Shown here piece by piece: positions 1-64,000 of a stretch of 64,000 bases of DNA. The DNA lies in the NCBI RefSeq assembly GCF_003574315.2, contig NZ_AP025739.1:6076001-6140000 (forward strand), read 5' to 3'. The notes below the pieces were generated by a model. That model was given only the letters and a program-made list of their open reading frames with translations. It made no database searches and had not been told where the DNA came from. How positions within the stretch are numbered: position 1 is the stretch's first letter; each line of letters opens with the position of its first letter. The stretch is from Capsulimonas corticalis (GTDB taxonomy: Bacteria; Armatimonadota; Armatimonadia; Armatimonadales; Capsulimonadaceae). The translations under genes and the position numbers were made by a program.

Positions 1-155
1 CCGGGGCGCCGATCGTAAATCGAACTGTGGGACGTGAGAAGTGAGCTCCATTGATATTCAGCCTTTCCTGTACCGCAAAAGTATCGATTAACACATAATA
101 TACCAACGACACTGATTGATATATATTAATCCTATTAATCAACAGCAAAAGTATA
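1..155. other. Non-coding stretch downstream of the LysR gene
   Basis: No gene is visible here. The second half is AT-rich and carries two copies of GCAAAAGTAT (about 75 and 144) and a short ATTAAT-CCT-ATTAAT repeat. I see no convincing terminator for the leftward LysR gene. Confidence 0.5.
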
Positions 156-1076
156 TCACGGTTCTATTTCTCTGTCAAGAAAGTTTTTCTCCAGCTCGCG
201 CATAAGCAGTTGGATAAACGCCTGCAATGCGGCAGAGCGGTATTTGTCGACGCGATAAATAGCGGACAGCCGCTGGCGGGCGGCGGGGGCGTCTTGCAGA
301 GTGAGAGCCGCGAGGCGGCTGTCCGTGATTTCCGAGTGAACGGCGAGCAGCGGCAGGATGGAAACGCCCAGCCGCGCTTCGATCATCTTCTTGATCGCCT
401 CGACGTTGTCCAGCTCCATCGACACCGTCTTTTCAACGCCGGCCTCCATAAACAAACGGTCCACTTGGCGCCGGAGGCTGGTTTCCGTCTGCATCAAGAT
501 GAGAGGAATGCCCGCGAGCTGCGAAACCCGGATCCCCTCTTTTTGCCTCGCGAGCGCGTGATCTGGATATGTGACGGCGACGTTCGCATACTCGGCGAGC
601 GTAACGGAAGCGATCCCCGGCCTCTCGCGAAAATCCATCACGACCGCCATATCGACGGCGTTTGCCAGCACCATCTCCGCCACGCGCGCGGACGCGCCCG
701 TATGCACGCTCATCTCCACGCCCGGGTGCTCTTCGCGAAATCGACGCAGCAGCGGCGGCAGAAGATACGTCGCCGCCGTGCTGCTGGCCCCTACGGAGAG
801 ATGTCCAGAGACGCCTTGCGCCACATCCCCCACCGCTCGCCGCGCTTCATCCGCCAGACGCAGTATCTCCAACGCGTACGGATACAGCGCGGCGCCGGCC
901 GCCGTCAATTCCACGCGACGCCCCAGACGGTCCAGCAGCCGCGTGCGCAGTTCCTGCTCCAGGGCCGCGATCTGCCGGGTTACCGCCGGCTGCGTCAGCG
1001 ACAGCTCCTCCGCCGCCCGTGTAAAGTTCTTCTCGGAAGCGATCTTGACGAACGCCTCCAATTGCCTCAGTTCCAT
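156..1076 (-). CDS. LysR-family transcriptional regulator
   Basis: This encodes a 306-residue protein of standard LysR length. Residues 1-60 form the winged helix-turn-helix (MELRQLEAFVKIASEKNFTR, then a TQPAVTRQI recognition helix). Residues about 90-290 form the two-lobed effector-binding domain. The effector cannot be read from sequence. The gene is divergent from an SAM-dependent methyltransferase gene across a short intergenic region that holds a T-N11-A inverted repeat, the classic LysR arrangement, so control of the neighbour and autoregulation are likely. Family assignment is secure; the regulon is inferred. Confidence 0.93.
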   Translation of the reverse strand: MELRQLEAFVKIASEKNFTRAAEELSLTQPAVTRQIAALEQELRTRLLDRLGRRVELTAAGAALYPYALEILRLADEARRAVGDVAQGVSGHLSVGASSTAATYLLPPLLRRFREEHPGVEMSVHTGASARVAEMVLANAVDMAVVMDFRERPGIASVTLAEYANVAVTYPDHALARQKEGIRVSQLAGIPLILMQTETSLRRQVDRLFMEAGVEKTVSMELDNVEAIKKMIEARLGVSILPLLAVHSEITDSRLAALTLQDAPAARQRLSAIYRVDKYRSAALQAFIQLLMRELEKNFLDREIEP

Positions 1077-1098
1077 ATGCCCCTACTATGTGATTTTG

Positions 1099-1113
1099 TT
1101 ATCGCTCAGATAA
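1099..1113. promoter_or_regulatory. LysR-type operator (inverted repeat TTATC-N5-GATAA)
   Basis: A perfect 5-bp-arm inverted repeat contains the T-N11-A core typical of LysR regulators. It sits between the two divergent start codons, 12 bp upstream of the -35 of the rightward promoter, a usual activation position. Confidence 0.6.
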
Positions 1114-1124
1114 ATAACTTTCAT

Positions 1125-1153
1125 TTGCATTATACCAGCGGACACAGTACAAT
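1125..1153 (+). promoter_or_regulatory. Promoter TTGCAT-N17-TACAAT for the methyltransferase gene
   Basis: The -35 is TTGCAT (1125-1130) and the -10 is TACAAT (1148-1153), with an ideal 17-bp spacer. A strong AGGAGG ribosome site follows at 1178-1183. Confidence 0.65.
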
Positions 1154-1192
1154 AGAGTCAATCACCGATGAAGAAACAGGAGGATGGCGAGT

Positions 1193-1993
1193 ATGAGCAC
1201 GAACAGCGAAGCGGCGGCTCCGGCGCGCTCGGCGAAAGAGCAATTCGATAAGCAAGCCGCGCATTACAATGCGCAGTGGAACACATGGAGCGCGGAGACG
1301 CTCGATTGGCTCCTCGCCAACTCCGGGCATCGACCCACGGACAGAGTTCTGGATGTCGCTACGGGAACAGGCTTTACGGCGCTGGCCTTCGCGCCGCATG
1401 TGGCCGAAGTCGTTGGCGGCGATGTCTCGACCGGGATGCTGGAGCAGGCGCGCAAGCAGGCGGAAGAGCGCGGCGTGACCAACGCCACCTTCCAGGAAGC
1501 TCCCGCCGAAGCCCTGCCCTATCCCGACGCAGCGTTCGATATCGTCGTCAGCCGGATCGCGCCCCATCACTTTCTGAATATCCAAAAATTTGCTTCCGAA
1601 GCGGCTCGAGTCTTAAAGTCCGGCGGCCGGTTGGCGCTCGTGGACACCAGCGTTCCCGACGACGATTGGGAAGCCGCCGATTGGCAGAACGCCGTGGAGG
1701 TCCTGCGCGATCCGTCCCATGTGCGCAACTATACGCCCCGAGAATGGCGCAAGATCTGGGAAGACGCCGGCCTGACTGTGGAGACCATTGGCGACGCCGG
1801 CGGCGGCATCACCATCCCGCTGTCCGATTGGATCTTCAAAGCGGGCTGCACGCCGGATCAGGCGCAGCAAGTCCGCGACCAATTTGCGAACGCTCCCGAG
1901 AGCGCGAAGGCAATTTACAATATCGTGACACAGCCCGACGGCGAGACGGTGTTTACATGGCGGCGGGTAGCGGTTCGCGCGGTGAAGCCGTAA
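1193..1993 (+). CDS. Class I SAM-dependent methyltransferase (UbiE/Methyltransf_11 type)
   Basis: The product is about 266 residues. The Rossmann SAM-binding motif I (VLDVATGTGFTALAF) lies near residue 50, followed by an acidic motif and a PYPDAAFD segment typical of Methyltransf_11 enzymes. The substrate is unknown. I place the start at the ATG at 1193 because AGGAGG (1178-1183) abuts an in-frame ATG at 1184 too closely to serve it, whereas 1193 has a 9-nt spacer. The gene is divergent from the LysR regulator and about 60 bp upstream of leuC. It is probably LysR-controlled and may act on a small molecule such as the regulator's inducer; this is inference. Confidence 0.85.
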   Translation: MSTNSEAAAPARSAKEQFDKQAAHYNAQWNTWSAETLDWLLANSGHRPTDRVLDVATGTGFTALAFAPHVAEVVGGDVSTGMLEQARKQAEERGVTNATFQEAPAEALPYPDAAFDIVVSRIAPHHFLNIQKFASEAARVLKSGGRLALVDTSVPDDDWEAADWQNAVEVLRDPSHVRNYTPREWRKIWEDAGLTVETIGDAGGGITIPLSDWIFKAGCTPDQAQQVRDQFANAPESAKAIYNIVTQPDGETVFTWRRVAVRAVKP

Positions 1994-2014
1994 AAATAGT
2001 CCATCATTCGAGAG

Positions 2015-2020
2015 TATAAT
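2015..2020 (+). promoter_or_regulatory. Possible -10 box (TATAAT) for leuCD
   Basis: A perfect TATAAT lies 33 bp upstream of the leuC start, but no good -35 exists at 16-18 bp, where the sequence overlaps the methyltransferase stop codon. leuCD could equally be read through from upstream. Confidence 0.35.
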
Positions 2021-2052
2021 ATTTGCTGTACTGCCAAGCAGGAGGAATTTCT

Positions 2053-3456
2053 ATGGCGAAAACAATGTTCGAAAAGATCTGGGAGGCGCATGTCGTGCGC
2101 GAGGCGGAAGGTCAGACCTTGCTGTACATCGACCTGCACCTCGTCCACGAAGTCACGTCGCCCCAGGCGTTTGAGGGTCTGCGTCTGAGCGGACGCAAAG
2201 TGCGCCGCCCCGACCTGACCGTGGCGACGATGGACCACAATGTCCCCACCACCAGCCGCTTGCTGCCGATCGCCGACCCGATCTCGCGTCTCCAAATGGA
2301 TACGCTCTCGGAGAACTGCAAGGAGTTCGGCGTCACGCTCTATGACCTGCACAATAAGAAGCAGGGCATCGTTCACGTCATCGGACCCGAGCAGGGTCTG
2401 ACCCAGCCCGGCATGACGATTGTCTGCGGCGACAGCCACACCAGCACGCACGGCGCCTTCGGCTCGCTCGCCTTCGGCATCGGAACCAGCGAAGTCGAGC
2501 ACGTACTCGCCACCCAGACGCTGCCGCAAACACGCCCGAAGACGATGGAGATCCGCGTCGACGGCCAGCTCGGGCCGGGCGTCACCGCCAAGGATGTTAT
2601 TCTGGCGATCATCGGCAAGATCGGCACCGACGGCGCCACGGGATACGCCGTGGAGTATACGGGCGAAGTTATCCGCAGCCTGTCCATGGAAGGCCGTATG
2701 ACGATCTGTAACATGAGTATCGAAGCGGGCGCTCGCGCCGGCATGATCGCGCCGGATGAGAAGACGTTTGAATACGTCAAGGGCCGCCCCTTCGCTCCAG
2801 AAGGCGCGGACTGGGACGCCGCCATCGCCGAGTGGAGTGCGCTGCCGACCGACGAAGGCGCAACGTTTGACACGCTCGTCACCCTGCACGCCGACGACAT
2901 CGCGCCGTACGTCACCTGGGGCACCAGTCCCGGTATGGTCGCGCCGATCACCGCCAATGTCCCCACTCCCGAGGACATTACGGATGAGACCGACCGCAAA
3001 GCGACCGAGCGCGCCCTGGAGTATATGGGCCTGACGGCCGGCGCACCGCTGCGCGAACTGACGCTCGACAAAGTCTTCATCGGCTCTTGCACCAACGGAC
3101 GCATCGAAGACCTGCGCGCCGCCGCCACAATCGCCAAGGGCCGCAAGGTCAGCGACCATGTGCACGCGATGGTCGTTCCCGGCTCCTTCATTGTGAAGGC
3201 GCAGGCAGAATCCGAGGGCCTGGATCAGATCTTTAAAGACGCTGGTTTCGACTGGCGCGAGGCGGGATGTTCGATGTGTCTGGCGATGAATCCGGACATT
3301 TTGCAGCCAGGCGAGCGCTGCGCATCCACCTCGAACCGCAATTTCGAGGGACGCCAGGGCAAGGGCGGCCGCACGCATTTGGTGAGCCCGCAAATGGCCG
3401 CCGCCGCCGCCATCGCCGGCCGGCTGGTGGACATTCGGGACTGGGACAAGGAGTAA
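2053..3456 (+). CDS. leuC: 3-isopropylmalate dehydratase large subunit LeuC
   Basis: LeuC with LeuD isomerises 2-isopropylmalate to 3-isopropylmalate in leucine biosynthesis, using a [4Fe-4S] cluster. The 467-residue product has the aconitase-fold cluster ligands: Cys346 in IGSCTNGR and Cys406/Cys409 in the GCSMC motif. [12 protein letters not shown] near residue 130 is also diagnostic. The start at 2053 is chosen because AGGAGG lies 8 bp upstream and [10 protein letters not shown] matches LeuC N-termini. leuD begins 3 bp after the stop. The cluster requirement ties it to the suf operon elsewhere in the window. No leucine leader peptide or T-box is visible in the 59 bp in front. Confidence 0.96.
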
Positions 3457-3459
3457 TCG

Positions 3460-4086
3460 ATGGAAAAGTTCACAACATTGACCGGGATCGTCGGACCGCT
3501 GGACCGCGCCAACGCCGACACCGACCAGATCATCCCGAAGCAGTTCCTCAAGCGGATCGAGCGCACGGGCTTCGGCCAATTCTTGTTCTTCGACTGGCGC
3601 TTCCTGGATGACGGCAAGACCGAAAATCCGGAGTTCGAGCTGAACCAGCCGCAGTATAAAGGCGCGACCATTCTGCTCGCCGGCAAGAACTTTGGCTGCG
3701 GCTCCTCACGCGAGCATGCGCCGTGGGCGCTCGACGACTATGGCTTCCGTTCGATCATCGCGCCGTCCTATGCCGATATCTTCTACAACAACTGTTTCAA
3801 GAACGGTATGCTCCCGATCGTCCTCCCTGAAGAAACCGTCAAGGAGCTGATGACCAAGGCGCAGACAGAACCCGGCTATCAGATGACCATCGATCTGGAA
3901 ACCCAGACCATCACTGATTCCGACGGTCTGAAGCTCTCGTTCGAAGTCGACGCATTCCGCAAGCACTGCCTGCTGAACGGCCTGGACGACATCGGCCTGA
4001 CCCTCCAGCACGAGCCCGATATCACGGCGTACGAGACCAAGCGTCCATCCTGGAAGCGCGGCGCCGCGGAGCCGGTCGCGGCGTAA
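3460..4086 (+). CDS. leuD: 3-isopropylmalate dehydratase small subunit LeuD
   Basis: This is the 208-residue swivel-domain partner of LeuC. It has the LeuD motifs [13 protein letters not shown] near residue 20 and [14 protein letters not shown] near residue 75, and its length is normal for the family. It starts 3 bp after the leuC stop, so the two are co-translated. A strong intrinsic terminator follows 14 bp after the stop. leuA and leuB are not in the window. Confidence 0.96.
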
Positions 4087-4100
4087 CAAAGACCAACGAA

Positions 4101-4133
4101 AAGGCCGCCCGCTTGACGCGGGCGGCCTTTTTC
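4101..4133 (+). terminator. Intrinsic terminator of leuCD
   Basis: A perfect 12-bp GC-rich stem (4101-4112 with 4118-4129), a 5-nt loop and a T-run form a textbook rho-independent terminator. Confidence 0.88.
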
Positions 4134-4297
4134 CTTGACAGGCGTTTTTATCGCCTGTATAATTTATCACGTGAATCGCGGCCGCCTCACGCGAAGACTT
4201 CCCTGTCCATCTTAACCTCATACACTTTGGCATACATTTTGCTCGGATAATATAACTCTTGCGTCAATTACTGCAAGCCTGGAGATCGACGTCCCTC

Positions 4298-5530
4298 ATG
4301 AGTGTTACCGTCAATAGTTCGTCCGCAACTTCCCCCGATTCGTCAGCCTCCCCCTCTCCCGCGAAGCCAATTCGACTGGATTTTCTGGATGGCATGCGCG
4401 GTCTGGCGGCTCTTTGCGTACTCTTCGTTCATTTGCGCGGACAGTGCATCGAAGGTCTCGCGCATCCGTCCAATCGTCTAATCTCGTCCACGAACTGGAT
4501 GTCGTACGGCAAGGACGCTGTCGCGGTGTTTATCGTCCTTTCCGGATTTTGCCTGATGCTTCCCACGGTGCGCTTCGCCGACAGGCGTTTGAACGGAGGG
4601 CTGCTTCAGTTCTTCAAGCGCCGATCGCTGCGAATTCTTCCTCCCTATTACGCCGCGCTGGTCCTGGGAATCCTGAGTATTCTGGCGGTCGATGTGCTGA
4701 AACGGCATACTCATCTCAGTGACGGAGCGAAAAACGCAGCCGCGAATCTGACAGCGGGCAACATCCTCTCCCACGCATTCCTGATCCATGATTTCCGGAA
4801 CGCCTGGGCTTTTGGCATCGAGCCGCCCATGTGGAGCGTTGCCGTGGAGTGGCATATTTACTTCATATTCGCGCTCCTTCTCCTGCCGTTACGCCGGAAA
4901 GCGGGAATATGGATCACGGTTGCAGCGGCGTTCCTGCTGGGCTGCGCGCCTCATCTTTTGCTGCCGGCGCAAAATAATTTCGACTGGGCCTGCCCGTGGT
5001 TTATCGGCCTCTTCGCCGTCGGGATGCTCGGCGCCGAGATCGCCTTCTCCGATATCCCTTCTCTTGTCTCCATTCGCGATCGAACTCCCTGGAGCGCCGT
5101 GTCGATCGCGCTCGCAATCACCACTTATGGTATCGCGGCGACTTTGCTCAAGCTGAGGGATGTCGATATTATCATGCATCCGCTGCTTGGATGTCTCTGC
5201 GTCAGCGTGATCTTGATGTGCATCCGGCAAGTGCGCTCCGGAAACGCAGCCTTTCCACTGCATCCTCTCCGCATGTTGGAATCTCGCGCGGCGATGATTT
5301 TGGGTTCGTTTTCATACAGCCTCTATTTAGTGCACGGGCTGCTCATCACTCGCGTCCGCGTGTTCATGCAGTTGCACCATTTCCACACACCGGTGTATGT
5401 CCTAGGAGTCCTGGTGGGAGGCGCAGCTCTCTCGCTCATAGCCGCCTACATCTTCCATTTGCTCTTTGAGAAGCCGTTTATGACGGCAAAGATGAAACGA
5501 TTGAAGACCGAAGAAAACCGCGCTCGCTAA
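4298..5530 (+). CDS. Acyltransferase 3 family membrane protein (OafA/YrhL type)
   Basis: This is a polytopic inner-membrane O-acyltransferase of about 410 residues with roughly ten hydrophobic segments. The family's N-terminal signature is present: DFLDGMRGLAALCVLFVH, then VFIVLSGFCLMLP and RRSLRILPPYY. Such enzymes move acetyl or other acyl groups onto extracellular sugars or lipids. It resembles the acyltransferase at 9652-10872 (both have FIVLSGFCL and LLQ/LTAFFK plus LPPYY), so the two are probably paralogs. I use the ATG at 4298 (GGAG 13 bp upstream); an in-frame TTG at 4259 is an alternative. It is monocistronic, followed by a bidirectional terminator. Confidence 0.9.
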   Translation: MSVTVNSSSATSPDSSASPSPAKPIRLDFLDGMRGLAALCVLFVHLRGQCIEGLAHPSNRLISSTNWMSYGKDAVAVFIVLSGFCLMLPTVRFADRRLNGGLLQFFKRRSLRILPPYYAALVLGILSILAVDVLKRHTHLSDGAKNAAANLTAGNILSHAFLIHDFRNAWAFGIEPPMWSVAVEWHIYFIFALLLLPLRRKAGIWITVAAAFLLGCAPHLLLPAQNNFDWACPWFIGLFAVGMLGAEIAFSDIPSLVSIRDRTPWSAVSIALAITTYGIAATLLKLRDVDIIMHPLLGCLCVSVILMCIRQVRSGNAAFPLHPLRMLESRAAMILGSFSYSLYLVHGLLITRVRVFMQLHHFHTPVYVLGVLVGGAALSLIAAYIFHLLFEKPFMTAKMKRLKTEENRAR

Positions 5531-5546
5531 AAACAGGAGCTTCGAC

Positions 5547-5586
5547 AAAAAACGGCCGCTCGCATCTTGCGAGCGGCCGTTTTTTG
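5547..5586. terminator. Bidirectional intrinsic terminator
   Basis: The stem has at least 13 bp (5551-5563 with 5569-5581), a 5-nt loop, an A-run on one side and a T-run on the other. It lies between two convergent genes and can serve both. Confidence 0.88.
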
Positions 5587-5605
5587 CGTTCAGATCATCA
5601 TGGGA

Positions 5606-6574
5606 TTATGGTGCGGGCGGCGCGGCGTTCCCATCCGCGATGCTGTTGATCGACGTGACAAACGCGGGCTTCAGCGTCTGCCAGTCGGCTTCCGGGCACT
5701 GGCAATTGATGATGGCGAAGATCTTCGGGCCGACCGTCGTCATTCGATAACCATGCACTTTGGGTCCGATGCCGATTTTGGGGCCATCGGCTGTATACTC
5801 CGCGATCGCCGATTCACCCATCGGGCTTGCGAAGGCAGGCATCGGCTTCTCTTGATAATTCTTCAAAATGCTTGAGACACGCGACTTCGAGCGCTTTTGC
5901 TCATACGCGGCTTGCGAGCCGAACAGGGCGTCCGGAGCGGCGCCGGCGCCGTTGAGAAGGATGTCGTTTCGGATCTGTGCGACGGAATCCGTGGTGACGT
6001 CAATAAACGCCGGCCCAGACTTGAACTTTACGCCCCCAACGGTCGAGTCGCTCGATGAATCGCCGGGCACGTCGTACGCCGTCACGGTATCCCATCCGGT
6101 GGGACCTTGCACCTGGAAGTCCTTATTCGGAGCGACAAATGGCGTGAACGAGGTCGGCGCGGGCACCGGCGACGGCATCATAATTTTCAGGAATACTCCG
6201 CCGGCTACGAGAACGGCCAGCACGATCCCAATCCCAACTCCTAATCCGCGCTTATCCGATTGCTTGGCCGCCTGCTGAGGACCTCCGTAGGGGCCGCTCC
6301 GCTGCCCGGGAGCGCCGTAAGGCTGCTGACCAGGCATTGGGGGGGGACCGCCGGCGGGATTACCATAGGAAGGCGGAGCCTGCTGTACCGGCAGAGGATT
6401 GCCGGCGAGATCGTATTGGATGGCCTGTCCCCCCATCCCGGGAGGAGCATAGGCTCCGCCGCCGCCTCCCATGGGAGCGCCCTGCGGCGCGATAGGATTT
6501 CCGGCGAGATCATATTGCGGCTGCGACGCGCCGCCGTTCGGCAATGGATTTCCGGCGAGATCATACTGCGTCAT
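5606..6574 (-). CDS. Single-pass membrane protein with three N-terminal YDLAGNP repeats
   Basis: I do not recognise the family. The 322-residue product has a Pro/Gly/Gln-rich N-terminal region (1-105) holding three copies of QYDLAGNP(L/I) at about residues 3, 20 and 53. One transmembrane helix follows (about 109-131), then a soluble domain of about 185 residues (FQVQGPTGWD...) that loosely resembles PsbP/DcrB-like folds. With no signal peptide, the repeats are probably cytoplasmic and the C-terminus external. I prefer ATG 6574 over 6586 because AAGGA abuts the latter. The gene is convergent with the acyltransferase and divergent from the PA14 protein. Confidence 0.75.
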   Translation of the reverse strand: MTQYDLAGNPLPNGGASQPQYDLAGNPIAPQGAPMGGGGGAYAPPGMGGQAIQYDLAGNPLPVQQAPPSYGNPAGGPPPMPGQQPYGAPGQRSGPYGGPQQAAKQSDKRGLGVGIGIVLAVLVAGGVFLKIMMPSPVPAPTSFTPFVAPNKDFQVQGPTGWDTVTAYDVPGDSSSDSTVGGVKFKSGPAFIDVTTDSVAQIRNDILLNGAGAAPDALFGSQAAYEQKRSKSRVSSILKNYQEKPMPAFASPMGESAIAEYTADGPKIGIGPKVHGYRMTTVGPKIFAIINCQCPEADWQTLKPAFVTSINSIADGNAAPPAP

Positions 6575-6887
6575 GGCGATGACCATTCCTTGATTGATAG
6601 TGATTGTTACGATTGGCGCCTAACAAAGCTTCTCTTTCATTTTACCACGTCTTTGCTATTCATAGGAATAACTGCAAAAACAAATCCCAGCAATTGCTCG
6701 GCAAAAAACCGGCATCCCTACCAGCGCCTCCCCTTGCAGCCCGTCCCGATAATATTATTACTAAACTTCGACGGTTCGCGACGCCTCAGCCAACATTTCA
6801 TCCGCACGGCATCCGTTCGCCGCGAAGATTTAAATATGCAGAAAATACGGTTCGCCGCGATCTCGGCGCTGCCGTTTAGGATATCGT
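6575..6887. other. Divergent intergenic region, 313 bp
   Basis: This separates the YDLAGNP-repeat gene from the PA14 gene. It is less GC-rich than its surroundings, with AT-rich patches near 6750-6765. I see no hexamer pair worth naming and no RNA structure. A possible ribosome site (AGGA) precedes the ATG at 6888. Confidence 0.5.
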
Positions 6888-9692
6888 ATGTTACGAAAGA
6901 GCATTCTGCTTGTGCTTCTCGCCGCCGCAACCTTGATCTGCGGCGTCCGTGGGAACGCACAAGCGAATTATACAACTTCCTGGTTAGGAAATTCCATGGG
7001 GGGAGCCGGCGGCGCTTGGATGCAAATCGCCGCCAATGCGGTTTATACGGAAGCAAATGGCGCGACTTACGTCAACAGCGTCTACGACGAGAATGGGCGT
7101 GAAGCAGGGATCTACCGTGAAGGAAGTGTTGTCGGCTCCTTTACCGGCCTGCATGGCTGGCAGCGCGGCGGTGGAAAGTGTATTACTGCGGACGACAAGT
7201 ACGTCTATCTTGGAATGGTGCAGAGCGACCTGAATGATAATGGCGCGCACGGGCCGGGTTGGCCGGTCGGCGGCCCAGGAGCTGGCGGAACGGTTACGCA
7301 TGAGTCCTGGTTTGGCGTGCGACGCTATTTCAAGAACGGCCTTCCGGCTCCATGGTCGCAGTCGGGCCGGAAAGATGGCAATAGCAGCAGCATCATCGGG
7401 CTGTTTGACAATAGTATGATCGTCGTCAGTGATAATACTTATGCTGACAAAACGCTCCTGCCGGATGCTGCGATCATGGGTCTTGCTGTCGTCAACGGTC
7501 TCTTGTACGCTTCCGATACGCATTCCAATAAAGTTCGTATCTACAACATCAGCAACTCAAATCGTGTGATTCCCGTGGGCTCATGGAATATTGTTAACGC
7601 CGGCGCGATTGTCTTTGACAAAAACTCACACACGCTCTGGATTGCGCAAACCGGCGACGGCGCGCAAGCGCCCGGCGTGCTGCATTACACCCTAGATGGG
7701 AATAAGCTGCCCCAACAAATCACAGGAATCGGCTGTCCGCGTAGTTTAGCGATCACCCCTCAAGGCAACTTACTCGTCGCCGACAGCGGGCCTGACCAGC
7801 AAGTAAAAATGTACTCAAGCATCAACACCGCTCCCGTCCTCGTTTCGACGCTTGGCAACCCAGGCGGCATCTACAGCGGATTACGCGGACAGGTCGGCGA
7901 CTACAAGTTCAATGGTCTGACCGGCGTCTCCGTCGACGCCGCCGGCAATATCTACGTTGTCACCAATGGCTCCGAAGCTCAAGGGATATTCGGAAGCGGC
8001 GCAACACTGATGAGTTTCAACCAGGATTTCAACTGCCGCTGGAAGTTGGAAGGGCTAGAGTTCATGGACTGCGCCGATGTCGCCCCAGGATCGGACGGCG
8101 CGAATATTTACACCAAGAACAAGCGTTTCAAGCTGGATTTGACGGATCCAACGGCAAAGCCCCAGTATGCGGGTTATACCGTCGATAGCGTCCGTTATCC
8201 CAACGACTCTCGCCTTCACATCAACACCAGCAGTTCGCCGCTAGTCCGTAATATTCAGGGTAAGCAGTTCCTATTCGTTCAGGACACTTATTCAGCATAT
8301 TTACAAATTTATCGCTTTGATACAAAAAACGCCGGCGAAATAGCCATTCCATCCGGGCTGATTGGCGCTTGTCACTCGGCTGCCGGCAAACCGGCGACTG
8401 CGTGGCCCCCTGATACTGTCCAGCCAAGCTTGGGACCGTGGATCTGGCGCGACATTGACGGCAACGGAGATTTCTTCAAGGACGGCGTTCCTCAGAAAGG
8501 CGAATTCGACAATGGTTTGGGGTCCCGCGACCCCTGGCTCACCGCCAGTATCTGGGGATGGTGTGTTGACGAAAACGGCGATATCTGGCAAGTCAGCCGT
8601 GGAACGTCAATGCTCAACGGAGGCATTCGTCACTTTCGATGTCTCGGACTAGACTCTATCGGCAACCCGATTTACACTCTGGCGGCGTCGCAGATCCTGC
8701 CACGCCCGGCTCCGTTCGACGGAACAGCCGGCTCCATCAACCGAATTGAATATGTCGCCGCGACAGACACGATGTATTTGTGCGGCTATACGAATGCTTA
8801 TCCGATTTCGCCTGGCGAATGGGGTCTCGCCGGACGGGTGATTGTTCGATACGATCACTGGAGCACGCCCGCGCGAACACAAACTTACCAGATCGTGCTG
8901 AACTGGAATATGCAGGCGTACCCGCTGATCGGGGCAAAGGCGATGACCGTCAGCGGCGACAAAATCTTTGTTGGATATGTCGCGGGCGCCACTGCTGATT
9001 TTGGAGTTAACGGAGGTCAAATCGTGACATACGATGCAGCTTCGGGCCGTTTCCTTGGGACAATATCCGCTGGGCCTGAAGCTGGAGGAGTGTCCGGACT
9101 GATCGACACAACCTCGGGCCTGCGCGCCTTTACCCGAACCAACGGCGACCAGATGGTATTCGCCGAGGAAGATCTGATGGGCAAAGTGCTGATGTACCGC
9201 GTTTCGGCCCCCGGCGCGGCAGCGACAACGCCTGCCGTTCCCGTATCTGGAACGGGAACGGGCTTGACGGGAAAGTACTATAACGGTTCGCAGCAAGCAG
9301 CCTTCAATAAGCTCATCACAACGCGAGTCGATCCGACCCTTAACTTTCAGTGGACGACGCCGCCTGCCCCCACAATGAACACGGCAGGATACTCAGTACA
9401 ATGGACAGGCAACGTCCAGCCGCGATATTCGGAGACCTACAATTTCCAAACCGATTCCAGCCATGGAGTTCGCGTGTGGATCGACGGAAAAATGGTGATT
9501 GATAGCTGGAATTCCCATTCCTTGCAGACGGATTTCGGCTCCGTGGCGATGCTGGCCGGCACGCAATACAAAATCCGTGTGGAGTACTATCAGATCTCTG
9601 GGACCGGCGCGCTCACGCTCTCATGGTCCAGCGCCAGCCAGATCAAGGAAATTATCCCGCAGACTCAGCTCTATCCGGATGCCCCTCAGTAG
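6888..9692 (+). CDS. Secreted NHL/propeller-like protein with C-terminal PA14 domain
   Basis: The 934-residue product begins with a signal peptide (about 1-26, ending GNAQA). Residues about 30-770 form a long beta-rich region with NHL-like repeats (GVSVDAAGNIYV, LAITPQGNLLVAD). Residues about 790-930 form a PA14 domain (GLTGKYYNG at its start, HGVRVWIDGKMVIDSW in the middle), a carbohydrate-binding module found in glycosidases, adhesins and toxins. No catalytic motif is evident, so it may bind or scaffold polysaccharide outside the cell. Its 3' end overlaps the convergent acyltransferase gene by 41 bp. Confidence 0.85.
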   Translation: MLRKSILLVLLAAATLICGVRGNAQANYTTSWLGNSMGGAGGAWMQIAANAVYTEANGATYVNSVYDENGREAGIYREGSVVGSFTGLHGWQRGGGKCITADDKYVYLGMVQSDLNDNGAHGPGWPVGGPGAGGTVTHESWFGVRRYFKNGLPAPWSQSGRKDGNSSSIIGLFDNSMIVVSDNTYADKTLLPDAAIMGLAVVNGLLYASDTHSNKVRIYNISNSNRVIPVGSWNIVNAGAIVFDKNSHTLWIAQTGDGAQAPGVLHYTLDGNKLPQQITGIGCPRSLAITPQGNLLVADSGPDQQVKMYSSINTAPVLVSTLGNPGGIYSGLRGQVGDYKFNGLTGVSVDAAGNIYVVTNGSEAQGIFGSGATLMSFNQDFNCRWKLEGLEFMDCADVAPGSDGANIYTKNKRFKLDLTDPTAKPQYAGYTVDSVRYPNDSRLHINTSSSPLVRNIQGKQFLFVQDTYSAYLQIYRFDTKNAGEIAIPSGLIGACHSAAGKPATAWPPDTVQPSLGPWIWRDIDGNGDFFKDGVPQKGEFDNGLGSRDPWLTASIWGWCVDENGDIWQVSRGTSMLNGGIRHFRCLGLDSIGNPIYTLAASQILPRPAPFDGTAGSINRIEYVAATDTMYLCGYTNAYPISPGEWGLAGRVIVRYDHWSTPARTQTYQIVLNWNMQAYPLIGAKAMTVSGDKIFVGYVAGATADFGVNGGQIVTYDAASGRFLGTISAGPEAGGVSGLIDTTSGLRAFTRTNGDQMVFAEEDLMGKVLMYRVSAPGAAATTPAVPVSGTGTGLTGKYYNGSQQAAFNKLITTRVDPTLNFQWTTPPAPTMNTAGYSVQWTGNVQPRYSETYNFQTDSSHGVRVWIDGKMVIDSWNSHSLQTDFGSVAMLAGTQYKIRVEYYQISGTGALTLSWSSASQIKEIIPQTQLYPDAPQ

Positions 9693-10872
9693 CGGGACGC
9701 GTTCGTCCGAGCGTCTTTTTTGTGATAAAAGGGCGCTCGAACGCCAGGAAGAACAGGTAGGAGAGCGGCAGACAAATGAGGAGCGCCAGGATCGTGAGCA
9801 GCCAGCCGTTCGTCGTCTGACTGAGTCCCAGAGGCTTAAGCACATACAGGAGCAAAATTTGGATCAGTGGGGCGTGCAGTAGGTAGAGGCTGTAGGAGAA
9901 TTCGCCGACGAAGACCAGAGGCCGCCACTGGAGCGCAATTCGTAGCGGATGATCCTGCGCAAGGGAAATGTAGACGAGCAGGCTAAACGCCCATGCCCCA
10001 ACGATAAAATCGAAATCCGTGGCCTGCGCGCCGAATCCATGCTTAATCTTCACTACAGAAATCAAGATCAGGAGCGCCGTGGAGATGAGCGCCAGCGCTC
10101 CCCACGGCGCTTTGGCGCGCAGGTTTAGCCAACGATCGCCGCTCCCATAGGCGATAGACGCCGCCAGCATTCCAAGACCGAAAAGCAGCCAGAACTGCGG
10201 CATCAGCCCTTGTAACGATGAGTGACGCGTCGCGACGAAGACAACAGTCACCAGTGTGGCAAGTATTCCCAGGGTCTTCCCAGGGCCGATCCGTCGCCAT
10301 CCAAGCAGCAGGACGGGAAAGAGCGGATAGATCTGCCACTCCACGGCCAGCGACCAATAAACATAATTCAGACGATAAAACATATCTCCGAACAGGTTAT
10401 GGATCAGCAGAATGTGTGTGACGATGGATTTTGCAGTCAATGGCAGACAAACATCCCAGCGCATGCCAGTCCGGTGACCGATGACCGTTGCGATCAAGAC
10501 AATCGTCAATATCAAAGAGCAATAGTAAGGCGGCAGCAGTCGGCGAGCGCGCTTAGTGAAGAACGCCGTCAAGCCGCCATGGAGCACAAAATCACGATGC
10601 AATGTCGGCATTATCAAACAGAAACCCGACAGCACAATGAAGATGCAGACGCCGTAATGGCCGAAGCAAAACACGCCCGCAAGCACTCTCTCAATCCCCA
10701 GATAGATGTTCGCGTTACTGTACTGGTAGAGACAGTGGTGAATCAGCACGTAAAGCGCCGCCACCGCGCGCAGGCCATCAAGATAAAGTACGCGCGGCCG
10801 GCTTTTCGCCGAAGAGGAATTGGCGTCCGCCGGATAAGACGCGGAAATGTCAGACGGTAATGCGGTTTCCAT
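9652..10872 (-). CDS. Acyltransferase 3 family protein, last gene of the polysaccharide locus
   Basis: This 406-residue polytopic membrane protein has the acyltransferase-3 signature (VLYLDGLRAVAALYVLIHH, FIVLSGFCLIMP, RLLPPYY). It probably O-acylates sugars of the exopolysaccharide at the membrane. The start overlaps the end of the upstream glycosyltransferase gene by 23 bp, with an AGGGA site inside that gene, so the two are translationally coupled. The tail is basic and the coding end overlaps the convergent PA14 gene. It is close in sequence to the protein at 4298-5530. Confidence 0.9.
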   Translation of the reverse strand: METALPSDISASYPADANSSSAKSRPRVLYLDGLRAVAALYVLIHHCLYQYSNANIYLGIERVLAGVFCFGHYGVCIFIVLSGFCLIMPTLHRDFVLHGGLTAFFTKRARRLLPPYYCSLILTIVLIATVIGHRTGMRWDVCLPLTAKSIVTHILLIHNLFGDMFYRLNYVYWSLAVEWQIYPLFPVLLLGWRRIGPGKTLGILATLVTVVFVATRHSSLQGLMPQFWLLFGLGMLAASIAYGSGDRWLNLRAKAPWGALALISTALLILISVVKIKHGFGAQATDFDFIVGAWAFSLLVYISLAQDHPLRIALQWRPLVFVGEFSYSLYLLHAPLIQILLLYVLKPLGLSQTTNGWLLTILALLICLPLSYLFFLAFERPFITKKTLGRTRPATEGHPDRAESAG

Positions 10873-12067
10873 TCGTCCCTTTTTTCGCAGCGAAACGGTC
10901 GTACAGATCGATCGTTTGATCGGCAGCCATATCCCAGGTATAGCGGCTCAGAACATACCGCCGGACAACATCCGCCGTCAGCCGATCGCCCCAGTCGGTT
11001 TTGAAAAACTCGATAATCGCCTCGCCGATCGCCTCGCTGCTCGCTTCGCGCGCCAGCAGTTTCGGCTCCAGCGGAGCCAGCAGTTCCGGAATAGCGCCCA
11101 CCGGGGCGCCGATTACCGGCGTACCGCAGGCGAGACTTTCCACAATGACAAGGCCGAAGCCTTCCAGCGCCGTGGTCGGCAGCACAAAGAGATCGGCCGC
11201 GCCGTAAAGCCCCGCAAGATCTTCATCCGGAACGAAGCCAGCGAAGTGGATCGAGCCGTCGACACAAAGATCCTTGGACAACTGCTCCAGCCGCGCGCGT
11301 TCCGGCCCCTTGCCGGCGATTACGAGATATAAATCCGGGACTTCGCGCAAGACGGCGGGCATCGATCGTACGAGATTTTCCAGCCCCATCCGCGCCGCAA
11401 GACGCCGCACAGTCAGAGCGATTGGCCGATCGACCGGAAGGCCAAGGCGCTCCCGCAATGCATGGGTGTCTTTGGGAACATGGAACCGTTCGACATCAAC
11501 CCCGCCGTCGATCCGCGCGATCCGCTCCGACTTCACATCGAAATGATCGGTCAGAATTCCCGACATAAAGGCGCTGAGCGAAATGATGCTTTCGGCGCGG
11601 CGGAGGCTGTCCTGCTCCACCCAATGACGCGCCGTCCGCTTGGCGCGCGCCTTCGCGATCCCCAGCCCGCCACGCGCCTTAGAGGTATCCTCGACCCACC
11701 CTTCTTCACACCAGGGGCCGTGAAATGTGCGAACCGTTGGAACTCCGCGCAAAGCGCTGCTCCAAAGCGGGCCAACTCCGGCGTAGGCGAAATGAATGTG
11801 CGCGATGTCGAACGGGCCAAAACGTTTGACGATGTCTTCGCAGGCGCGCCGCATTCCGGCGACGCCGGCCTTACTGCGCGGCGCCCGCACGACGGTCACT
11901 CCGTTCCAGAGTTGCTCCTCGTAAGGCTTGCCTTCAATGACCTGGTTGACCAGCAGCACCACACCGTGTCCGCGCTTCACCAGGCATCGCGCGAGTTCCT
12001 TGGCCGCCGTTCGGCTGCCGCCCGGCTTGTCTTCAAAAACGGCGTCCGCAATGAGTAAGATGTTCAT
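10850..12067 (-). CDS. Glycosyltransferase family 4
   Basis: The 405-residue product is a GT-B retaining glycosyltransferase. The N-terminal lobe starts MNILLIADAVFEDKPGGSRT. The C-terminal donor-binding lobe carries the GT4 signature near residue 300 (LPTTALEGFGLVIVESLACG, with the E-x7-E pair). It probably adds one sugar to the lipid-linked repeat unit on the cytoplasmic face. It starts 5 bp after the hexapeptide acyltransferase stop. Donor and acceptor cannot be read from sequence. Confidence 0.92.
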   Translation of the reverse strand: MNILLIADAVFEDKPGGSRTAAKELARCLVKRGHGVVLLVNQVIEGKPYEEQLWNGVTVVRAPRSKAGVAGMRRACEDIVKRFGPFDIAHIHFAYAGVGPLWSSALRGVPTVRTFHGPWCEEGWVEDTSKARGGLGIAKARAKRTARHWVEQDSLRRAESIISLSAFMSGILTDHFDVKSERIARIDGGVDVERFHVPKDTHALRERLGLPVDRPIALTVRRLAARMGLENLVRSMPAVLREVPDLYLVIAGKGPERARLEQLSKDLCVDGSIHFAGFVPDEDLAGLYGAADLFVLPTTALEGFGLVIVESLACGTPVIGAPVGAIPELLAPLEPKLLAREASSEAIGEAIIEFFKTDWGDRLTADVVRRYVLSRYTWDMAADQTIDLYDRFAAKKGTNGNRITV

Positions 12068-12072
12068 TAGTA

Positions 12073-12537
12073 TTACTGTATCGTGCTTGTATCCGGCGAT
12101 TCCGTTCGCACCGGCCGCGCGGGCATGGCGACGACTACCTGTCCAGGAGCCACATCCTTCACCACGAGCGCGCCTGCTCCGACCTTGGCCCCCTTACCGA
12201 TCACGATGCCCCCATGTTCGTTGCCGACAATGATCGCGTGAGCGCCGATTGTGACATCATCCTCAATCACAATGCGATATGGCGACCCAACCCATGTCTC
12301 CGCGGCGAGCGAGACATGGTGATAGAGCTTTACGCCGCGCCCAATGGTGACATTGGGGTGGACGCAAACTCCCAGCCCGAGATGCTCCAATTTCAGATCC
12401 GGCTGAATTTGCGCTTCAAAGGGAAGCAGACAGCGAAAACAGAAATAGTTGACAGTCTTCAATATCTTGGCGAGAAGCTTGAGCTTCCGTTGGTGCGCCC
12501 AGCAGCTAAAATACCAAATTCGCGCCGGATTGAACAC
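12073..12537 (-). CDS. Left-handed beta-helix acyltransferase (CysE/WbbJ-like)
   Basis: A 154-residue protein with hexapeptide repeats over about residues 50-145 (GLGVCVHPNVTIGRGVKLYH, then IEDDVTIGAHAIIVG, IVIGKGAKVGAGALVV). It closely resembles the C-terminal half of serine acetyltransferases and the sugar acetyltransferases of capsule clusters. The start is a GTG that shares its first base with the ACP stop codon (TAGTG), so it is translated together with the ACP. Next to an ACP and an FkbH enzyme, it may take its acyl group from the ACP rather than from CoA; that is inference. Confidence 0.85.
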   Translation of the reverse strand: MFNPARIWYFSCWAHQRKLKLLAKILKTVNYFCFRCLLPFEAQIQPDLKLEHLGLGVCVHPNVTIGRGVKLYHHVSLAAETWVGSPYRIVIEDDVTIGAHAIIVGNEHGGIVIGKGAKVGAGALVVKDVAPGQVVVAMPARPVRTESPDTSTIQ

Positions 12538-12773
12538 TAAGAAATCCCCTTTTGGGATAAAACGTCGCGAATGGCGGCGTAATCGCGCATCGAGAGAAGC
12601 TCCGAATCGGTAAACTGCACGTCGAACTCTTCCTCAAGAGTGGCGGCGAGGACCATCGACCCCATCGAATCCCAGGCGTCCAGCGTATCGACGGAGATAT
12701 CTTCGGAAACATCCTCCGGGGACAGCTCAAACGATTCCGCAAAAACCTTTTTGAGACGCGTATCTAAACTCAT
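12537..12773 (-). CDS. Acyl carrier protein
   Basis: This is a 78-residue ACP, normal in length, with the phosphopantetheine attachment motif DSMG at Ser36 and the flanking helices (DTLDAWDSMGSMVLAATLEE). It is not in a fatty-acid operon. Its start overlaps the FkbH stop by 4 bp and its stop overlaps the acyltransferase start by 1 bp, so it is a dedicated carrier for this module. It probably holds the acyl group made by the FkbH enzyme. Confidence 0.93.
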   Translation of the reverse strand: MSLDTRLKKVFAESFELSPEDVSEDISVDTLDAWDSMGSMVLAATLEEEFDVQFTDSELLSMRDYAAIRDVLSQKGIS

Positions 12774-14614
12774 TCCTCTACCTCACTCATCGATCCTTCA
12801 ATATTCAATTCGTCCGTCACAATCAGCCAGTTCGGCGATTCCGCGAGCGGCCCGCGCAGATCCAACTTCCACCATCCATCGCCGCGCTCCGGATCGGGCT
12901 CAAAGCCGTTCGAGGGGAAGAGTTCCGTCACCAGGCCGTTTTTCGGAGTGGGAATATACTGTCCCAGCAGCCGCGTGCATCCGCGCTTTAAGCCCGCGTG
13001 CGCCAGCGAGGACAGAAGCGCCTGCTCGACGCCCCGTCCGATCACACGGCAGCTCATCAGAAGCGTGTCGATCACCGCCATGTCACCCTCGGCATGGACA
13101 AAAGCGGCGGCGATAATGCCGGCGTCGTCAAAGCGGTCCTTGAGCTGCGCGTAGCAGACGAGCCAATCTTCGGAGTTCGCCATCGCCGTGACCTGCTCTT
13201 CCGAATATCGGCGCGTCGTCACATTAAACTGGTTGGTTTTTTGTGTCAATTGCGCGATGCGCGGAATGCTGAACGCGCTGACCGGCGCAATCGTCAGGTT
13301 GATCTCCAGCGACCGCAGATACTCCTCCATCGAGCCGACGGACTGCTTCAGCTCATGGCGCTGCGCCTCGGCCTGGTACATCGTGCTCCGGCGCCGGTCT
13401 TCATCATTGAGCGCCAGGGTGTCGAAATTCGCCTTGTCATAAAGCTCGGCGGCGAATCGTGTGGGATCCGCCGGCAATTGGATGACCTTGACCTGAGGAA
13501 GCGCCTCGCGGACAAACTCACACTCAAACGGATTGTCGTCTACAAACACAAGGCTGTCAAGGCCAATGTTTAATTCCTGAGCAATTTCGCGCAGATTGGA
13601 CGCCTTATCGGACCAGTTGACGCGCTTTGCGACGAAGTGATGGGTTTTGAGGAGCGACGATGGATGCTTCTCGAAGACTTCCATCGCATCCGCCTCATTG
13701 TTCTTGCTGTTCAGCGCGAGCAAAACACCACGATGGTATAAATCGATAATCGCCGCGTGGAATTCAAGAAACGCCGATCCGGGATGCGTCGCGCCCAGCT
13801 TGATCCCGTCCATGCCGTCCTCGCCGATCACTCCGCCCCACAGCGTATTGTCGCAGTCCAGCACGAGACATTTCTTGTTTTTGCCTTTGAGCGCGGCGGC
13901 GAACTTCACATATTCGGCTGCCAGCCGGCGCTGCAGCGCCAGCGTGTACGGCGCGCGCCCAATGTGCCAGTAACGGTTGTCGATGGCGCTGTCGTAGCCG
14001 ATTCGCGAGATCAGATGATCGACATCGACAATATAGGCGCTTCCGATCGTTTCTATCTGTTCGCGCAGCAGTGCGTTCAGGCGGCGAATCACGACATGCT
14101 GCCCGTATGACGACTGAGCGTCCAAAACGCCATAACTGGGAATGGCGCTCAGCTCGAAGTTGTTGACGAGAATAACAGCCGAGCTTCGCTCCCGAACGGC
14201 GCGCACGAACGAAACCACACGATTGAGAACCGATTCCACTTGCGTGTCGCACTCTTCGGGGCTAAGGCTCGCGAAAGATCCCACCAGCGCGGGAGCCAGC
14301 GTGTGCAGCCGCATGGCGAAGGCCACGATATCCGGCTGGAATTGATACAGATCGCTGCCGTCCATAAAGACTTCCTGCGGAGCGCTGTCAAATCCGCTCA
14401 GAAAGATCTCTGGCTTTAAGCCGGCGGCATAGCTCTTGACCTTCAGACACGGTGCGAATGTCGGCTCCAGCGTGAAGTTTCGCAGCACCGCGATCTTCAC
14501 TGGGACCAGCGTCTCATCAGTGATCTTATCCAGCTTGCCGGCCGCCGAAAGATGGCGTGCGGTGGAGGGATCCGAATCCAGCCAGTTCAATGTTTCGAGT
14601 ATGGTTGTCGTCAT
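12770..14614 (-). CDS. FkbH-like HAD-IIIC enzyme (acyl-ACP loading)
   Basis: The 614-residue product has three parts. Residues 1-240 form an FkbH-type N-terminal (SGNH-like) domain. The HAD phosphatase domain has nucleophile motif LDCDNTLWGG (Asp253, Asp255) and motif IV VDDNPFE (Asp359/360). A GNAT-like tail covers about 450-590. Characterised FkbH enzymes capture 1,3-bisphosphoglycerate, dephosphorylate it and load D-glycerate on an ACP. The adjacent ACP gene (4-bp overlap) fits this. In a polysaccharide locus it suggests glyceroyl or a related acyl decoration, but other acyl groups are possible. Confidence 0.88.
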   Translation of the reverse strand: MTTTILETLNWLDSDPSTARHLSAAGKLDKITDETLVPVKIAVLRNFTLEPTFAPCLKVKSYAAGLKPEIFLSGFDSAPQEVFMDGSDLYQFQPDIVAFAMRLHTLAPALVGSFASLSPEECDTQVESVLNRVVSFVRAVRERSSAVILVNNFELSAIPSYGVLDAQSSYGQHVVIRRLNALLREQIETIGSAYIVDVDHLISRIGYDSAIDNRYWHIGRAPYTLALQRRLAAEYVKFAAALKGKNKKCLVLDCDNTLWGGVIGEDGMDGIKLGATHPGSAFLEFHAAIIDLYHRGVLLALNSKNNEADAMEVFEKHPSSLLKTHHFVAKRVNWSDKASNLREIAQELNIGLDSLVFVDDNPFECEFVREALPQVKVIQLPADPTRFAAELYDKANFDTLALNDEDRRRSTMYQAEAQRHELKQSVGSMEEYLRSLEINLTIAPVSAFSIPRIAQLTQKTNQFNVTTRRYSEEQVTAMANSEDWLVCYAQLKDRFDDAGIIAAAFVHAEGDMAVIDTLLMSCRVIGRGVEQALLSSLAHAGLKRGCTRLLGQYIPTPKNGLVTELFPSNGFEPDPERGDGWWKLDLRGPLAESPNWLIVTDELNIEGSMSEVEE

Positions 14615-14644
14615 AATCTTTTTTAGTGAGCGCGTTCCGTTGTG

Positions 14645-15814
14645 TTACTCTGAAATCGCCGCGGCGACCGGTTCGGAGACACGGGCAGTCTCGGAAGCGC
14701 TTTCCAGAGCTGCGTGATGAATCTTTTTTGCCTTTGTGCTGATGAATGGCTTTTCAAAAAACTGGAAAAACACACGCCCAAACAACACCGCGCCGATCAT
14801 CACGAGAACGAACACCGCGTAATGGAAGGTCATTGGCAGGTGGAAACGCTTGAAGACCTGGCTAATAATTCCAATACTGAATGTGTGCGTCAAATACAAG
14901 CTGTAAGAGTAAAGACCGATCGCGGCCAACCCACGACAAATCGGAGCCGCCGCAATCTTGGCGTCATACCGGTAGCAGGCCAGCACGAGGGCGGCGAACG
15001 CCAGAGAAATAGCGAACTGAGTGCGACTCGATACCCCCATAGTGCCGAGCGGAGTATCCCGAAATAAAATGAGCGCCAGCGTCGCGGCGACCGCCGCCGC
15101 CGCCCAGGCGATTGTCGCCTTATCATAGCGCGTCCGAATGAGATCGTACACGATCACGCCCAGACCGAATTCCGGCCAAAGATCCAGAGGATAGCGCAGA
15201 CAGTGCGGATTGACGATCAGCGCAATCAGCGCCGCCACGGTCAATGCATGCAGCGCCGTCAGCACGGACTTCTCGCCGTAGCGGACGCCGAACGCCGCCA
15301 GAGCAAGCCCAACAAACAGATAAAACGCCACCTCATAGCACAATGTCCAGCACTGTACGAGAACAAAGTCCGTGGGAAAGACGCCATTTGTCAGCGTATA
15401 GTTGACAAGGAAGTATTCCAGCCCTCGGCTCCAAACGCTTTTTTCCGCCGCCGTACTGGAGGCGACCAGTCCATGCGAGACGAGCGCGGAAGCAAAAGTA
15501 CTGTACAAAAGACCGAACGTAATCGCGATCGCGGCCGTAGGATAGATTCGCCGCACGCGCGCTTTGAGGAAATACAAGACGCTGCTGTCCTTGCGGAGCG
15601 CGCCCGACATTGCGCTCGCAATGCAGTAGCCGCTGATCACGAAAAACATCTGCACGCCTGAGTTGCCGTACGCTGTCAAACGGTAGAGTGGATTGGCGCC
15701 GAGCTGAGGATATCGCGCGATCATCACCTCCGCCATATGAAAAGCAATCACCCAGAGACAGGCAATACCGCGAAACGCGTCCAAAATAAGAAACGGCTTG
15801 ATTTTAGTGGGCAT
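14645..15814 (-). CDS. Acyltransferase 3 family membrane protein
   Basis: About 389 residues with around ten membrane segments. The signature is FLILDAFRGIACLWVIAFHM, VQMFFVISGYCIASAM and RRIYPTAAIAI. I start at ATG 15814 because MPTKIKPFLI begins the conserved first helix; an upstream in-frame ATG would run deep into the preceding glycosyltransferase. It lies 11 bp after that gene and 30 bp before FkbH. It is the most likely membrane partner to acylate the polysaccharide outside the cytoplasm. Confidence 0.9.
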   Translation of the reverse strand: MPTKIKPFLILDAFRGIACLWVIAFHMAEVMIARYPQLGANPLYRLTAYGNSGVQMFFVISGYCIASAMSGALRKDSSVLYFLKARVRRIYPTAAIAITFGLLYSTFASALVSHGLVASSTAAEKSVWSRGLEYFLVNYTLTNGVFPTDFVLVQCWTLCYEVAFYLFVGLALAAFGVRYGEKSVLTALHALTVAALIALIVNPHCLRYPLDLWPEFGLGVIVYDLIRTRYDKATIAWAAAAVAATLALILFRDTPLGTMGVSSRTQFAISLAFAALVLACYRYDAKIAAAPICRGLAAIGLYSYSLYLTHTFSIGIISQVFKRFHLPMTFHYAVFVLVMIGAVLFGRVFFQFFEKPFISTKAKKIHHAALESASETARVSEPVAAAISE

Positions 15815-15825
15815 GGTGGGTGATC

Positions 15826-16983
15826 TCAGGCGCCGACGATCGACGGCTGACGGGTCTCTCGTACTTTGGATGCAATGGCTCCGTAAACATCCAGGTAGGA
15901 TTGCGCCATGCTGTCCCATCCATGATTCTCGGCGGCGCCGCGCGCCGCCAGTCCCATCGAGCGCCGACGCTGAGGATCCGAGCTCAAATCGATAATTGCT
16001 TTGGCGAGGGCTTGTTCGTCATTGGGATCCTCAAGCACAACGCCGAGATCCTGCGTAATCAAATCCGTGGCGCCGGCCGTCGACGCCGTGACGATGGGAA
16101 GCCCGGACGCCATGGCCTCCAAAATCGCCAGAGAACAAGCCTCGTATCGCGAGGGAAAGACGAAAAGATCGGCGGCGCGCATCAGCTTCGCGACATCGCG
16201 CCGGAATCCCAGGAAATGGGCGCGATCTCCAACCCCAAGATCCTTGGCCAGCTGCGGATATGGGCTTCCGTCGGTCTTTCCGCCAATCGCGAGATGTACT
16301 CCCGGAGCATGGACCAGCGCCTTGAGCACGGTATCGAGATTCTTGCGCGGAGACCGGATGTCCCCCGTGAACAGGGCCAGAACCACATCCTTCGGCAGCC
16401 CAAGCGACGCGCGGTCCTCGCTTCCCGGATGGAACTCCAGCAGGTCCACGCCGTTATAGATTACCTCGATGCGCTCCGCCGGCACACCAATCTCCATAAG
16501 TTCGCGGCGGATGCCGTCTGAGACAGCAACCACTTTGCGCGCTTTCTGAAAGACGGACCGCTCCCACCGCGCATTGACGGCGGTGTACGTCCATTGATAC
16601 GCGCCGTACAAGTCTTTCCGGACGTGAGAGATGTGTGCGGGAGACTTCAGCCACGCGCCATGTACGAAATGCGCGGCGTTGACTTGGTGCGGCAGATCGA
16701 GCGAGCACCCATTTCCATGGATGATATCGAGATCGCCAGCAATCGGCTTAAGCGCAGTGTTGGCGCGCTGCGCAAATTCCCACGCGGTGATAATATTCGG
16801 CGTGCGGACGCGCGGACGCACCGGGACCCATTTCGCCCCTGCGGCTAAAAGGGAATCATCGACAGCGCTCGTAATCAACGTAACGTCATTGCCTTGCGAC
16901 AGCGCGTAACGCGCGATCTCGTAGTTGACGCGTCCTTGTCCGTCACCACGCACGACTTTCTGGGTGACGATGCCTATCTTCAT
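15826..16983 (-). CDS. Glycosyltransferase family 4
   Basis: A GT-B enzyme of 385 residues. The N-terminal lobe begins MKIGIVTQKVVRGDGQGRVN. The donor lobe has the GT4 signature FVFPSRYEACSLAILEAMAS and the basic residues after VIYNGVDL. The chosen start at 16983 overlaps the stop of the upstream polymerase/ligase gene in an ATGA, whereas the longer frame would run into that gene. It is one of four GT4 enzymes in the locus. Confidence 0.92.
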   Translation of the reverse strand: MKIGIVTQKVVRGDGQGRVNYEIARYALSQGNDVTLITSAVDDSLLAAGAKWVPVRPRVRTPNIITAWEFAQRANTALKPIAGDLDIIHGNGCSLDLPHQVNAAHFVHGAWLKSPAHISHVRKDLYGAYQWTYTAVNARWERSVFQKARKVVAVSDGIRRELMEIGVPAERIEVIYNGVDLLEFHPGSEDRASLGLPKDVVLALFTGDIRSPRKNLDTVLKALVHAPGVHLAIGGKTDGSPYPQLAKDLGVGDRAHFLGFRRDVAKLMRAADLFVFPSRYEACSLAILEAMASGLPIVTASTAGATDLITQDLGVVLEDPNDEQALAKAIIDLSSDPQRRRSMGLAARGAAENHGWDSMAQSYLDVYGAIASKVRETRQPSIVGA

Positions 16984-18431
16984 ACAATGACCTTTCGCTG
17001 AGATCGATCCAGCGCTCCCAGGCATGTCCAGACAATCATCGATGTCGTATACTCTCCTCCGATCAGCCACTGCCCGAGGTAGACAATGAGAATCGCCAAT
17101 ACAGAGAGAAGGACAGGGATGCGCGTCTTATGCCACATTTTGATCGCAAGCGCAAAACTGAGGATCAAGAATGCAAGATACAGAAATCCGCCGACAAATC
17201 CCAGAGCCGTAAAGACGTTGGTAATGTCGATCTCGGAGTTGTTGCCTTCATTGCTGAACTTGGTCGAGGCAAGCGTCGTTGAGCCAAGGCCGTATCCGAT
17301 GGGGGTGGTAAACCCCTTGAGGAAACCGCCCGCCGCAAGGTTCATATGCACTCCCACCGTGGACTTGCTGCCGTCCGTGGGGTTGAGAATACCATCAGTC
17401 TGATGCTTGACCAGCGCCGATGTCGTGCTGGTGGATGGGTCAACGTTCGCGGTGCTCTCCTGCACGCGGGTCATCGTAAAGACCAATCCAAGTGTGGCGA
17501 CCACCAGCGCGATGCCTCCGCGAAAAAACCAGCTCTTCCGATCCTTTGCCATCACCGCCCACAAGATACACATGGCGCCCAGAAGGGTGATGAGGGCGCC
17601 CCGGCTCGAGGCCATGAACATCCCATAAAGCATCACCGGCACCAGGATCAAACCGATGCGCTTCTTGAACAGCAGGCCGACGAACAACAAGATGGAGCCG
17701 GCGGCAATCACGTGGGCGTACTCCGCGAAGGAAGGAAGCGTCGAGAAAGCCCGCTGCATACCCGGTGTCAGCGCCCAGGAGTAGTGGGTGGTTCTCAGCC
17801 AATCCGCTTCGGCGTCGGAGTAACCAAATGAGCTCTGGTAGAAACCGTACGCCGCCACCCCGACCGTCATCCAGGCAAACGTCTGTAGGTAAGAGGAAAG
17901 TCGGTTCAGATCGAGTAAGTCACGGCCGACGAAGTACCAAAAAATGGGGACGATGTAAAAAAGCGCGCCGACCACGCCCACTTCAATTCCGCCCTGCAAC
18001 GGGTTGAAGATCTCAATCGTCATCAGACTTAAGAGCAGAAAGACGAACTTCGTCATCTTACTGACGGCTCGGCCTCGCGTGCGCCACATGGCGGACCCGC
18101 CAAAAACAATCGCCACGCCGGGCGCAACCAGCAGAAGCGGATCCGTCTCCACCCAGTCAAAGTACGGCGTGAGAGCGCGACGCACCCAACCCATGAGCAC
18201 GAGATAGCCCATGGTAGCCACCATCCCGGTCAGCGGCGCCATTCGCGTGAGCACAACAAGCAGCAGTGTCAGGACAGCGGCGAGCAGACCGCGCTGCGCG
18301 ACGGCGTTTCCCGTGAACGCGGGAGAAATCGCCAGCAGCGCGGCCCCCGCCCCCGCGACGGTTAAAAGTGATCCACGCCAGCCAAATCGGCGCGGAGCCA
18401 AATGCTGGAATGGCGCGACATTATTGATCAT
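16980..18431 (-). CDS. O-antigen ligase/polymerase-like membrane protein (Wzy/WaaL type)
   Basis: 483 residues with about twelve hydrophobic segments, the topology of Wzy polymerases and O-antigen ligases. A large loop of roughly 75 residues lies near residues 310-400 (STANVDPSTSTT to SNEGNNSEIDIT), in the place of the periplasmic loop of the Wzy_C family. Sequence cannot separate polymerase from ligase. Because it sits in an ATGA-coupled string with flippase and glycosyltransferase genes, it is my first choice for the repeat-unit polymerase. Confidence 0.82.
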   Translation of the reverse strand: MINNVAPFQHLAPRRFGWRGSLLTVAGAGAALLAISPAFTGNAVAQRGLLAAVLTLLLVVLTRMAPLTGMVATMGYLVLMGWVRRALTPYFDWVETDPLLLVAPGVAIVFGGSAMWRTRGRAVSKMTKFVFLLLSLMTIEIFNPLQGGIEVGVVGALFYIVPIFWYFVGRDLLDLNRLSSYLQTFAWMTVGVAAYGFYQSSFGYSDAEADWLRTTHYSWALTPGMQRAFSTLPSFAEYAHVIAAGSILLFVGLLFKKRIGLILVPVMLYGMFMASSRGALITLLGAMCILWAVMAKDRKSWFFRGGIALVVATLGLVFTMTRVQESTANVDPSTSTTSALVKHQTDGILNPTDGSKSTVGVHMNLAAGGFLKGFTTPIGYGLGSTTLASTKFSNEGNNSEIDITNVFTALGFVGGFLYLAFLILSFALAIKMWHKTRIPVLLSVLAILIVYLGQWLIGGEYTTSMIVWTCLGALDRSQRKVIV

Positions 18432-20290
18432 GCACTCGCCTCAGAGACGCCGGACTGACTGCGGCGCCAGGCCGCGCGTCCGGTTTTGCGCCCGCTTAAG
18501 GACGCCTTGCAACGTGAAATCACCAACGCTTTTTCCTTCGGAAGCAAACGCAGAACCTGGACCAATCCTGGACACACTCTCGTGCCGACCAGGATGCTCC
18601 AAACGATAAAGGCAATCCGGCGCGGTCCGGGCAGATAATCGAGTAGCGCGATAGTCTCGTTATGCGCGATGTTGGACAACGCCACCGCATTGAACTGGTT
18701 GCGTTGGTCCTCATCAAAGCGCACGCTCGCATGATGGTCCACCGCGACCTCGGGATCGTAAATCAGTTTCCATCCCGAGCGCGCCAGCTGCAGGCTAAAC
18801 GCCATATCGTTATTGGACTGCGCGCCAGTGCCCCGTAATCGTGTGTCAAATCGCTGATGGATCGCCGCCGAACGACGATAACTCATATTGACGCCCTTTA
18901 GCACTTCGACATCGCGCGCTGGACCGACTCCCAGGTGATGATTGCCCGAAACGCGTCCGTACCAGCTGACGCGCCCGACAACCTCACGGGAGCCATCGAG
19001 GATTGCGCCGCGTTCGTGAACCCAATCCCGGCCACCCACACCGCCTACGGATGGGTCGGAGGCGAAATGGCTGACGACCCGCTCCAGCCATTGCGGGCGC
19101 GGCGCGGCATCGTCATCGGTAATCGCGACAATATCTCCCTTGGCGGCTTCCCAGCCGGCGTTCAGTGCGGCGACTTGACCGATCTCATAGCTGGGGACAA
19201 CGCGGACCTCAGGAAGGATCGCCGCCTCGCTGCGCAGGAAGGAAAGCGTATCGTCGTCCTCGGGCCGGGCCACGACCAGGATTTCCGTCGGCGGATGCGT
19301 CTGCGTTTTCAGCGCGAGCAGGCATCGCTTCAAGTCTGACGGCCGCCGATATGTCGGAACGACGACGCTTGTGGTCAATGTTTCCGCAGATGCGCTCTTC
19401 GGCCGCGCGAGGGTTGTGGGAGACACCGTGGATTGAGACAATGACCTTCTCCGCGCCTCCATTCGATAATATTGAAACGCCGTGCGCACGGATTCTCGGG
19501 CGTGACGAATATTTGCCGGCTTCCCTGTTCTCAATGCGTGAAGCATCAGGTGAAGAGGAGCGAGGACAGAGAACGCCGCCGCCTTCCCCGGCTTCTTCTG
19601 CAGCCACCGGTAGCGCTTGTAAGCGGAGTAAAGCCGCGACGCCTCAATCACCCGCGAATATTCCGCGCGGTTAATGTCGGATGGAAAGTGATCGTTGAAC
19701 AAATCCGGCGCGAACTCAAAGCGGTACCCATGCGCCTGAGCCTGAGCCGCAATGTCCGCCTCTTCGTATCCGTAGCGCAGCGCCTCGTCGAAGCGCGCCT
19801 GAGAAAACAAAGCGCGAGGAAAGAGCGTCGCATTGATCACGATAGCGCGGCAGTCTTCAGAGCCTAGAATCGGAACACTCTGATGTCCCCAGAAGGAAAC
19901 ATTGCCGGGGCTGATCTCCTGGCCGTTCTTGCGCTCGCGCCCGGTCACGATCGTCTTTGTCGGCGACTTCGACAGAATGGCGGCCGCCGCGCCTAAAAAC
20001 TCGGGAGTATAGGCGGCGTCATCGTCGATGAACGTCACGGCTTCGATATCGCCTTGAAGGCTGTCGAGGCAGCAATTGCGATTGGAGGCCAGCCCACGCC
20101 TCGGTCCGCGAAGGTAGGTCACGCCGGCAAACTCATTGCAGACGCTTTGCGTCGAAGCGGCTTGATTGTCGTCGCTGTCGTCGGAGACAATGATCTGGGC
20201 CGGGCGCGTCAGGGAAGCGGATATTGATTTCAGCGCCTTCCGCAAATCGTCGGGACGATTGCGAGTGCAGATACAAACGGCGATCTTCAT
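18428..20290 (-). CDS. Two-domain glycosyltransferase family 2
   Basis: 620 residues carrying two GT-A domains. The first (about 1-260) begins MKIAVCICTRNRPDDL and has a DDD metal motif in VTFIDDDAAYTPEF. The second (about 305-560) begins TTSVVVPTYRRPSDL with the matching VAITDDDAAPRPQW. A basic linker separates them. Each half has a full nucleotide-binding core, so the protein may add two sugars in sequence. ATGA overlaps join it to the flippase gene upstream and the polymerase-like gene downstream. Confidence 0.9.
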   Translation of the reverse strand: MKIAVCICTRNRPDDLRKALKSISASLTRPAQIIVSDDSDDNQAASTQSVCNEFAGVTYLRGPRRGLASNRNCCLDSLQGDIEAVTFIDDDAAYTPEFLGAAAAILSKSPTKTIVTGRERKNGQEISPGNVSFWGHQSVPILGSEDCRAIVINATLFPRALFSQARFDEALRYGYEEADIAAQAQAHGYRFEFAPDLFNDHFPSDINRAEYSRVIEASRLYSAYKRYRWLQKKPGKAAAFSVLAPLHLMLHALRTGKPANIRHARESVRTAFQYYRMEARRRSLSQSTVSPTTLARPKSASAETLTTSVVVPTYRRPSDLKRCLLALKTQTHPPTEILVVARPEDDDTLSFLRSEAAILPEVRVVPSYEIGQVAALNAGWEAAKGDIVAITDDDAAPRPQWLERVVSHFASDPSVGGVGGRDWVHERGAILDGSREVVGRVSWYGRVSGNHHLGVGPARDVEVLKGVNMSYRRSAAIHQRFDTRLRGTGAQSNNDMAFSLQLARSGWKLIYDPEVAVDHHASVRFDEDQRNQFNAVALSNIAHNETIALLDYLPGPRRIAFIVWSILVGTRVCPGLVQVLRLLPKEKALVISRCKASLSGRKTGRAAWRRSQSGVSEASA

Positions 20291-21615
20291 AAGGAAGCGG
20301 CTTCCGAAGCAGCCGCGTTCTTGCGGCTCTTGATATTCACGAGAGCAGTTCGCGCATAAGCGAGATCGGCGGCGCTGGGTCTCATCGACGCGATGCTGTC
20401 CTTGCCGAACTCACGAGCGAAGTAGTAAATCAAAACGAATAAATTGACAAAGTAACCACATGTTGACGCAATGCTTGCTCCGACAATTCCCCATCGAGGC
20501 AGCAAGGTCAGCAACAGAATGCACATCACAACAAGCGACGCCGCCTCTGCGGTGGATGTCGTCATCGGTTTCCCCGCCGCTCGTAGCGCGGCGCTGATAT
20601 TTGTCCCCACCCCTAGGGCCACCACGCCGGGAAGCAGCCAATAGATCGCCGGAACGGAGCCGGCGAACTTGTGCCCCCAGACCAGCGGGACCAGAACCGG
20701 AGCGATCAGATACAAGGCCGAGCCGCCAACGATTCCGATGATGAGCGTCCAGCGTACGCTCATCGCCGCATGGGCCGCCTGCTTACGCGAATCCGTCTCG
20801 GCGGCGACCTTCGGGAAGAGAACCATGGAAATTGAGCATGCGCATTGATGGAGCAGCTCCGAGAACGTTACGGCGAATACGTACAAGCCGAGCGCCTGCG
20901 GGCTCACCATCGCCGTCATCAGCAGCTGGTCTAATCGTCCATTCGCCGTGTTCGCCAGCGTCCCAAGATGAACTCTCCAGGCGTAATCGAGCGACTGTTT
21001 GACCAGTCCCCAATCCGGCCGAAGCCTCCATCCAAGATCACGCACCAAAGTCACGAGAGCAAACGCCAGCGCCGTATAAGAACCTGCCCAGGTCGAAAGG
21101 ATCGCAGTCTGAACGGTAACACAGTGAAACGCCCAGAAGCCAAGCAAGGCGATGACCGTCACGAGCTGCGGCGCAATCCTGAACAACGAGAACTTGCCGA
21201 ATTTTGCGCCGCCGTAAATCAGCCAGCCGAGATAATCCGAAAGCAGAGAAACCGGCAGCATCCACATGCTGAAAAGGAACAGCGCCCGGTTGTGCACGGT
21301 GAGATGGACGAAATGCGGCAGGATCGTCACCGCCAGAGCGGTAAACGGCAAGCCAACGATCAGCGCCATCCAAATCGAGTTCGCGAACAGCGAAGCGCGA
21401 AGCTCGGGCCGCGACGCCGCGAGATAGGCGTTCGCCTGTCCGAAGCTGAGGCCGCACGCCCAGGAAAGCATCAAGGGCCAGAGCAGAACGGAGGCGCGCT
21501 CGCCGTTACCATACGGACCAAGTGTGCGCGCGAGAATGACGCCAATCCCCAGCTGGATCACGTTCATCCCGAGACTAGTGAAAAGATTGAGCGCTGTGTT
21601 GCGAAGTGATCGCAT
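20287..21615 (-). CDS. Polysaccharide flippase (Wzx/MOP superfamily)
   Basis: 442 residues with 12 to 14 predicted helices and the MOP/RfbX layout (NTALNLFTSLGMNVIQLGIG at the start). Such proteins flip the undecaprenyl-linked repeat unit across the inner membrane before Wzy polymerisation. It lies 61 bp after the Wza-type gene and overlaps the double GT2 gene. Confidence 0.88.
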   Translation of the reverse strand: MRSLRNTALNLFTSLGMNVIQLGIGVILARTLGPYGNGERASVLLWPLMLSWACGLSFGQANAYLAASRPELRASLFANSIWMALIVGLPFTALAVTILPHFVHLTVHNRALFLFSMWMLPVSLLSDYLGWLIYGGAKFGKFSLFRIAPQLVTVIALLGFWAFHCVTVQTAILSTWAGSYTALAFALVTLVRDLGWRLRPDWGLVKQSLDYAWRVHLGTLANTANGRLDQLLMTAMVSPQALGLYVFAVTFSELLHQCACSISMVLFPKVAAETDSRKQAAHAAMSVRWTLIIGIVGGSALYLIAPVLVPLVWGHKFAGSVPAIYWLLPGVVALGVGTNISAALRAAGKPMTTSTAEAASLVVMCILLLTLLPRWGIVGASIASTCGYFVNLFVLIYYFAREFGKDSIASMRPSAADLAYARTALVNIKSRKNAAASEAASL

Positions 21616-21676
21616 AAAAGGATAAGCCAGTTCTGATGAGACGAAATCTTATGACTTTGAGACGCCGCCATATTTT

Positions 21677-22888
21677 TTAACGGCGGACAAACAAGCTCAA
21701 GGCCGGGATGAGCACGGCGAAATCGCGGATTCCCAAAGGCGGATGTCCCTTTGTGGGAACATAAAGGATATCATCCGGCTGAAGCGCGACATTCGTTGTT
21801 CCCGGCTTAGCGGCCAGCACTTCGTCCAGGTTGACCTTGATCGTCGTCACTTTACCGTCCGAACCTTTTCGCAGGATATTCGCCTCGCGTTTGTTCGCCT
21901 CACCGGTGGGACCGCCCGCCGTCGCCAGCGCGTCGGACACCGTCACGCCTTGATCATCCGGATATGCGTAGGCTCGCGGAGCGGCGACTTCGCCCAGAAC
22001 CGCGAAGCGCAGCTTGTTCTCGGGAATCAAAAGCACATCGCCGGGCACAAGGCGGGGCGACGCAGCCGAATCGCTGAGCGAAGACAAGAGCGGCCGTAAA
22101 TTCACGGTGCGCACTTCGCCGTTGTGCATCACCTGCGCCTGCGCCAGCGCGGCGTCGTCGGTGGGTCCGCCCGCCTGCGCCAGCAGGCTGGTGATCGTGC
22201 CGCCGCCGGCGGGAACGGAATACGAGCCAGGATGCAGCACATGACCGCTGACCTGCACCTGAGCAACCGAGGGATCGCGCTGCTGAACCAGCAGAACGTC
22301 GCCGGGCTGAAGCGGAAGATTGAGCGTGTCGTCCTGCCCCTGCATCAGCTTCTCGACATTGATCGGCACGCTGGTCTTGCCGTTGTCCCGGATCAGCGTC
22401 GCCTGTGTCAGTGAGTTGTCCTGTGAGGCGCCGCCGCAGGCGGCGAAGGCCTCCATCAAACGCCAGCCGGGCTTGACGCTGTAAAGGCCTGGAGATCGTA
22501 CGGCGCCCAGGATGCTCACCTGCTGAGGCGCGCTGCTGCGCACGACGATCGTGACCGAGGGCTGGTTCAACTGATCGCTCAGGCGATGCGTCAGCGCCGC
22601 CGTCAACTGCGCCACCGTCAAGCCCTGGGCGCCGATATGTCCCGCGATCGGGAAATTAAAGCTGCCGTCCGGCAGGATCGTCACCGACGACTTCAAGTCG
22701 TCATGCCCCATCACGGAGATATCCAGCGTATCGCCGACTGCGAGTTTGTATGACGCCGGGATTGACGCCACGTTAAGCGCACCGATCCCCGGGGTAGACG
22801 CATCCGCCAGCGCCGCGTTCGATAGTGCGCCAAAGGCGAACGGCGCGATGAACGCCGCCGCGAAAAGTGAAGTCTTGCTCAATTTCAT
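21677..22888 (-). CDS. Polysaccharide export protein (Wza-like, SLBB domains)
   Basis: 403 residues. A signal peptide (about 1-28) is followed by the Poly_export domain (YKLAVGDTLDISVMGHDDLK at about 48) and then three SLBB-type beta-grasp repeats (QVSILGAVRSPGLYSVKPG, VQVSGHVLHPGSYSVPAGG, FAVLGEVAAPRAYAYPDDQ). I see no lipobox cysteine, unlike E. coli Wza. A hydrophobic C-terminus (about 385-400, FAVLIPALSLFVRR) could anchor it. Its start overlaps the Wzc stop in an ATGA. Confidence 0.92.
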   Translation of the reverse strand: MKLSKTSLFAAAFIAPFAFGALSNAALADASTPGIGALNVASIPASYKLAVGDTLDISVMGHDDLKSSVTILPDGSFNFPIAGHIGAQGLTVAQLTAALTHRLSDQLNQPSVTIVVRSSAPQQVSILGAVRSPGLYSVKPGWRLMEAFAACGGASQDNSLTQATLIRDNGKTSVPINVEKLMQGQDDTLNLPLQPGDVLLVQQRDPSVAQVQVSGHVLHPGSYSVPAGGGTITSLLAQAGGPTDDAALAQAQVMHNGEVRTVNLRPLLSSLSDSAASPRLVPGDVLLIPENKLRFAVLGEVAAPRAYAYPDDQGVTVSDALATAGGPTGEANKREANILRKGSDGKVTTIKVNLDEVLAAKPGTTNVALQPDDILYVPTKGHPPLGIRDFAVLIPALSLFVRR

Positions 22889-25026
22889 TTTTTCGTACCT
22901 TCGGTTTCGATCTGCCGAGTAGAATGTCCGTTGCGTCCCGGCAGTGCTTCCGTCGACGTCTCCGCCGTATAGCGATAGTAATACATGTTGTCCTTCACAT
23001 TCATCTTGTTGAAGGCGACGCCGATCACATTTGCCCGAGCGCGGCGCAGCAGGTTCAACCCTTGCTTCGCGGCGGCTTTGCGTGTTTCGCCGTTCGCCAC
23101 GACAAGAACGACGCCGTCCGCCTGGGAGGCGACGATCTGTGCGTCAGCCACCGCCAGCACGGGAGCGCTGTCGAAGATGATGATGTCGAACCGCGCGGAA
23201 AGCTGATCCACCAGTGTCCGGAACTTCTGCGAATTGAGAAGTTCGGAGGGATTGGGCGGAATGGTTCCCGCTGCCAGCACGGACAGATTGGGGAAATTCG
23301 GGCTGACTTGAAGAGCCTCATGGAGCGTCGCGTCCCCAACCAGCAGCTCCGTAATACCCGGAGTCTGAGCCAGATCGAGATGCTTGTGGACCGATGGCCG
23401 GCGCAGGTCGGTATCGATCAGGATGACCCGTTTGCCGTCGGCCGCCATCGCGTACGCCAAATTAGTGGCGGTCGTCGTTTTGCCTTCGCCCGGGCTCGAT
23501 GAGGTCACCTGAAGCGAGCGGAACGGCGTATCGATCGCCGCGAAATGGATGTTGGTGCGAAGCGTTTTGTATGCTTCCAATTCGGGATGCGGACCGCTCA
23601 TGTTGGAAAGCAGCAGGGCGTCGTCTCGGGAGAGCTGCGGCACGCGTCCCAGCGACGGCAGGCCCAGCAGACGCTCGGCGTCTTCCGTCGAGTTCAGGCG
23701 GTCATCCAGGTACTCCTGGAGAAGCGCCATGAGAATGCCGATGACGCCGCCCATAATGATCGCGAACAAAAAGTTCAGAAGCCGCTTCGGGCGGATCGGC
23801 TCCGTGGGAACGACCGCCGGCTCGATCACATGTGCGGAGACGTGGCGGGCCTGCTCGCGCAGGTTCAAATTTTGGAGTGTCGTCGCATACATCTGATATG
23901 ACGCCAGCGCCGTATCATGCTCGTTTTGATACTGTTCGGCGGGCGCTTCCAGCGACGGGTAAGTCGCCAGTTCGCTCTTCGCCTGCTCCAGCAGCGTTTG
24001 CGTCTCCAGAACACGCGCCTCCAGGCTCGCCACGTCGCCTTCACTGGAGGCGACCTTAGCGCGCAAGTTCTCACGCACCGTGTTCGGATTCGACGTCATC
24101 GTGGTGGAGACGGCGGGCAAAGCGGCCAGCTGGGACTTGAGCCCCGCGATCTCCGAATCCAGCGCTCGGACCTGCGGCGCTTTTGCGGTAAAGCCGCCCG
24201 GCAGGGTCATTTGACGCCGGTCCAGCTCTCGCTGCGTAATCTTGGACTTGATCTCGGCGATCTCAGTATTGGTCTGGCGAAGCTGCACATCCAGCGTCGC
24301 CGGCTCCGCCGAAACGAGATTGCTTAGGCCAGAGACTTGCGCCCTTGCGCCCGCCAGCTCGGCGCGCGCCTGCTGCAGCTGCTGAGTGAGCGATGAAACA
24401 CGCGCGATCTGATCGTCACGGCTTTTCGCGATGTCCACAAAGCCATGTTTTTGCTTCAAAAGTTCGAGCGCTCTGTTGGCTTTATCCAGCCGCGCCTGAG
24501 CGTCCGTCATTTGCTTTTGCGCGAACTTTTGCGCCTTATGCACTTCTTGAAGATCGGTTTCCGCAGTCGTTTGCAGATAAAGTTGGATCAGCGTATTTGG
24601 AGCGGCGGCGGCGGCCACTTTGTCCGTGGATTCCCCGACGATGTCGATGACATTGGTCCCTTTGACCGCAGTAACCGTCAACTTCGCATGATTGCTCAGT
24701 TTGTCGACTGTGTTGATCAGTGGACCAGCTTGCAGTTCTTCGACTTTCGTGTCCACTGTCTGCTCGGATCCGATGTTGAAGAGGCTCGCGAGATTATTGT
24801 CCGACTCCACCTGGGAGACCATCATCGACGGCCCGTCGACGAGGAGCTTCGCAGTCGCCTGATAGACATTCCGCGTCGCCATTGTCACGATAATCCCGAA
24901 CGCGCTGATAAGAATCCAGGTCGTGACGATCGTATTACGGCGACGGCGCAAAATCGAGACGTAGTCCTGTGGGGACATCACGGGCTGGGATTCTTCACTC
25001 TCGATCAGCAGTGGTTCACTCTGCAT
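22885..25026 (-). CDS. Polysaccharide co-polymerase with tyrosine autokinase (Wzc-like)
   Basis: 713 residues. The Wzz-type N-terminal half has a first membrane helix at about 31-50, a long periplasmic coiled coil (about 160-400) and a second helix at about 425-445. The BY-kinase domain follows. Its Walker A is SSSPGEGKTTT (509-519), its Walker A' is VILIDTDLRRP (about 534) and its Walker B is IIIFDSAP (about 617). The tail has a short tyrosine cluster (682-684, 686). Phosphorylation of the tail normally tunes chain length and export with Wza. It is the first gene of the ATGA-linked core export block, and an unusual double hairpin lies in its leader. Confidence 0.94.
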   Translation of the reverse strand: MQSEPLLIESEESQPVMSPQDYVSILRRRRNTIVTTWILISAFGIIVTMATRNVYQATAKLLVDGPSMMVSQVESDNNLASLFNIGSEQTVDTKVEELQAGPLINTVDKLSNHAKLTVTAVKGTNVIDIVGESTDKVAAAAAPNTLIQLYLQTTAETDLQEVHKAQKFAQKQMTDAQARLDKANRALELLKQKHGFVDIAKSRDDQIARVSSLTQQLQQARAELAGARAQVSGLSNLVSAEPATLDVQLRQTNTEIAEIKSKITQRELDRRQMTLPGGFTAKAPQVRALDSEIAGLKSQLAALPAVSTTMTSNPNTVRENLRAKVASSEGDVASLEARVLETQTLLEQAKSELATYPSLEAPAEQYQNEHDTALASYQMYATTLQNLNLREQARHVSAHVIEPAVVPTEPIRPKRLLNFLFAIIMGGVIGILMALLQEYLDDRLNSTEDAERLLGLPSLGRVPQLSRDDALLLSNMSGPHPELEAYKTLRTNIHFAAIDTPFRSLQVTSSSPGEGKTTTATNLAYAMAADGKRVILIDTDLRRPSVHKHLDLAQTPGITELLVGDATLHEALQVSPNFPNLSVLAAGTIPPNPSELLNSQKFRTLVDQLSARFDIIIFDSAPVLAVADAQIVASQADGVVLVVANGETRKAAAKQGLNLLRRARANVIGVAFNKMNVKDNMYYYRYTAETSTEALPGRNGHSTRQIETEGTKK

Positions 25027-25064
25027 TTTAGTACAACAACTTTCTCAGGGGTGCTGAAGTGGGC

Positions 25065-25127
25065 AAACGGTCGTTTATCCGCTGCGTCCGCCGTATTCTA
25101 AGGAACGCAACGGATAAACAACCGTTT
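25065..25127 (-). promoter_or_regulatory. Long leader hairpin in front of wzc, mutually exclusive with the terminator
   Basis: Arms 25065-25081 and 25111-25127 match as an inverted repeat in 16 of 17 positions, and the stem extends inward through TGCGTCC/GGAACGCA. The arm at 25121-25127 is also part of the terminator hairpin at 25121-25150, so only one of the two can form at a time. Confidence 0.55.
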
Positions 25128-25150
25128 CGGCTTCAGGAAACCGAAACGGT
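25115..25150 (-). terminator. Intrinsic terminator after the 70-residue gene, upstream of wzc
   Basis: A perfect 10-bp stem (25121-25130 with 25141-25150), a 10-nt loop, and TTGTTTATCC downstream on the minus strand. It would end transcripts from the small genes before wzc. Confidence 0.65.
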
Positions 25151-25179
25151 CGGAATTCAGCGCGTGGGCCGCGCCAAAG

Positions 25180-25392
25180 TTAGGGCTTCTTGGGCGCCGG
25201 ATGGGTGGTGAGAGCGTAAGTAATTACGCCGACTCCGCCAATGATCAGCACGGTGTTGCCAGCATTGTCGTCAGAGCTGTATTTGTCGGCGACGGCGGCT
25301 CCGACGGTCGGAACGACCTGCGAAAGCAGAGCGACGCACGCCAGGCCAGCGGCGATCCGCTTGGCGGAGCGCTGAAGGAAATTGGTTGTCAT
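25180..25392 (-). CDS. Small membrane/exported protein, paralog of the next upstream gene
   Basis: 70 residues, family not recognised. A basic N-terminus and hydrophobic stretch (about 12-33, AGLACVALLSQVVPTVG) look like a signal peptide or first helix. A polar DKYSSDDNAGN segment follows, then a second hydrophobic segment (about 47-62) and a Pro/Lys tail. It aligns along most of its length with the 77-residue product just upstream. A good ribosome site (AAAGGGGACAAACATG) supports translation. Its position between the polysaccharide genes and wzc suggests a role there, but none can be named. Confidence 0.7.
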   Translation of the reverse strand: MTTNFLQRSAKRIAAGLACVALLSQVVPTVGAAVADKYSSDDNAGNTVLIIGGVGVITYALTTHPAPKKP

Positions 25393-25440
25393 GTTTGTCC
25401 CCTTTCATTTTTTGGCGATGGCTAGAGTAGTTCGCCGGCC

Positions 25441-25463
25441 GCGCGCCGATAAAATCGGCGCGC
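25441..25463. repeat. Hairpin between the two small paralogous genes
   Basis: A perfect 10-bp inverted repeat (25441-25450 with 25454-25463) around an AAA loop. No T-run follows on either strand, so it is a processing, pausing or attenuation candidate rather than a classical terminator. Confidence 0.5.
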
Positions 25464-25537
25464 GATCGGCGAGCAGCGCCGGATCGCGACCCCGGCGACT
25501 TCTGGGACCAATCAGCCCGCGCGAGGGCGATTGAATT

Positions 25538-25771
25538 CTAAGGGCTGGGCAATCGTGGATGGTTCTTTACGTAAGCCGTATGGCTGACATAGTACACCAC
25601 GGCTCCGACACCAGCGACCACAAGGACGGTAGTGCCCGTGTTATCATCCGAGCTATACTTGTCGGCCATCGCGGTTCCCACGGTCGGAACGACCTGCGAA
25701 AGCAAAGCAACGCAAGCAAGGCCCGCAGCCACACGCTTTACGCTTTTGAGGACGATTTCGTTGGTCATCAT
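25538..25771 (-). CDS. Small membrane/exported protein, first of two paralogs
   Basis: 77 residues. It shares with its neighbour the segments VAAGLACVALLSQVVPTVG and ADKYSSDDN-G, then a second hydrophobic stretch (TTVLVVAGVGAVVYYV) and a tail ending in prolines. I place the start at ATG 25771 because AGGAGG at about 25783-25788 is correctly spaced for it and abuts the longer GTG frame. The tandem paralogs show a duplication inside the polysaccharide locus. Confidence 0.7.
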   Translation of the reverse strand: MMTNEIVLKSVKRVAAGLACVALLSQVVPTVGTAMADKYSSDDNTGTTVLVVAGVGAVVYYVSHTAYVKNHPRLPSP

Positions 25772-25807
25772 CGTTATTTCCACCTCCTTTCGTTGATCGA
25801 GTGCCCA

Positions 25808-25830
25808 TTGCGGCGCAAATTGCGCCGCAA
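25808..25830. repeat. 11-bp-arm palindrome upstream of the small-protein gene
   Basis: TTGCGGCGCAA and its exact reverse complement are separated by one base, about 37 bp upstream of the 25771 start and just after the ligase-like gene. It may be an operator, or a terminator stem lacking a T-run. Confidence 0.5.
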
Positions 25831-25867
25831 ACGACTGGCCGAAAGATCATGGACGCCGGAAATTATG

Positions 25868-27241
25868 CTACCGGCGGACGGAGCTCCGTTCGCCGCGCCA
25901 GCGCTCGGGGAGGCCGGCGGCTAGCATTCCAAGCCCCATCAAAACCCACTGAAGCAGACTCACCGAAGCAAATACATAGGAAGGACTGGCGATGGCGTCA
26001 ATCACCTGCCCGGCCATCGCGGCGACCGTTCCCAGCAGAGCAGCTTTGCGCAGGCCCGACTGCATACGCCCAAGCGCTTGAATTCCGACGGTGAAAAAAC
26101 CAATGACTGCCGCGGCGTAACATCCAAATCCGAGCAAGCCGATTTCAGCAATCATCTGAAGGTAATAACTATGCGCGTTATTTCGCAGGTCCGCGCCGTG
26201 ATTGATGACGTATTCCGCCGGCATTCCGGTATGACCGTAGCGCGTGGAGGCGAGAGGATACTGCCCGATGCCATGTCCTAAAATTGGCTTTGCCGAGATC
26301 ATCTTCGCAGCGTCTTTCCACATCTGCTGGCGTATGCCGACAGAGTAATCGCTTGACAGACCTCCCAGCGACGCAGCGCGCTTCTGCAATGCATCTGCGG
26401 AGTGCGACGAGGCGACAAAGTACCCGCCACAAATTACAACTAGCAAAATGGGCGCCACAATTAAATATTTCTGGCGTGCAAGCTGCTTTTTATCGAAAAA
26501 ATATCGATAACTGAGCGCCGCCAGGACGGTGAGGGCGACGGCTTCCGCAATCCACGCGGATCGGCATCGCGCCACGAGCAAACATGCGGCGATCGCCACC
26601 GCCGCCGCCAGCGCTCCCGTATTCAGCCGAGAATCGTCTTTGTAAAACAGGCCGATCGAGACTGCGATCGGTAAACAAAGCATCAAGAACGACCCAAGCT
26701 GCTCGTGTGTGCCGAACGATCCGGTCACGCCGTCGACTTCCTTGTAATTGCCGGAGCCCATCGTCGCCAAACCGATCAGCGAAACGGCTGCTCCCACAAA
26801 CAAGATCACTGTCAGCATGGTCGAAAGCTTGCGGTTGGTGCTCGTCGCCACGACCGCATAGGCGACAGCGCAGACCCCATAGCGCAGTATCTCCGTCATC
26901 GCAAAGTTCTTATACTGCGCCGTAAGATAAGAGAGAATACACGCAGCGACGAGTAAGACGACAGCCAGGTTCGGCCCCGCTATCCATGATTTCCCGATAT
27001 TGCGAATATTTCCAAGATCGGACTGCGCGATAATAACCGCCAGCAGGATGGAGCCAAGGATGTCAAACGCCAGCACCTTCCCAACACCCGTCAATAACGC
27101 GTTTCCAGTCAGCAGCGGCACGATGACCAGCATCGCCAGCACAACATAGAGCATGGTGTACGAATGCGTCGCGGCCGGTCGCGGAGGGGTTTCGGATCGG
27201 CCGCCATGCAGCAAGGGAATCCGATTTTCTTTCAACTTCAT
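25868..27241 (-). CDS. O-antigen ligase-like membrane protein
   Basis: 457 residues, about ten to twelve membrane helices. The Wzy_C/WaaL loop is clear near residue 335: GHGIGQYPLAS, then NNAHSYYLQMIAEIGLLG, which carries the conserved H-S-Y/N motif. I start at ATG 27241 (GGAG 13 bp upstream) because the longer frame runs into the previous gene's stop region. This is the second such protein in the locus. It could be the ligase while the one at 16980-18431 is the polymerase, or the reverse. Confidence 0.85.
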   Translation of the reverse strand: MKLKENRIPLLHGGRSETPPRPAATHSYTMLYVVLAMLVIVPLLTGNALLTGVGKVLAFDILGSILLAVIIAQSDLGNIRNIGKSWIAGPNLAVVLLVAACILSYLTAQYKNFAMTEILRYGVCAVAYAVVATSTNRKLSTMLTVILFVGAAVSLIGLATMGSGNYKEVDGVTGSFGTHEQLGSFLMLCLPIAVSIGLFYKDDSRLNTGALAAAVAIAACLLVARCRSAWIAEAVALTVLAALSYRYFFDKKQLARQKYLIVAPILLVVICGGYFVASSHSADALQKRAASLGGLSSDYSVGIRQQMWKDAAKMISAKPILGHGIGQYPLASTRYGHTGMPAEYVINHGADLRNNAHSYYLQMIAEIGLLGFGCYAAAVIGFFTVGIQALGRMQSGLRKAALLGTVAAMAGQVIDAIASPSYVFASVSLLQWVLMGLGMLAAGLPERWRGERSSVRR

Positions 27242-27266
27242 AAAGCGCGATCTGCTCCGGCGCCTC

Positions 27267-28475
27267 CTAAAGGCGAACTTCTGCTTCCTTGCGTATCCAG
27301 GGCGAGGTCTCAAAGCTCAGATCAGCAGCATCCGAGGATCCTTTGAGCCGGCTGAAATGCGTCAGCGAGTCCCGTCGCTCATGCTCCAGGACCGCCTGGA
27401 CAAAGTTCATCATCTTACGCTGAAACACTGCCGAATCGAACTGCATTGCGTGGGAGCGAAGCACCTGGGGCGCAAAGTCCGTTTGCAGCGCTGAACGCAG
27501 CGCGGCGGCCAGGGACTCCACGGTTTGATCTCGGAAGAACAGCCCCGTGCCTCCGTCAATGACCGTCTCCAGCGCTCCGCCCGCGCCAAACGCGATGACG
27601 GGACGCCCGCTGGCCATCGCCTCCAGCGGCGTGATTCCGAAATCTTCTTCTCCCGGGAGGATCAGCGCCCGGCAGCGACCGTACTCCAGCGCCACCTTGT
27701 CGTCGGACAGACCTCCCATGAAGGTCACGGTCGGACCGGCGATCTTTTGCAGCGCCTTCATCTCGGGGCCGGTCCCCACGATCCGCAAGGGGTGCCCAAG
27801 CCGATTACACGCCTCGATCGCCAGATCGATCCGCTTGTAGCCCAGAAGCCGTGAAACGACCAGAAAGTGATCTCCCACCTCGTCCGGCGGCGCAATGCTG
27901 TATTTCTTTGTCTCGACGGGCGGATGGATTACGGCGGCGGCTTCGCGGCGGTAAAACTTCCGTATTCGCCGGGCGACATTATAGGAGTTCGCCACAATAT
28001 AGTCGATGCGGTTCGTGCTGTCCACGTCCCACATGCGAAGATCTTTTAGTGTACCCCGCATCAGCGGACTGAGCAAGCGCAGTAAAGGACTATTTGCCAG
28101 ATAACCATGCTGACGCCACGCAAAACGCGCCGGCGTATGGCAGTAGCAGATGTGGCAAGTGTCCGGCCCGGTGATTACCCCTTTGGCGAAGCTGCTGGAG
28201 CTGCTTAAAACAACATCGAATGCATCGAGATCGAACTGCTCAAACGCCATGGGATACAGCGCGAGCGCCAACTTGTGCAAGCGGCGGGACGCCAGTGGCC
28301 ACGATTGCAAAAATGACGTGCGGATATCCATCTTCTTGAAGCAGGCAAGAGTTTTGTCAGCATCATACACGGATGTATAAAGCGGCGCCTCTGGATACAT
28401 CTCATGGAACGCCGCGACGACGCGCTCCGCGCCGCCCGCTTGCGTCAAATAATCGTGTACAAGCGCAACCTTCAT
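27267..28475 (-). CDS. Glycosyltransferase family 4 (WbaZ/mannosyltransferase-like)
   Basis: 402 residues. The start MKVALVHDYLTQAGGAERVV and the CHTPARFAW motif near residue 120 are typical of a GT4 subgroup often annotated as mannosyltransferase. The donor-site signature GEEDFGITPLEAMASGRPVI is near residue 290. The substrate is not certain. It precedes the ligase-like gene by 25 bp. Confidence 0.92.
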   Translation of the reverse strand: MKVALVHDYLTQAGGAERVVAAFHEMYPEAPLYTSVYDADKTLACFKKMDIRTSFLQSWPLASRRLHKLALALYPMAFEQFDLDAFDVVLSSSSSFAKGVITGPDTCHICYCHTPARFAWRQHGYLANSPLLRLLSPLMRGTLKDLRMWDVDSTNRIDYIVANSYNVARRIRKFYRREAAAVIHPPVETKKYSIAPPDEVGDHFLVVSRLLGYKRIDLAIEACNRLGHPLRIVGTGPEMKALQKIAGPTVTFMGGLSDDKVALEYGRCRALILPGEEDFGITPLEAMASGRPVIAFGAGGALETVIDGGTGLFFRDQTVESLAAALRSALQTDFAPQVLRSHAMQFDSAVFQRKMMNFVQAVLEHERRDSLTHFSRLKGSSDAADLSFETSPWIRKEAEVRL

Positions 28476-28541
28476 TAACTACCCCTTTATTTCTTCCCTG
28501 CGCCTCTACTGACCTCCGGCCAATAGAACCTTGCCAAACCA

Positions 28542-29723
28542 CTATGACTTCGTCAAAACTTCGCCGTAAACTTTTTCCAGGCTCGCCATGGAATGTTGGA
28601 TCATGAAACGCTCCTGAACGCGCCTCCGGCCGGCTTGCCCCATGGCCTCGCCCCGCGCGGGATCGTTCAAAATCGCAAGGATCGCCTGCGCCATCGCGGG
28701 CGCGTCCCCCATCGGAACGAGCAGGCCGGTTTCCCCATCCACGACGACTTCCGGCAGAGCCCCGCCGTCCGTCGCCACCACTGGTTTGCCCGCCGCCATA
28801 CCTTCCACCACGACCTGGCCGAACGGCTCGCCCAGACAGCTCGCGTGCGCCACCAGCGTCACGCCTTTGAGGAGATTCGGGATATCGCCTTGAAACCCCA
28901 AAAACTCCACCCTGTCAGTAATACCCAAATCGGCCGCGAGTAGGCGCAGGCTTTTTTCGTACTCGAACTCGCCGAACAGCGGAGCGCCCACGATCCAAAA
29001 GCGCGCATGCGGCAATGACCTCAGCACTTCGGCGGCGGCGCGCAGAAAGATATGCTGGCCTTTCCACTCGGCGATCCGCCCAATTAGCGCGACGACCGGC
29101 GCTTCGGAGCTTACCGTCGTTGTCTCCAAAACCGGCCGCTCCAGCATGCCGCTGTACACCACTCCGCTCGGTTTTTTCGCGGATGGGGCCAAAACTCGCA
29201 GCGTGCTATGCGAATTCGCCACCACTCCCGTAGGAACCGTTCGCGCCAAAAAACGGAACGCGGCGGCGGCGGCGGCGGGAAGGTAATTCCCATCGATATT
29301 GTCGCGGACATGCCAGAGCACGGGAATTCGGGCAAGACGCCCCGCAACGCCGCCGTACACATCCGATTTCAGCGAATTCGTATGAATCAGATCGATATTT
29401 TCTTTGCGCGCATATCGGGCGATCCGAACCGCATAGCGTATCCAGTCAAAAATCTGAGTAATCTTCAGCAGTGACCGGACGCCTAAACCGTCTTTTTGCG
29501 TGTCGACAAGCTCCTTGCCGAGCGGAAAGACCTCGGTAGGAATGCCAGCGGCGCGCAGCTTTGCGACGAGAGGGCCATCGGACGCCAAAAGCACCGTGGG
29601 AAGGTATCGGCTGCGATCGAGAGCGCCCACTAAATTGAGCAGCGCAATCTCTCCGCCCCCCATTTTGGCTGTGTGATCCAGATAAACGATTTTCTTCGGC
29701 GGCGGGCTTTGAGTGATTGACAT
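28542..29723 (-). CDS. Glycosyltransferase family 4
   Basis: 393 residues, with a GT-B fold. The N-terminal lobe has IVYLDHTAKMGGGEIALLNL. The donor lobe contains VVALIGRIAEWKGQHIFLRA, and the GT4 signature is SCLGEPFGQVVVEGMAAGKP. It probably extends the lipid-linked oligosaccharide. It lies between the initiating sugar transferase and the next GT4 gene. Confidence 0.92.
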   Translation of the reverse strand: MSITQSPPPKKIVYLDHTAKMGGGEIALLNLVGALDRSRYLPTVLLASDGPLVAKLRAAGIPTEVFPLGKELVDTQKDGLGVRSLLKITQIFDWIRYAVRIARYARKENIDLIHTNSLKSDVYGGVAGRLARIPVLWHVRDNIDGNYLPAAAAAAFRFLARTVPTGVVANSHSTLRVLAPSAKKPSGVVYSGMLERPVLETTTVSSEAPVVALIGRIAEWKGQHIFLRAAAEVLRSLPHARFWIVGAPLFGEFEYEKSLRLLAADLGITDRVEFLGFQGDIPNLLKGVTLVAHASCLGEPFGQVVVEGMAAGKPVVATDGGALPEVVVDGETGLLVPMGDAPAMAQAILAILNDPARGEAMGQAGRRRVQERFMIQHSMASLEKVYGEVLTKS

Positions 29724-29844
29724 ACGGCAAAACTACAGACAATCGGCTTGACGATGAGGGCGAGGCGGGTAAAATATTAGCTTGTACTAATCTCAGTTAC
29801 TGCAAATTTCGTGCCAAGTACCCTCAAAAATGATTGACAGGAGA

Positions 29845-30570
29845 TTAATATGCTCCCCTGCCAGTGATTACCACCGCAATCGTGCGCACAAATATGCGCA
29901 AATCTAAAACCGGGCTCCAATGCTCGATAAAGTAAAGATCCAGATCCACGCATTTCTCAAACGGCAAGTCGCTCCTGCCGGAAACCTGGGCCAGTCCCGT
30001 GATGCCCGGCGGCGCCGATAAGCGCGCTCGCTGCCTGGGCGTATACTGCGCCGCCTCGGCTGGCAATGCGGGCCGAGGACCAATGAGGACCATATCGCCC
30101 TTGACGACATTGAGGAACTGCGGCAGCTCGTCGAGACTGAACTTGCGCAGCACGCGTCCCACGGGAGTGACGCGCGGATCGTTACGAATTTTAAAGAGCG
30201 GTCCGGACGCCTCGTTGAGCGGGGCCAGCTGCACGCGGCGCGCTTCGGCGTCAACCACCATGGACCGAAATTTATAAAGCCAAAACTCGCGGCCGCCCTC
30301 TCCGACACGAAGCTGCTTGAACAAAACCGGGCCGCGCGATGTCGCTTTGACCGCCAGAGCGATCAGCACAACGAGCGGGAACAGCCCCAGGAGCAGCGCC
30401 GCAGCGAGGACGGCGTGCGCCGCTTGGCGGCACAATCGGAGGGAGCCCCGATTCCAATCCGCTCGAACGACGGGAGTACTCCAGACCCGACTCGAATACA
30501 ACTCCGGCGCCTTGGCGTCATAAGGAGCCTCCTCCGAAGCGTTCGTACTCCCGAGCAATTGCGACTCCAT
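29845..30570 (-). CDS. Initiating sugar phosphotransferase (bacterial sugar transferase, PssY/WcaJ catalytic type)
   Basis: 241 residues. An N-terminal hydrophobic segment (about 48-72) is followed by the conserved catalytic domain: GPVLFKQLRVGEGGREFWLYKFRSM, then RVTPVGRVLRKFSLDELPQF and the C-terminal PGITGLAQVSGRSDLPFE. Such enzymes transfer a sugar-1-phosphate onto undecaprenyl phosphate and start repeat-unit synthesis. It is the short form, without the large N-terminal helix bundle. It is first in the locus, behind a promoter and a leader of about 215 nt. Confidence 0.93.
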   Translation of the reverse strand: MESQLLGSTNASEEAPYDAKAPELYSSRVWSTPVVRADWNRGSLRLCRQAAHAVLAAALLLGLFPLVVLIALAVKATSRGPVLFKQLRVGEGGREFWLYKFRSMVVDAEARRVQLAPLNEASGPLFKIRNDPRVTPVGRVLRKFSLDELPQFLNVVKGDMVLIGPRPALPAEAAQYTPRQRARLSAPPGITGLAQVSGRSDLPFEKCVDLDLYFIEHWSPVLDLRIFVRTIAVVITGRGAY

Positions 30571-30686
30571 CTCTTACCTCACAGATTGCGCGTCGTCGCC
30601 GCGCGAATAAAATTTGTAATATTGCGAAACTGAAAGAAAAGTGCGTGATCTGTTGTGTCGAATGTCTACGCGAACAGACAGCAATG

Positions 30687-30723
30687 GGGGCGACATCGCC
30701 CCGCTCGGAGGCGCAATCGCCTC
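30687..30723 (-). promoter_or_regulatory. Two tandem leader hairpins before the sugar transferase gene
   Basis: GAGGCG-ATTG-CGCCTC (30708-30723) and GGGGCGA-TG-TCGCCCC (30687-30702) lie back to back in the predicted untranslated leader of the polysaccharide locus. They do not match a riboswitch family that I recognise. Confidence 0.5.
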
Positions 30724-30790
30724 TCGTCGGGAATAGTCAGGTTTTTGACAGAATGCGTAATGATATCGCATAGGTTCTGTCTTGAGAAGA

Positions 30791-30819
30791 ATTATAACAC
30801 GAAACCAGACTAATCGCAA
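30791..30819 (-). promoter_or_regulatory. Promoter TTGCGA-N17-TATAAT for the polysaccharide locus
   Basis: On the minus strand the -35 is at 30814-30819 and a perfect -10 at 30791-30796, with a 17-bp spacer. The predicted start near 30784 gives a leader of about 214 nt to the sugar transferase ATG. Confidence 0.6.
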
Positions 30820-30944
30820 CCAGCGCTGTACACGTAAAAATACGGGGATTTGTTGAAGTTGCTGAATAAGGCGCACGAAGAGCTCCCGCGCCATTGGACG
30901 AAAGGATTGGGGAAAAGTTCACTTTTCCCGCGAAAAGCGGGTTC

Positions 30945-30987
30945 AAAATAAAACGGGAGGCGGCGCGGGTCAATCCAAGCCGCCTCC
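30945..30987 (-). terminator. Terminator of the collagen-like lipoprotein gene
   Basis: A 9-bp GC stem (30956-30964 with 30979-30987) is followed on the minus strand by CGTTTTATTTTG. A second hairpin with CTCCC/GGGAG and CCGCCAT arms lies just before it (about 31003-31025). Confidence 0.6.
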
Positions 30988-31040
30988 GAGACGCCCCGCC
31001 ATCATGGGAGACGCTCCCATGGCGGATTCAGGCGTGTGCG

Positions 31041-32303
31041 CTATTCGTAGCTCACAATCACGTGCTCAAGCCCCCAGCTCTCGTCGGCGATGGGTTGGTT
31101 TTGCGCCGAGGTGAAGTTAATATTCACCGAACTATCCGTATGGTCAAACTCTTTGACGATCTGATACACGGAATCCGAAGGGATGCCCGCGCTGCTCTTA
31201 TACCCAAGCGAGTTGACCTCGGAGGCTCCCGAGAGGAAGGGATGCTTGCCGCAGAGCGCCGGATTGGTGCTGTAGATATCCGGATAGGATTGATAGAACG
31301 CGACGCTGTTGTAAATCGTCGGGTTGAACACGCCGTTGTCATGGCTGAATGTCGTCACAAACGGTGAGGAGTTGCCGGAAAGAGCCAGGGTCCACACATC
31401 CGGCCCATAACCCGAAGCGGCAGACGCATTGCCGTCCATGGTTCCAATAATAAACAGCGTGAAACCGACTTTGAGCTTCGTATGCGCGGGAATTCCCGTC
31501 AGAGACAGTGTCGCCGTCGATTGCGCAAGCTGCCCCATGAACCAGCGGGATCCCACCGGCGTCTGCTCGCGCTTGGTCTTATTCCACTCCGAACCGATCG
31601 GCTTGCTGAAGTCGCTCTGGTAGAAGATCGTGCCGGTAACAGGAATAGTCGTCCCCGTCGTTCCGGTGGAGCCCGTGGTTCCCGTCGAACCAGTCGTTCC
31701 CGTGGCGCCCGTCGTTCCCGTGGACCCAGTCGTACCGGTAGAGCCTGTTGTTCCCGTGGATCCGGTCGTTCCTGTCGTCCCGGTGGATCCCGTGGTTCCC
31801 GTAGAACCAGTAGATCCCGTAGATCCTGTCGTCCCCGTGCTGCCTGTTGTGCCTCCGGTCGTACTCACATCGACCACGGTAATCGTCGCGGTTTTTGACT
31901 GATTGGTCGTCGTCTCAGTCATTGTGAGGAGCGCCGTTCCGGCCGCCAGTCCCGTCACCTTGACGCGATCGTTAGAGGCGTCCAGCTTTACGACGGCCCC
32001 GTTATCAGCCGACCAGGACCAATTCGCGGTTTTGACGGCGGTGGAAGAGGTATCGGCCAGCAGGCCCGTCACAATAATCGAACCGCCCACTGTCAACGTG
32101 GCGGATTCCGGCGAGATATTCACGCCCGGGGTTGTTCCTACTCCGCCGCCCGTTGTCGCGCCGGTAGTGGAGCCCGTCGATGATCCCGTCGATCCCCCGG
32201 TTGCTGAGCCGCCGCCGCCACCGCCGCCTCCACAGCCGGAGAGCGCCGCAATCGCGGCGGCGGCGACGCACGTCGCCTTCAGCATGTTCTTAGCCAATAA
32301 CAT
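31041..32303 (-). CDS. Lipoprotein with Ig-like (BIG2-type) domain and Gly-X-Thr collagen-like stalk
   Basis: 420 residues. A lipoprotein signal with lipobox LSGC at about 18-21 is followed by a glycine run and a Ser/Thr linker. A BIG2-like domain covers about 50-135 ([15 protein letters not shown] to TITVVD). Next come about 70 residues of GST/GTT triplets (about 140-215), then a C-terminal beta-rich domain of about 200 residues reminiscent of LamG folds. I start at ATG 32303 because GGAAGG lies 7 bp upstream and the lipoprotein signal begins there. It is probably an outer-surface stalked adhesin-like protein; the triplets lack proline. Confidence 0.82.
31648..31855 (-). repeat. Coding tandem repeat for Gly-Ser/Thr-Thr triplets
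   Basis: Nine-base units encoding GST and GTT triplets recur about 24 times with synonymous variation. This argues for selection on the protein pattern rather than very recent slippage. Confidence 0.8.
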
Positions 32304-32721
32304 TGGTAACCTTCCTTGTCCGAATGTGGCCGATATTGTCTCAGTTTCTAGCGACCGACCGATGACGGCGCTTTTCAGGGTTGAGAAGCTTTCACATCGT
32401 CGGATCGCAGTTGTATTGCTGTCGTGATTCGTAGTTCCGAGGGAATTACAGTAGAGCTTTAGAGCAGAGCTGAGAGCAGAAATTGTCCAGATGTCCAGGG
32501 AGCGACGAGCGCAGCGTCTCCTGAAGGATCTCCAGAGATCGCAGGCAATTACGGATCCATTATACAACAGAAAGTCCTACCCCTTAACTGTTAGAAATAC
32601 GGATCCTTCACATATTTTTTGAATCGCAGCGGAATTTAGAGAGAAGAAACAGGCAAGCAGAAAGAAGAGTCGCCAGAAAATACACTCCTGCGCGGGGAGC
32701 GCAGGAGTGTTCCCGTTTTCG
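32304..32721. other. Intergenic region between the lipoprotein gene and acnA
   Basis: 418 bp. It contains the acnA terminator near 32682-32710 and the leader of the lipoprotein gene. An in-frame extension of the lipoprotein is open across much of it but lacks a ribosome site. I see no other gene. Confidence 0.5.
32676..32710 (-). terminator. Intrinsic terminator of acnA
   Basis: A perfect 12-bp stem (32682-32693 with 32699-32710) with a 5-nt loop is followed on the minus strand by ATTTTC. Confidence 0.75.
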
Positions 32722-35613
32722 TTAGCCGGCGAGCAATTGCCGAAGAACAAACGGCAGGATTCCGCCATGGAGGTAGTAGTCGACCTCGATCGGCGTGTCG
32801 ATGCGCAGCAGGACCGGGACCTCCTGGGTCTCACCTTCCTTGCGATGGATCACCAGAGTCACTTGCAGGCGCGGCGCGAGGCCCGCCTCCAAGCCCAGCA
32901 GGTCGAATGTCTCCGAGCCATCCAGGCCAAGCGACTGCGCGTTGGCGCCGTCGATGAACTGGAGCGGCAGAACGCCCATGCCCACCAGGTTGCTGCGGTG
33001 GATGCGCTCGAAGCTCTGGGCGATAACCGCCTTGACTCCCAGCAGGTTCGTCCCCTTCGCCGCCCAGTCGCGCGAGCTTCCCGTACCGTACTCCTGGCCC
33101 GCGAGGATGATCAGAGGAACTCCCGCCGCCTGATACTTGATCGAAGCGTCGTAGATGCTCATCTGCTCGCCGGCGGGATAGTGAACCGTCACGCCGCCCT
33201 CAACGCCCGGAACCATCTGGTTCTTAATGCGAACGTTGGCGAAGGTGCCGCGCATCATGACGCGGTCGTTGCCGCGCCGCGAGCCGTAGCTGTTGAAGTC
33301 CTGCGGTTCAACGCCCTTTTCCTGCAAGTACAGGCCCGCAGGGGACGACGCCTTGATCGCGCCGGCGGGGCTGATGTGGTCCGTAGTTACGGAATCGCCG
33401 AAGATCGCCAGCGGGCGAGCGCCCTTGATGTCCTTCGCCGTTCCCGCGTCCATGCCGAACTTATCAAAGTACGGCGGGTCCTGAATGTAGGTGGACTGCG
33501 AATCCCATTCGTAAACCTTGCCGGTGCTGCTCGGGACATCCGCCCACAGCGGGTTCTGCTCCGTGAAGTCGCTGTAGAGCTTGCGATAGGTCTCCGGATC
33601 GTTCGCGGCTTGCAGCGCGTCGCCGATCTCTTCGGACGTCGGCCACAAGTCCTTCAGGAACACTTCCTCGCCATCCTTGCCCTTGCCGATCGCGTCGGTC
33701 GCAAGGTTGATGTCGACGCGGCCGGCCAGCGCGAAAGCCACGACCAGCGGAGGGCTCATCAGGAAGTTCGCCTTGACGTTCTGGTGGACGCGCGCCTCGA
33801 AGTTGCGGTTGCCGCTCAGGACGCTCGCCACGACCAGGTCGTTCTTGGTGATCGTCTCTTCCAGGTGCGGCTCCAGCGGGCCGGAGTTGCCGATACAGGT
33901 CGTACAGCCGTAGCCAACGGTCTGGAAACCCAGTTCGTCGAGATACTCCTGAAGCCCTGTTTTTGTCAGATATTCGGTGACGACGCGCGAGCCGGGCGCC
34001 AGGGATGTCTTGACGGACGTTCGGATCGTCAGGCCCTTCTCAACGGCCTTCTTCGCGACCAGGCCGGCGGCGAGCATGACGCTTGGGTTGGAGGTGTTGG
34101 TGCAGGAAGTGATCGCCGCGATCACGACATCGCCATGGCTGAGGCTCGATACGCCGCTCGGGAACTCGCCGCTGGGGATGTCTTCGACGCGGTCCGGGGT
34201 CGGCCGGTTCTGCATCATTTCGATCTCACCGATGGCGCTCGTGTCCTTCACGCTCTCCAGCGGGTCGTTGCCATCTGGAACGGTGTCTTCGGCCTGCTCG
34301 CCGCCGCCGGTCAGCGGCAGCGTCTTGTGGCTTATTCCCTCCGCGACTCCTGTCAGGACGACGAATTTGCGGTTGATCTCGGCGAGGGACTTGTTGTAGC
34401 CGCTGTCCGCGATCGGCTTCTCCATCAGCTCAAGGAACTTTGCTTTGACGTCGGTCAAATTGATGCGGTCTTGCGGGCGCTTCGGGCCGGCGACGCTCGG
34501 CTCCACGGTCGAGAGGTCCAGCGACAGCTGCGAGCTGTATTCGATATCGCCGGCGGCGGGCATGCCGAATAAGCCCTGAGCTTTGAAGTACTCGCGGAAG
34601 GCGCTGACCTGATCTTCCGTGCGCCCCGTGTTCGTCAGATAACGGCATGTCTCTTCGTCCACCGGGAAGAAGCCCATGGTCGCGCCGTATTCGGGCGCCA
34701 TGTTGCCGATGGTCGCGCGGTCGGTGAGCGTGAGCGACGCGGCGCCTTCGCCATGGAACTCCACGAACTTGCCGACGACCTTCGCCTTGCGCAGCATCTC
34801 GGTGATCGTCAGAACCAGGTCGGTCGCGGTCACGCCGGGGTTCAGCTTGCCGGTCAGGTTGACGCCGACAACGTCCGGGGTCAGGAAGTACACGGGCTGT
34901 CCGAGCATGCCCGCCTCTGCTTCGATACCTCCGACGCCCCACCCCACGATGCCAAGACCGTTGATCATGGTCGTATGCGAGTCGGTGCCGACAAGCGTGT
35001 CGGGATAGAAGACGCCTTCTTTCTGAAGCACGCCCTTGGCGAGATACTCCAGATTGACCTGATGCACGATGCCGATCCCGGGCGGAACCACGCTGAAGCC
35101 GTTAAACGCCTGCATTCCCCACTTCAGGAACTGATAGCGGGCCTGATTGCGCTTGAACTCGATCTCCATGTTCAGCTGCAGCGCATTGTTGACTTCGGAG
35201 TAGTCCACCTGGACGGAGTGGTCAATGACGAGATCGACGGGCACCAGCGGCTCGATGATGCTCGGGTCCTTCCCGAGGCGCGCGACGGTGGAGCGCATGG
35301 CCGCGAGGTCCACGAGCAGCGGAACCCCGGTGAAGTCCTGAAGGACGATGCGCGCAACGATAAACGGGATTTCCGCCGTGCGCTCGTCGGTCGCGCCCCA
35401 GTTGGCGAGAGTCTTAATATCCTGCTCGCTGATGCGCTTGCCGTCAAAGTTGCGCAGCACCGATTCGAGAACAATGCGAATGCTGACCGGCAGTTTGGAG
35501 ATAGGGCCGACACCCGCCTTCTCCAGCTGCGGCAGCGAGTAATACGTACCCGTCTTGCCTGAGCCGTAGCTGAAGGTTTGGACAGTGTCGAAAAGATTGT
35601 GAGCGTCTGACAT
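32722..35613 (-). CDS. acnA: Aconitate hydratase AcnA
   Basis: 963 residues, in the AcnA/IRP1 class, which is usually about 890-930. It interconverts citrate and isocitrate in the TCA cycle through a [4Fe-4S] cluster. Diagnostic parts are [15 protein letters not shown] near residue 215, the cluster ligands in [11 protein letters not shown] and [14 protein letters not shown], and the swivel-domain motif [17 protein letters not shown] linker near 410-480, acidic and probably variable, may explain the extra length. The ribosome site is AAGGACGG. Own promoter and terminator make it monocistronic. Confidence 0.97.
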
Positions 35614-35689
35614 GGTTGCTTAACCGTCCTTATTAGAGTGGCGCGACGCGCGATGCGAGGAAGTGAAAACTTTGGAGTAACCGTCCATG

Positions 35690-35719
35690 AGTATAGCAAA
35701 GCGGAATCCCAAAGGTCAA
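35690..35719 (-). promoter_or_regulatory. Promoter TTGACC-N18-TATACT for acnA
   Basis: On the minus strand the -35 is at 35714-35719 and the -10 at 35690-35695 with an 18-bp spacer, about 75 bp upstream of the acnA ATG. Confidence 0.6.
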
Positions 35720-35872
35720 GCAAAAAACGCACTGTATTGCGATCCACTCGAAAGACACGAAATGCATGGTTGACAGCGCGCGGTTAGAACGCGCACGCCA
35801 CGCCAATTCTTACCAGAAACAACCCGCGCCCGAATTGACTTAAAGTGCGCACGCTTAATTACATAATGAAAT

Positions 35873-35927
35873 CTTAATTTAAACTTAACAGTAATTTAAC
35901 ATACCCCTAATATTCCGTGAGTACAAT
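35873..35927 (+). promoter_or_regulatory. Pho-box-like array and -10 box upstream of the HAF-repeat gene
   Basis: Four 8-bp units start at 35873, 35884, 35895 and 35906: CTTAATTT, CTTAACAG, TTTAACAT, CCTAATAT. Each is separated by 3 bp. The -10 TACAAT (35922-35927) follows 8 bp later, with no -35 hexamer. This matches the direct-repeat Pho box bound by PhoB/SphR response regulators. The identity of the binding protein is inferred. Confidence 0.62.
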
Positions 35928-36059
35928 AGACTCCGTTCGACATCCCCGCTCCGGCGTTCATGAACTCCCCGATGAACGTCCCACGCCGGGTTTCTTCCAA
36001 AGACACGCTTCGGCGTCAATCGTCCCGCAAGTTCTCATTACGACTTAAGGAAACACACG

Positions 36060-37100
36060 ATGTTCAGCTCAAAGCAACTCAAATCAACGTCGATTATTGC
36101 CGCGTTTGGTATCGCTGCAATCGCTGTTCAGAGCGCTCGCCCCGCGCTCGCTTCCCCCGGTGTCACGATTACAGATCTCACCACGCTCGGCGGCTCCTTG
36201 AGCGTTGGATACGGAGTCAATGACGGCGGCCAGGTCGCGGGCTACTCGAACTTGGCGGATCGCACCTTCCATGCGTTTCTTTATTCGGCCGGCGCATTGA
36301 ACGACCTGGGCACGCTCGGCGGCAAATCCAGCAAGGCGGTCGGAATCAACGCCGGCGGCTCGGTCGTCGGTTACAGCACGACCACAGCAAACGCGACCCA
36401 CGCAACCCTGTGGTCCGCTGGCGCGGCGACGGATCTTGGAACACTCGGCGGCAGCTTCAGCGAAGCGTACGCGATCAACTCCGCCGGCCAAATCGCCGGT
36501 TACGCATCTACCGCCGATGGATTCGCTCACGCCTTTCTCTACAATGGCGGCGTAATGCAGGACCTGGGAGCGGCCGGCGGCATGGACAGCTACGCCTACG
36601 CCATCAACGCCAGCGGCCAGGTCGCGGGCGGTTTTGACGGCGTGGACGCCGCCGGTAATTTCTACGAGCACGCCTACATTTACACGAACGGCGTCACGAA
36701 GGATATCGGCACGCTGGGCGGCGATTACAGCGAAGCCGACGGCCTTAATGCTTGCGGACAGGCCACCGGCTACTCCTCGAACGCCGCCGGCGACAGCCAT
36801 GCGTTCTTCTATAACAAGGGCAAGCTGTACGATGTCGGCGTCCTCACCACCGGCGGCTACAGCGTCGGCGTCGGCATCAACGATTACGGCGCGATCGTCG
36901 GATACGCCCCGGTCGCCGACGGCTCCCTGCATGCGATCGGCTACGCCTATGGATACCTTGTGGATCTGAACAGCACGTTGCCCGCCAACTCCGGCTGGAC
37001 GCTCACGTCGGCCTATGCGATCAACAACAAGTTCCAGATCACCGGCGTCGGTATCCACAACGGCGCGACCCACGCCTTCTTGCTTACGCCGCACTCGTAA
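36060..37100 (+). CDS. Secreted HAF-repeat protein
   Basis: 346 residues. A signal peptide (about 1-34) is followed by seven or more tandem repeats of about 38 residues with the pattern TDLGTLGGsfSeAyaINasGQvaGya...HAFLY, the extracellular HAF repeat. These repeats probably form a beta-propeller or solenoid, and the biochemical function is unknown. A good ribosome site (AAGGA, 8 bp spacer) supports the start. The promoter carries a Pho-box-like array like that of the next gene, so it may be part of the phosphate-starvation response. Confidence 0.85.
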   Translation: MFSSKQLKSTSIIAAFGIAAIAVQSARPALASPGVTITDLTTLGGSLSVGYGVNDGGQVAGYSNLADRTFHAFLYSAGALNDLGTLGGKSSKAVGINAGGSVVGYSTTTANATHATLWSAGAATDLGTLGGSFSEAYAINSAGQIAGYASTADGFAHAFLYNGGVMQDLGAAGGMDSYAYAINASGQVAGGFDGVDAAGNFYEHAYIYTNGVTKDIGTLGGDYSEADGLNACGQATGYSSNAAGDSHAFFYNKGKLYDVGVLTTGGYSVGVGINDYGAIVGYAPVADGSLHAIGYAYGYLVDLNSTLPANSGWTLTSAYAINNKFQITGVGIHNGATHAFLLTPHS

Positions 37101-37424
37101 TACGGGAGCAGCCGATTTAGTTGCCGCATGCAAGTTAAGCAGCAGGCTGACGTTGTGTCGTGAGAACTTAACACAAGCTTAACACTCACTTAACACATTA
37201 ATTGGAATCTAGATTCTATAATAGAGTCAGCCAAGAAACAAAAAGCGTCGACTGTTGACGACAGCACATCCGCAGCTAAATCGGCTTCTTGGACAAAACA
37301 AAAAATTTCATAACGGGTCCGAGAGAGCACGCACGATCTGATACGCGATAAGCACCATCGAATGTACAACGTCGTTCTGAGCCGCCGCAATATGGCGACG
37401 GCCTCCACTCTCAGGAGCATGCAA
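37101..37424. other. Regulatory intergenic region upstream of the PstS-like gene
   Basis: 324 bp. It holds three perfect CTTAACAC units and a TATAAT box. The predicted leader of roughly 195 nt runs from near 37229 to the start codon. I see no separate gene. Confidence 0.7.
37167..37222 (+). promoter_or_regulatory. Pho-box-like array and -10 box upstream of the PstS-like gene
   Basis: CTTAACAC occurs three times exactly, at 37167, 37178 and 37189, with 3-bp spacers. The next 11-bp slot (37200-37207) is degenerate. TATAAT is at 37217-37222, in the same position relative to that slot as in the HAF promoter. This is the Pho-box layout. Confidence 0.68.
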
Positions 37425-38894
37425 ATGAAAGCTTTGAAATTGATCGCCACCGCTGGAGTTCTGACCGCCGGACTTCTGCCCACCCTGTCCGCCCGCGCTG
37501 CGGACACCGTCGTTTTCGGCGCCGCAGGCTCCTCCGCTCTGTTCAACGTCTTCGCTCAGGGCGCGTCCACTGCCTCCGGCGCGTCAAACAACTACTCCGC
37601 GAAAAACGCGGCGGTGGTTCATGACACCAGCTCCGCCAGCATTCCGGATCAGACCGGTAACCTGTGGGTGGTTTGGGACGGCGCGCCGTCCGGCAGCCGC
37701 AAGATCTGGTTCTACCTCTCGGTGGACTCCACGGTAGGCGTCCGCTCCTACTTCAATTCGGCGGCACTCTCGTTCACGACACTGCCCGCCGCCGGCAACA
37801 TTGTGCCGAACCTGCCGCCCGACTCGACGGTTCCCGCCGACGTGCAGACCGCGATCAAGAACTTCGTCTTCAACGCCGCCGCGACGGACATCACCGCCCC
37901 CGACGCCGAGCAGGCCACGTCGGACGCCCAAACCCTCGGCTATAGCTTGACCAACCCAATCAAGGGCGACGGCGGACAGGTCGTTCCGGTCTCCTTCAGC
38001 CTGACTGCCCGCACCTATGTGCAGACAAGCATCGGCGCCGACCCGGTCCTGGTATTCGTCAATAAGTCGAACACCGCCGCCGGACACCTGGGCGCATCCA
38101 CGGTCACCAACATCGACCGCTTCACGCTCGCGGGTTTCCTGAACGGAACTTTCCGCCGCACCAGCGACATCGACACCTCGATCGCCGCCGGCGGCGGTCC
38201 GGTCGTCACATTCTTCCGCGAACCGATCTCGGGAACCTATCAGACCACTGAGAAGACAATCCCCGCCAGCGTCGAAGCCGCAACCACGCAGGAGAAGAAC
38301 ATCTCCGCCACCACCAATAACCCCGCGAACACGACGACCCCGGCCTGGACCTCCACCTCGCCGATCGTCACCACCGGCGGCCGCGTCCGCGCCATCGGCA
38401 CCGGCCAGCTCGTCAAGGACGTCAACCTGACCCTCGACGGCCTGGGCTATGCGTTCTGGAGCACCGGTAACTTCTCCAGCACCAACGCCGGCAGCACCAA
38501 GTACCTGACCGTGGACGGCGCCGATCCGCTCCTCGACTCGTACAGCGCCGGAGCTTATCCGGCCGGCTCCAGCGTCACCTTCCGCAACGTCAAGAACGGC
38601 GGCTACCCGATCTGGTCCAAGCTGCGCGTTCTGACCCCGACCACTCCGGCCGGCGACATTGCGACGCTCATCGCCGATGTTCTCGCGACGGACTCTGGCG
38701 GCGACTTCGTCCCCGCGACGAGCCTGAAGGTCTTCCGCTCGCACTTCGCGACCGGCGGCGTGACGACACCGCATAACGGCAACACGGCGGCGGCGGAAGC
38801 CGGCGGCGACGCCGGCGGCGCGGTCTTCCCGATCAACGCCGACAAAGACTACTACACGGACACCGGCCTTGAGCTGGTGGGCAGCAAGCAGTAA
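37425..38894 (+). CDS. Divergent PstS-like periplasmic binding protein
   Basis: 489 residues. A signal peptide ends near residue 25 (LPTLSARA). The mature part reads like a PBP-like/PstS solute-binding protein: VVFGAAGSSALFNVF at its start, VLVFVNKSNTA (about 205), RFTLAGFLNGTFRRTSDID (about 230) and VTFFREPISGTYQTTE (about 262, the SGT phosphate-loop position). Similarity is remote and the protein is longer than E. coli PstS. The chosen start has CAGGAG 7 bp upstream. The Pho-box-like promoter supports phosphate binding. No pstCAB follows, so it may work with a distant transporter. Confidence 0.6.
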   Translation: MKALKLIATAGVLTAGLLPTLSARAADTVVFGAAGSSALFNVFAQGASTASGASNNYSAKNAAVVHDTSSASIPDQTGNLWVVWDGAPSGSRKIWFYLSVDSTVGVRSYFNSAALSFTTLPAAGNIVPNLPPDSTVPADVQTAIKNFVFNAAATDITAPDAEQATSDAQTLGYSLTNPIKGDGGQVVPVSFSLTARTYVQTSIGADPVLVFVNKSNTAAGHLGASTVTNIDRFTLAGFLNGTFRRTSDIDTSIAAGGGPVVTFFREPISGTYQTTEKTIPASVEAATTQEKNISATTNNPANTTTPAWTSTSPIVTTGGRVRAIGTGQLVKDVNLTLDGLGYAFWSTGNFSSTNAGSTKYLTVDGADPLLDSYSAGAYPAGSSVTFRNVKNGGYPIWSKLRVLTPTTPAGDIATLIADVLATDSGGDFVPATSLKVFRSHFATGGVTTPHNGNTAAAEAGGDAGGAVFPINADKDYYTDTGLELVGSKQ

Positions 38895-38910
38895 AAACGC
38901 CTGTCGCTTT

Positions 38911-38948
38911 ACGGCGCGGGAATGGCAAAACAGCCATTCCCGCGCCGT
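38911..38948 (+). terminator. Long hairpin after the PstS-like gene
   Basis: A perfect 16-bp stem (38911-38926 with 38933-38948) and a 6-nt loop start 16 bp after the stop. No T-run follows, so termination may be partial. Confidence 0.65.
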
Positions 38949-38975
38949 CCTATATGTCAATGAAAGTTAAGGAAT

Positions 38976-39848
38976 ATGATCATTAATCGCACTTTAAAAC
39001 ACGCATTCACACTTATTGAGCTCCTCGTCGTCATAGCCATCATCGCGATTCTCGCGGCGATCCTCTTCCCCGTGTTTGCGCAGGCCCGCGAAAAAGCCCG
39101 ACAGACCCAATCAATCTCCAACTGCAATCAGCTGACCAAAGGCGTTCTCATGTACGTGCAGGATTACGACGAGACCCTGCCCTTCGCAGGACTGACTGCG
39201 GTCGTCCCCAGTCCGACAACAGGACGCGATGAGTGGCAGGAGGCGATCTGGCCATATATTAAAAGCGAAGGGGCCTACCGAGATCCGAACGATAGCGCCA
39301 CGACCGCGCCAGATATCACCGATACCTATGAACTGGGTCGCCGTATTACTTTGTACTCCGCCTCCAGTTATATCATGAACGATCAGATTACGGTGGGGAC
39401 CGCAAATGCCGATGGAAGTTCATCGCGTCAATCCGCTAATCTGGCCGCAATCAGTGCGCCGTCCGACTTTATTCTCCTGATAAGCGGAGCTCGAACGGAC
39501 GCGGGCGGGATCGATCCGAGCTTCTGGAACGGGGAGCCGGACCATACCGGTAAATCCGTCTCGGTATGGCGTTTGGAGCATGTTCTGCGGCATGGAGGGG
39601 TCCACCACGTCTTCAATCCCTGTGATCAGGATGGACTGCAAGGTCTTCCATTTCACAAGAATGGCGCCGTGATGTCATTTCTCGATGGGCACGTGAAGTT
39701 TGTGACGGTCAGCCACGGCAACGCCAGCGAACAGATGGAGCAAAAGTATCCTTTCTGCCATACGCTCGCCGTGCCTCAGGATGACCCAACGTGTTATACG
39801 AAATGGAACGGCAACGACCGCACCGCCGGTTTCTGCGCGGGCGCATAA
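38976..39848 (+). CDS. Prepilin-type pseudopilin with H-X9-DG tail (DUF1559-like)
   Basis: 290 residues. The class III prepilin signal is [20 protein letters not shown] at about 11-30, cut by a PilD-type peptidase and N-methylated. The mature domain ends in the H-X9-DG motif (H at about 228, then LDG). Such proteins are expanded in Planctomycetes, Verrucomicrobia and Armatimonadota and are probably minor pseudopilins of type II secretion-like systems. A secreted hydrolase gene starts 26 bp downstream. Confidence 0.9.
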
Positions 39849-39874
39849 GCGCCGTTTCGTGGAGGCTTCGACCA

Positions 39875-40882
39875 ATGGGAATGGCCCAACAATCGATGGC
39901 GCGGTTCGCCGCATGTGTCGCGCTGGGCGTGCTTGCGCCCCACGTGTGGGCGGCGGATACGACGCCGCAAGCCTCAGGGAATCTGACGCTGCGCAAGGGC
40001 CAGATGGCCGATGAGCGCTGGAACACGCCGGCGCTGGACGGATCGCATTTGAAGCCTGAGACGGCGCGCGTGCTGAAGGTGGAGGATCACGGGACATTCA
40101 CCCGTGAGCTGGTGCAGATGCAGTGGCGGCCGCTGGACTCGATCTGCCTCTACATCATCAAGCCCAAGAACGTCGCAAAACCGCCGGTCTCGCTGTTTCT
40201 TTATAACTACACGGAAGAGTCGGACCGGTTTGCGAATGTCAGCTATCTGGAGCGCGTCACGAGTCAGGGTTATGCAATCGCCGGCTTCGTCTCCGCGCTG
40301 AGCGGCGATCGATACAAGCTGCGCCCAATGAAGGAGTGGTTTGTGAGTGAAATGCCCGAAGCGCTCGCCTGCTCCGCGCACGACGTTCACTACATCGTCG
40401 ACTATTTGGAGACGCGCAAGGATCTTGACACAAACCGCCTTGGGATGTTCGGCCAGGGCTCAGGCGGCGCGATCGCGGTCCTCGCGGCGGCCTCCGACCC
40501 GCGCATCAAGTCTCTCGACCTGCTCGGGCCATGGGGCGACTGGAAAGAGTGGCTGGAGAAGTCCCAGGTGGTTCCCGACGCAGAGCGCCCGCGTTATGTG
40601 ACCGTGGAATTTCAGAAGAAAGTGAAGCCGCTCGACCCCATCGACTGGCTGCCCAAACTCAAAGGCCGCGCCATTCGAATGCAGTTCCTGGGAGACGACC
40701 CCAATACGCCTCCCGCAGTTGTGGAAGCCCTCACAAAAGCCGCTCCGGCGGAAGCGGAGGTTCACCGATACGAGAACACCGTCAAATTCTTCCCCGACGC
40801 GGGCGGCGGCCGGCTGTTCGAATGGATGGCGGCGCATCTCAAAGCCCCTCCCGTTCCGCCCGCCAAAACCGCCGCGCGATAA
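39875..40882 (+). CDS. Secreted alpha/beta-hydrolase (dienelactone hydrolase/esterase-like)
   Basis: 335 residues. The signal peptide is about 1-27 (CVALGVLAPHVWA). The fold shows a central nucleophile elbow MFGQGSGGA near residue 192, where Gln replaces the first Gly of the usual GxSxG. A late FFPDAGGGRLFEWM segment near 310 falls in the position of the catalytic His region but has no His, so activity is uncertain. The start at 39875 follows GGAGG by 9 bp. It probably forms an operon with the preceding pseudopilin gene and is followed by a terminator. Confidence 0.78.
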   Translation: MGMAQQSMARFAACVALGVLAPHVWAADTTPQASGNLTLRKGQMADERWNTPALDGSHLKPETARVLKVEDHGTFTRELVQMQWRPLDSICLYIIKPKNVAKPPVSLFLYNYTEESDRFANVSYLERVTSQGYAIAGFVSALSGDRYKLRPMKEWFVSEMPEALACSAHDVHYIVDYLETRKDLDTNRLGMFGQGSGGAIAVLAAASDPRIKSLDLLGPWGDWKEWLEKSQVVPDAERPRYVTVEFQKKVKPLDPIDWLPKLKGRAIRMQFLGDDPNTPPAVVEALTKAAPAEAEVHRYENTVKFFPDAGGGRLFEWMAAHLKAPPVPPAKTAAR

Positions 40883-40904
40883 GTTTCCCCCACGCCTCCT
40901 CAGT

Positions 40905-40935
40905 AACCCCGAGCCGCCAGGTTCGGGGTTTTCTC
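40905..40935 (+). terminator. Intrinsic terminator after the hydrolase gene
   Basis: An 8-bp stem AACCCCGA/TCGGGGTT (40905-40912 with 40923-40930) is followed by TTTCTCG. Confidence 0.7.
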
Positions 40936-40949
40936 GTCTCAATCCCATA

Positions 40950-40980
40950 TTGACAAACCATTCCCCTAACAAGGTATACT
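40950..40980 (+). promoter_or_regulatory. suf promoter TTGACA-N19-TATACT
   Basis: A consensus -35 (40950-40955) and a good -10 (40975-40980) are separated by 19 bp. The Rrf2/IscR-type operator begins directly after the -10, so a bound repressor would cover the transcription start. Confidence 0.6.
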
Positions 40981-41005
40981 AAAGCCGACCTATTTAGTCG
41001 GTAAT
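40981..41005. promoter_or_regulatory. IscR type-1-like operator for the Rrf2 regulator
   Basis: The 25-bp site is centred on CCGAC-N7-GTCGG and aligns with the IscR type-1 consensus (ATASYYGACTRWWWYAGTCRRSTAT) at about 20 of 25 positions. It lies 31 bp upstream of the rrf2 start. Confidence 0.65.
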
Positions 41006-41036
41006 TGAAAAGACTCGTGCGCATGAATATAACGAT

Positions 41037-41489
41037 ATGCTGGCGTTAAGCAAGAAGGCGGATTACGCGCTCAACGCGCTGCTCTACCTGGCGCATGTCG
41101 AAGAGGGGCGCGCGGTGACGATGAAGGAGATCGCCGCTCAGCTGGACGCTCCCACGGAGCTGCTGGCGAAGGTGCTCCAGTCGCTGGCGCGGGCGGGCAT
41201 TCTGACGGCGATGCATGGAAAGTTCGGCGGATATCGCCTGGCTCAGGAGCCGTGCGATATCAGTGTCATCCGCGTGATGGAGACGATTGACGGGCCGCTG
41301 GCGATCGCGAGTTGCCTTCGCAACGACGGCGTTCCCTGCGTGCAGATGAGGAAGTGCCGGATCCGTCAGCCGATGGCGAACATCAACGCGCGGATACGCG
41401 AAGTCCTGGCGGATATTACGGTCAAGCAGATGTGTACGGATTGCGGTGAGCGCGAGGCGCGGGAACCGTCGGCGCCGGATGAGAATTGA
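41037..41489 (+). CDS. Rrf2-family Fe-S sensing repressor of the suf operon (IscR/SufR-like)
   Basis: 150 residues. The winged helix covers 1-70 (LSKKADYALNALLYLAHVEE, KFGGYRLAQ). A cysteine cluster Cys93-X7-Cys101-X5-Cys107 suits a [2Fe-2S] or [4Fe-4S] cluster, and an extra CTDC motif sits at 133-136. It is the first gene before sufB (25-bp gap), and the operator upstream suggests autoregulation: with a cluster it represses suf, and cluster loss relieves repression. Cluster type and gene name are not certain. Confidence 0.9.
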   Translation: MLALSKKADYALNALLYLAHVEEGRAVTMKEIAAQLDAPTELLAKVLQSLARAGILTAMHGKFGGYRLAQEPCDISVIRVMETIDGPLAIASCLRNDGVPCVQMRKCRIRQPMANINARIREVLADITVKQMCTDCGEREAREPSAPDEN

Positions 41490-41514
41490 ATTACGTTAGC
41501 AAGGATATGAGATT

Positions 41515-42963
<1,449 letters not shown>

Positions 42964-42973
42964 GCGAAAATAC

Positions 42974-43183
42974 ATGCAAATACTCTTCGGCGCATTCCGC
43001 ATATTGGGCAAATCCATGGGGCATCTGCTGATGCTCCTGACGGTGGGGCCGGTCGGGCTGATATCAAAATCCGCTCCGTCGGAAGTCAATCCGATGAGTG
43101 TGCAGGAAATTGTGATGGAAGCGCAGCGTCGCGACGCGCTCGCGGCCGCCGAAGACGCCCCCCGACCCCCACAGGGGGTGTAG
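42974..43183 (+). CDS. Possible small protein between sufB and sufC
   Basis: An open frame of 69 codons with one short hydrophobic stretch (about 15-30) starts 11 bp after sufB. No ribosome site is evident, and the last codons lie inside the palindromic repeat. It may be a decayed or chance frame. Confidence 0.25.
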   Translation: MQILFGAFRILGKSMGHLLMLLTVGPVGLISKSAPSEVNPMSVQEIVMEAQRRDALAAAEDAPRPPQGV

Positions 43184-43252
43184 ACCGTAAGGTCTACGGC
43201 GAGGCGCACAAATTTGGGGGTTGTTCCCCCTGTGGGGCCAAGGGGCGTCTCC
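43151..43252. repeat. Palindromic (REP-like) element between sufB and sufC
   Basis: Imperfect outer arms of about 27 bp (43151-43178 with 43226-43252) both contain GACGCCCC and CCCCACAGGGGG-type sequence. Inner hairpins are GTAGACC-GTAA-GGTCTAC (43180-43197) and GGGGG-TTGTT-CCCCC (43216-43230). Confidence 0.65.
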
Positions 43253-43311
43253 GCCTCTTGCTCTCATGAGAAATTTTAAAACGTCAATTATCGATCTAAG
43301 AAGGACAGAGT

Positions 43312-44082
43312 ATGTTAGAGATCAAAAATTTAGAAGCGCGCGTTGAAAGCAAGCCGATCCTGCGCGGCATCAATCTGACCGTAAATCCCGGCGAAGTGCA
43401 TGCGATCATGGGCAAGAACGGCTCGGGCAAGAGCACGCTGGCGAACGTTCTGGCCGGCCGCGACGCTTATGAAGTCACCGGCGGAACCGTCACCTTCGAA
43501 GGCGAGGACCTGCTGGAGCTGGATCCGGAAGAGCGCGCGCATGCGGGTCTGTTCCTGGCGTTTCAGTATCCCGTCGAGATTCCCGGCGTCAACAACACCT
43601 ACTTCCTGCGCGCGGCGCTCAACAGCATTCGCAAGAGCCGTGGTCAGGAAGAGCTGAACGGCGCGCAGTTCCTGAAGCTGGTCCGTGAGAAGCTGAACGT
43701 CCTGCACATCGACCAGAGCCTGCTCAACCGGCCAGTCAACGAAGGTTTCTCGGGCGGCGAAAAGAAGCGCAACGAGATCTTCCAGATGGCGGTCCTCGAT
43801 CCCAAGCTCGCGATCCTCGACGAGACGGATTCGGGTCTGGACATCGACGCGCTGAAGAGCGTGGCCGAAGGCGTCAACACCCTGCGCAGCCCGGAGCGCG
43901 CCGTGATCGTGGTCACCCACTATCAGCGCTTGCTCAACTACATCGTGCCGGACTTCGTTCACGTCATGCTGAACGGCCGCATTGTGAAGTCGGGCGGCAA
44001 AGAACTGGCTTTGGAGCTCGAAGCGGACGGCTACGACAAGATCGAGGCCGAGACGCTCGAAGCGCAGCCGGCCCTGGTATAA
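43312..44082 (+). CDS. sufC: Fe-S assembly ATPase SufC
   Basis: 256 residues. This ABC-type ATPase is the soluble subunit of SufBCD. Walker A is GKNGSGKSTL (about 36-45), the ABC signature is FSGGEKKRNEI (about 146) and Walker B is LAILDETDSGLD (about 167), with the family's H-loop at VTHY. It powers conformational change of the SufBD scaffold. sufD starts 14 bp after it. Confidence 0.97.
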   Translation: MLEIKNLEARVESKPILRGINLTVNPGEVHAIMGKNGSGKSTLANVLAGRDAYEVTGGTVTFEGEDLLELDPEERAHAGLFLAFQYPVEIPGVNNTYFLRAALNSIRKSRGQEELNGAQFLKLVREKLNVLHIDQSLLNRPVNEGFSGGEKKRNEIFQMAVLDPKLAILDETDSGLDIDALKSVAEGVNTLRSPERAVIVVTHYQRLLNYIVPDFVHVMLNGRIVKSGGKELALELEADGYDKIEAETLEAQPALV

Positions 44083-44096
44083 GAAGCGAGGCCCTT

Positions 44097-45425
44097 ATGA
44101 CGGATGTGATCGATTCTTCCTATAACAGTTATCTAACCGCCTTCACCGAGACGCCGGCGAACGACGCCGCGCCCGAATGGCTGGAGCCCGTGCGCGAAGA
44201 CGCCCGCCGCGCCTTCTCCCGGATCGGCTTCCCGACCCGGCGCGACGAGGATTGGCGCTACTTCAGCGTCTCCCCAATCGTCGAAACGCCCTTCAAGCGA
44301 GCGGCGGGCGGCCCGGGAACGCTGGACCGCGCGGCCATCGCGCCATACAGCCTCGAAGGCGGCGTGGGAACGCAGCTAGTGTTCGTAAACGGCGCCTACG
44401 ATGCGTCGCTTTCGACCGTCGGCGAGCTGCCGAAGGGCGTCACTCTGACAACGCTCTCGCAGGCGATCGCCGAGACGCCCGAGCTGGTCAAGCCGCACCT
44501 CGCCCAAACCGCGAAGTTCGACAATCACGCTTTCGTGGCGCTGAACACGGCGGCGCTCGCCGACGGCGTATTTCTGAACATTGAACGCAATGTCGTGATC
44601 GAAGCCCCGATCCACCTGCTGTTCGTTTCGCAGGCCGGCTCGGAAGCGACGGTCTCCCACCCGCGCAACTTGTTTGTGGCGGCGGAGAACAGCCAGGCGA
44701 CGATCGTCGAGAGCTATGTCGGCGTCGGCGATAATGTGTACTTCACAAACGCCGTCACCGAAGTCGTGCTCGGCGCCAACGCCGTGATCGACCATTACAA
44801 GGTCCAGCGCGAAAGCAAGACCGCGTTCCATGTCGCAACGATGGAGCTGACGCTCAGCCGCACGTCGAACTTCACCTCGCACGCGGTGACGCTCGGCGGG
44901 TCGGCGACGCGCAACGACATCAACGCGTTTTTGGGCGCCGAAGGTATCGTCTGCACTCTGAACGGCGTGTACTACGGCAACGACCGGCAGGTCATCGACA
45001 ACCATACGTCGATCGACCACGCCTTCCCGCACTGCGACAGCCACGAGATCTACAAGGGCATCCTGGACGGCAAGTCGCGCGGCGTGTTTAACGGCAAAAT
45101 CTTCGTCCGCGAAGACGCGCAAAAGACCGACGCCAAGCAGACCAACCAGACACTGCTGCTCTCGGACGACGCGCAGATCAACACCAAGCCTCAGCTGGAG
45201 ATCTTCGCGGATGACGTCAAGTGCACCCACGGCGCGACCGTCGGCCAGCTCAGCGACGAGGCCCTGTTCTACCTGCGCACGCGCGGTATCCCCGTAGCGG
45301 AGGCGCGCAACCTGCTGACCTACGCCTTCGCAAGCGATATCGTTTCGCGAATCAAGGTGGAAGCCCTGCGCGCGCAGATCGACCGCCTGCTCCTGGCGCA
45401 GAACGACCTCGAAGGAGTCGCGTAA
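44097..45425 (+). CDS. sufD: Fe-S assembly protein SufD
   Basis: 442 residues. It is a SufB paralog that completes the SufBC2D complex and is needed for iron entry. The N-terminal helical region (RIGFPTRRDEDWRYFSVSPI) and the beta-helix core end with the conserved KCTHGATVGQLSDEALFYLR segment, whose His is a functional residue in E. coli SufD. The stop TAA is immediately followed by the sufS ATG. Confidence 0.96.
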   Translation: MTDVIDSSYNSYLTAFTETPANDAAPEWLEPVREDARRAFSRIGFPTRRDEDWRYFSVSPIVETPFKRAAGGPGTLDRAAIAPYSLEGGVGTQLVFVNGAYDASLSTVGELPKGVTLTTLSQAIAETPELVKPHLAQTAKFDNHAFVALNTAALADGVFLNIERNVVIEAPIHLLFVSQAGSEATVSHPRNLFVAAENSQATIVESYVGVGDNVYFTNAVTEVVLGANAVIDHYKVQRESKTAFHVATMELTLSRTSNFTSHAVTLGGSATRNDINAFLGAEGIVCTLNGVYYGNDRQVIDNHTSIDHAFPHCDSHEIYKGILDGKSRGVFNGKIFVREDAQKTDAKQTNQTLLLSDDAQINTKPQLEIFADDVKCTHGATVGQLSDEALFYLRTRGIPVAEARNLLTYAFASDIVSRIKVEALRAQIDRLLLAQNDLEGVA

Positions 45426-46673
45426 ATGGCAGCCGCTCCGCAAACAGCCAAAGGATACGATGTTCAGGCGGTTCGGGCTGATTTCCCGATCCTGCACACC
45501 CAGATGCATGGCAAGCCGCTTGTGTATCTGGATAACGCCGCCACGACTCAAAAGCCGCAGTCGGTGATCGACACGCTCCTCCGTTACTATACGGAAGAGA
45601 ACGCGAACATCCACCGCAGCCCTCACCTGCTTGCGGAGAAGGCGACGCGCGCCTATGAAGGCGCGCGCGTCAAGGTCAAGGAATTCATCCACGCCGAGGA
45701 CGCGCACGAGATCATCTTTGTGCGCAACGCGACCGAAGGCGTCAACCTGGTTGCGTCCACCTATGGCCGCAAGAACATCGGCCCCGGCGACGAGATTTTG
45801 ATCTCGACGATGGAGCACCACTGCAACATCGTCCCCTGGCAGATGCTCTGCGAGGAAAAGGGCGCCAAGCTCAAGGTGATCCCGATCAACGACGCCGGCG
45901 AGCTGCTGATGGACGAGTTCGACAAACTGCTCACCGAACGCACGAAGATCGTCGCGGTCGTGCATATGTCGAATGTCCTGGGCACGATCAACCCGATCGA
46001 AGAGATCATCACGAAGGCGCACGCGCAGGGCGTTCCCGTCCTGATCGACGCCGCGCAGTCGGCCTATCATATCCCGCTTGACGTCCAGGCGCTGGACGCC
46101 GACTTCTTAGTCTTTTCCGGACACAAACTTTACGGGCCCACCGGCATTGGCGTGCTCTACGGCAAGACCGCGCTCCTGGAGGCGATGCCGCCCTACCAGG
46201 GCGGCGGCGACATGATCGCCACGGTCACTTTCGAGCATACCGAGTACAACGATCTGCCCTATAAGTTCGAAGCCGGCACCCCGCACATCGCCGGCGCGGC
46301 CGGCCTCGGCGCGGCGATCGATTACATCCAAAGCCTTGGCGTCGCCAACATCGCCGCCTACGAGCACGAACTGATGGAGTATGGAACGCAGGCCCTCTCG
46401 GAAATCGAGGGCTTCCGGATGATCGGAACGGCCAGGAACAAGGCGAGCGTCTACTCGTTCACGCTGGGCGACATCCACCCATTGGAAATCGGAACGCTGC
46501 TGGATCGCCAGGGGATCGCCATTCGCACCGGCCAGCACTGCGCCCACCCCGTCTTACAGCGTCTCGGCGTGCCATCGACGGCGCGCGCTTCGCTCGGCTT
46601 GTATAACACGCGCGAGGAGATCGACGCCCTGGTCGTGGGCCTGCGCAAAGTTCAGGAGTTTTTTGCAAAATGA
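45426..46673 (+). CDS. sufS: Cysteine desulfurase SufS
   Basis: 415 residues, a type II PLP-dependent desulfurase. The PLP lysine is Lys234 in SGHKLYGPTGIG, and the catalytic Cys372 is in RTGQHCAHPV, which has the short loop typical of SufS rather than IscS. It removes sulfur from cysteine and hands it to SufE. It is directly adjacent to sufD and overlaps sufE by 4 bp. Confidence 0.97.
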   Translation: MAAAPQTAKGYDVQAVRADFPILHTQMHGKPLVYLDNAATTQKPQSVIDTLLRYYTEENANIHRSPHLLAEKATRAYEGARVKVKEFIHAEDAHEIIFVRNATEGVNLVASTYGRKNIGPGDEILISTMEHHCNIVPWQMLCEEKGAKLKVIPINDAGELLMDEFDKLLTERTKIVAVVHMSNVLGTINPIEEIITKAHAQGVPVLIDAAQSAYHIPLDVQALDADFLVFSGHKLYGPTGIGVLYGKTALLEAMPPYQGGGDMIATVTFEHTEYNDLPYKFEAGTPHIAGAAGLGAAIDYIQSLGVANIAAYEHELMEYGTQALSEIEGFRMIGTARNKASVYSFTLGDIHPLEIGTLLDRQGIAIRTGQHCAHPVLQRLGVPSTARASLGLYNTREEIDALVVGLRKVQEFFAK

Positions 46674-47110
46674 GTGGCGCCCAGACGCAATCGATCGCGT
46701 CCACGCAGGACGAGATCATCGACGAACTCGCGCTTTTCGAAGACTGGACCGAACGCTACGGCTTCGTGATCGAACTGGGCCAGGCGCTCCCCGCCTTGCC
46801 CGAAGAGTTCAAGACCGACGCCAATAAAGTGCGCGGCTGCCAATCCCAGGTCTGGATTCATCCGACTTTGGCTAACGGCGTTGTCACGCTCCAGGCCGAC
46901 AGCGACGCCCCCACCGTGCGCGGCTTGATCGCCATGCTCGTTCGCCTCTACTCCGGCCATACGCCCGAAGAGATCGTCGCCAAGAACCCCGATTTCATCG
47001 AACGTTCGGGACTGGCCGAAAACCTCTCGATGGTCCGCGTCAACGGCATGCGCGCGGCCGACAAGCAAATTAAGAAGTACGCACAGGGGTTTATTGACGC
47101 CACCGCCTAA
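46670..47110 (+). CDS. sufE: Sulfur acceptor SufE
   Basis: 146 residues. The active cysteine is Cys57 in VRGCQSQVW, the hallmark of SufE. The protein accepts persulfide from SufS and passes it to SufB. The ATGA overlap with sufS couples their synthesis. A palindromic insertion-like element separates it from the last gene of the operon. Confidence 0.96.
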   Translation: MSGAQTQSIASTQDEIIDELALFEDWTERYGFVIELGQALPALPEEFKTDANKVRGCQSQVWIHPTLANGVVTLQADSDAPTVRGLIAMLVRLYSGHTPEEIVAKNPDFIERSGLAENLSMVRVNGMRAADKQIKKYAQGFIDATA

Positions 47111-47129
47111 CCATCAGCGAAGTCCACAT

Positions 47130-47291
47130 GAGGCGCCGGCGGTTAAAACCGCGCCTAGAAGTGCGCCAAAGTCCGCCTTCGCGGACTCAATGCCAATATG
47201 CGCAGATCATACTTGCGTAACAAATCTTTGCAACCCACGCAGGTGGGTTTCTGCGCTCTTGCAGGCGCGGTTTCAACCGCCGCGCCGGCTC
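47130..47291. repeat. MITE/REP-like element with inverted ends between sufE and sufT
   Basis: 162 bp. Terminal imperfect inverted repeats of about 37 bp (47130-47166 and 47253-47291) each fold on themselves. Two inner hairpins are AGTCCGC-CTTC-GCGGACT (47170-47187) and AACCCAC-GCAG-GTGGGTT (47232-47249). It has no coding capacity. Confidence 0.75.
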
Positions 47292-47326
47292 TTCAGGTGC
47301 CGCAGCAACAACGGAAGCACAACACC

Positions 47327-47659
47327 ATGGCAGAAGAACGAACACGCGTTTATCCGCTCGCGATTGAAGCGGAAGTGATCGAGATGATCCGCACCGTTTA
47401 CGATCCCGAGATCCCGGTCAATATCTACGAGATGGGCCTGATCTACGAGATCGATGTGGACGAGTACGGCGTCGTCGATATCCAGATGACCCTCACCTCC
47501 CCCGCCTGCCCCGTCGCCGGGTCGCTGCCGGGCGATGTCGAGCAGAAGGTCCGGCAAGTCGAAGGCGTGACGGATGTGAAGGTCAAGCTTGTCTGGGAGC
47601 CGGCTTGGAGCATGGACCTGATGTCCGAGGACGCCAAGCTGGAGCTGGGGTTCTTCTAA
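47327..47659 (+). CDS. sufT: SufT-like MIP18/DUF59 Fe-S maturation protein
   Basis: 110 residues, a single DUF59 domain: VYDPEIPVNIYEMGLIYEID (about 24-43) and the reactive cysteine in TSPACPVAG (about 68). Homologs help deliver or mature Fe-S clusters and often close suf operons. I start at ATG 47327, since the longer frame would read through the repeat element. The acidic C-terminus ends KLELGFF, typical of the family. Its name as SufT rests on position and family. Confidence 0.9.
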   Translation: MAEERTRVYPLAIEAEVIEMIRTVYDPEIPVNIYEMGLIYEIDVDEYGVVDIQMTLTSPACPVAGSLPGDVEQKVRQVEGVTDVKVKLVWEPAWSMDLMSEDAKLELGFF

Positions 47660-47673
47660 GGCAGAAATCCACA

Positions 47674-47716
47674 AAACGGGGGCGGACGCATGATGCGTCC
47701 GCCCCTGTGTGTTTTG
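47674..47716 (+). terminator. Terminator of the suf operon
   Basis: A 13-bp GC-rich perfect stem (47679-47691 with 47693-47705) is followed by TGTGTGTTTT, 20 bp after the last suf gene. Confidence 0.75.
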
Positions 47717-47875
47717 GAGCCCCGCCTTGAAAGACGGGGCTGGGGGAAGCTTTGCTTCCGACCGTCCGTGCCGGACGGAAGAAGGTGATCGTTTGCGTTT
47801 ACACTCTTCCGTCCGGCACGGACGGTCGGTGGCGAAGCCACCCCCAGCCGGGTAATTCATTGCCCGGTATGCTGT
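47717..47875. repeat. Large palindromic element (cruciform-like) downstream of suf
   Basis: The centre is a perfect 24-bp inverted repeat (47758-47781 with 47806-47829) around a 24-nt loop. It is flanked by GGAAGC-TTT-GCTTCC (47745-47759) and TGGC-GAA-GCCA (47830-47840), enclosed by a GGCTGGGGG/CCCCCAGCC stem, and bordered by two more short hairpins. Confidence 0.75.
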
Positions 47876-47879
47876 ACGT

Positions 47880-49034
47880 TCACACGTGATCCGGAAACGG
47901 GAAGTACAGCGGCGCGGGGAACCAGGCGTGCGCGAGGTTGGGTTCGCGGTCGCCGTCGAAGAAGCCGTCGATGGGGGCGGCGCCGAAGAGGAACTGATAG
48001 ATGTCCATGCCATGCAGCGTGACGTCGGGCTCCCGATCGGTGGGAGAGACGGCGACACTGCCCGCCACGATGGAGATGACGTGGTTTCCGAAGAGATCGG
48101 AGCCGACCACCATCTCGCCGCTGGGCAGCGGGCGATAGCTTGCCTTGAGCGTCAGAAACGCTTCGACCGTGCGGGCGAAGTTGAAGAGACGGTAGTTGCC
48201 CGCGTTTTCCACGACATAGCTCTCACAGATCCGAATCGCCTGCGCGAGATTTTGCGGCTCATGGGTTGGCAGGAACACGGTAGAGTGCTCTCCCGGCCGG
48301 CTCGCCGTTAGCGCGTGCAGGATGGAGGGGAGCTGGTTGTCGTCCGCGACGCGAATCTCTTTGATGGTCGATCCACTACGCGTCACATATCCGACGACTT
48401 CCCCATCGGCGAAGATGACATATGGCGTCGCCACGCCCGCGCGGAGGATATTGACGAACTTTTCACGCGGACGCTCGATTCGGGCGAACTGCGCGGCGTA
48501 AATCTCGTAAGCTTTATTGATAATCTCTTCGCTTTGCGCGGCCATCTCTTCAAATGTATACGTCGCGAAGCCGGCGTGGCGGGCGGTGTGCTTGACGCTG
48601 GCTGGGCTGAAATAGACCGCGCAGGCGGCGCCGCAGGGCTCGTAGCCAAAGTACTGATATCGCTGACGCTGTCCGGTCAGGAACGAGAAATCGACGCCGC
48701 CCATCGCCATATCGGCGGTGGCCGCGTTCATCAGTTCAACCATATAGCCTTTGCCGCCATGGTGTTTGTGGACGGCGACATTGCCCACGCCCGCGACGCG
48801 CAGCGAGATGTCGCCAATCCGATAGGTCATGGGGAACACGCCGACGGCGGCGCGGATGCGGCCGTTTTCCCGCACGACATACTGCTGCGACATGCTCTCA
48901 TCGGTCGGTTCGTACATGGCGGGGCCAAAGGTCTGGAAATCCGTGGGGCCATGCGCCACGCTGAAAACCATGCTGATAAAATCGACCAGCTCTTCGTAAT
49001 CCTGAGCGGTCAGGCGGGCGATCTCATGTGGCAT
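47880..49034 (-). CDS. GNAT-family N-acetyltransferase (Eis-like)
   Basis: 384 residues. The N-terminal GNAT fold (1-130) has the acetyl-CoA region RVAGVGNVAVHKHHGGKGYM at about 81-100. A second GNAT-like half and a C-terminal SCP2-like region follow, as in the Eis group. Some Eis-type enzymes acetylate amines on drugs or proteins; the substrate here is unknown. It is transcribed alone, divergent from the DUF58 operon. Confidence 0.82.
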   Translation of the reverse strand: MPHEIARLTAQDYEELVDFISMVFSVAHGPTDFQTFGPAMYEPTDESMSQQYVVRENGRIRAAVGVFPMTYRIGDISLRVAGVGNVAVHKHHGGKGYMVELMNAATADMAMGGVDFSFLTGQRQRYQYFGYEPCGAACAVYFSPASVKHTARHAGFATYTFEEMAAQSEEIINKAYEIYAAQFARIERPREKFVNILRAGVATPYVIFADGEVVGYVTRSGSTIKEIRVADDNQLPSILHALTASRPGEHSTVFLPTHEPQNLAQAIRICESYVVENAGNYRLFNFARTVEAFLTLKASYRPLPSGEMVVGSDLFGNHVISIVAGSVAVSPTDREPDVTLHGMDIYQFLFGAAPIDGFFDGDREPNLAHAWFPAPLYFPFPDHV

Positions 49035-49215
49035 CGCGAATTGTTCCTTTATGATCTCAAATTGCGAACTTCGAACGGCGTCTTCATAATACCTGGAATA
49101 CGAACAGCCTCACCGTAAACGATTGCGAATTTTCTCACGGAACCGATCGCCTGCTTCCACGTTATAAAGACAAAGAACGACCAATGTCCGCCCGCACTTC
49201 GCGGCGTGAGGAACT

Positions 49216-50574
49216 ATGGAAAAGCCAGCGGCTCCGCGCGACACTGTCGTCGCCCGCCACCACACAATGCATTTGAACGACGAGATCCCGCCGCTCTCGG
49301 ACTTTCCCAGCACCAAGGATATCGCGCAGCATCCTCTGTTTCGTGGGGAAATCTCGCGTTTCCTCTGGCGTCTGCTGACCCTGCGCCTGAGCAAAACGGG
49401 CCGCTGGTTTGTCGCCGCCACGATCATCTTTACCGGTTACGGCGCGGTCTCGCTGGAGCTTCAATCGTATGTGCTGTTTTGCTATGCAATCGGCCTCTGG
49501 CTCGCCGCCGCCGTTTATGTGGCGCTCAGCCGTCCGCAGGTGACGATCCAGGCGAAGCATCCAGAGCGCGTTTGCGTCGGCGAGACGGTCTCCGTGGATG
49601 TGACCGTAACGCAGACGGGGCGCTTCGCCGGCGTGGACCTGACGCTGCTGCCGCACTGGCTGCCGCAGGCCGTGGACGCCGTTCCGGAATCCGGGGTCGA
49701 TCTGCCGCCGCTGACGCGCGGCAAAAGCATCCACGTGCGGCTTGGCCTGCGCTGCAAGCAGCGTGGCATGCAGCAGCTCAAAGGCTACCGGGTTGAGACG
49801 GATTTTCCCTTCGGGCTGATCCGCGCCTATCGGACGTACTATCAGCCGCAAAGCCTTCTGGTGTATCCGGCGTTCCATCCGCTGACGCATCTGGATGTTC
49901 CCACGGGAAGCCGCTACCAACCCGGCGGCGTCGCGCTGGCGTCGCACCAGGGCGAATCGTTTGAGTTTTTGGGCAACCGTGAATACCATGAGGGCGACAG
50001 TATCCGCGACATCGACTGGCGCGCCATGGCGCGTCTTAGCCGGCCGATCATCCGCGAGTACCGCGAGGAGTATTTCCTGCGCGTCGGGGTGGTGCTGGAC
50101 ACTTATGTGGCCGGCGGGCCGGACGCGAAGGCGCGCGCGGCGGACTTCGAACGGGCCGTCTCCCTATGCGCCGCCGTCAGCGACTACATGGCGCGTCAGG
50201 ACTATCTCGTGGACATCTTCGCCGCCGGCCCCAATCTCTATCACCTGACCGCCGGCCGAAGCCTGGCGCACCTGGATCAGATTTTGGACATTCTCGCCTG
50301 TGTCGATCCCAGTCCGGACGAGCCGTTCGAGATTTTAGAGCCCGAACTGCAAGAAAATCTCTCACGCATCACCACCGTGATCTGCGTCTTCCTGAACTGG
50401 GACGAGACACGCCTCGCCTTCGCCCAGCGCATGGCGCAGGCCGGCGCGGGCGTCAAGGTAATCCTGGTGCGCGACGGCGCGTGCACGATGGATCCCGGCG
50501 GCGGTACGGCCTTCACCGGCCCGATTCCCACGATCGACAAGGCTCGCTTTGACGCCGGACCGGAGGAGCTATGA
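49216..50574 (+). CDS. DUF58 (VWA-like) membrane protein
   Basis: 452 residues. Two N-terminal membrane helices (about 65-105) precede a beta-rich segment, then the DUF58 core NREYHEGDSIRDIDWRAMAR near 260-280 and a von Willebrand A-like region. DUF58 proteins are nearly always encoded with MoxR ATPases and transglutaminase-like proteins, as here, and probably act in assembling or quality control of envelope proteins. It is the first gene of a three-gene ATGA-linked operon. Confidence 0.92.
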   Translation: MEKPAAPRDTVVARHHTMHLNDEIPPLSDFPSTKDIAQHPLFRGEISRFLWRLLTLRLSKTGRWFVAATIIFTGYGAVSLELQSYVLFCYAIGLWLAAAVYVALSRPQVTIQAKHPERVCVGETVSVDVTVTQTGRFAGVDLTLLPHWLPQAVDAVPESGVDLPPLTRGKSIHVRLGLRCKQRGMQQLKGYRVETDFPFGLIRAYRTYYQPQSLLVYPAFHPLTHLDVPTGSRYQPGGVALASHQGESFEFLGNREYHEGDSIRDIDWRAMARLSRPIIREYREEYFLRVGVVLDTYVAGGPDAKARAADFERAVSLCAAVSDYMARQDYLVDIFAAGPNLYHLTAGRSLAHLDQILDILACVDPSPDEPFEILEPELQENLSRITTVICVFLNWDETRLAFAQRMAQAGAGVKVILVRDGACTMDPGGGTAFTGPIPTIDKARFDAGPEEL

Positions 50575-52586
50575 CCACACAGATTGCTCCCGGCGCCGCC
50601 GCGGAGCGCCCTGCCCCGTTTCGGCTGCCCTGGGCCGCCGAAGCGGCGATTTTGGTCGCTTACGCGGCGCTGCTGGTAAACGATCAGCGGTACGCGCTGA
50701 TCGCCGTCTTCGCCGTGCTCCTGCATTTGGCGCGCTACTTCCCGCAGCGGATTCCGCAAGGGTCGTGGATCGTGTGGGTCATTCGGATTGCCGCCTACGG
50801 ACTGATCGGCAGCGGCGCGGGCCGCAACGATCAAGGTAACGTCAGCCTCTTCGACCCGGCGACCGTCGACGCGTTCGGCGTGATCTGCGCCGTCGAGATC
50901 GTCATTCAGGCGTGGCGGGAGAAGCCCGGCGGCAATCCGCCCGGCGCTATCACGATCGCGCTGGCGTCCCTGGTTCTCGCCGCCGCCGCCACGACTTACG
51001 AGACCGCCTACATCCGCTGGATCGCGCCTGCGTACATCGTATTCACGGTGCTGTCGCTGCGCTCCTACTCGCGCCGTCCGCCCAGCGTAAAATCGACGGC
51101 GCCGAACTGGCGCGTGCTCTGGTCGCGAATGCTGGCGATCCTGGTGGGAGTCGGCGCCGGCTTCGGTGTTTATTCGATCTTCGTGACGTATCACGACAAG
51201 ATCAATTCGCTTGGCGATAACCTCTTGTCTCGCCAGCATGCGCCGGAACGCGCCGCGCTGTCGTCCGCGCCAAGCCTCGGAGACAGCTTCAATAATGAGG
51301 GCTCCCCGACCCGGGTCCTGCGGATCACACATCTGGCGGGCGTCGCGCATCTGCGGGGCCTGGTCTTCGACACCTACCGTCATGGAAGCTGGACGCCGAC
51401 GCTCGAAGGCCGTAAGTTCGTTCCCGCCGGCGAAAACAATCTCAAGCCAAATGCTAAAGGCGTCCGCGCCCATGTGACTTGCTTCGCGGAAGGACTGCAT
51501 CTCCTGGTCGCGCCGCTGGGCGTCGCGGGCGTCGGCGGTCCTGAGCTCACGTCCATCGAGCGCTCGCCCGAGATCGGCAATCCGCTCAAGACGGATGTCG
51601 GCGCTCCGTATTACTACGATTTGATCCTGCCCGCAAACGAAGAGAACCAGGGAATTCTGTGCGCGCCTCCGACGCCGGACGAACGCGCTCGCTGCCTCGA
51701 CGTTCCCAGCGAGATCGCTCCCGAAGTGCGCGCGCTCGCACGGAAAATCGCGGGCGGCGAACCCGATGACCGCGCGAAGGTGCAGGCCGTCACCAACTAC
51801 CTGATCTCCCACTATTCGTACAGCCTCAACGTCCACATCGGCAAAGGGGACAAAGTTTCGGAGTTTCTGCTGCACCAGAAGGCGGCGTATTGCGAATACT
51901 TTGGCAGCGCCGCCGTGATCTTGCTGCGCTGCGTCGGCGTTCCGAGCCGCTACGCGACGGGATATTACGCCCATGAGGGCGAAGCAGGCGGCGAAACCGT
52001 CGTCCGCCAGCGCGACTCGCACGCCTGGGCCGAAAGCTGGATCAACGGCGTCGGCTGGGTGACCGTGGACGCCACGCCCGGCGGCGGCCGGCCGGACAAG
52101 CTTTATCCCGACACGCCTACGGGAACGAAGATCTGGGAAACGCTCGCGGACCGTATCTCCGATCTTCGCGAATGGCTCGCCCAGTTCAGTCCCGCCACGC
52201 TGAGCGGCGCCGCCTTTGGTCTGCTGCTCCTGTATGTCGGAGCGCGCGCGCTGCTCGCCCGCCGCCGGCGCGTCAAAACCCAAAAAAGCGCCGGCGGCTA
52301 TGCGCCGATCGACGAAGAATTAGCCCGACTCGCCACACGGTTTTCAGCGCTGCTGAAGCGCGCCAACGCCCCCTGCCCGCCGTCCCGCCCTTGGGGCGAA
52401 CACCTCACGCGCCTGGCCGGGCTGCCCAAAGCCGAGCAGCCCGAGCTGGACTTCGACCGCGCGAACGATTTCGTTCGCTGTTACAACCTGCTGCGCTTCC
52501 GCCGCGACGCCGATCCGGCCCTGCGGCGCGAGACGACCGATTTGATGGAGACTTTGGAGAGAGGACTCACAGGTTCACGACGATGA
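50571..52586 (+). CDS. Transglutaminase-like membrane protein (TgpA-type)
   Basis: 671 residues. About five N-terminal membrane helices precede an extracytoplasmic transglutaminase domain with the catalytic triad Cys441 (AAYCEYF), His484 (DSHAWAE) and Asp500 (VDATPGG). A further membrane helix lies near 550 and a DUF4129-like tail ends the protein. It may act as a protease or transpeptidase-like enzyme at the envelope. It overlaps both neighbours by 4 bp. Confidence 0.93.
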   Translation: MTTQIAPGAAAERPAPFRLPWAAEAAILVAYAALLVNDQRYALIAVFAVLLHLARYFPQRIPQGSWIVWVIRIAAYGLIGSGAGRNDQGNVSLFDPATVDAFGVICAVEIVIQAWREKPGGNPPGAITIALASLVLAAAATTYETAYIRWIAPAYIVFTVLSLRSYSRRPPSVKSTAPNWRVLWSRMLAILVGVGAGFGVYSIFVTYHDKINSLGDNLLSRQHAPERAALSSAPSLGDSFNNEGSPTRVLRITHLAGVAHLRGLVFDTYRHGSWTPTLEGRKFVPAGENNLKPNAKGVRAHVTCFAEGLHLLVAPLGVAGVGGPELTSIERSPEIGNPLKTDVGAPYYYDLILPANEENQGILCAPPTPDERARCLDVPSEIAPEVRALARKIAGGEPDDRAKVQAVTNYLISHYSYSLNVHIGKGDKVSEFLLHQKAAYCEYFGSAAVILLRCVGVPSRYATGYYAHEGEAGGETVVRQRDSHAWAESWINGVGWVTVDATPGGGRPDKLYPDTPTGTKIWETLADRISDLREWLAQFSPATLSGAAFGLLLLYVGARALLARRRRVKTQKSAGGYAPIDEELARLATRFSALLKRANAPCPPSRPWGEHLTRLAGLPKAEQPELDFDRANDFVRCYNLLRFRRDADPALRRETTDLMETLERGLTGSRR

Positions 52587-53593
52587 CAATGGAAATCGAA
52601 CGCATGGAAACATCCCCAACCGCGATCAAAACAACAAACACTGCGCCGCCCCTGACGCAGGCGGAGTTCGCGGAGATCGTGAGCCGCATTGAAGACAACC
52701 TGAGCACGGTCATCCGCGGCAAATCCGAGAGTATTCGCCTCGTCATGGTCGCGCTGCTCGCCGGCGGCCACGTTCTGCTGGAAGACGTCCCCGGCACGGG
52801 CAAGACCACGCTGGCGAAGTCCCTCGCCCGCTCGATCAGCGGGATCTTCCGCCGAATCCAGTTCACGCCCGACCTGCTGCCCGCCGACATCACCGGCACG
52901 AGCTTCTACCGCCCGCAGGACGGCACATTCGAATTCCGCGAAGGCCCCGTCTTCGCGAACGTCCTGCTCGCCGACGAGATCAACCGAACCTCCCCGCGCA
53001 CCCAGTCGGCGCTGCTGGAGGTTATGAGCGAAAATCAGATCACCATCGAAGGCCGCCGCAAAGACCTGCCCCAGCCCTTCTTCGTAATCGCCACACAGAA
53101 CCCCACGGAGTTCCACGGCACCTATCCTCTGCCCGAGGCCCAGCTCGACCGCTTCGCCGTCCGCGTCACGATGGGCTACCCGGACATCGAGCACGAGATG
53201 GAGATCCTGACCAGCCACCACGACCACGATCCGTTCGACGCTCTCAAGCCGCGCGTCAACGGCGAGGATATCCTCGCGATGCAGGAGCGCGTCAAGCACA
53301 TTCAGTTCGACCCCACCGTCGCCGAATACGTCCTCAAAATCGTCCAGGCCACCCGCGCCGACGCCCGCCTGCGCCTGGGCGTCTCCCCGCGCGGCTCGCT
53401 CACCCTCTACCGAACGGCGCAAGCCCGCGCCGCCATCGACGGCCGCGACTTCGTGCTCCCCGAAGACGTGCGCGCGCTGGCGGCCCCGGTGCTCGCACAC
53501 CGGATCATGCTGGACACGAAGGCGAAGTACGGAGGCGTACAGCCAGGGCAAGTGATCGAGGAAATTCTGGACGGAGTAGCGGCGCCGCGATAG
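52583..53593 (+). CDS. MoxR-family AAA+ ATPase
   Basis: 336 residues. Walker A is EDVPGTGKTTL near residue 74 and Walker B LLADEINR near 135, followed by the MoxR segments ENQITIEGRR and FVIATQNP and the lid domain. It works as a chaperone-like ATPase with the DUF58 protein. The start at 52583 forms an ATGA with the transglutaminase stop; the much longer upstream frame is spurious. Gene order (moxR last) differs from the common moxR-first order. Confidence 0.95.
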   Translation: MTMEIERMETSPTAIKTTNTAPPLTQAEFAEIVSRIEDNLSTVIRGKSESIRLVMVALLAGGHVLLEDVPGTGKTTLAKSLARSISGIFRRIQFTPDLLPADITGTSFYRPQDGTFEFREGPVFANVLLADEINRTSPRTQSALLEVMSENQITIEGRRKDLPQPFFVIATQNPTEFHGTYPLPEAQLDRFAVRVTMGYPDIEHEMEILTSHHDHDPFDALKPRVNGEDILAMQERVKHIQFDPTVAEYVLKIVQATRADARLRLGVSPRGSLTLYRTAQARAAIDGRDFVLPEDVRALAAPVLAHRIMLDTKAKYGGVQPGQVIEEILDGVAAPR

Positions 53594-53612
53594 TAAGAAC
53601 TCGATCTTATCT

Positions 53613-53735
53613 ACCCCATTGCTCACAAGGGTAGGTTTTCCAATAACGCAATCGCCAACATCGAGTTATTGGCCGGCATGCCCCCCAGTGAAATCGCCGA
53701 ACAAAAACCTACCCTCGTGAGCTGCCTCATTGGGG
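53613..53735. repeat. Nested inverted repeat after moxR
   Basis: Outer arms 53613-53639 and 53704-53735 are imperfect inverted repeats with a perfect 12-bp core (53628-53639 with 53704-53715). Inside lie CCAATAAC (53640-53647) and its reverse complement (53665-53672). It may end the moxR transcript or be a small mobile repeat. Confidence 0.65.
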
Positions 53736-53761
53736 CAGCTCCTCAATCGCGCAAAATCTTC

Positions 53762-53790
53762 TTGACAGATTCGAGGTTGGGATCTATAAT
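53762..53790 (+). promoter_or_regulatory. Consensus promoter TTGACA-N17-TATAAT for the pseudopilin/hydrolase operon
   Basis: Both hexamers are perfect and the spacer is 17 bp, the strongest sigma-70-type promoter in the window. Confidence 0.85.
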
Positions 53791-53796
53791 GATCTA

Positions 53797-53815
53797 ACCA
53801 ATAACTTCAATTGGT
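53797..53815. promoter_or_regulatory. Possible operator ACCAAT-N7-ATTGGT at the transcription start
   Basis: Perfect 6-bp arms lie 7-25 bp after the -10 box, where a repressor would block initiation. The CCAATAAC octamer in it also occurs twice in the nested repeat upstream. Confidence 0.45.
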
Positions 53816-53865
53816 CGTAATGGTAACACGATAATTCTTTTTCATTACTGATGATGGAGACGATG

Positions 53866-54702
53866 ATGAAAATTCGAACCAAACTCCCACGTTCCTCCGG
53901 TTTTACGCTGATTGAGCTGCTCGTCGTTATCGCGATCATTGCGATCCTGTCCGCCATTCTCTTCCCGGTGTTCGCACAGGCTCGGGAGAAGGCAAGATCG
54001 ATCTCTTGCCTATCGAACCTGAAGCAAATCGGCGTTGCTTTTCTCCAGTATAATCAGGACAGCGACGAATATTTTCCCGGGCTGTACCAGGGGAATTGGA
54101 ATAGCAGCACCGGCCGCTGGATGGACAGCATTCAGCCGTATATCAAGAGCACGCAGGTCTTCAACTGCCCCAGCGACTCCAACGCCGCGAACAAGTACAT
54201 TCCCAATCGCGGCCTGCTCGATCTCAGCGCCACGAACGTTGGCGGTTTCGGCAGCTATGCGGCCAGCAACGCTTATTGGGGCAATGGAGGGAACGCAGGC
54301 GGTTCTCAATGGGCCGGACCGATGAGCGGGGCGCAGAATGTCACGGACGCGCTGCCGGCGATTGAATCGCCTTCCACGACATTCCTGGCGGGAGACGGCA
54401 ACGGCTCCTTCCAGCTCTCCTGGGCGTTTAACGCGCAGCAGCCGACCGCCATCGACGCGGCAAGCACGCCGCCGAACACGCTTCATGGGACCGACGCCAC
54501 CAACACGAATCTCGAGGGAATGCTCGTCGCGAGACATCAGAATCGGACCAACGTCATCTTCTGTGATGGACACGCCAAATCCATGACTCTGAGCTCGCTG
54601 CTGACGACATCGGCCCAGACCACCACGACGTGCGGGACATGGGAAACTCCCACCAACCATTGCGGTTTGGTCTACTTCACGCGAGCCGACGACGGCCAAT
54701 GA
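53866..54702 (+). CDS. Prepilin-type pseudopilin with H-X9-DG tail (DUF1559-like)
   Basis: 278 residues. The class III signal is [20 protein letters not shown] at about 13-32. The globular part ends with H-X9-DG (H, then FCDG, about 228-240). I take ATG 53866 because GGAGA lies 5 bp upstream; 53863 is equally possible. It shares the layout of the protein at 38976-39848. Its stop overlaps the start of a secreted glycoside hydrolase gene, so the two are translated together from a very strong promoter. Confidence 0.9.
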
Positions 54703-57260
54703 TCCCACCGAACTTCCGAACCGGAGTGTGGACGCCTAGCGCCCACACTCCGTCCGCACGCGCGGCGCGACGGATCCGGCGTATGCTTTACGCCGGCGGC
54801 GCGCTGGCTTTCTTCACCCTCCCCGCTCACGGTGCGAATGGGAAGCGCGGCGAAACGAATATTCTTCCGCAAGCCACGCTCGCGGCCAGTCACTTCGGCC
54901 ATGACGCGCCCTGGTATAAGGAAAACATCCCCTTCTTCGAATGCTCGGATCCCCAGATTACCGAAATCTACTACTATCGCTGGAAGGACTACAAGTCGCA
55001 CCTGCGGGACCTGGGCGCGCGCGGCTACATCGCCACCGAATTTCTGGACGATGTCGGCTGGTCCCTCAAGCCCTACGAGAGCCTGAACGACGCCACCGCC
55101 TTCCACATCCACGAGGGCCGCTGGCTCCGGGATCGGCGCTACATGGACGATTATATCGACTTCATGTATCACGGCGGCAACGACCGGCATTTCAGCGAGT
55201 CCATTGCGGACGCCGCCTACTCCCGCTACCTTGTGGACTCGGACCGCGCGTTCGCCGTGAAGAACCTGGAGGAGATGAAGCGCATCTACCAGCAGTGGGA
55301 CGACCACTGGGACGCCGGAAAAGGGCTGTATTTTATCGAGCCGCTGCTGGACGCCACGGAATACACGATTTCATCCATCGACGCCTCAGGCGGTCGGGAT
55401 GGATTCGTGGGCGGAGACGCGTTCCGCCCCAGCATCAACAGCTTCATGTTCGCCAACGCGCGCGCTATCAGCCGGCTTTCCGCGCTGGCGGGAGACGCCG
55501 CAACCGCGCAGGAATACGCGTCCAAGGCTGATACTCTCCGGAGTCTGATGGAGCGAGATCTTTGGAACGACGATTTTCAGCACTATATCGATCGCTACAA
55601 AGTCAGCAACCAGTTCGTTCACTATTGGGACTTCATCCGTGGAAGAGAACTCGCCGGTTACACGCCGTGGTACTTTGACTTGCCGGATCGAGACCCCAAG
55701 TACGCGGCTTCATGGCGCCACATTCTCGATCCCGCTCGTCTGGGCGGCCCGGGCGGGATCCGCACCGTCGAACCGTCCTACGAGTATTATATGCGGCAGT
55801 ACCGGTATGCCCATGAGGACGGGAAAGATAAGCCGGAATGCCAGTGGAATGGCCCAAGCTGGCCGTTCCAAACCACGCTGGCGCTGGGCGGCCTGGCGAA
55901 TTTCCTCAACGACTATCCCAAACAAGCGATCATCGGCGATGACGATTACGTGCGTCTGCTCCGGCAATACACGCAGCAGCATTACCGAGATGGGAAGCCG
56001 GATTTACAGGAGGACTACGATCCGAACACCGGCCGCGCGATCGTCGGCCTGAACCGGAGCCATCATTACAACCATTCCGGCTATAACGACCTCGTGATCA
56101 CGGGGCTGGCGGGCCTGCGGCCACGCGCCGACGATATTCTGGAAATCAATCCGCTTCTACGCACAGGCTCAAAGTCGAAAAACCCAATCGCCTCACTGTG
56201 CCTGGAAAACGCGTCCTATCATGGCCGGCTTGTCACGATCCTCTATGACCGGGACGGCAAACACTACCATCGGGGCGTCGGACTGTCCGTGTGGGTGGAT
56301 GGCCGCCTGCTCGCGAAATCGCCGGCGCTGGGGCGCATATTGGTGAAGCTCCCCAAGCAAGCGGCGCCGCCTCGCCCAAGCACCCCATCACTTGCAAATC
56401 TGGCCGTGAACCTGACTCGAAGCGGCTTCCCGGCTCCCTCCGCCTCCCTGAACAGCGCCCCTGCAGATCTCTATCCAGCGGTCGACGGCCGCGTTTGGTT
56501 CTACCCGGAGCTGCGCAACTACTGGACGAACCTCGGCTCGCGGAGCCAGAGCGATTGGTTTAGCCTCGACTTAGGAAGCGTCAAAACCGTCCAATCGGCG
56601 CGCCTTTATTTCTACGGCGACGGCGCGAAGTTCAAGGCTCCCGCCAGCGCCGCGATCCAGTACTGGACAGGGAATAAATGGGCGGATGCGCCAGGCGGCA
56701 AGACCTCGGCGCTCAAACCCGTCGAGAACGGCGAAACCGTCATCCGCTTCGCGCCCGTTCAAACATCCCGCCTGCGCGTGCTCTTTGCCAATCCCGAAAG
56801 CGCCGCCGTGGCTCTGGTGGAGATGAAAGTCTACGGAACCCAACTGGTCGCCTCGCCGGAACGGACGGCCACAGCGCAAGTGACGGGACTGCCGCTCGAA
56901 CTCGAGGGATTGCAGCAGGAAAATTCACGCACCGGAGAATTCAACGGAAAACGATGGCGCGACGCCAACGATGGGGGCTATTTCGCCTTCGATCTCAAAA
57001 CCGCGCCCAACGCCCCGAACGCGCTTGTGGTGACCTATTGGGGCGGCGACGCCGGAAATCGCCGGTTCGACATCCTGGTGAACGGAGTCCATCTTGCGGA
57101 GCAGACGCTGGAGAACAACCAGCCGGGACAGTTCTTCGACGTGTCTTATCCCATCCCCACGGATCTCACGCAGGGAAAATCAACGATCACCGTACGCTTT
57201 CAAGCCAAACCCGGCGCCACCGCCGGCGGAGTATTTGGGGCGCAGCTGGCTCCGCGCTAG
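54699..57260 (+). CDS. Secreted six-hairpin glycoside hydrolase (MGH1/GH63-like) with discoidin-like and DUF6805-like domains
   Basis: 853 residues. A signal-like segment lies at about 28-48 ([18 protein letters not shown]) after a basic leader. The (alpha/alpha)6 catalytic region (about 60-560) has [31 protein letters not shown] and [13 protein letters not shown], resembling mannosylglycerate hydrolase/GH63-type enzymes. An F5/8C-like carbohydrate-binding domain covers about 590-740 and a DUF6805-like beta domain the last 115 residues. The exact substrate is unknown. The start overlaps the pseudopilin stop (ATGA). Confidence 0.82.
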
Positions 57261-57282
57261 GCGAGGATGCACCGATGGGCGC

Positions 57283-57307
57283 TATCGATGGGTGGCGTCC
57301 ATCGATA
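57283..57307 (+). terminator. Hairpin after the glycoside hydrolase gene
   Basis: A perfect 9-bp stem (TATCGATGG with CCATCGATA) and a 7-nt loop lie 22 bp after the stop. There is no T-run, so termination strength is uncertain. Confidence 0.45.
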
Positions 57308-57313
57308 AGAATG

Positions 57314-57434
57314 GCCGGCGGTTTATACATTTTGCGGAGTTAATGACGTAAAATATTTGCGGATTCCGTAGTAAGGCCGGCTTTCTTTTGCGTAAATTGC
57401 GTCATTAAATTGACAAAATGCATTAACCGCCGGC
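57314..57434. repeat. MITE-like element with about 34-bp imperfect inverted ends
   Basis: The left end (57314 rightward) and the right end (57434 leftward) share GCCGGCGGTT, CATTTTG and TTAATGACG in the same order and spacing when one is reversed. The interior is about 50 bp of AT-rich, non-coding sequence. It lies between convergent genes. Confidence 0.65.
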
Positions 57435-57462
57435 GCCATCTGCATTACGACGCATGGCCTAC

Positions 57463-57861
57463 CTACCCCACGCTCGGAACCTCGCTCTTATTCACCAAAA
57501 ACGCCGCCGAGCTCTCGAAATACTCCAGCATCACCTGGCGGAACGGCGCGAACTCCGGCGTGGCGTCCACGCCCGCCATCATGTGCGTCATCCAGGCTTC
57601 TTTTTCGGCTTCGCCGATCACGAACGGCACGTGGCGCATGCGCAGGCGGGGGTGGCCGCGCTGTTCGCCGTACTGGGTGTGGCCGCCGAAGCGCTGGATC
57701 AGAAAGAGCGCCAGGTGCTTTTTGGCGTCGGTCATGTCCTTCGGGTACATCGGGCGGATCAGAGGCTCCGTCTCAATGCCGCGATAGAATGCTTCGACGA
57801 GGGCGTAAAACGGGGCGTCGCCGCCGACCTTTTCGTAGATCTCAACTGTTGGGTCATCCAT
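57463..57861 (-). CDS. Truncated hemoglobin, group II
   Basis: 132 residues, a 2-over-2 globin. Tyr25 is the B10 residue, RGHPRLRMRHVPF holds the proximal His77, and Trp90 takes the G8 position that defines group II (trHbO). Such proteins bind O2 or NO and may shuttle O2 or handle peroxide and NO. TATAAT at 57868-57873 on the minus strand ends 6 bp before the ATG, so the mRNA may be leaderless. It is convergent with the glycoside hydrolase gene and upstream of sod. Confidence 0.94.
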   Translation of the reverse strand: MDDPTVEIYEKVGGDAPFYALVEAFYRGIETEPLIRPMYPKDMTDAKKHLALFLIQRFGGHTQYGEQRGHPRLRMRHVPFVIGEAEKEAWMTHMMAGVDATPEFAPFRQVMLEYFESSAAFLVNKSEVPSVG

Positions 57862-57867
57862 GGTTTT

Positions 57868-57873
57868 ATTATA
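57868..57873 (-). promoter_or_regulatory. -10 box (TATAAT) abutting the truncated hemoglobin start
   Basis: A perfect TATAAT on the minus strand places the transcription start at or next to the start codon. The -35 is weak (ATCTCT at 17 bp). Confidence 0.5.
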
Positions 57874-57994
57874 CCTGCGACAAACGCGCGAGAGATTTGA
57901 TAGTAATTTTCTCGCAAATCCGGAACTTAAGGAATGCGTTTTGTGGTTATTGGCGTGTGCGCCGGCGTTTTAGGGTTTCAATTCAGAAGCGCTC

Positions 57995-58010
57995 CCGGTA
58001 TAATTACCGG
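57995..58010. promoter_or_regulatory. Operator-like palindrome over the sod -10 box
   Basis: CCGGTA-TAAT-TACCGG is a perfect inverted repeat whose centre forms the -10 TATAAT (57999-58004). A repressor at this site would block the promoter directly. The -35 (TTTCAA, 17-bp spacer) is weak. Confidence 0.5.
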
Positions 58011-58123
58011 TGGCTTTTGGCGCCGAAGCAGGCGCCCCGCTCCCTGGCCGAGGCCGGATGAGCGGCAGAGTTGATCTTTTCGCTGAAAGCATGCACACGA
58101 CAGATATTGTTTGGAGGAAAACG

Positions 58124-58735
58124 ATGCCCCAGGTATTACCCGCCCTGCCCTACGCGTTCAACGCCCTTGAGCCGCATATCGATGCGCAGACCATGGAAAT
58201 CCATCACGACAAGCATCACGCCGCCTACGTGAACAACTTGAACGCCGCGATCGAGAAGCATCCCGAACTTGGCGACAAGACGGCGGAAGAGCTGATCAAG
58301 GACCTCGGCGCCGTTCCCGAAGACATTCGCCCGGCCGTCCGCAACAACGGCGGCGGCCATGTGAACCACTCCCAGTTCTGGGAGACCCTGACCCCGGGCG
58401 GCGCGACCGCTCCGACCGGCGCGCTGGCCGACGCCATCAACGCGACCTTCGGGAGCTTTGACGCCTTCAAGACCGCGTTCAACGACGCCGGCGTCAAGCG
58501 CTTCGGCAGCGGCTGGGCGTGGCTTGTCCAGGGCGCCGACGGCAAGCTGGCGATTGTCAGCACCCCGAACCAGGACAACCCCATCACCGACGGTCACACC
58601 CCGATCCTCGGCAACGATGTCTGGGAGCATGCGTACTACCTGAAGTATCAGAACCGCCGCCCGGAGTACCTGGCCGCCTTCTGGAACGTCGTCAACTGGG
58701 ACATCGTCGGCGCTCGCTACGACGCCGCCGCGTAA
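58124..58735 (+). CDS. sodA: Superoxide dismutase, Mn-type (Fe/Mn family)
   Basis: 203 residues. Metal ligands are present: His in [13 protein letters not shown] (about 27), His in [12 protein letters not shown], and Asp/His in [11 protein letters not shown]. The GGH-x-NH pattern and the Gln in TPNQDNP favour manganese over iron. It dismutates superoxide to O2 and H2O2. ATG 58124 has GGAGG 7 bp upstream. It has no signal peptide, so it is cytoplasmic. A terminator follows. Confidence 0.96.
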
Positions 58736-58750
58736 TCGTCTCTCGTAAGA

Positions 58751-58797
58751 ACGAATATGGGGACGCCGGATATTTCCCGCGTCCCCATATTCGTTTC
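58751..58797 (+). terminator. Intrinsic terminator of sod
   Basis: A perfect 16-bp stem (58751-58766 with 58779-58794), a 12-nt loop and TTTCG follow 15 bp after the stop. Confidence 0.75.
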
Positions 58798-58802
58798 GAG
58801 AA

Positions 58803-58832
58803 TTGACGCCCTTACTGTGCAAGTGCTATACT
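58803..58832 (+). promoter_or_regulatory. Promoter TTGACG-N18-TATACT
   Basis: The -35 is at 58803-58808 and the -10 at 58827-58832, about 37 bp upstream of the next start codon. Confidence 0.65.
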
Positions 58833-58869
58833 ACGCTTAGAATTCACCAGGTTTTTCGGGAGAATCGCG

Positions 58870-59226
58870 ATGTCCGCTAACGAAATCAGCGCCGGTCTTA
58901 CGGAAAAGGTCAACGAGTATCGGATGATGAGCGCGCCGCTCGAACAGGCGATGCGCGAATTAGAGTACGCGCAGTCGCTGCTCAAGGCGCGCGCCGAAGA
59001 CGATATCTCGAAGACGGTCCCGGCGCTCGCGGCGCTCGCGGATATTCTGGACATCTCGTCCTTGGACCTGCTGACGGCGCCAGACCGGCTGGCGTTTTTG
59101 CAGGAAGCAATGCAGCGCCGGGAAATCACCGCCGAGGAAGTCGGACATCAAATGCGGGCGCAGGTGGAGTCGGCGCAGTCGCGCGATGAACTGAAAGCAC
59201 TGGGCCTGGGCGAGCAGATTTCTTAG
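58870..59226 (+). CDS. Hypothetical helical protein, 118 residues
   Basis: The family is not recognised. The product is soluble, acidic and almost entirely helical, with Leu/Ala/Glu-rich segments (LEQAMRELEYAQSLLKARAE at about 24-43) and no cysteine. A good promoter and a GGGAG ribosome site support expression as a single gene. No function can be assigned. Confidence 0.75.
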   Translation: MSANEISAGLTEKVNEYRMMSAPLEQAMRELEYAQSLLKARAEDDISKTVPALAALADILDISSLDLLTAPDRLAFLQEAMQRREITAEEVGHQMRAQVESAQSRDELKALGLGEQIS

Positions 59227-59257
59227 CCAAACGCCAGAAATCGCCGCTGAAATGAAC

Positions 59258-59292
59258 AAAGGGGGAAGAAGCATCGTGCTCCTTCCCCCTTC
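59258..59292. terminator. Bidirectional terminator between convergent small genes
   Basis: GGGGGAAG (59261-59268) pairs with CTTCCCCC (59282-59289), flanked by AA/TT, with T-rich sequence on both outer sides (TTCGCTTATT and, on the minus strand, TTTGTTCATTT). Confidence 0.7.
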
Positions 59293-59325
59293 GCTTATTA
59301 ACTACCGAAATGAACGGTCCGCAAA

Positions 59326-59559
59326 TTAATGTGTGGACGCCATCTCACCCTGCCGTGGGCGGGAAATCTGATCCCAGGTATTGTTGACGCGCTGATAACA
59401 TGCGACGCGACCGTCGAGGCTCGCCGGTAGGACGTCCTCCTGCTCGAGAACGATACTTCTACCATTTCCCCCGACCTGCTTGTAACGCCCTGGGTGAACC
59501 CGCTGACCCGCGAGATACAGGTCATCGTTCTGCTCGTGAAATTCAGGACCTTGCCACAT
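59326..59559 (-). CDS. Small hypothetical protein, 77 residues
   Basis: The family is not recognised. The protein is soluble, with the segments DDLYLAGQRVHPGRYKQVGG and VLEQEDVLPASLDGRVACYQ. The pattern suggests a compact beta fold. A strong AAGGAG site 7 bp before ATG 59559 and a terminator behind it argue that it is real. The overlapping open frame in another phase (59298-59525) has no such signal. Confidence 0.65.
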   Translation of the reverse strand: MWQGPEFHEQNDDLYLAGQRVHPGRYKQVGGNGRSIVLEQEDVLPASLDGRVACYQRVNNTWDQISRPRQGEMASTH

Positions 59560-59803
59560 TTTACATCTCCTTAAGTGGTCGCTCGTGTTAACTTGAATAA
59601 GGGTGGGTCAACCCATCCTTGGGCTGCGTCCATCGATATTCTTCCACCATTTCATGGTATTTTAACCTGTTTTTTTGCGCTCATTGAAAGACGGACGATT
59701 TTATTTTTCCAAAGCGCCGTCTGAGATTGAGGATTGATGCAATCTGGGCGCCTGGAGCGGGTCGTTAATGCGGGCGATTATGCTATAATTCGCCATCACG
59801 CCA
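59560..59803. other. Divergent intergenic region before the lipid kinase gene
   Basis: 244 bp without a supported gene. It holds the leader of the 77-residue gene on the left and a TATAAT box (59784-59789) near the right end. Confidence 0.5.
59784..59789 (+). promoter_or_regulatory. -10 box (TATAAT) close to the lipid kinase start
   Basis: A perfect TATAAT ends 14 bp before the ATG at 59804. With a start about 7 bp after the -10 the leader would be about 7 nt, and no Shine-Dalgarno sequence is present. Confidence 0.5.
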
Positions 59804-60727
59804 ATGCCTTATTCCACAACAAATGTCGTCATCGTCAATCCCACCGCCGGTCGGGGGGAAGCAGGCAAGCAAGTTCCAGCGATCCGCCGGCTGCTGGACT
59901 CCGATTCGGCCGACTGGGTCTGGCTCTACACTAAGGCGCGCGGCGACGCCGAAAGCATGGCGCGCGAAGCGGCCGCCGGCGGCGCGAAGATCGTCGTGGC
60001 TGTGGGCGGCGACGGCACCTTGCACGAAGTCGCGAACGGCCTCCTGGGCACGCAGACGACCCTGGGACTGATTCCTTTCGGCACCGGCAACGATCTGGCG
60101 CGTTCCTTGAATCTCTTTGGGAACTTGGAGGTCGCCTGCCGCGCTGTTACCCACGGGCGGATATTGCATCTCGATGTCGGCGTGATCGAGGGCGCGGGAT
60201 TCGACGGTCCTCGCCACTTTCTCGTGATCGCGGGAACCGGATTCGATGCGCGCACAGCGCAAACGGTCAACAATGGCGTCAAATGGATCGCCGGCGCGCC
60301 GGCCTATGTCATCGGGGCGGTCAAAACGCTGATGGGCTTCAGTCCGTTCGCGCTGACGCTGACGGCGGACGGCGAGAAGCGCGAAACGCGCGCGATGTTT
60401 GTCTCGGTGGCGAACGCCGAGACGACCGGCGGCGGCATGAAGATCGCGCCGGGAGCGAAGGTCGATGACGGTCAGTTCGATATCTGCCTGGTCGGGGCCG
60501 TTTCGAAGCTGACGCTGCTGCACCAGCTCACGAAAGTTTTTGACGGCGCGCATGTGCGCCACCCCGCCGTCACGATACTGCGCGCTTCGGAGATCACGCT
60601 GGAGGCCGATCCGCCGCAGCCGCTGCTGATTGACGGCGAAGTTTTGGGGACGACTCCCGCAAAGATCACCCTCCTGCGCGGCGCCCTGCCGATGCTGGTT
60701 CCCGCCGAGTCGAATACCGTTGCGTAA
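59804..60727 (+). CDS. Diacylglycerol kinase-family lipid kinase (YegS/DagK-like)
   Basis: 307 residues. The nucleotide motif GGDGTLHEV (68-76) and PFGTGNDLAR (91-100) are diagnostic of the DAGK catalytic domain, and the C-terminal beta-sandwich is present. It phosphorylates diacylglycerol or a related lipid, recycling it toward phosphatidate. The downstream cdsA would use that phosphatidate, so the operon fits phospholipid synthesis. The mRNA is probably almost leaderless. Confidence 0.92.
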   Translation: MPYSTTNVVIVNPTAGRGEAGKQVPAIRRLLDSDSADWVWLYTKARGDAESMAREAAAGGAKIVVAVGGDGTLHEVANGLLGTQTTLGLIPFGTGNDLARSLNLFGNLEVACRAVTHGRILHLDVGVIEGAGFDGPRHFLVIAGTGFDARTAQTVNNGVKWIAGAPAYVIGAVKTLMGFSPFALTLTADGEKRETRAMFVSVANAETTGGGMKIAPGAKVDDGQFDICLVGAVSKLTLLHQLTKVFDGAHVRHPAVTILRASEITLEADPPQPLLIDGEVLGTTPAKITLLRGALPMLVPAESNTVA

Positions 60728-60746
60728 CGGGGAGCGTCTGGGGCTA

Positions 60747-61490
60747 ATGGACGCCGTGATTCCCGCCGGCGGCGAGATCGACGCCGCGTACCAGGATGCC
60801 GCCGGATCGCGCCACCGAGCCCTGGCGCCCATCGGTCGGAGCCAGACACCGGTGATGCAGATCGTCGTCGATGCGCTGCGCGGCAGCGGCGCCGTCGCGT
60901 CCATCATCGCGGTCGGGCATCCAGATTTACAGTCGAAAATCCAGGGCGTGGATCGGTGGATCGACGCCGCGCCCTCCGGCCCGGAAAACATTCTCGCCGG
61001 CTTAGCTCAGGCAAAAACGCCGATGGCGCTGGTGTGCACGTCCGACCTGCCGTTTCTTCAGGCGCAGAGCGTCGCGGCGTTCGCCGAGCGTATTCCCGCC
61101 GACGCGGACATCGCCCTGGGGCTGGTCGATGCGGATGAGTTCAATCGCGCTTACCATGACGCCCCGCCGTCGACGTTCGTCACTCTGCGCGGCATGGCGC
61201 CGGCGACCATCAGCGGGCTGTTCGCGACACGCCCAAAAACGCTGATTGACAACAGCGACCTGCTCCGCACGGCGTTTGAGTCGCGCAAGAGTCAGTGGCG
61301 ATCGGCGCAGCTTTTGGGACCGCGTTTGACGTGGCGGTTTTTGACCCGATCGCTGGCGCTCGGCGCGGTGGTTCAGCGCGCCGAGGCGATCCTGGGATGC
61401 CGCGCCGCCGTCCTTGAGGGAAGCGCGCCGGATCTCGCATTCGATATTGACGCCGTTGAAGATTATCAATACGCCAAAACCAGAAAGTGA
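60747..61490 (+). CDS. MobA-like nucleotidyltransferase domain protein
   Basis: 247 residues. The start MDAVIPAGGEIDAAY resembles the LAGG nucleotide loop of MobA/GT-A NTP transferases but lacks the usual GxSxRMG. Conserved pieces include GRSQTPVMQIVVDAL and VCTSDLPFLQ, with the metal-binding Asp. The substrate is unknown; a CTP- or GTP-dependent sugar or lipid head-group step is possible given its neighbours. It lies 19 bp after the kinase and 16 bp before cdsA. The start is uncertain. Confidence 0.75.
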   Translation: MDAVIPAGGEIDAAYQDAAGSRHRALAPIGRSQTPVMQIVVDALRGSGAVASIIAVGHPDLQSKIQGVDRWIDAAPSGPENILAGLAQAKTPMALVCTSDLPFLQAQSVAAFAERIPADADIALGLVDADEFNRAYHDAPPSTFVTLRGMAPATISGLFATRPKTLIDNSDLLRTAFESRKSQWRSAQLLGPRLTWRFLTRSLALGAVVQRAEAILGCRAAVLEGSAPDLAFDIDAVEDYQYAKTRK

Positions 61491-61506
61491 CACGAAGAAC
61501 GGCGCT

Positions 61507-62382
61507 ATGATACACGCAGCCGCAAAGCCCTCTCGTCCCATGCTGGTGCGGATCGGCACCGGGATCGTCGGCGCCCTTTTGTACAGCATCATGATCTTCC
61601 TCGGCGACGGCCTGCCGTTCGCCGCGGGCGTCGCCGTCTTCGCCGTGCTTGGGGTGGACGAGTTTTACCGAGCCGTCCGGACTCAGGGCGCCGATCCCAA
61701 CAAAGTTCTCGGATTCCTCGCCTGTATCGTATTTCAATACGCGGCCTGGACGCATGGGGGCGCGGCGTTTGCCTCGTACCTTCCCGCCGTCCTGATGCTG
61801 ATGGTGATGGCGAACTTGATCACGGAGATGGTGAAGCGCCAGCCGCGCCCGATCATCAGTGTCGGATCGACGCTGCTGGGCGCCGTCTATGTCGGCTGGC
61901 TCTTTTCCTACCTCACGCTGCTGCGCAGCACCAACGCCAATATCCTGACGCCGCCGATCCACGGCACCACAACGGCCGAATGGCTGGTGGTGTTCGTGAC
62001 CGCGACGACCTGGCTTTCCGACGCCGGCGCGCTCTTTGCGGGCCGGGCACTGGGCCGCAACAAACTAGCGCCGGAGATCAGCCCCGCCAAAACGGTGGAG
62101 GGCAGCATCGGCGGCTTGATCGCGTCGGGCCTGGGCGGCGTTGTCCTCAGCTTATGGCTGCATCTGCCGATGGGACACGCCATTATCCTGGGCGTCCTCT
62201 GCGGCTTCGCCGGGCAGATCGGCGACCTTTGCGAATCCCTGCTCAAGCGCGAGCTGAGCATCAAGGACTTCGGGCACTGGATTCCCGGCCACGGGGGGGT
62301 TCTGGACCGCATCGACAGCCTGCTCTTTTCGGCGCCGCTGGCGTTCTATTACATCCAGTTCTTCCTGATCAACAAGCATTAG
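61507..62382 (+). CDS. cdsA: Phosphatidate cytidylyltransferase CdsA
   Basis: 291 residues with about eight membrane helices. The C-terminal CDS signature is clear: ISPAKTVEGSIGG (about 196-208) and KDFGHWIPGHGGVLDRIDSL (about 256-275). It makes CDP-diacylglycerol from CTP and phosphatidate, the branch point of phospholipid synthesis. The ATG at 61507 is chosen to begin before the first helix. The usual neighbours uppS and dxr are absent. Confidence 0.95.
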   Translation: MIHAAAKPSRPMLVRIGTGIVGALLYSIMIFLGDGLPFAAGVAVFAVLGVDEFYRAVRTQGADPNKVLGFLACIVFQYAAWTHGGAAFASYLPAVLMLMVMANLITEMVKRQPRPIISVGSTLLGAVYVGWLFSYLTLLRSTNANILTPPIHGTTTAEWLVVFVTATTWLSDAGALFAGRALGRNKLAPEISPAKTVEGSIGGLIASGLGGVVLSLWLHLPMGHAIILGVLCGFAGQIGDLCESLLKRELSIKDFGHWIPGHGGVLDRIDSLLFSAPLAFYYIQFFLINKH

Positions 62383-62411
62383 AGAAATTCGCAAGCACTC
62401 GAGAAATCACC

Positions 62412-63638
62412 ATGGCCTCAAGAACGCGTCTTCCGCTCCGCGCCGCTCTCCTGCCGGCTTTGGGCCTCTGCTCTGCTTTCACCTCGATCGCTGCACACGC
62501 GCAGGCGCCGCTGCGCTGCCTGATCGTCGGCGGCGGGCCGGACAAGCAGTACAACCAAGTCGCGATCGAGAGCAATGTGCGATACGTCCAGCGTCTCCTG
62601 CCGACCGGGACCAAGAAACGCGTGCTGTTCACCAACGGAAGCCTCACCGCCGCCAACGTCCAGTACGAAGACGAGCATCAGCACGAGCGCTACCGCGCCA
62701 CGACCCTGAAATCGATCGACGGTCCGGCGCGCCTTGCAACCTTCCAAAAGACTTTCAGCGGCCTTTCCGCCGACGCCGGCGGCCCCTTCCTGCTCTACTT
62801 CACCGGGCATGGCAGTCCGGACGAAGACGGGACCTACACCAACAACGCCTATGACATGTGGGCCGACGACGTGCTCACGGTGGACTCGCTTTCCGACGCG
62901 CTCGACAACGCCGACGCATCCTCCCCAACGGTGCTCGTGATGGCGCAGTGCTTTTCCGGAGCGTTCGCCGATGTCGTCTTCCGAAGCGCCCACACCAAGG
63001 GCCCTTCGCTGCGTCCCAATTTCTGCGGTTTCTTCGCCAGCGTCTCCGTACGCCCCGCCGCCGGCTGCACACCCGAAGTCAACGAAGCCGACTATCACGA
63101 CTTCACATCCTATTTCTTCGGCGCCCTCAGCGGCCACGACCGTCTCGGCCACGCCGTCACCGGCGCCGACTACGATCGCGACGGGCGAGTCGGCATGAAC
63201 GAAGCCTTCGCCTACGCCCTGATTCACGACCCGTCCATCGACACCCCCGTGTCCACATCCGACGCCTTCGTGCGCCGCTACGTCAAGACACCCGAACCAA
63301 TCGTCTTCCACACCGCCTACTCCGATGTCCTCAAATGGGCCTCTCCGCCGCAGGCCGCCGCCCTCGAAGCCCTCTCCAAGCAGCTCGGCCTGCACGGCGA
63401 GCTGCGCCTGCTGACCGCCTACCGCACCTTCAAACAGCGCACGACCGACACGCCCGACGCCGACGCCCCCGAAGACGAAGACGAGCTCACCGCCCGCTGG
63501 ATCCGCATCGTCCGCCTCGCCAAAACCATCGTCCTCGCCCACACGCTCACCACCGGCCCCGACGAGGCCCTCAAAACCCAATACGCCGCTTTGCTCCAGG
63601 CTGAATCCGCCAATCCGATCGCTCCCAAAACTCCTTAA
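62412..63638 (+). CDS. Secreted caspase-like (clan CD) cysteine protease with embedded EF-hand
   Basis: 408 residues. The signal peptide is about 1-31 (ending AHAQA). The caspase-hemoglobinase fold has the catalytic His133 in FLLYFTGHGS and Cys180 in VLVMAQCFSGAFA, like C13/C14 peptidases. A perfect EF-hand calcium loop (Asp253 to Glu264, DYDRDGRVGMNE) follows. Calcium activation is plausible, as in metacaspases. It probably acts outside the cytoplasm. It begins 29 bp after cdsA and has a Pro/Asp/Glu-rich linker near 365-385. Confidence 0.85.
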   Translation: MASRTRLPLRAALLPALGLCSAFTSIAAHAQAPLRCLIVGGGPDKQYNQVAIESNVRYVQRLLPTGTKKRVLFTNGSLTAANVQYEDEHQHERYRATTLKSIDGPARLATFQKTFSGLSADAGGPFLLYFTGHGSPDEDGTYTNNAYDMWADDVLTVDSLSDALDNADASSPTVLVMAQCFSGAFADVVFRSAHTKGPSLRPNFCGFFASVSVRPAAGCTPEVNEADYHDFTSYFFGALSGHDRLGHAVTGADYDRDGRVGMNEAFAYALIHDPSIDTPVSTSDAFVRRYVKTPEPIVFHTAYSDVLKWASPPQAAALEALSKQLGLHGELRLLTAYRTFKQRTTDTPDADAPEDEDELTARWIRIVRLAKTIVLAHTLTTGPDEALKTQYAALLQAESANPIAPKTP

Positions 63639-63725
63639 CGACTCGTAATTATGGGATAAAATAAGATCGGCTTCGTAAGTCCAGGAGCTCACTCGCAGAG
63701 GGATATCGTTCGGGAGAATTGTGTC

Positions 63726-64000
63726 ATGGCGAGAAAACCTTTCAGGACGCCGGAATCTGACGCCCTTCCCCCCGTTGACCTGTACGAGGCGATTGGCGGC
63801 TCGGCGAAATGCCGCGAGCTTTCCGCCGCGTTCTATGCCCGGGTCGACAACGATCCCACTCTGGCCCCTCTGTTTCCGGGAAAGACTCACAAGTGCGCCA
63901 TCGAGGAGATGTCGGCGTTCCTGGCTCAGTTCCTGGGCGGCCCTTCGAAAGACGCGCAGCGCCGATGGTGGTTAAGCCTCCGTGAGTCCCATCTTCGGTT
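63726..64000 (+). CDS. Second truncated hemoglobin, cut by the window edge
   Basis: At least 91 residues are visible and the frame is still open at the end. DLYEAIGGSAKCRELSAAFY is the globin A/B-helix start, VDNDPTLAPLFP gives the CD region, and MSAFLAQFLGGP with WWLSLRESHLR the E/F segment just before the expected proximal His. A GGGAG ribosome site precedes the ATG at 63726. It differs from the globin at 57463-57861 in lacking the RGHPRLRMRH pattern. Confidence 0.82.
   Translation, partial: MARKPFRTPESDALPPVDLYEAIGGSAKCRELSAAFYARVDNDPTLAPLFPGKTHKCAIEEMSAFLAQFLGGPSKDAQRRWWLSLRESHLR

Follow-up and report, generated by a model that had tools for sequence, protein, structure and literature searches.

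Among the nearest relatives of the locus treated here are the operons for tetronates (Mad7/Mad8 and relatives) and for methoxymalonyl-ACP (FkbH, OzmB), in which an FkbH-type HAD enzyme is found together with a stand-alone acyl carrier protein (ACP). In OzmB, a characterised FkbH relative, a glyceryl group is carried on a cysteine and then handed to the ACP. The closest solved FkbH relative is BF1531 of Bacteroides fragilis (PDB 3slr); this structure covers only the N-terminal part (the SGNH-like and HAD domains), and its entry title does not characterise a function. FkbH genes are also found near glycan genes. According to its annotated record, pSymB of S. meliloti carries, near rkp-type export genes, genes for MBOAT, one other protein, ACP and FkbH in this order. 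In C. jejuni the fkbH-domain gene cj1302 belongs to the flagellar glycosylation locus (PMC7099621), and flagellin bears di-O-methylglyceric acid on its pseudaminic acid (PMC3068675). Finally, GmACP3 of Geobacter metallireducens is a specialised stand-alone ACP which, as PMC4847154 relates it, was proposed to act in LPS biosynthesis (Ramelot et al. 2011).

We analysed a stretch of 64,000 nucleotides of Capsulimonas corticalis (contig NZ_AP025739.1, positions 6,076,001 to 6,140,000), called the window below. The genome is a single contig of 7.6 Mb and the FkbH of the window is its only one. This FkbH lies in an operon for exopolysaccharide (EPS) which extends from 9652 to 30570 on the minus strand and has the following parts:

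29845-30570, minus strand: initiating sugar-phosphate transferase (PF02397)
15826-30570, minus strand: rest of the EPS operon, with a GT4, a 483-aa protein, a GT2, a Wzx-like flippase and a Wza-like SLBB export protein and, up to 30570, a Wzc-like ATPase, a Wzy-like polymerase and two GT4
15826-17070, minus strand: GT4b, a GT4 glycosyltransferase, first in the transcription order GT4b, AT3a, FkbH, ACP, HEX, GT4a, AT3b
14645-15814, minus strand: AT3a, membrane acyltransferase of 389 aa upstream of FkbH (PF01757, 83 bits)
12770-14614, minus strand: FkbH-type enzyme, 614 aa (TIGR01686, 327.5 bits)
12537-12773, minus strand: stand-alone ACP, 78 aa, phosphopantetheine site Ser36 (PF00550)
12073-12537, minus strand: HEX, SAT-like hexapeptide (left-handed beta-helix) acyltransferase, 154 aa (PF00132; PDB SAT matches)
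10850-12067, minus strand: GT4a, glycosyltransferase downstream of HEX (PF00534)
9652-10872, minus strand: AT3b, a membrane acyltransferase whose gene ends the operon, two genes downstream of HEX (PF01757, 109 bits)

The start of AT3a was set at the ATG at 15814 because the open reading frame, which starts at 15919, overlaps the upstream GT4. The FkbH and ACP frames overlap by 4 bp, and the stop TAG of the ACP gene shares one base, 12537, with the start GTG of HEX, while 5-31 bp separate these three from the EPS genes next to them: the overlaps together with the short spacing imply co-expression. All the families by which we recognise a Wzx/Wzy-dependent system (PF02397, PF01943, PF04932, GNVR/AAA_31, Poly_export/SLBB and PF00534/PF00535) are in the operon, which is, judged by its gene content, a complete Wzx/Wzy-type EPS operon. 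The initial annotation had described three overlapping genes in an exopolysaccharide locus with a membrane acyltransferase next to them, and this description holds in every part: the three frames are found with their 4-bp and 1-bp overlaps, AT3a precedes FkbH, and the initiating transferase, the GT4 and GT2 genes and the Wzy-, Wzc-, Wza- and Wzx-like genes are all present. The 483-aa protein (16980-18431, minus strand) has no Pfam or NCBIfam match; its homologues (about 33%) directly adjoin an orthologue of HEX in two other loci (L105, L112), and from context only it is probably an EPS membrane protein. The window also holds a third PF01757 membrane acyltransferase (4259-5530, plus strand) and two aconitase-superfamily loci which flank the EPS region (2023-4086, plus strand; 32722-35613, minus strand), one of them split in two genes (LeuC/LeuD-like) and the other single-chain.

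The window thus has, as the tetronate and methoxymalonyl-ACP operons do, an FkbH-type HAD enzyme with a stand-alone ACP. Unlike them, it has no KAS III, E2-type acyltransferase, dehydrogenases, O-methyltransferase or PKS adjoining the pair; glycosyltransferases and acyltransferases stand there instead. The likeness to S. meliloti pSymB extends to the surroundings: adjacent ACP and FkbH genes, an O-acyltransferase beside them and polysaccharide export genes nearby. The membrane acyltransferase of pSymB is however an MBOAT protein, whereas the window has PF01757 proteins and a hexapeptide enzyme. With C. jejuni, compared by its description, the window has in common an FkbH-domain gene in a glycan locus, the glycan of C. 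jejuni carrying a glyceric-acid derivative; there the acceptor is a nonulosonate on a protein, here it would be a Wzx/Wzy EPS.

The identification of FkbH is firm: its score against TIGR01686, the model of the glyceryl transferase/phosphatase family (E 8e-98), exceeds the curated cut-off of 146.65 and HAD motifs I-IV are intact, in agreement with the initial annotation. An AlphaFold2 model (pLDDT 92.9) was compared with known folds, and the best matches were 3slr (Z 28.3, rmsd 2.8, 28% identity over 375 residues), 1u7o (Z 17.5) and GNAT chains (Z about 15). Three domains are predicted from this comparison: an SGNH/GDSL-like N-domain (about 37-246), a HAD phosphatase domain of the MDP-1 fold (about 240-402) and a GNAT-fold C-domain (about 437-589). 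The residues of HAD motifs I-IV (D253, D255, S303, K337, D359 and D360) are invariant in 91 of 91 FkbH homologues, and so is Cys522 of the GNAT-fold domain. In the model C522 comes directly after a strand of that domain, in the context SCRVIGRGVE, which resembles a GNAT cofactor loop. Among the 91 homologues is the FkbH of a tetronate-like operon of Methylosinus (KAS III, FkbH, ACP, E2-type acyltransferase, hydrolase, PKS), 35% identical to that of the window; a second tetronate-like operon was found in Pseudalkalibacillus. The HAD motifs and the invariant Cys of these tetronate-like homologues are identical to those of the window FkbH, which looks catalytically intact as far as its residues tell. 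By analogy with OzmB, we infer that C522 would be the site of the acyl thioester. Cys254, in the DCDNT motif, was also considered as the acyl-carrying cysteine and was rejected because most homologues (77 of 91) have a Leu at that position.

The ACP scores 28.1 bits against PF00550 (cut-off 20.8), with Ser36 in the motif DAWDSM, and the ACP with its Ser36 is thereby borne out. It differs from the genome's own fatty-acid ACP. Its second-best PDB match is 2lml, a putative ACP with the same WDS motif, which we take to be GmACP3; if so, this motif is common to GmACP3 and the window ACP, and the likeness covers the ACP alone. Over the whole genome we found one match to phosphopantetheinyl transferase (PPTase) and six to the carrier domain. 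Four carrier-protein domains lie in large open reading frames (1080-1899 aa) at G000:C1:2978219-2996892, near 2.98 Mb, which probably form an NRPS/PKS-type cluster elsewhere in the genome.

From homology, from the catalytic residues, all intact, and from the ACP paired with it, we conclude that FkbH would load an acyl group onto this ACP, most likely D-glyceryl from 1,3-bisphosphoglycerate: as read from the sequences, a glyceryl-loading pair is well supported. Since the pair lies inside an EPS operon, decoration of the polymer would be its simplest use. We favour, at slightly better than an even chance, a reading in which a two-gene FkbH-ACP loading cassette was acquired horizontally into an existing Wzx/Wzy EPS operon and glyceryl-ACP is passed on to the polymer. 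The HAD domain would first bind 1,3-bisphosphoglycerate and remove the 3-phosphate; the glyceryl group would then be held as a thioester on Cys522 in the GNAT-fold domain and then move on to the phosphopantetheine attached to Ser36 in the ACP. These three steps are taken over from characterised FkbH proteins (OzmB and the tetronate or methoxymalonate pathways). In a fourth step, one of the operon's acyltransferases, membrane-bound or cytoplasmic, would transfer the glyceryl group onto a hydroxyl or amine of a sugar in the repeat unit. This step, and the choice of AT3b, HEX or AT3a as its transferase, is a guess.

The module described in the initial annotation can be read as giving this transfer to HEX, with FkbH, ACP and a CysE-like HEX as one dedicated unit in which the glyceryl (or another) group goes from the ACP to the polysaccharide in place of acetyl-CoA. 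One point for such an assignment is that the translational coupling of the operon is tightest at FkbH-ACP-HEX, with the 4-bp and 1-bp overlaps. Hexapeptide enzymes can moreover use acyl-ACP, as LpxA and LpxD do, and hexapeptide genes adjoin FkbH in six sampled loci (L011, L021, L046, L054, L062, L085). HEX itself has EpsC and CysE as its nearest models and scores far below both equivalog cut-offs (77.3 against 150 and 72.3 against 210.65 bits, respectively), which rules it out as a true EpsC or CysE; the SAT-like hexapeptide character (PF00132) stands. In the orthologue alignment HEX keeps His51, aligned with a catalytic SAT His, and is without the second SAT His.

The distribution of HEX argues against its assignment to FkbH. 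Among 291 genomes of the phylum, HEX orthologues were found in ten other genomes (E < 1e-34, 43-56% identity), the next match being at 6e-17. An FkbH above the family cut-off is absent from nine of these ten genomes, one of which (G082) has a weak sub-threshold match; the tenth, G001, is an incomplete assembly from the same genus with FkbH on a different contig from HEX. Where FkbH is lacking, the orthologues of HEX are found within EPS loci. In G001 the syntenic locus (L139) has the gene order of the window minus FkbH, ACP and AT3b, with AT3a (67%), HEX (54%), GT4a (80%) and a PA14-domain gene (69% identity to the window genes); AT3a-HEX-GT4 hence occurs without FkbH-ACP. The hexapeptide neighbour of another FkbH-ACP pair from the window's family (L011), and the hexapeptide proteins adjoining FkbH in other phyla, are of other families than HEX. 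HEX as a conserved partner of FkbH is thus rejected and the single dedicated module finds no support; within the operon, only the ACP is tied to FkbH by conservation. As its orthologues occur without FkbH, HEX must, at least elsewhere, use another donor, presumably acetyl-CoA. We regard it, from its distribution, as an EPS acyltransferase of the phylum which is normally independent of FkbH-ACP, with acetyl-CoA as the simplest donor. Since the identity between HEX and its G001 counterpart is 54%, below the 67-80% of its neighbours, HEX may have been exchanged on arrival of the cassette; the HEX tree leaves the position of the window and G001 proteins unresolved. Altogether we consider HEX unlikely to be the dedicated transferase. 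Of the proposal that the FkbH-ACP acyl group decorates the polysaccharide, what stands by homology is the loading pair in an EPS operon, and what finds no support is HEX as a member of the module.

AT3b is another candidate user of acyl-ACP, suggested by its absence, along with FkbH and ACP, from the G001 locus. The genome however holds eleven matches to AT3b, and AT3-type enzymes usually depend on acetyl-CoA, so this joint absence in one relative is weak evidence.

As to the origin of the pair, FkbH was found in 9 of 61 genomes, that of the window counted. When 91 FkbH proteins were placed in a tree by a quick method, the window FkbH grouped with those of Acidovorax, Frankiaceae, Roseateles, Sericytochromatia and a methanogen (SH-aLRT 99), and the FkbH proteins of G001 and G003, from the same genus and family, branched away from it. 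The simplest reading of these sequences is that the two-gene cassette was gained horizontally; it may instead have been lost from G001, the single comparison not distinguishing the two. Base composition was uninformative on whether the pair is foreign DNA: FkbH has 57.7% and the ACP gene 52.3% GC against 59.6% for the window, and their third-position GC is near the range of the operon. An accessory, horizontally acquired pair could also be a mere passenger of the EPS operon and serve another pathway, for example the carrier-domain cluster near 2.98 Mb with its large multi-domain carrier-protein frames. We hold this to be quite improbable, for the co-expression implied by frame overlaps and 5-31 bp spacing ties the pair to the EPS genes, and in other phyla too it recurs near glycosyltransferases.

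This recurrence was seen in a survey of loci taken from contigs of GTDB species, with eight added from relatives of the window. Of the 76 FkbH genes with sufficient flanking sequence, 57 have an ACP gene on their own strand no more than 300 bp away; for the remaining genes of at least 250 aa in these loci the figure is 44 of 626 (Fisher p = 2e-39, a conservative value because some of the comparison genes also neighbour those ACPs). Many bacterial phyla are represented in the sample, and archaea as well. The archaeal FkbH genes (L027, L029, L031, L034-L037, L040, L043, L045, L057) belong to Asgard, Nitrososphaerota, Nanoarchaeota and Micrarchaeota lineages; nearly all have an adjoining ACP, and several have opposite-strand hexapeptide genes nearby. 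Of the 53 loci whose FkbH is flanked by 5 kb in each direction, at least 28 have a GT4 or GT2 gene within 10 kb, which is a lower bound. In annotated records, a Rhodobacteraceae plasmid has ACP-FkbH-MBOAT near a sulfotransferase and Niveispirillum has FkbH-ACP-WcbI; in Maritalea (L153), FkbH lies among pseudaminic-acid genes, beside pseB and a gene of the N-acetylneuraminate synthase family. FkbH-ACP pairs beside glycan genes are accordingly of a known kind, present in public records, and the survey of such pairs that the initial annotation had called for finds them adjoining glycan genes in many phyla.

Most frequent among the 97 immediate neighbours of FkbH are MaoC (14), SDR (13), MBOAT (8), phosphopantetheinyl transferase (6), hexapeptide (6) and GNAT (4) proteins. 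MaoC-SDR fusions recur beside FkbH-ACP in several phyla (L012 2728-4278, L019 1703-2929, L075 8730-9923), suggesting that the unit bound to the ACP undergoes a dehydratase/reductase step; with so many MaoC-SDR or KAS III neighbours, the glyceryl-ACP of those loci is probably processed further. In one of them (L075 8730-15897), MaoC-SDR, FkbH and ACP lie in what appears from sequence to be a nonulosonate glycan locus (NeuB/NeuC-like, NeuD-like). The same could apply to the window: genes elsewhere might supply enzymes that dehydrate, reduce, methylate or elongate the C3 unit on the ACP, and what reaches the polymer or a small molecule might then be a different acyl group, such as hydroxyacyl or O-methylglyceryl. 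MaoC-SDR, KAS III and methyltransferase genes are frequent beside FkbH, including in loci of the clade to which the window FkbH belongs (L019, L026, L075, L076), and C. jejuni, with its fkbH-domain gene and di-O-methylglyceric acid, would fit this reading. The window operon has however no MaoC-SDR, KAS III or methyltransferase genes; MaoC-SDR and KAS III genes, absent from the window near FkbH, could lie elsewhere in the genome. Such a modification here seems rather improbable to us, and transfer of the glyceryl group itself stays the preferred reading. In the literature on FkbH with exopolysaccharide, O-antigen or glyceroyl we found no paper on FkbH in polysaccharide biosynthesis, nor one demonstrating the biochemistry of FkbH-ACP in glycan loci; the few records on gellan included no paper on its glyceryl transferase.

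More broadly, and only tentatively, FkbH-ACP may be a general unrecognised route in bacteria and archaea that leads from 1,3-bisphosphoglycerate to surface glycans decorated with glycerate or a group derived from it; MBOAT, hexapeptide, GNAT, WcbI and AT3 transferases would be interchangeable in it, and the window would be one horizontally acquired example. The same pair beside glycan genes in many phyla makes the idea of a glyceryl-ACP donor testable, and one genus offers a natural comparison, the same locus occurring with the pair in the window and without it in G001. If glyceryl-ACP is the donor, a carrier protein, and not acetyl-CoA, would link glycolysis directly to the acylation of a surface polymer, and the pair would be a swappable two-gene means of changing the chemistry of an EPS.
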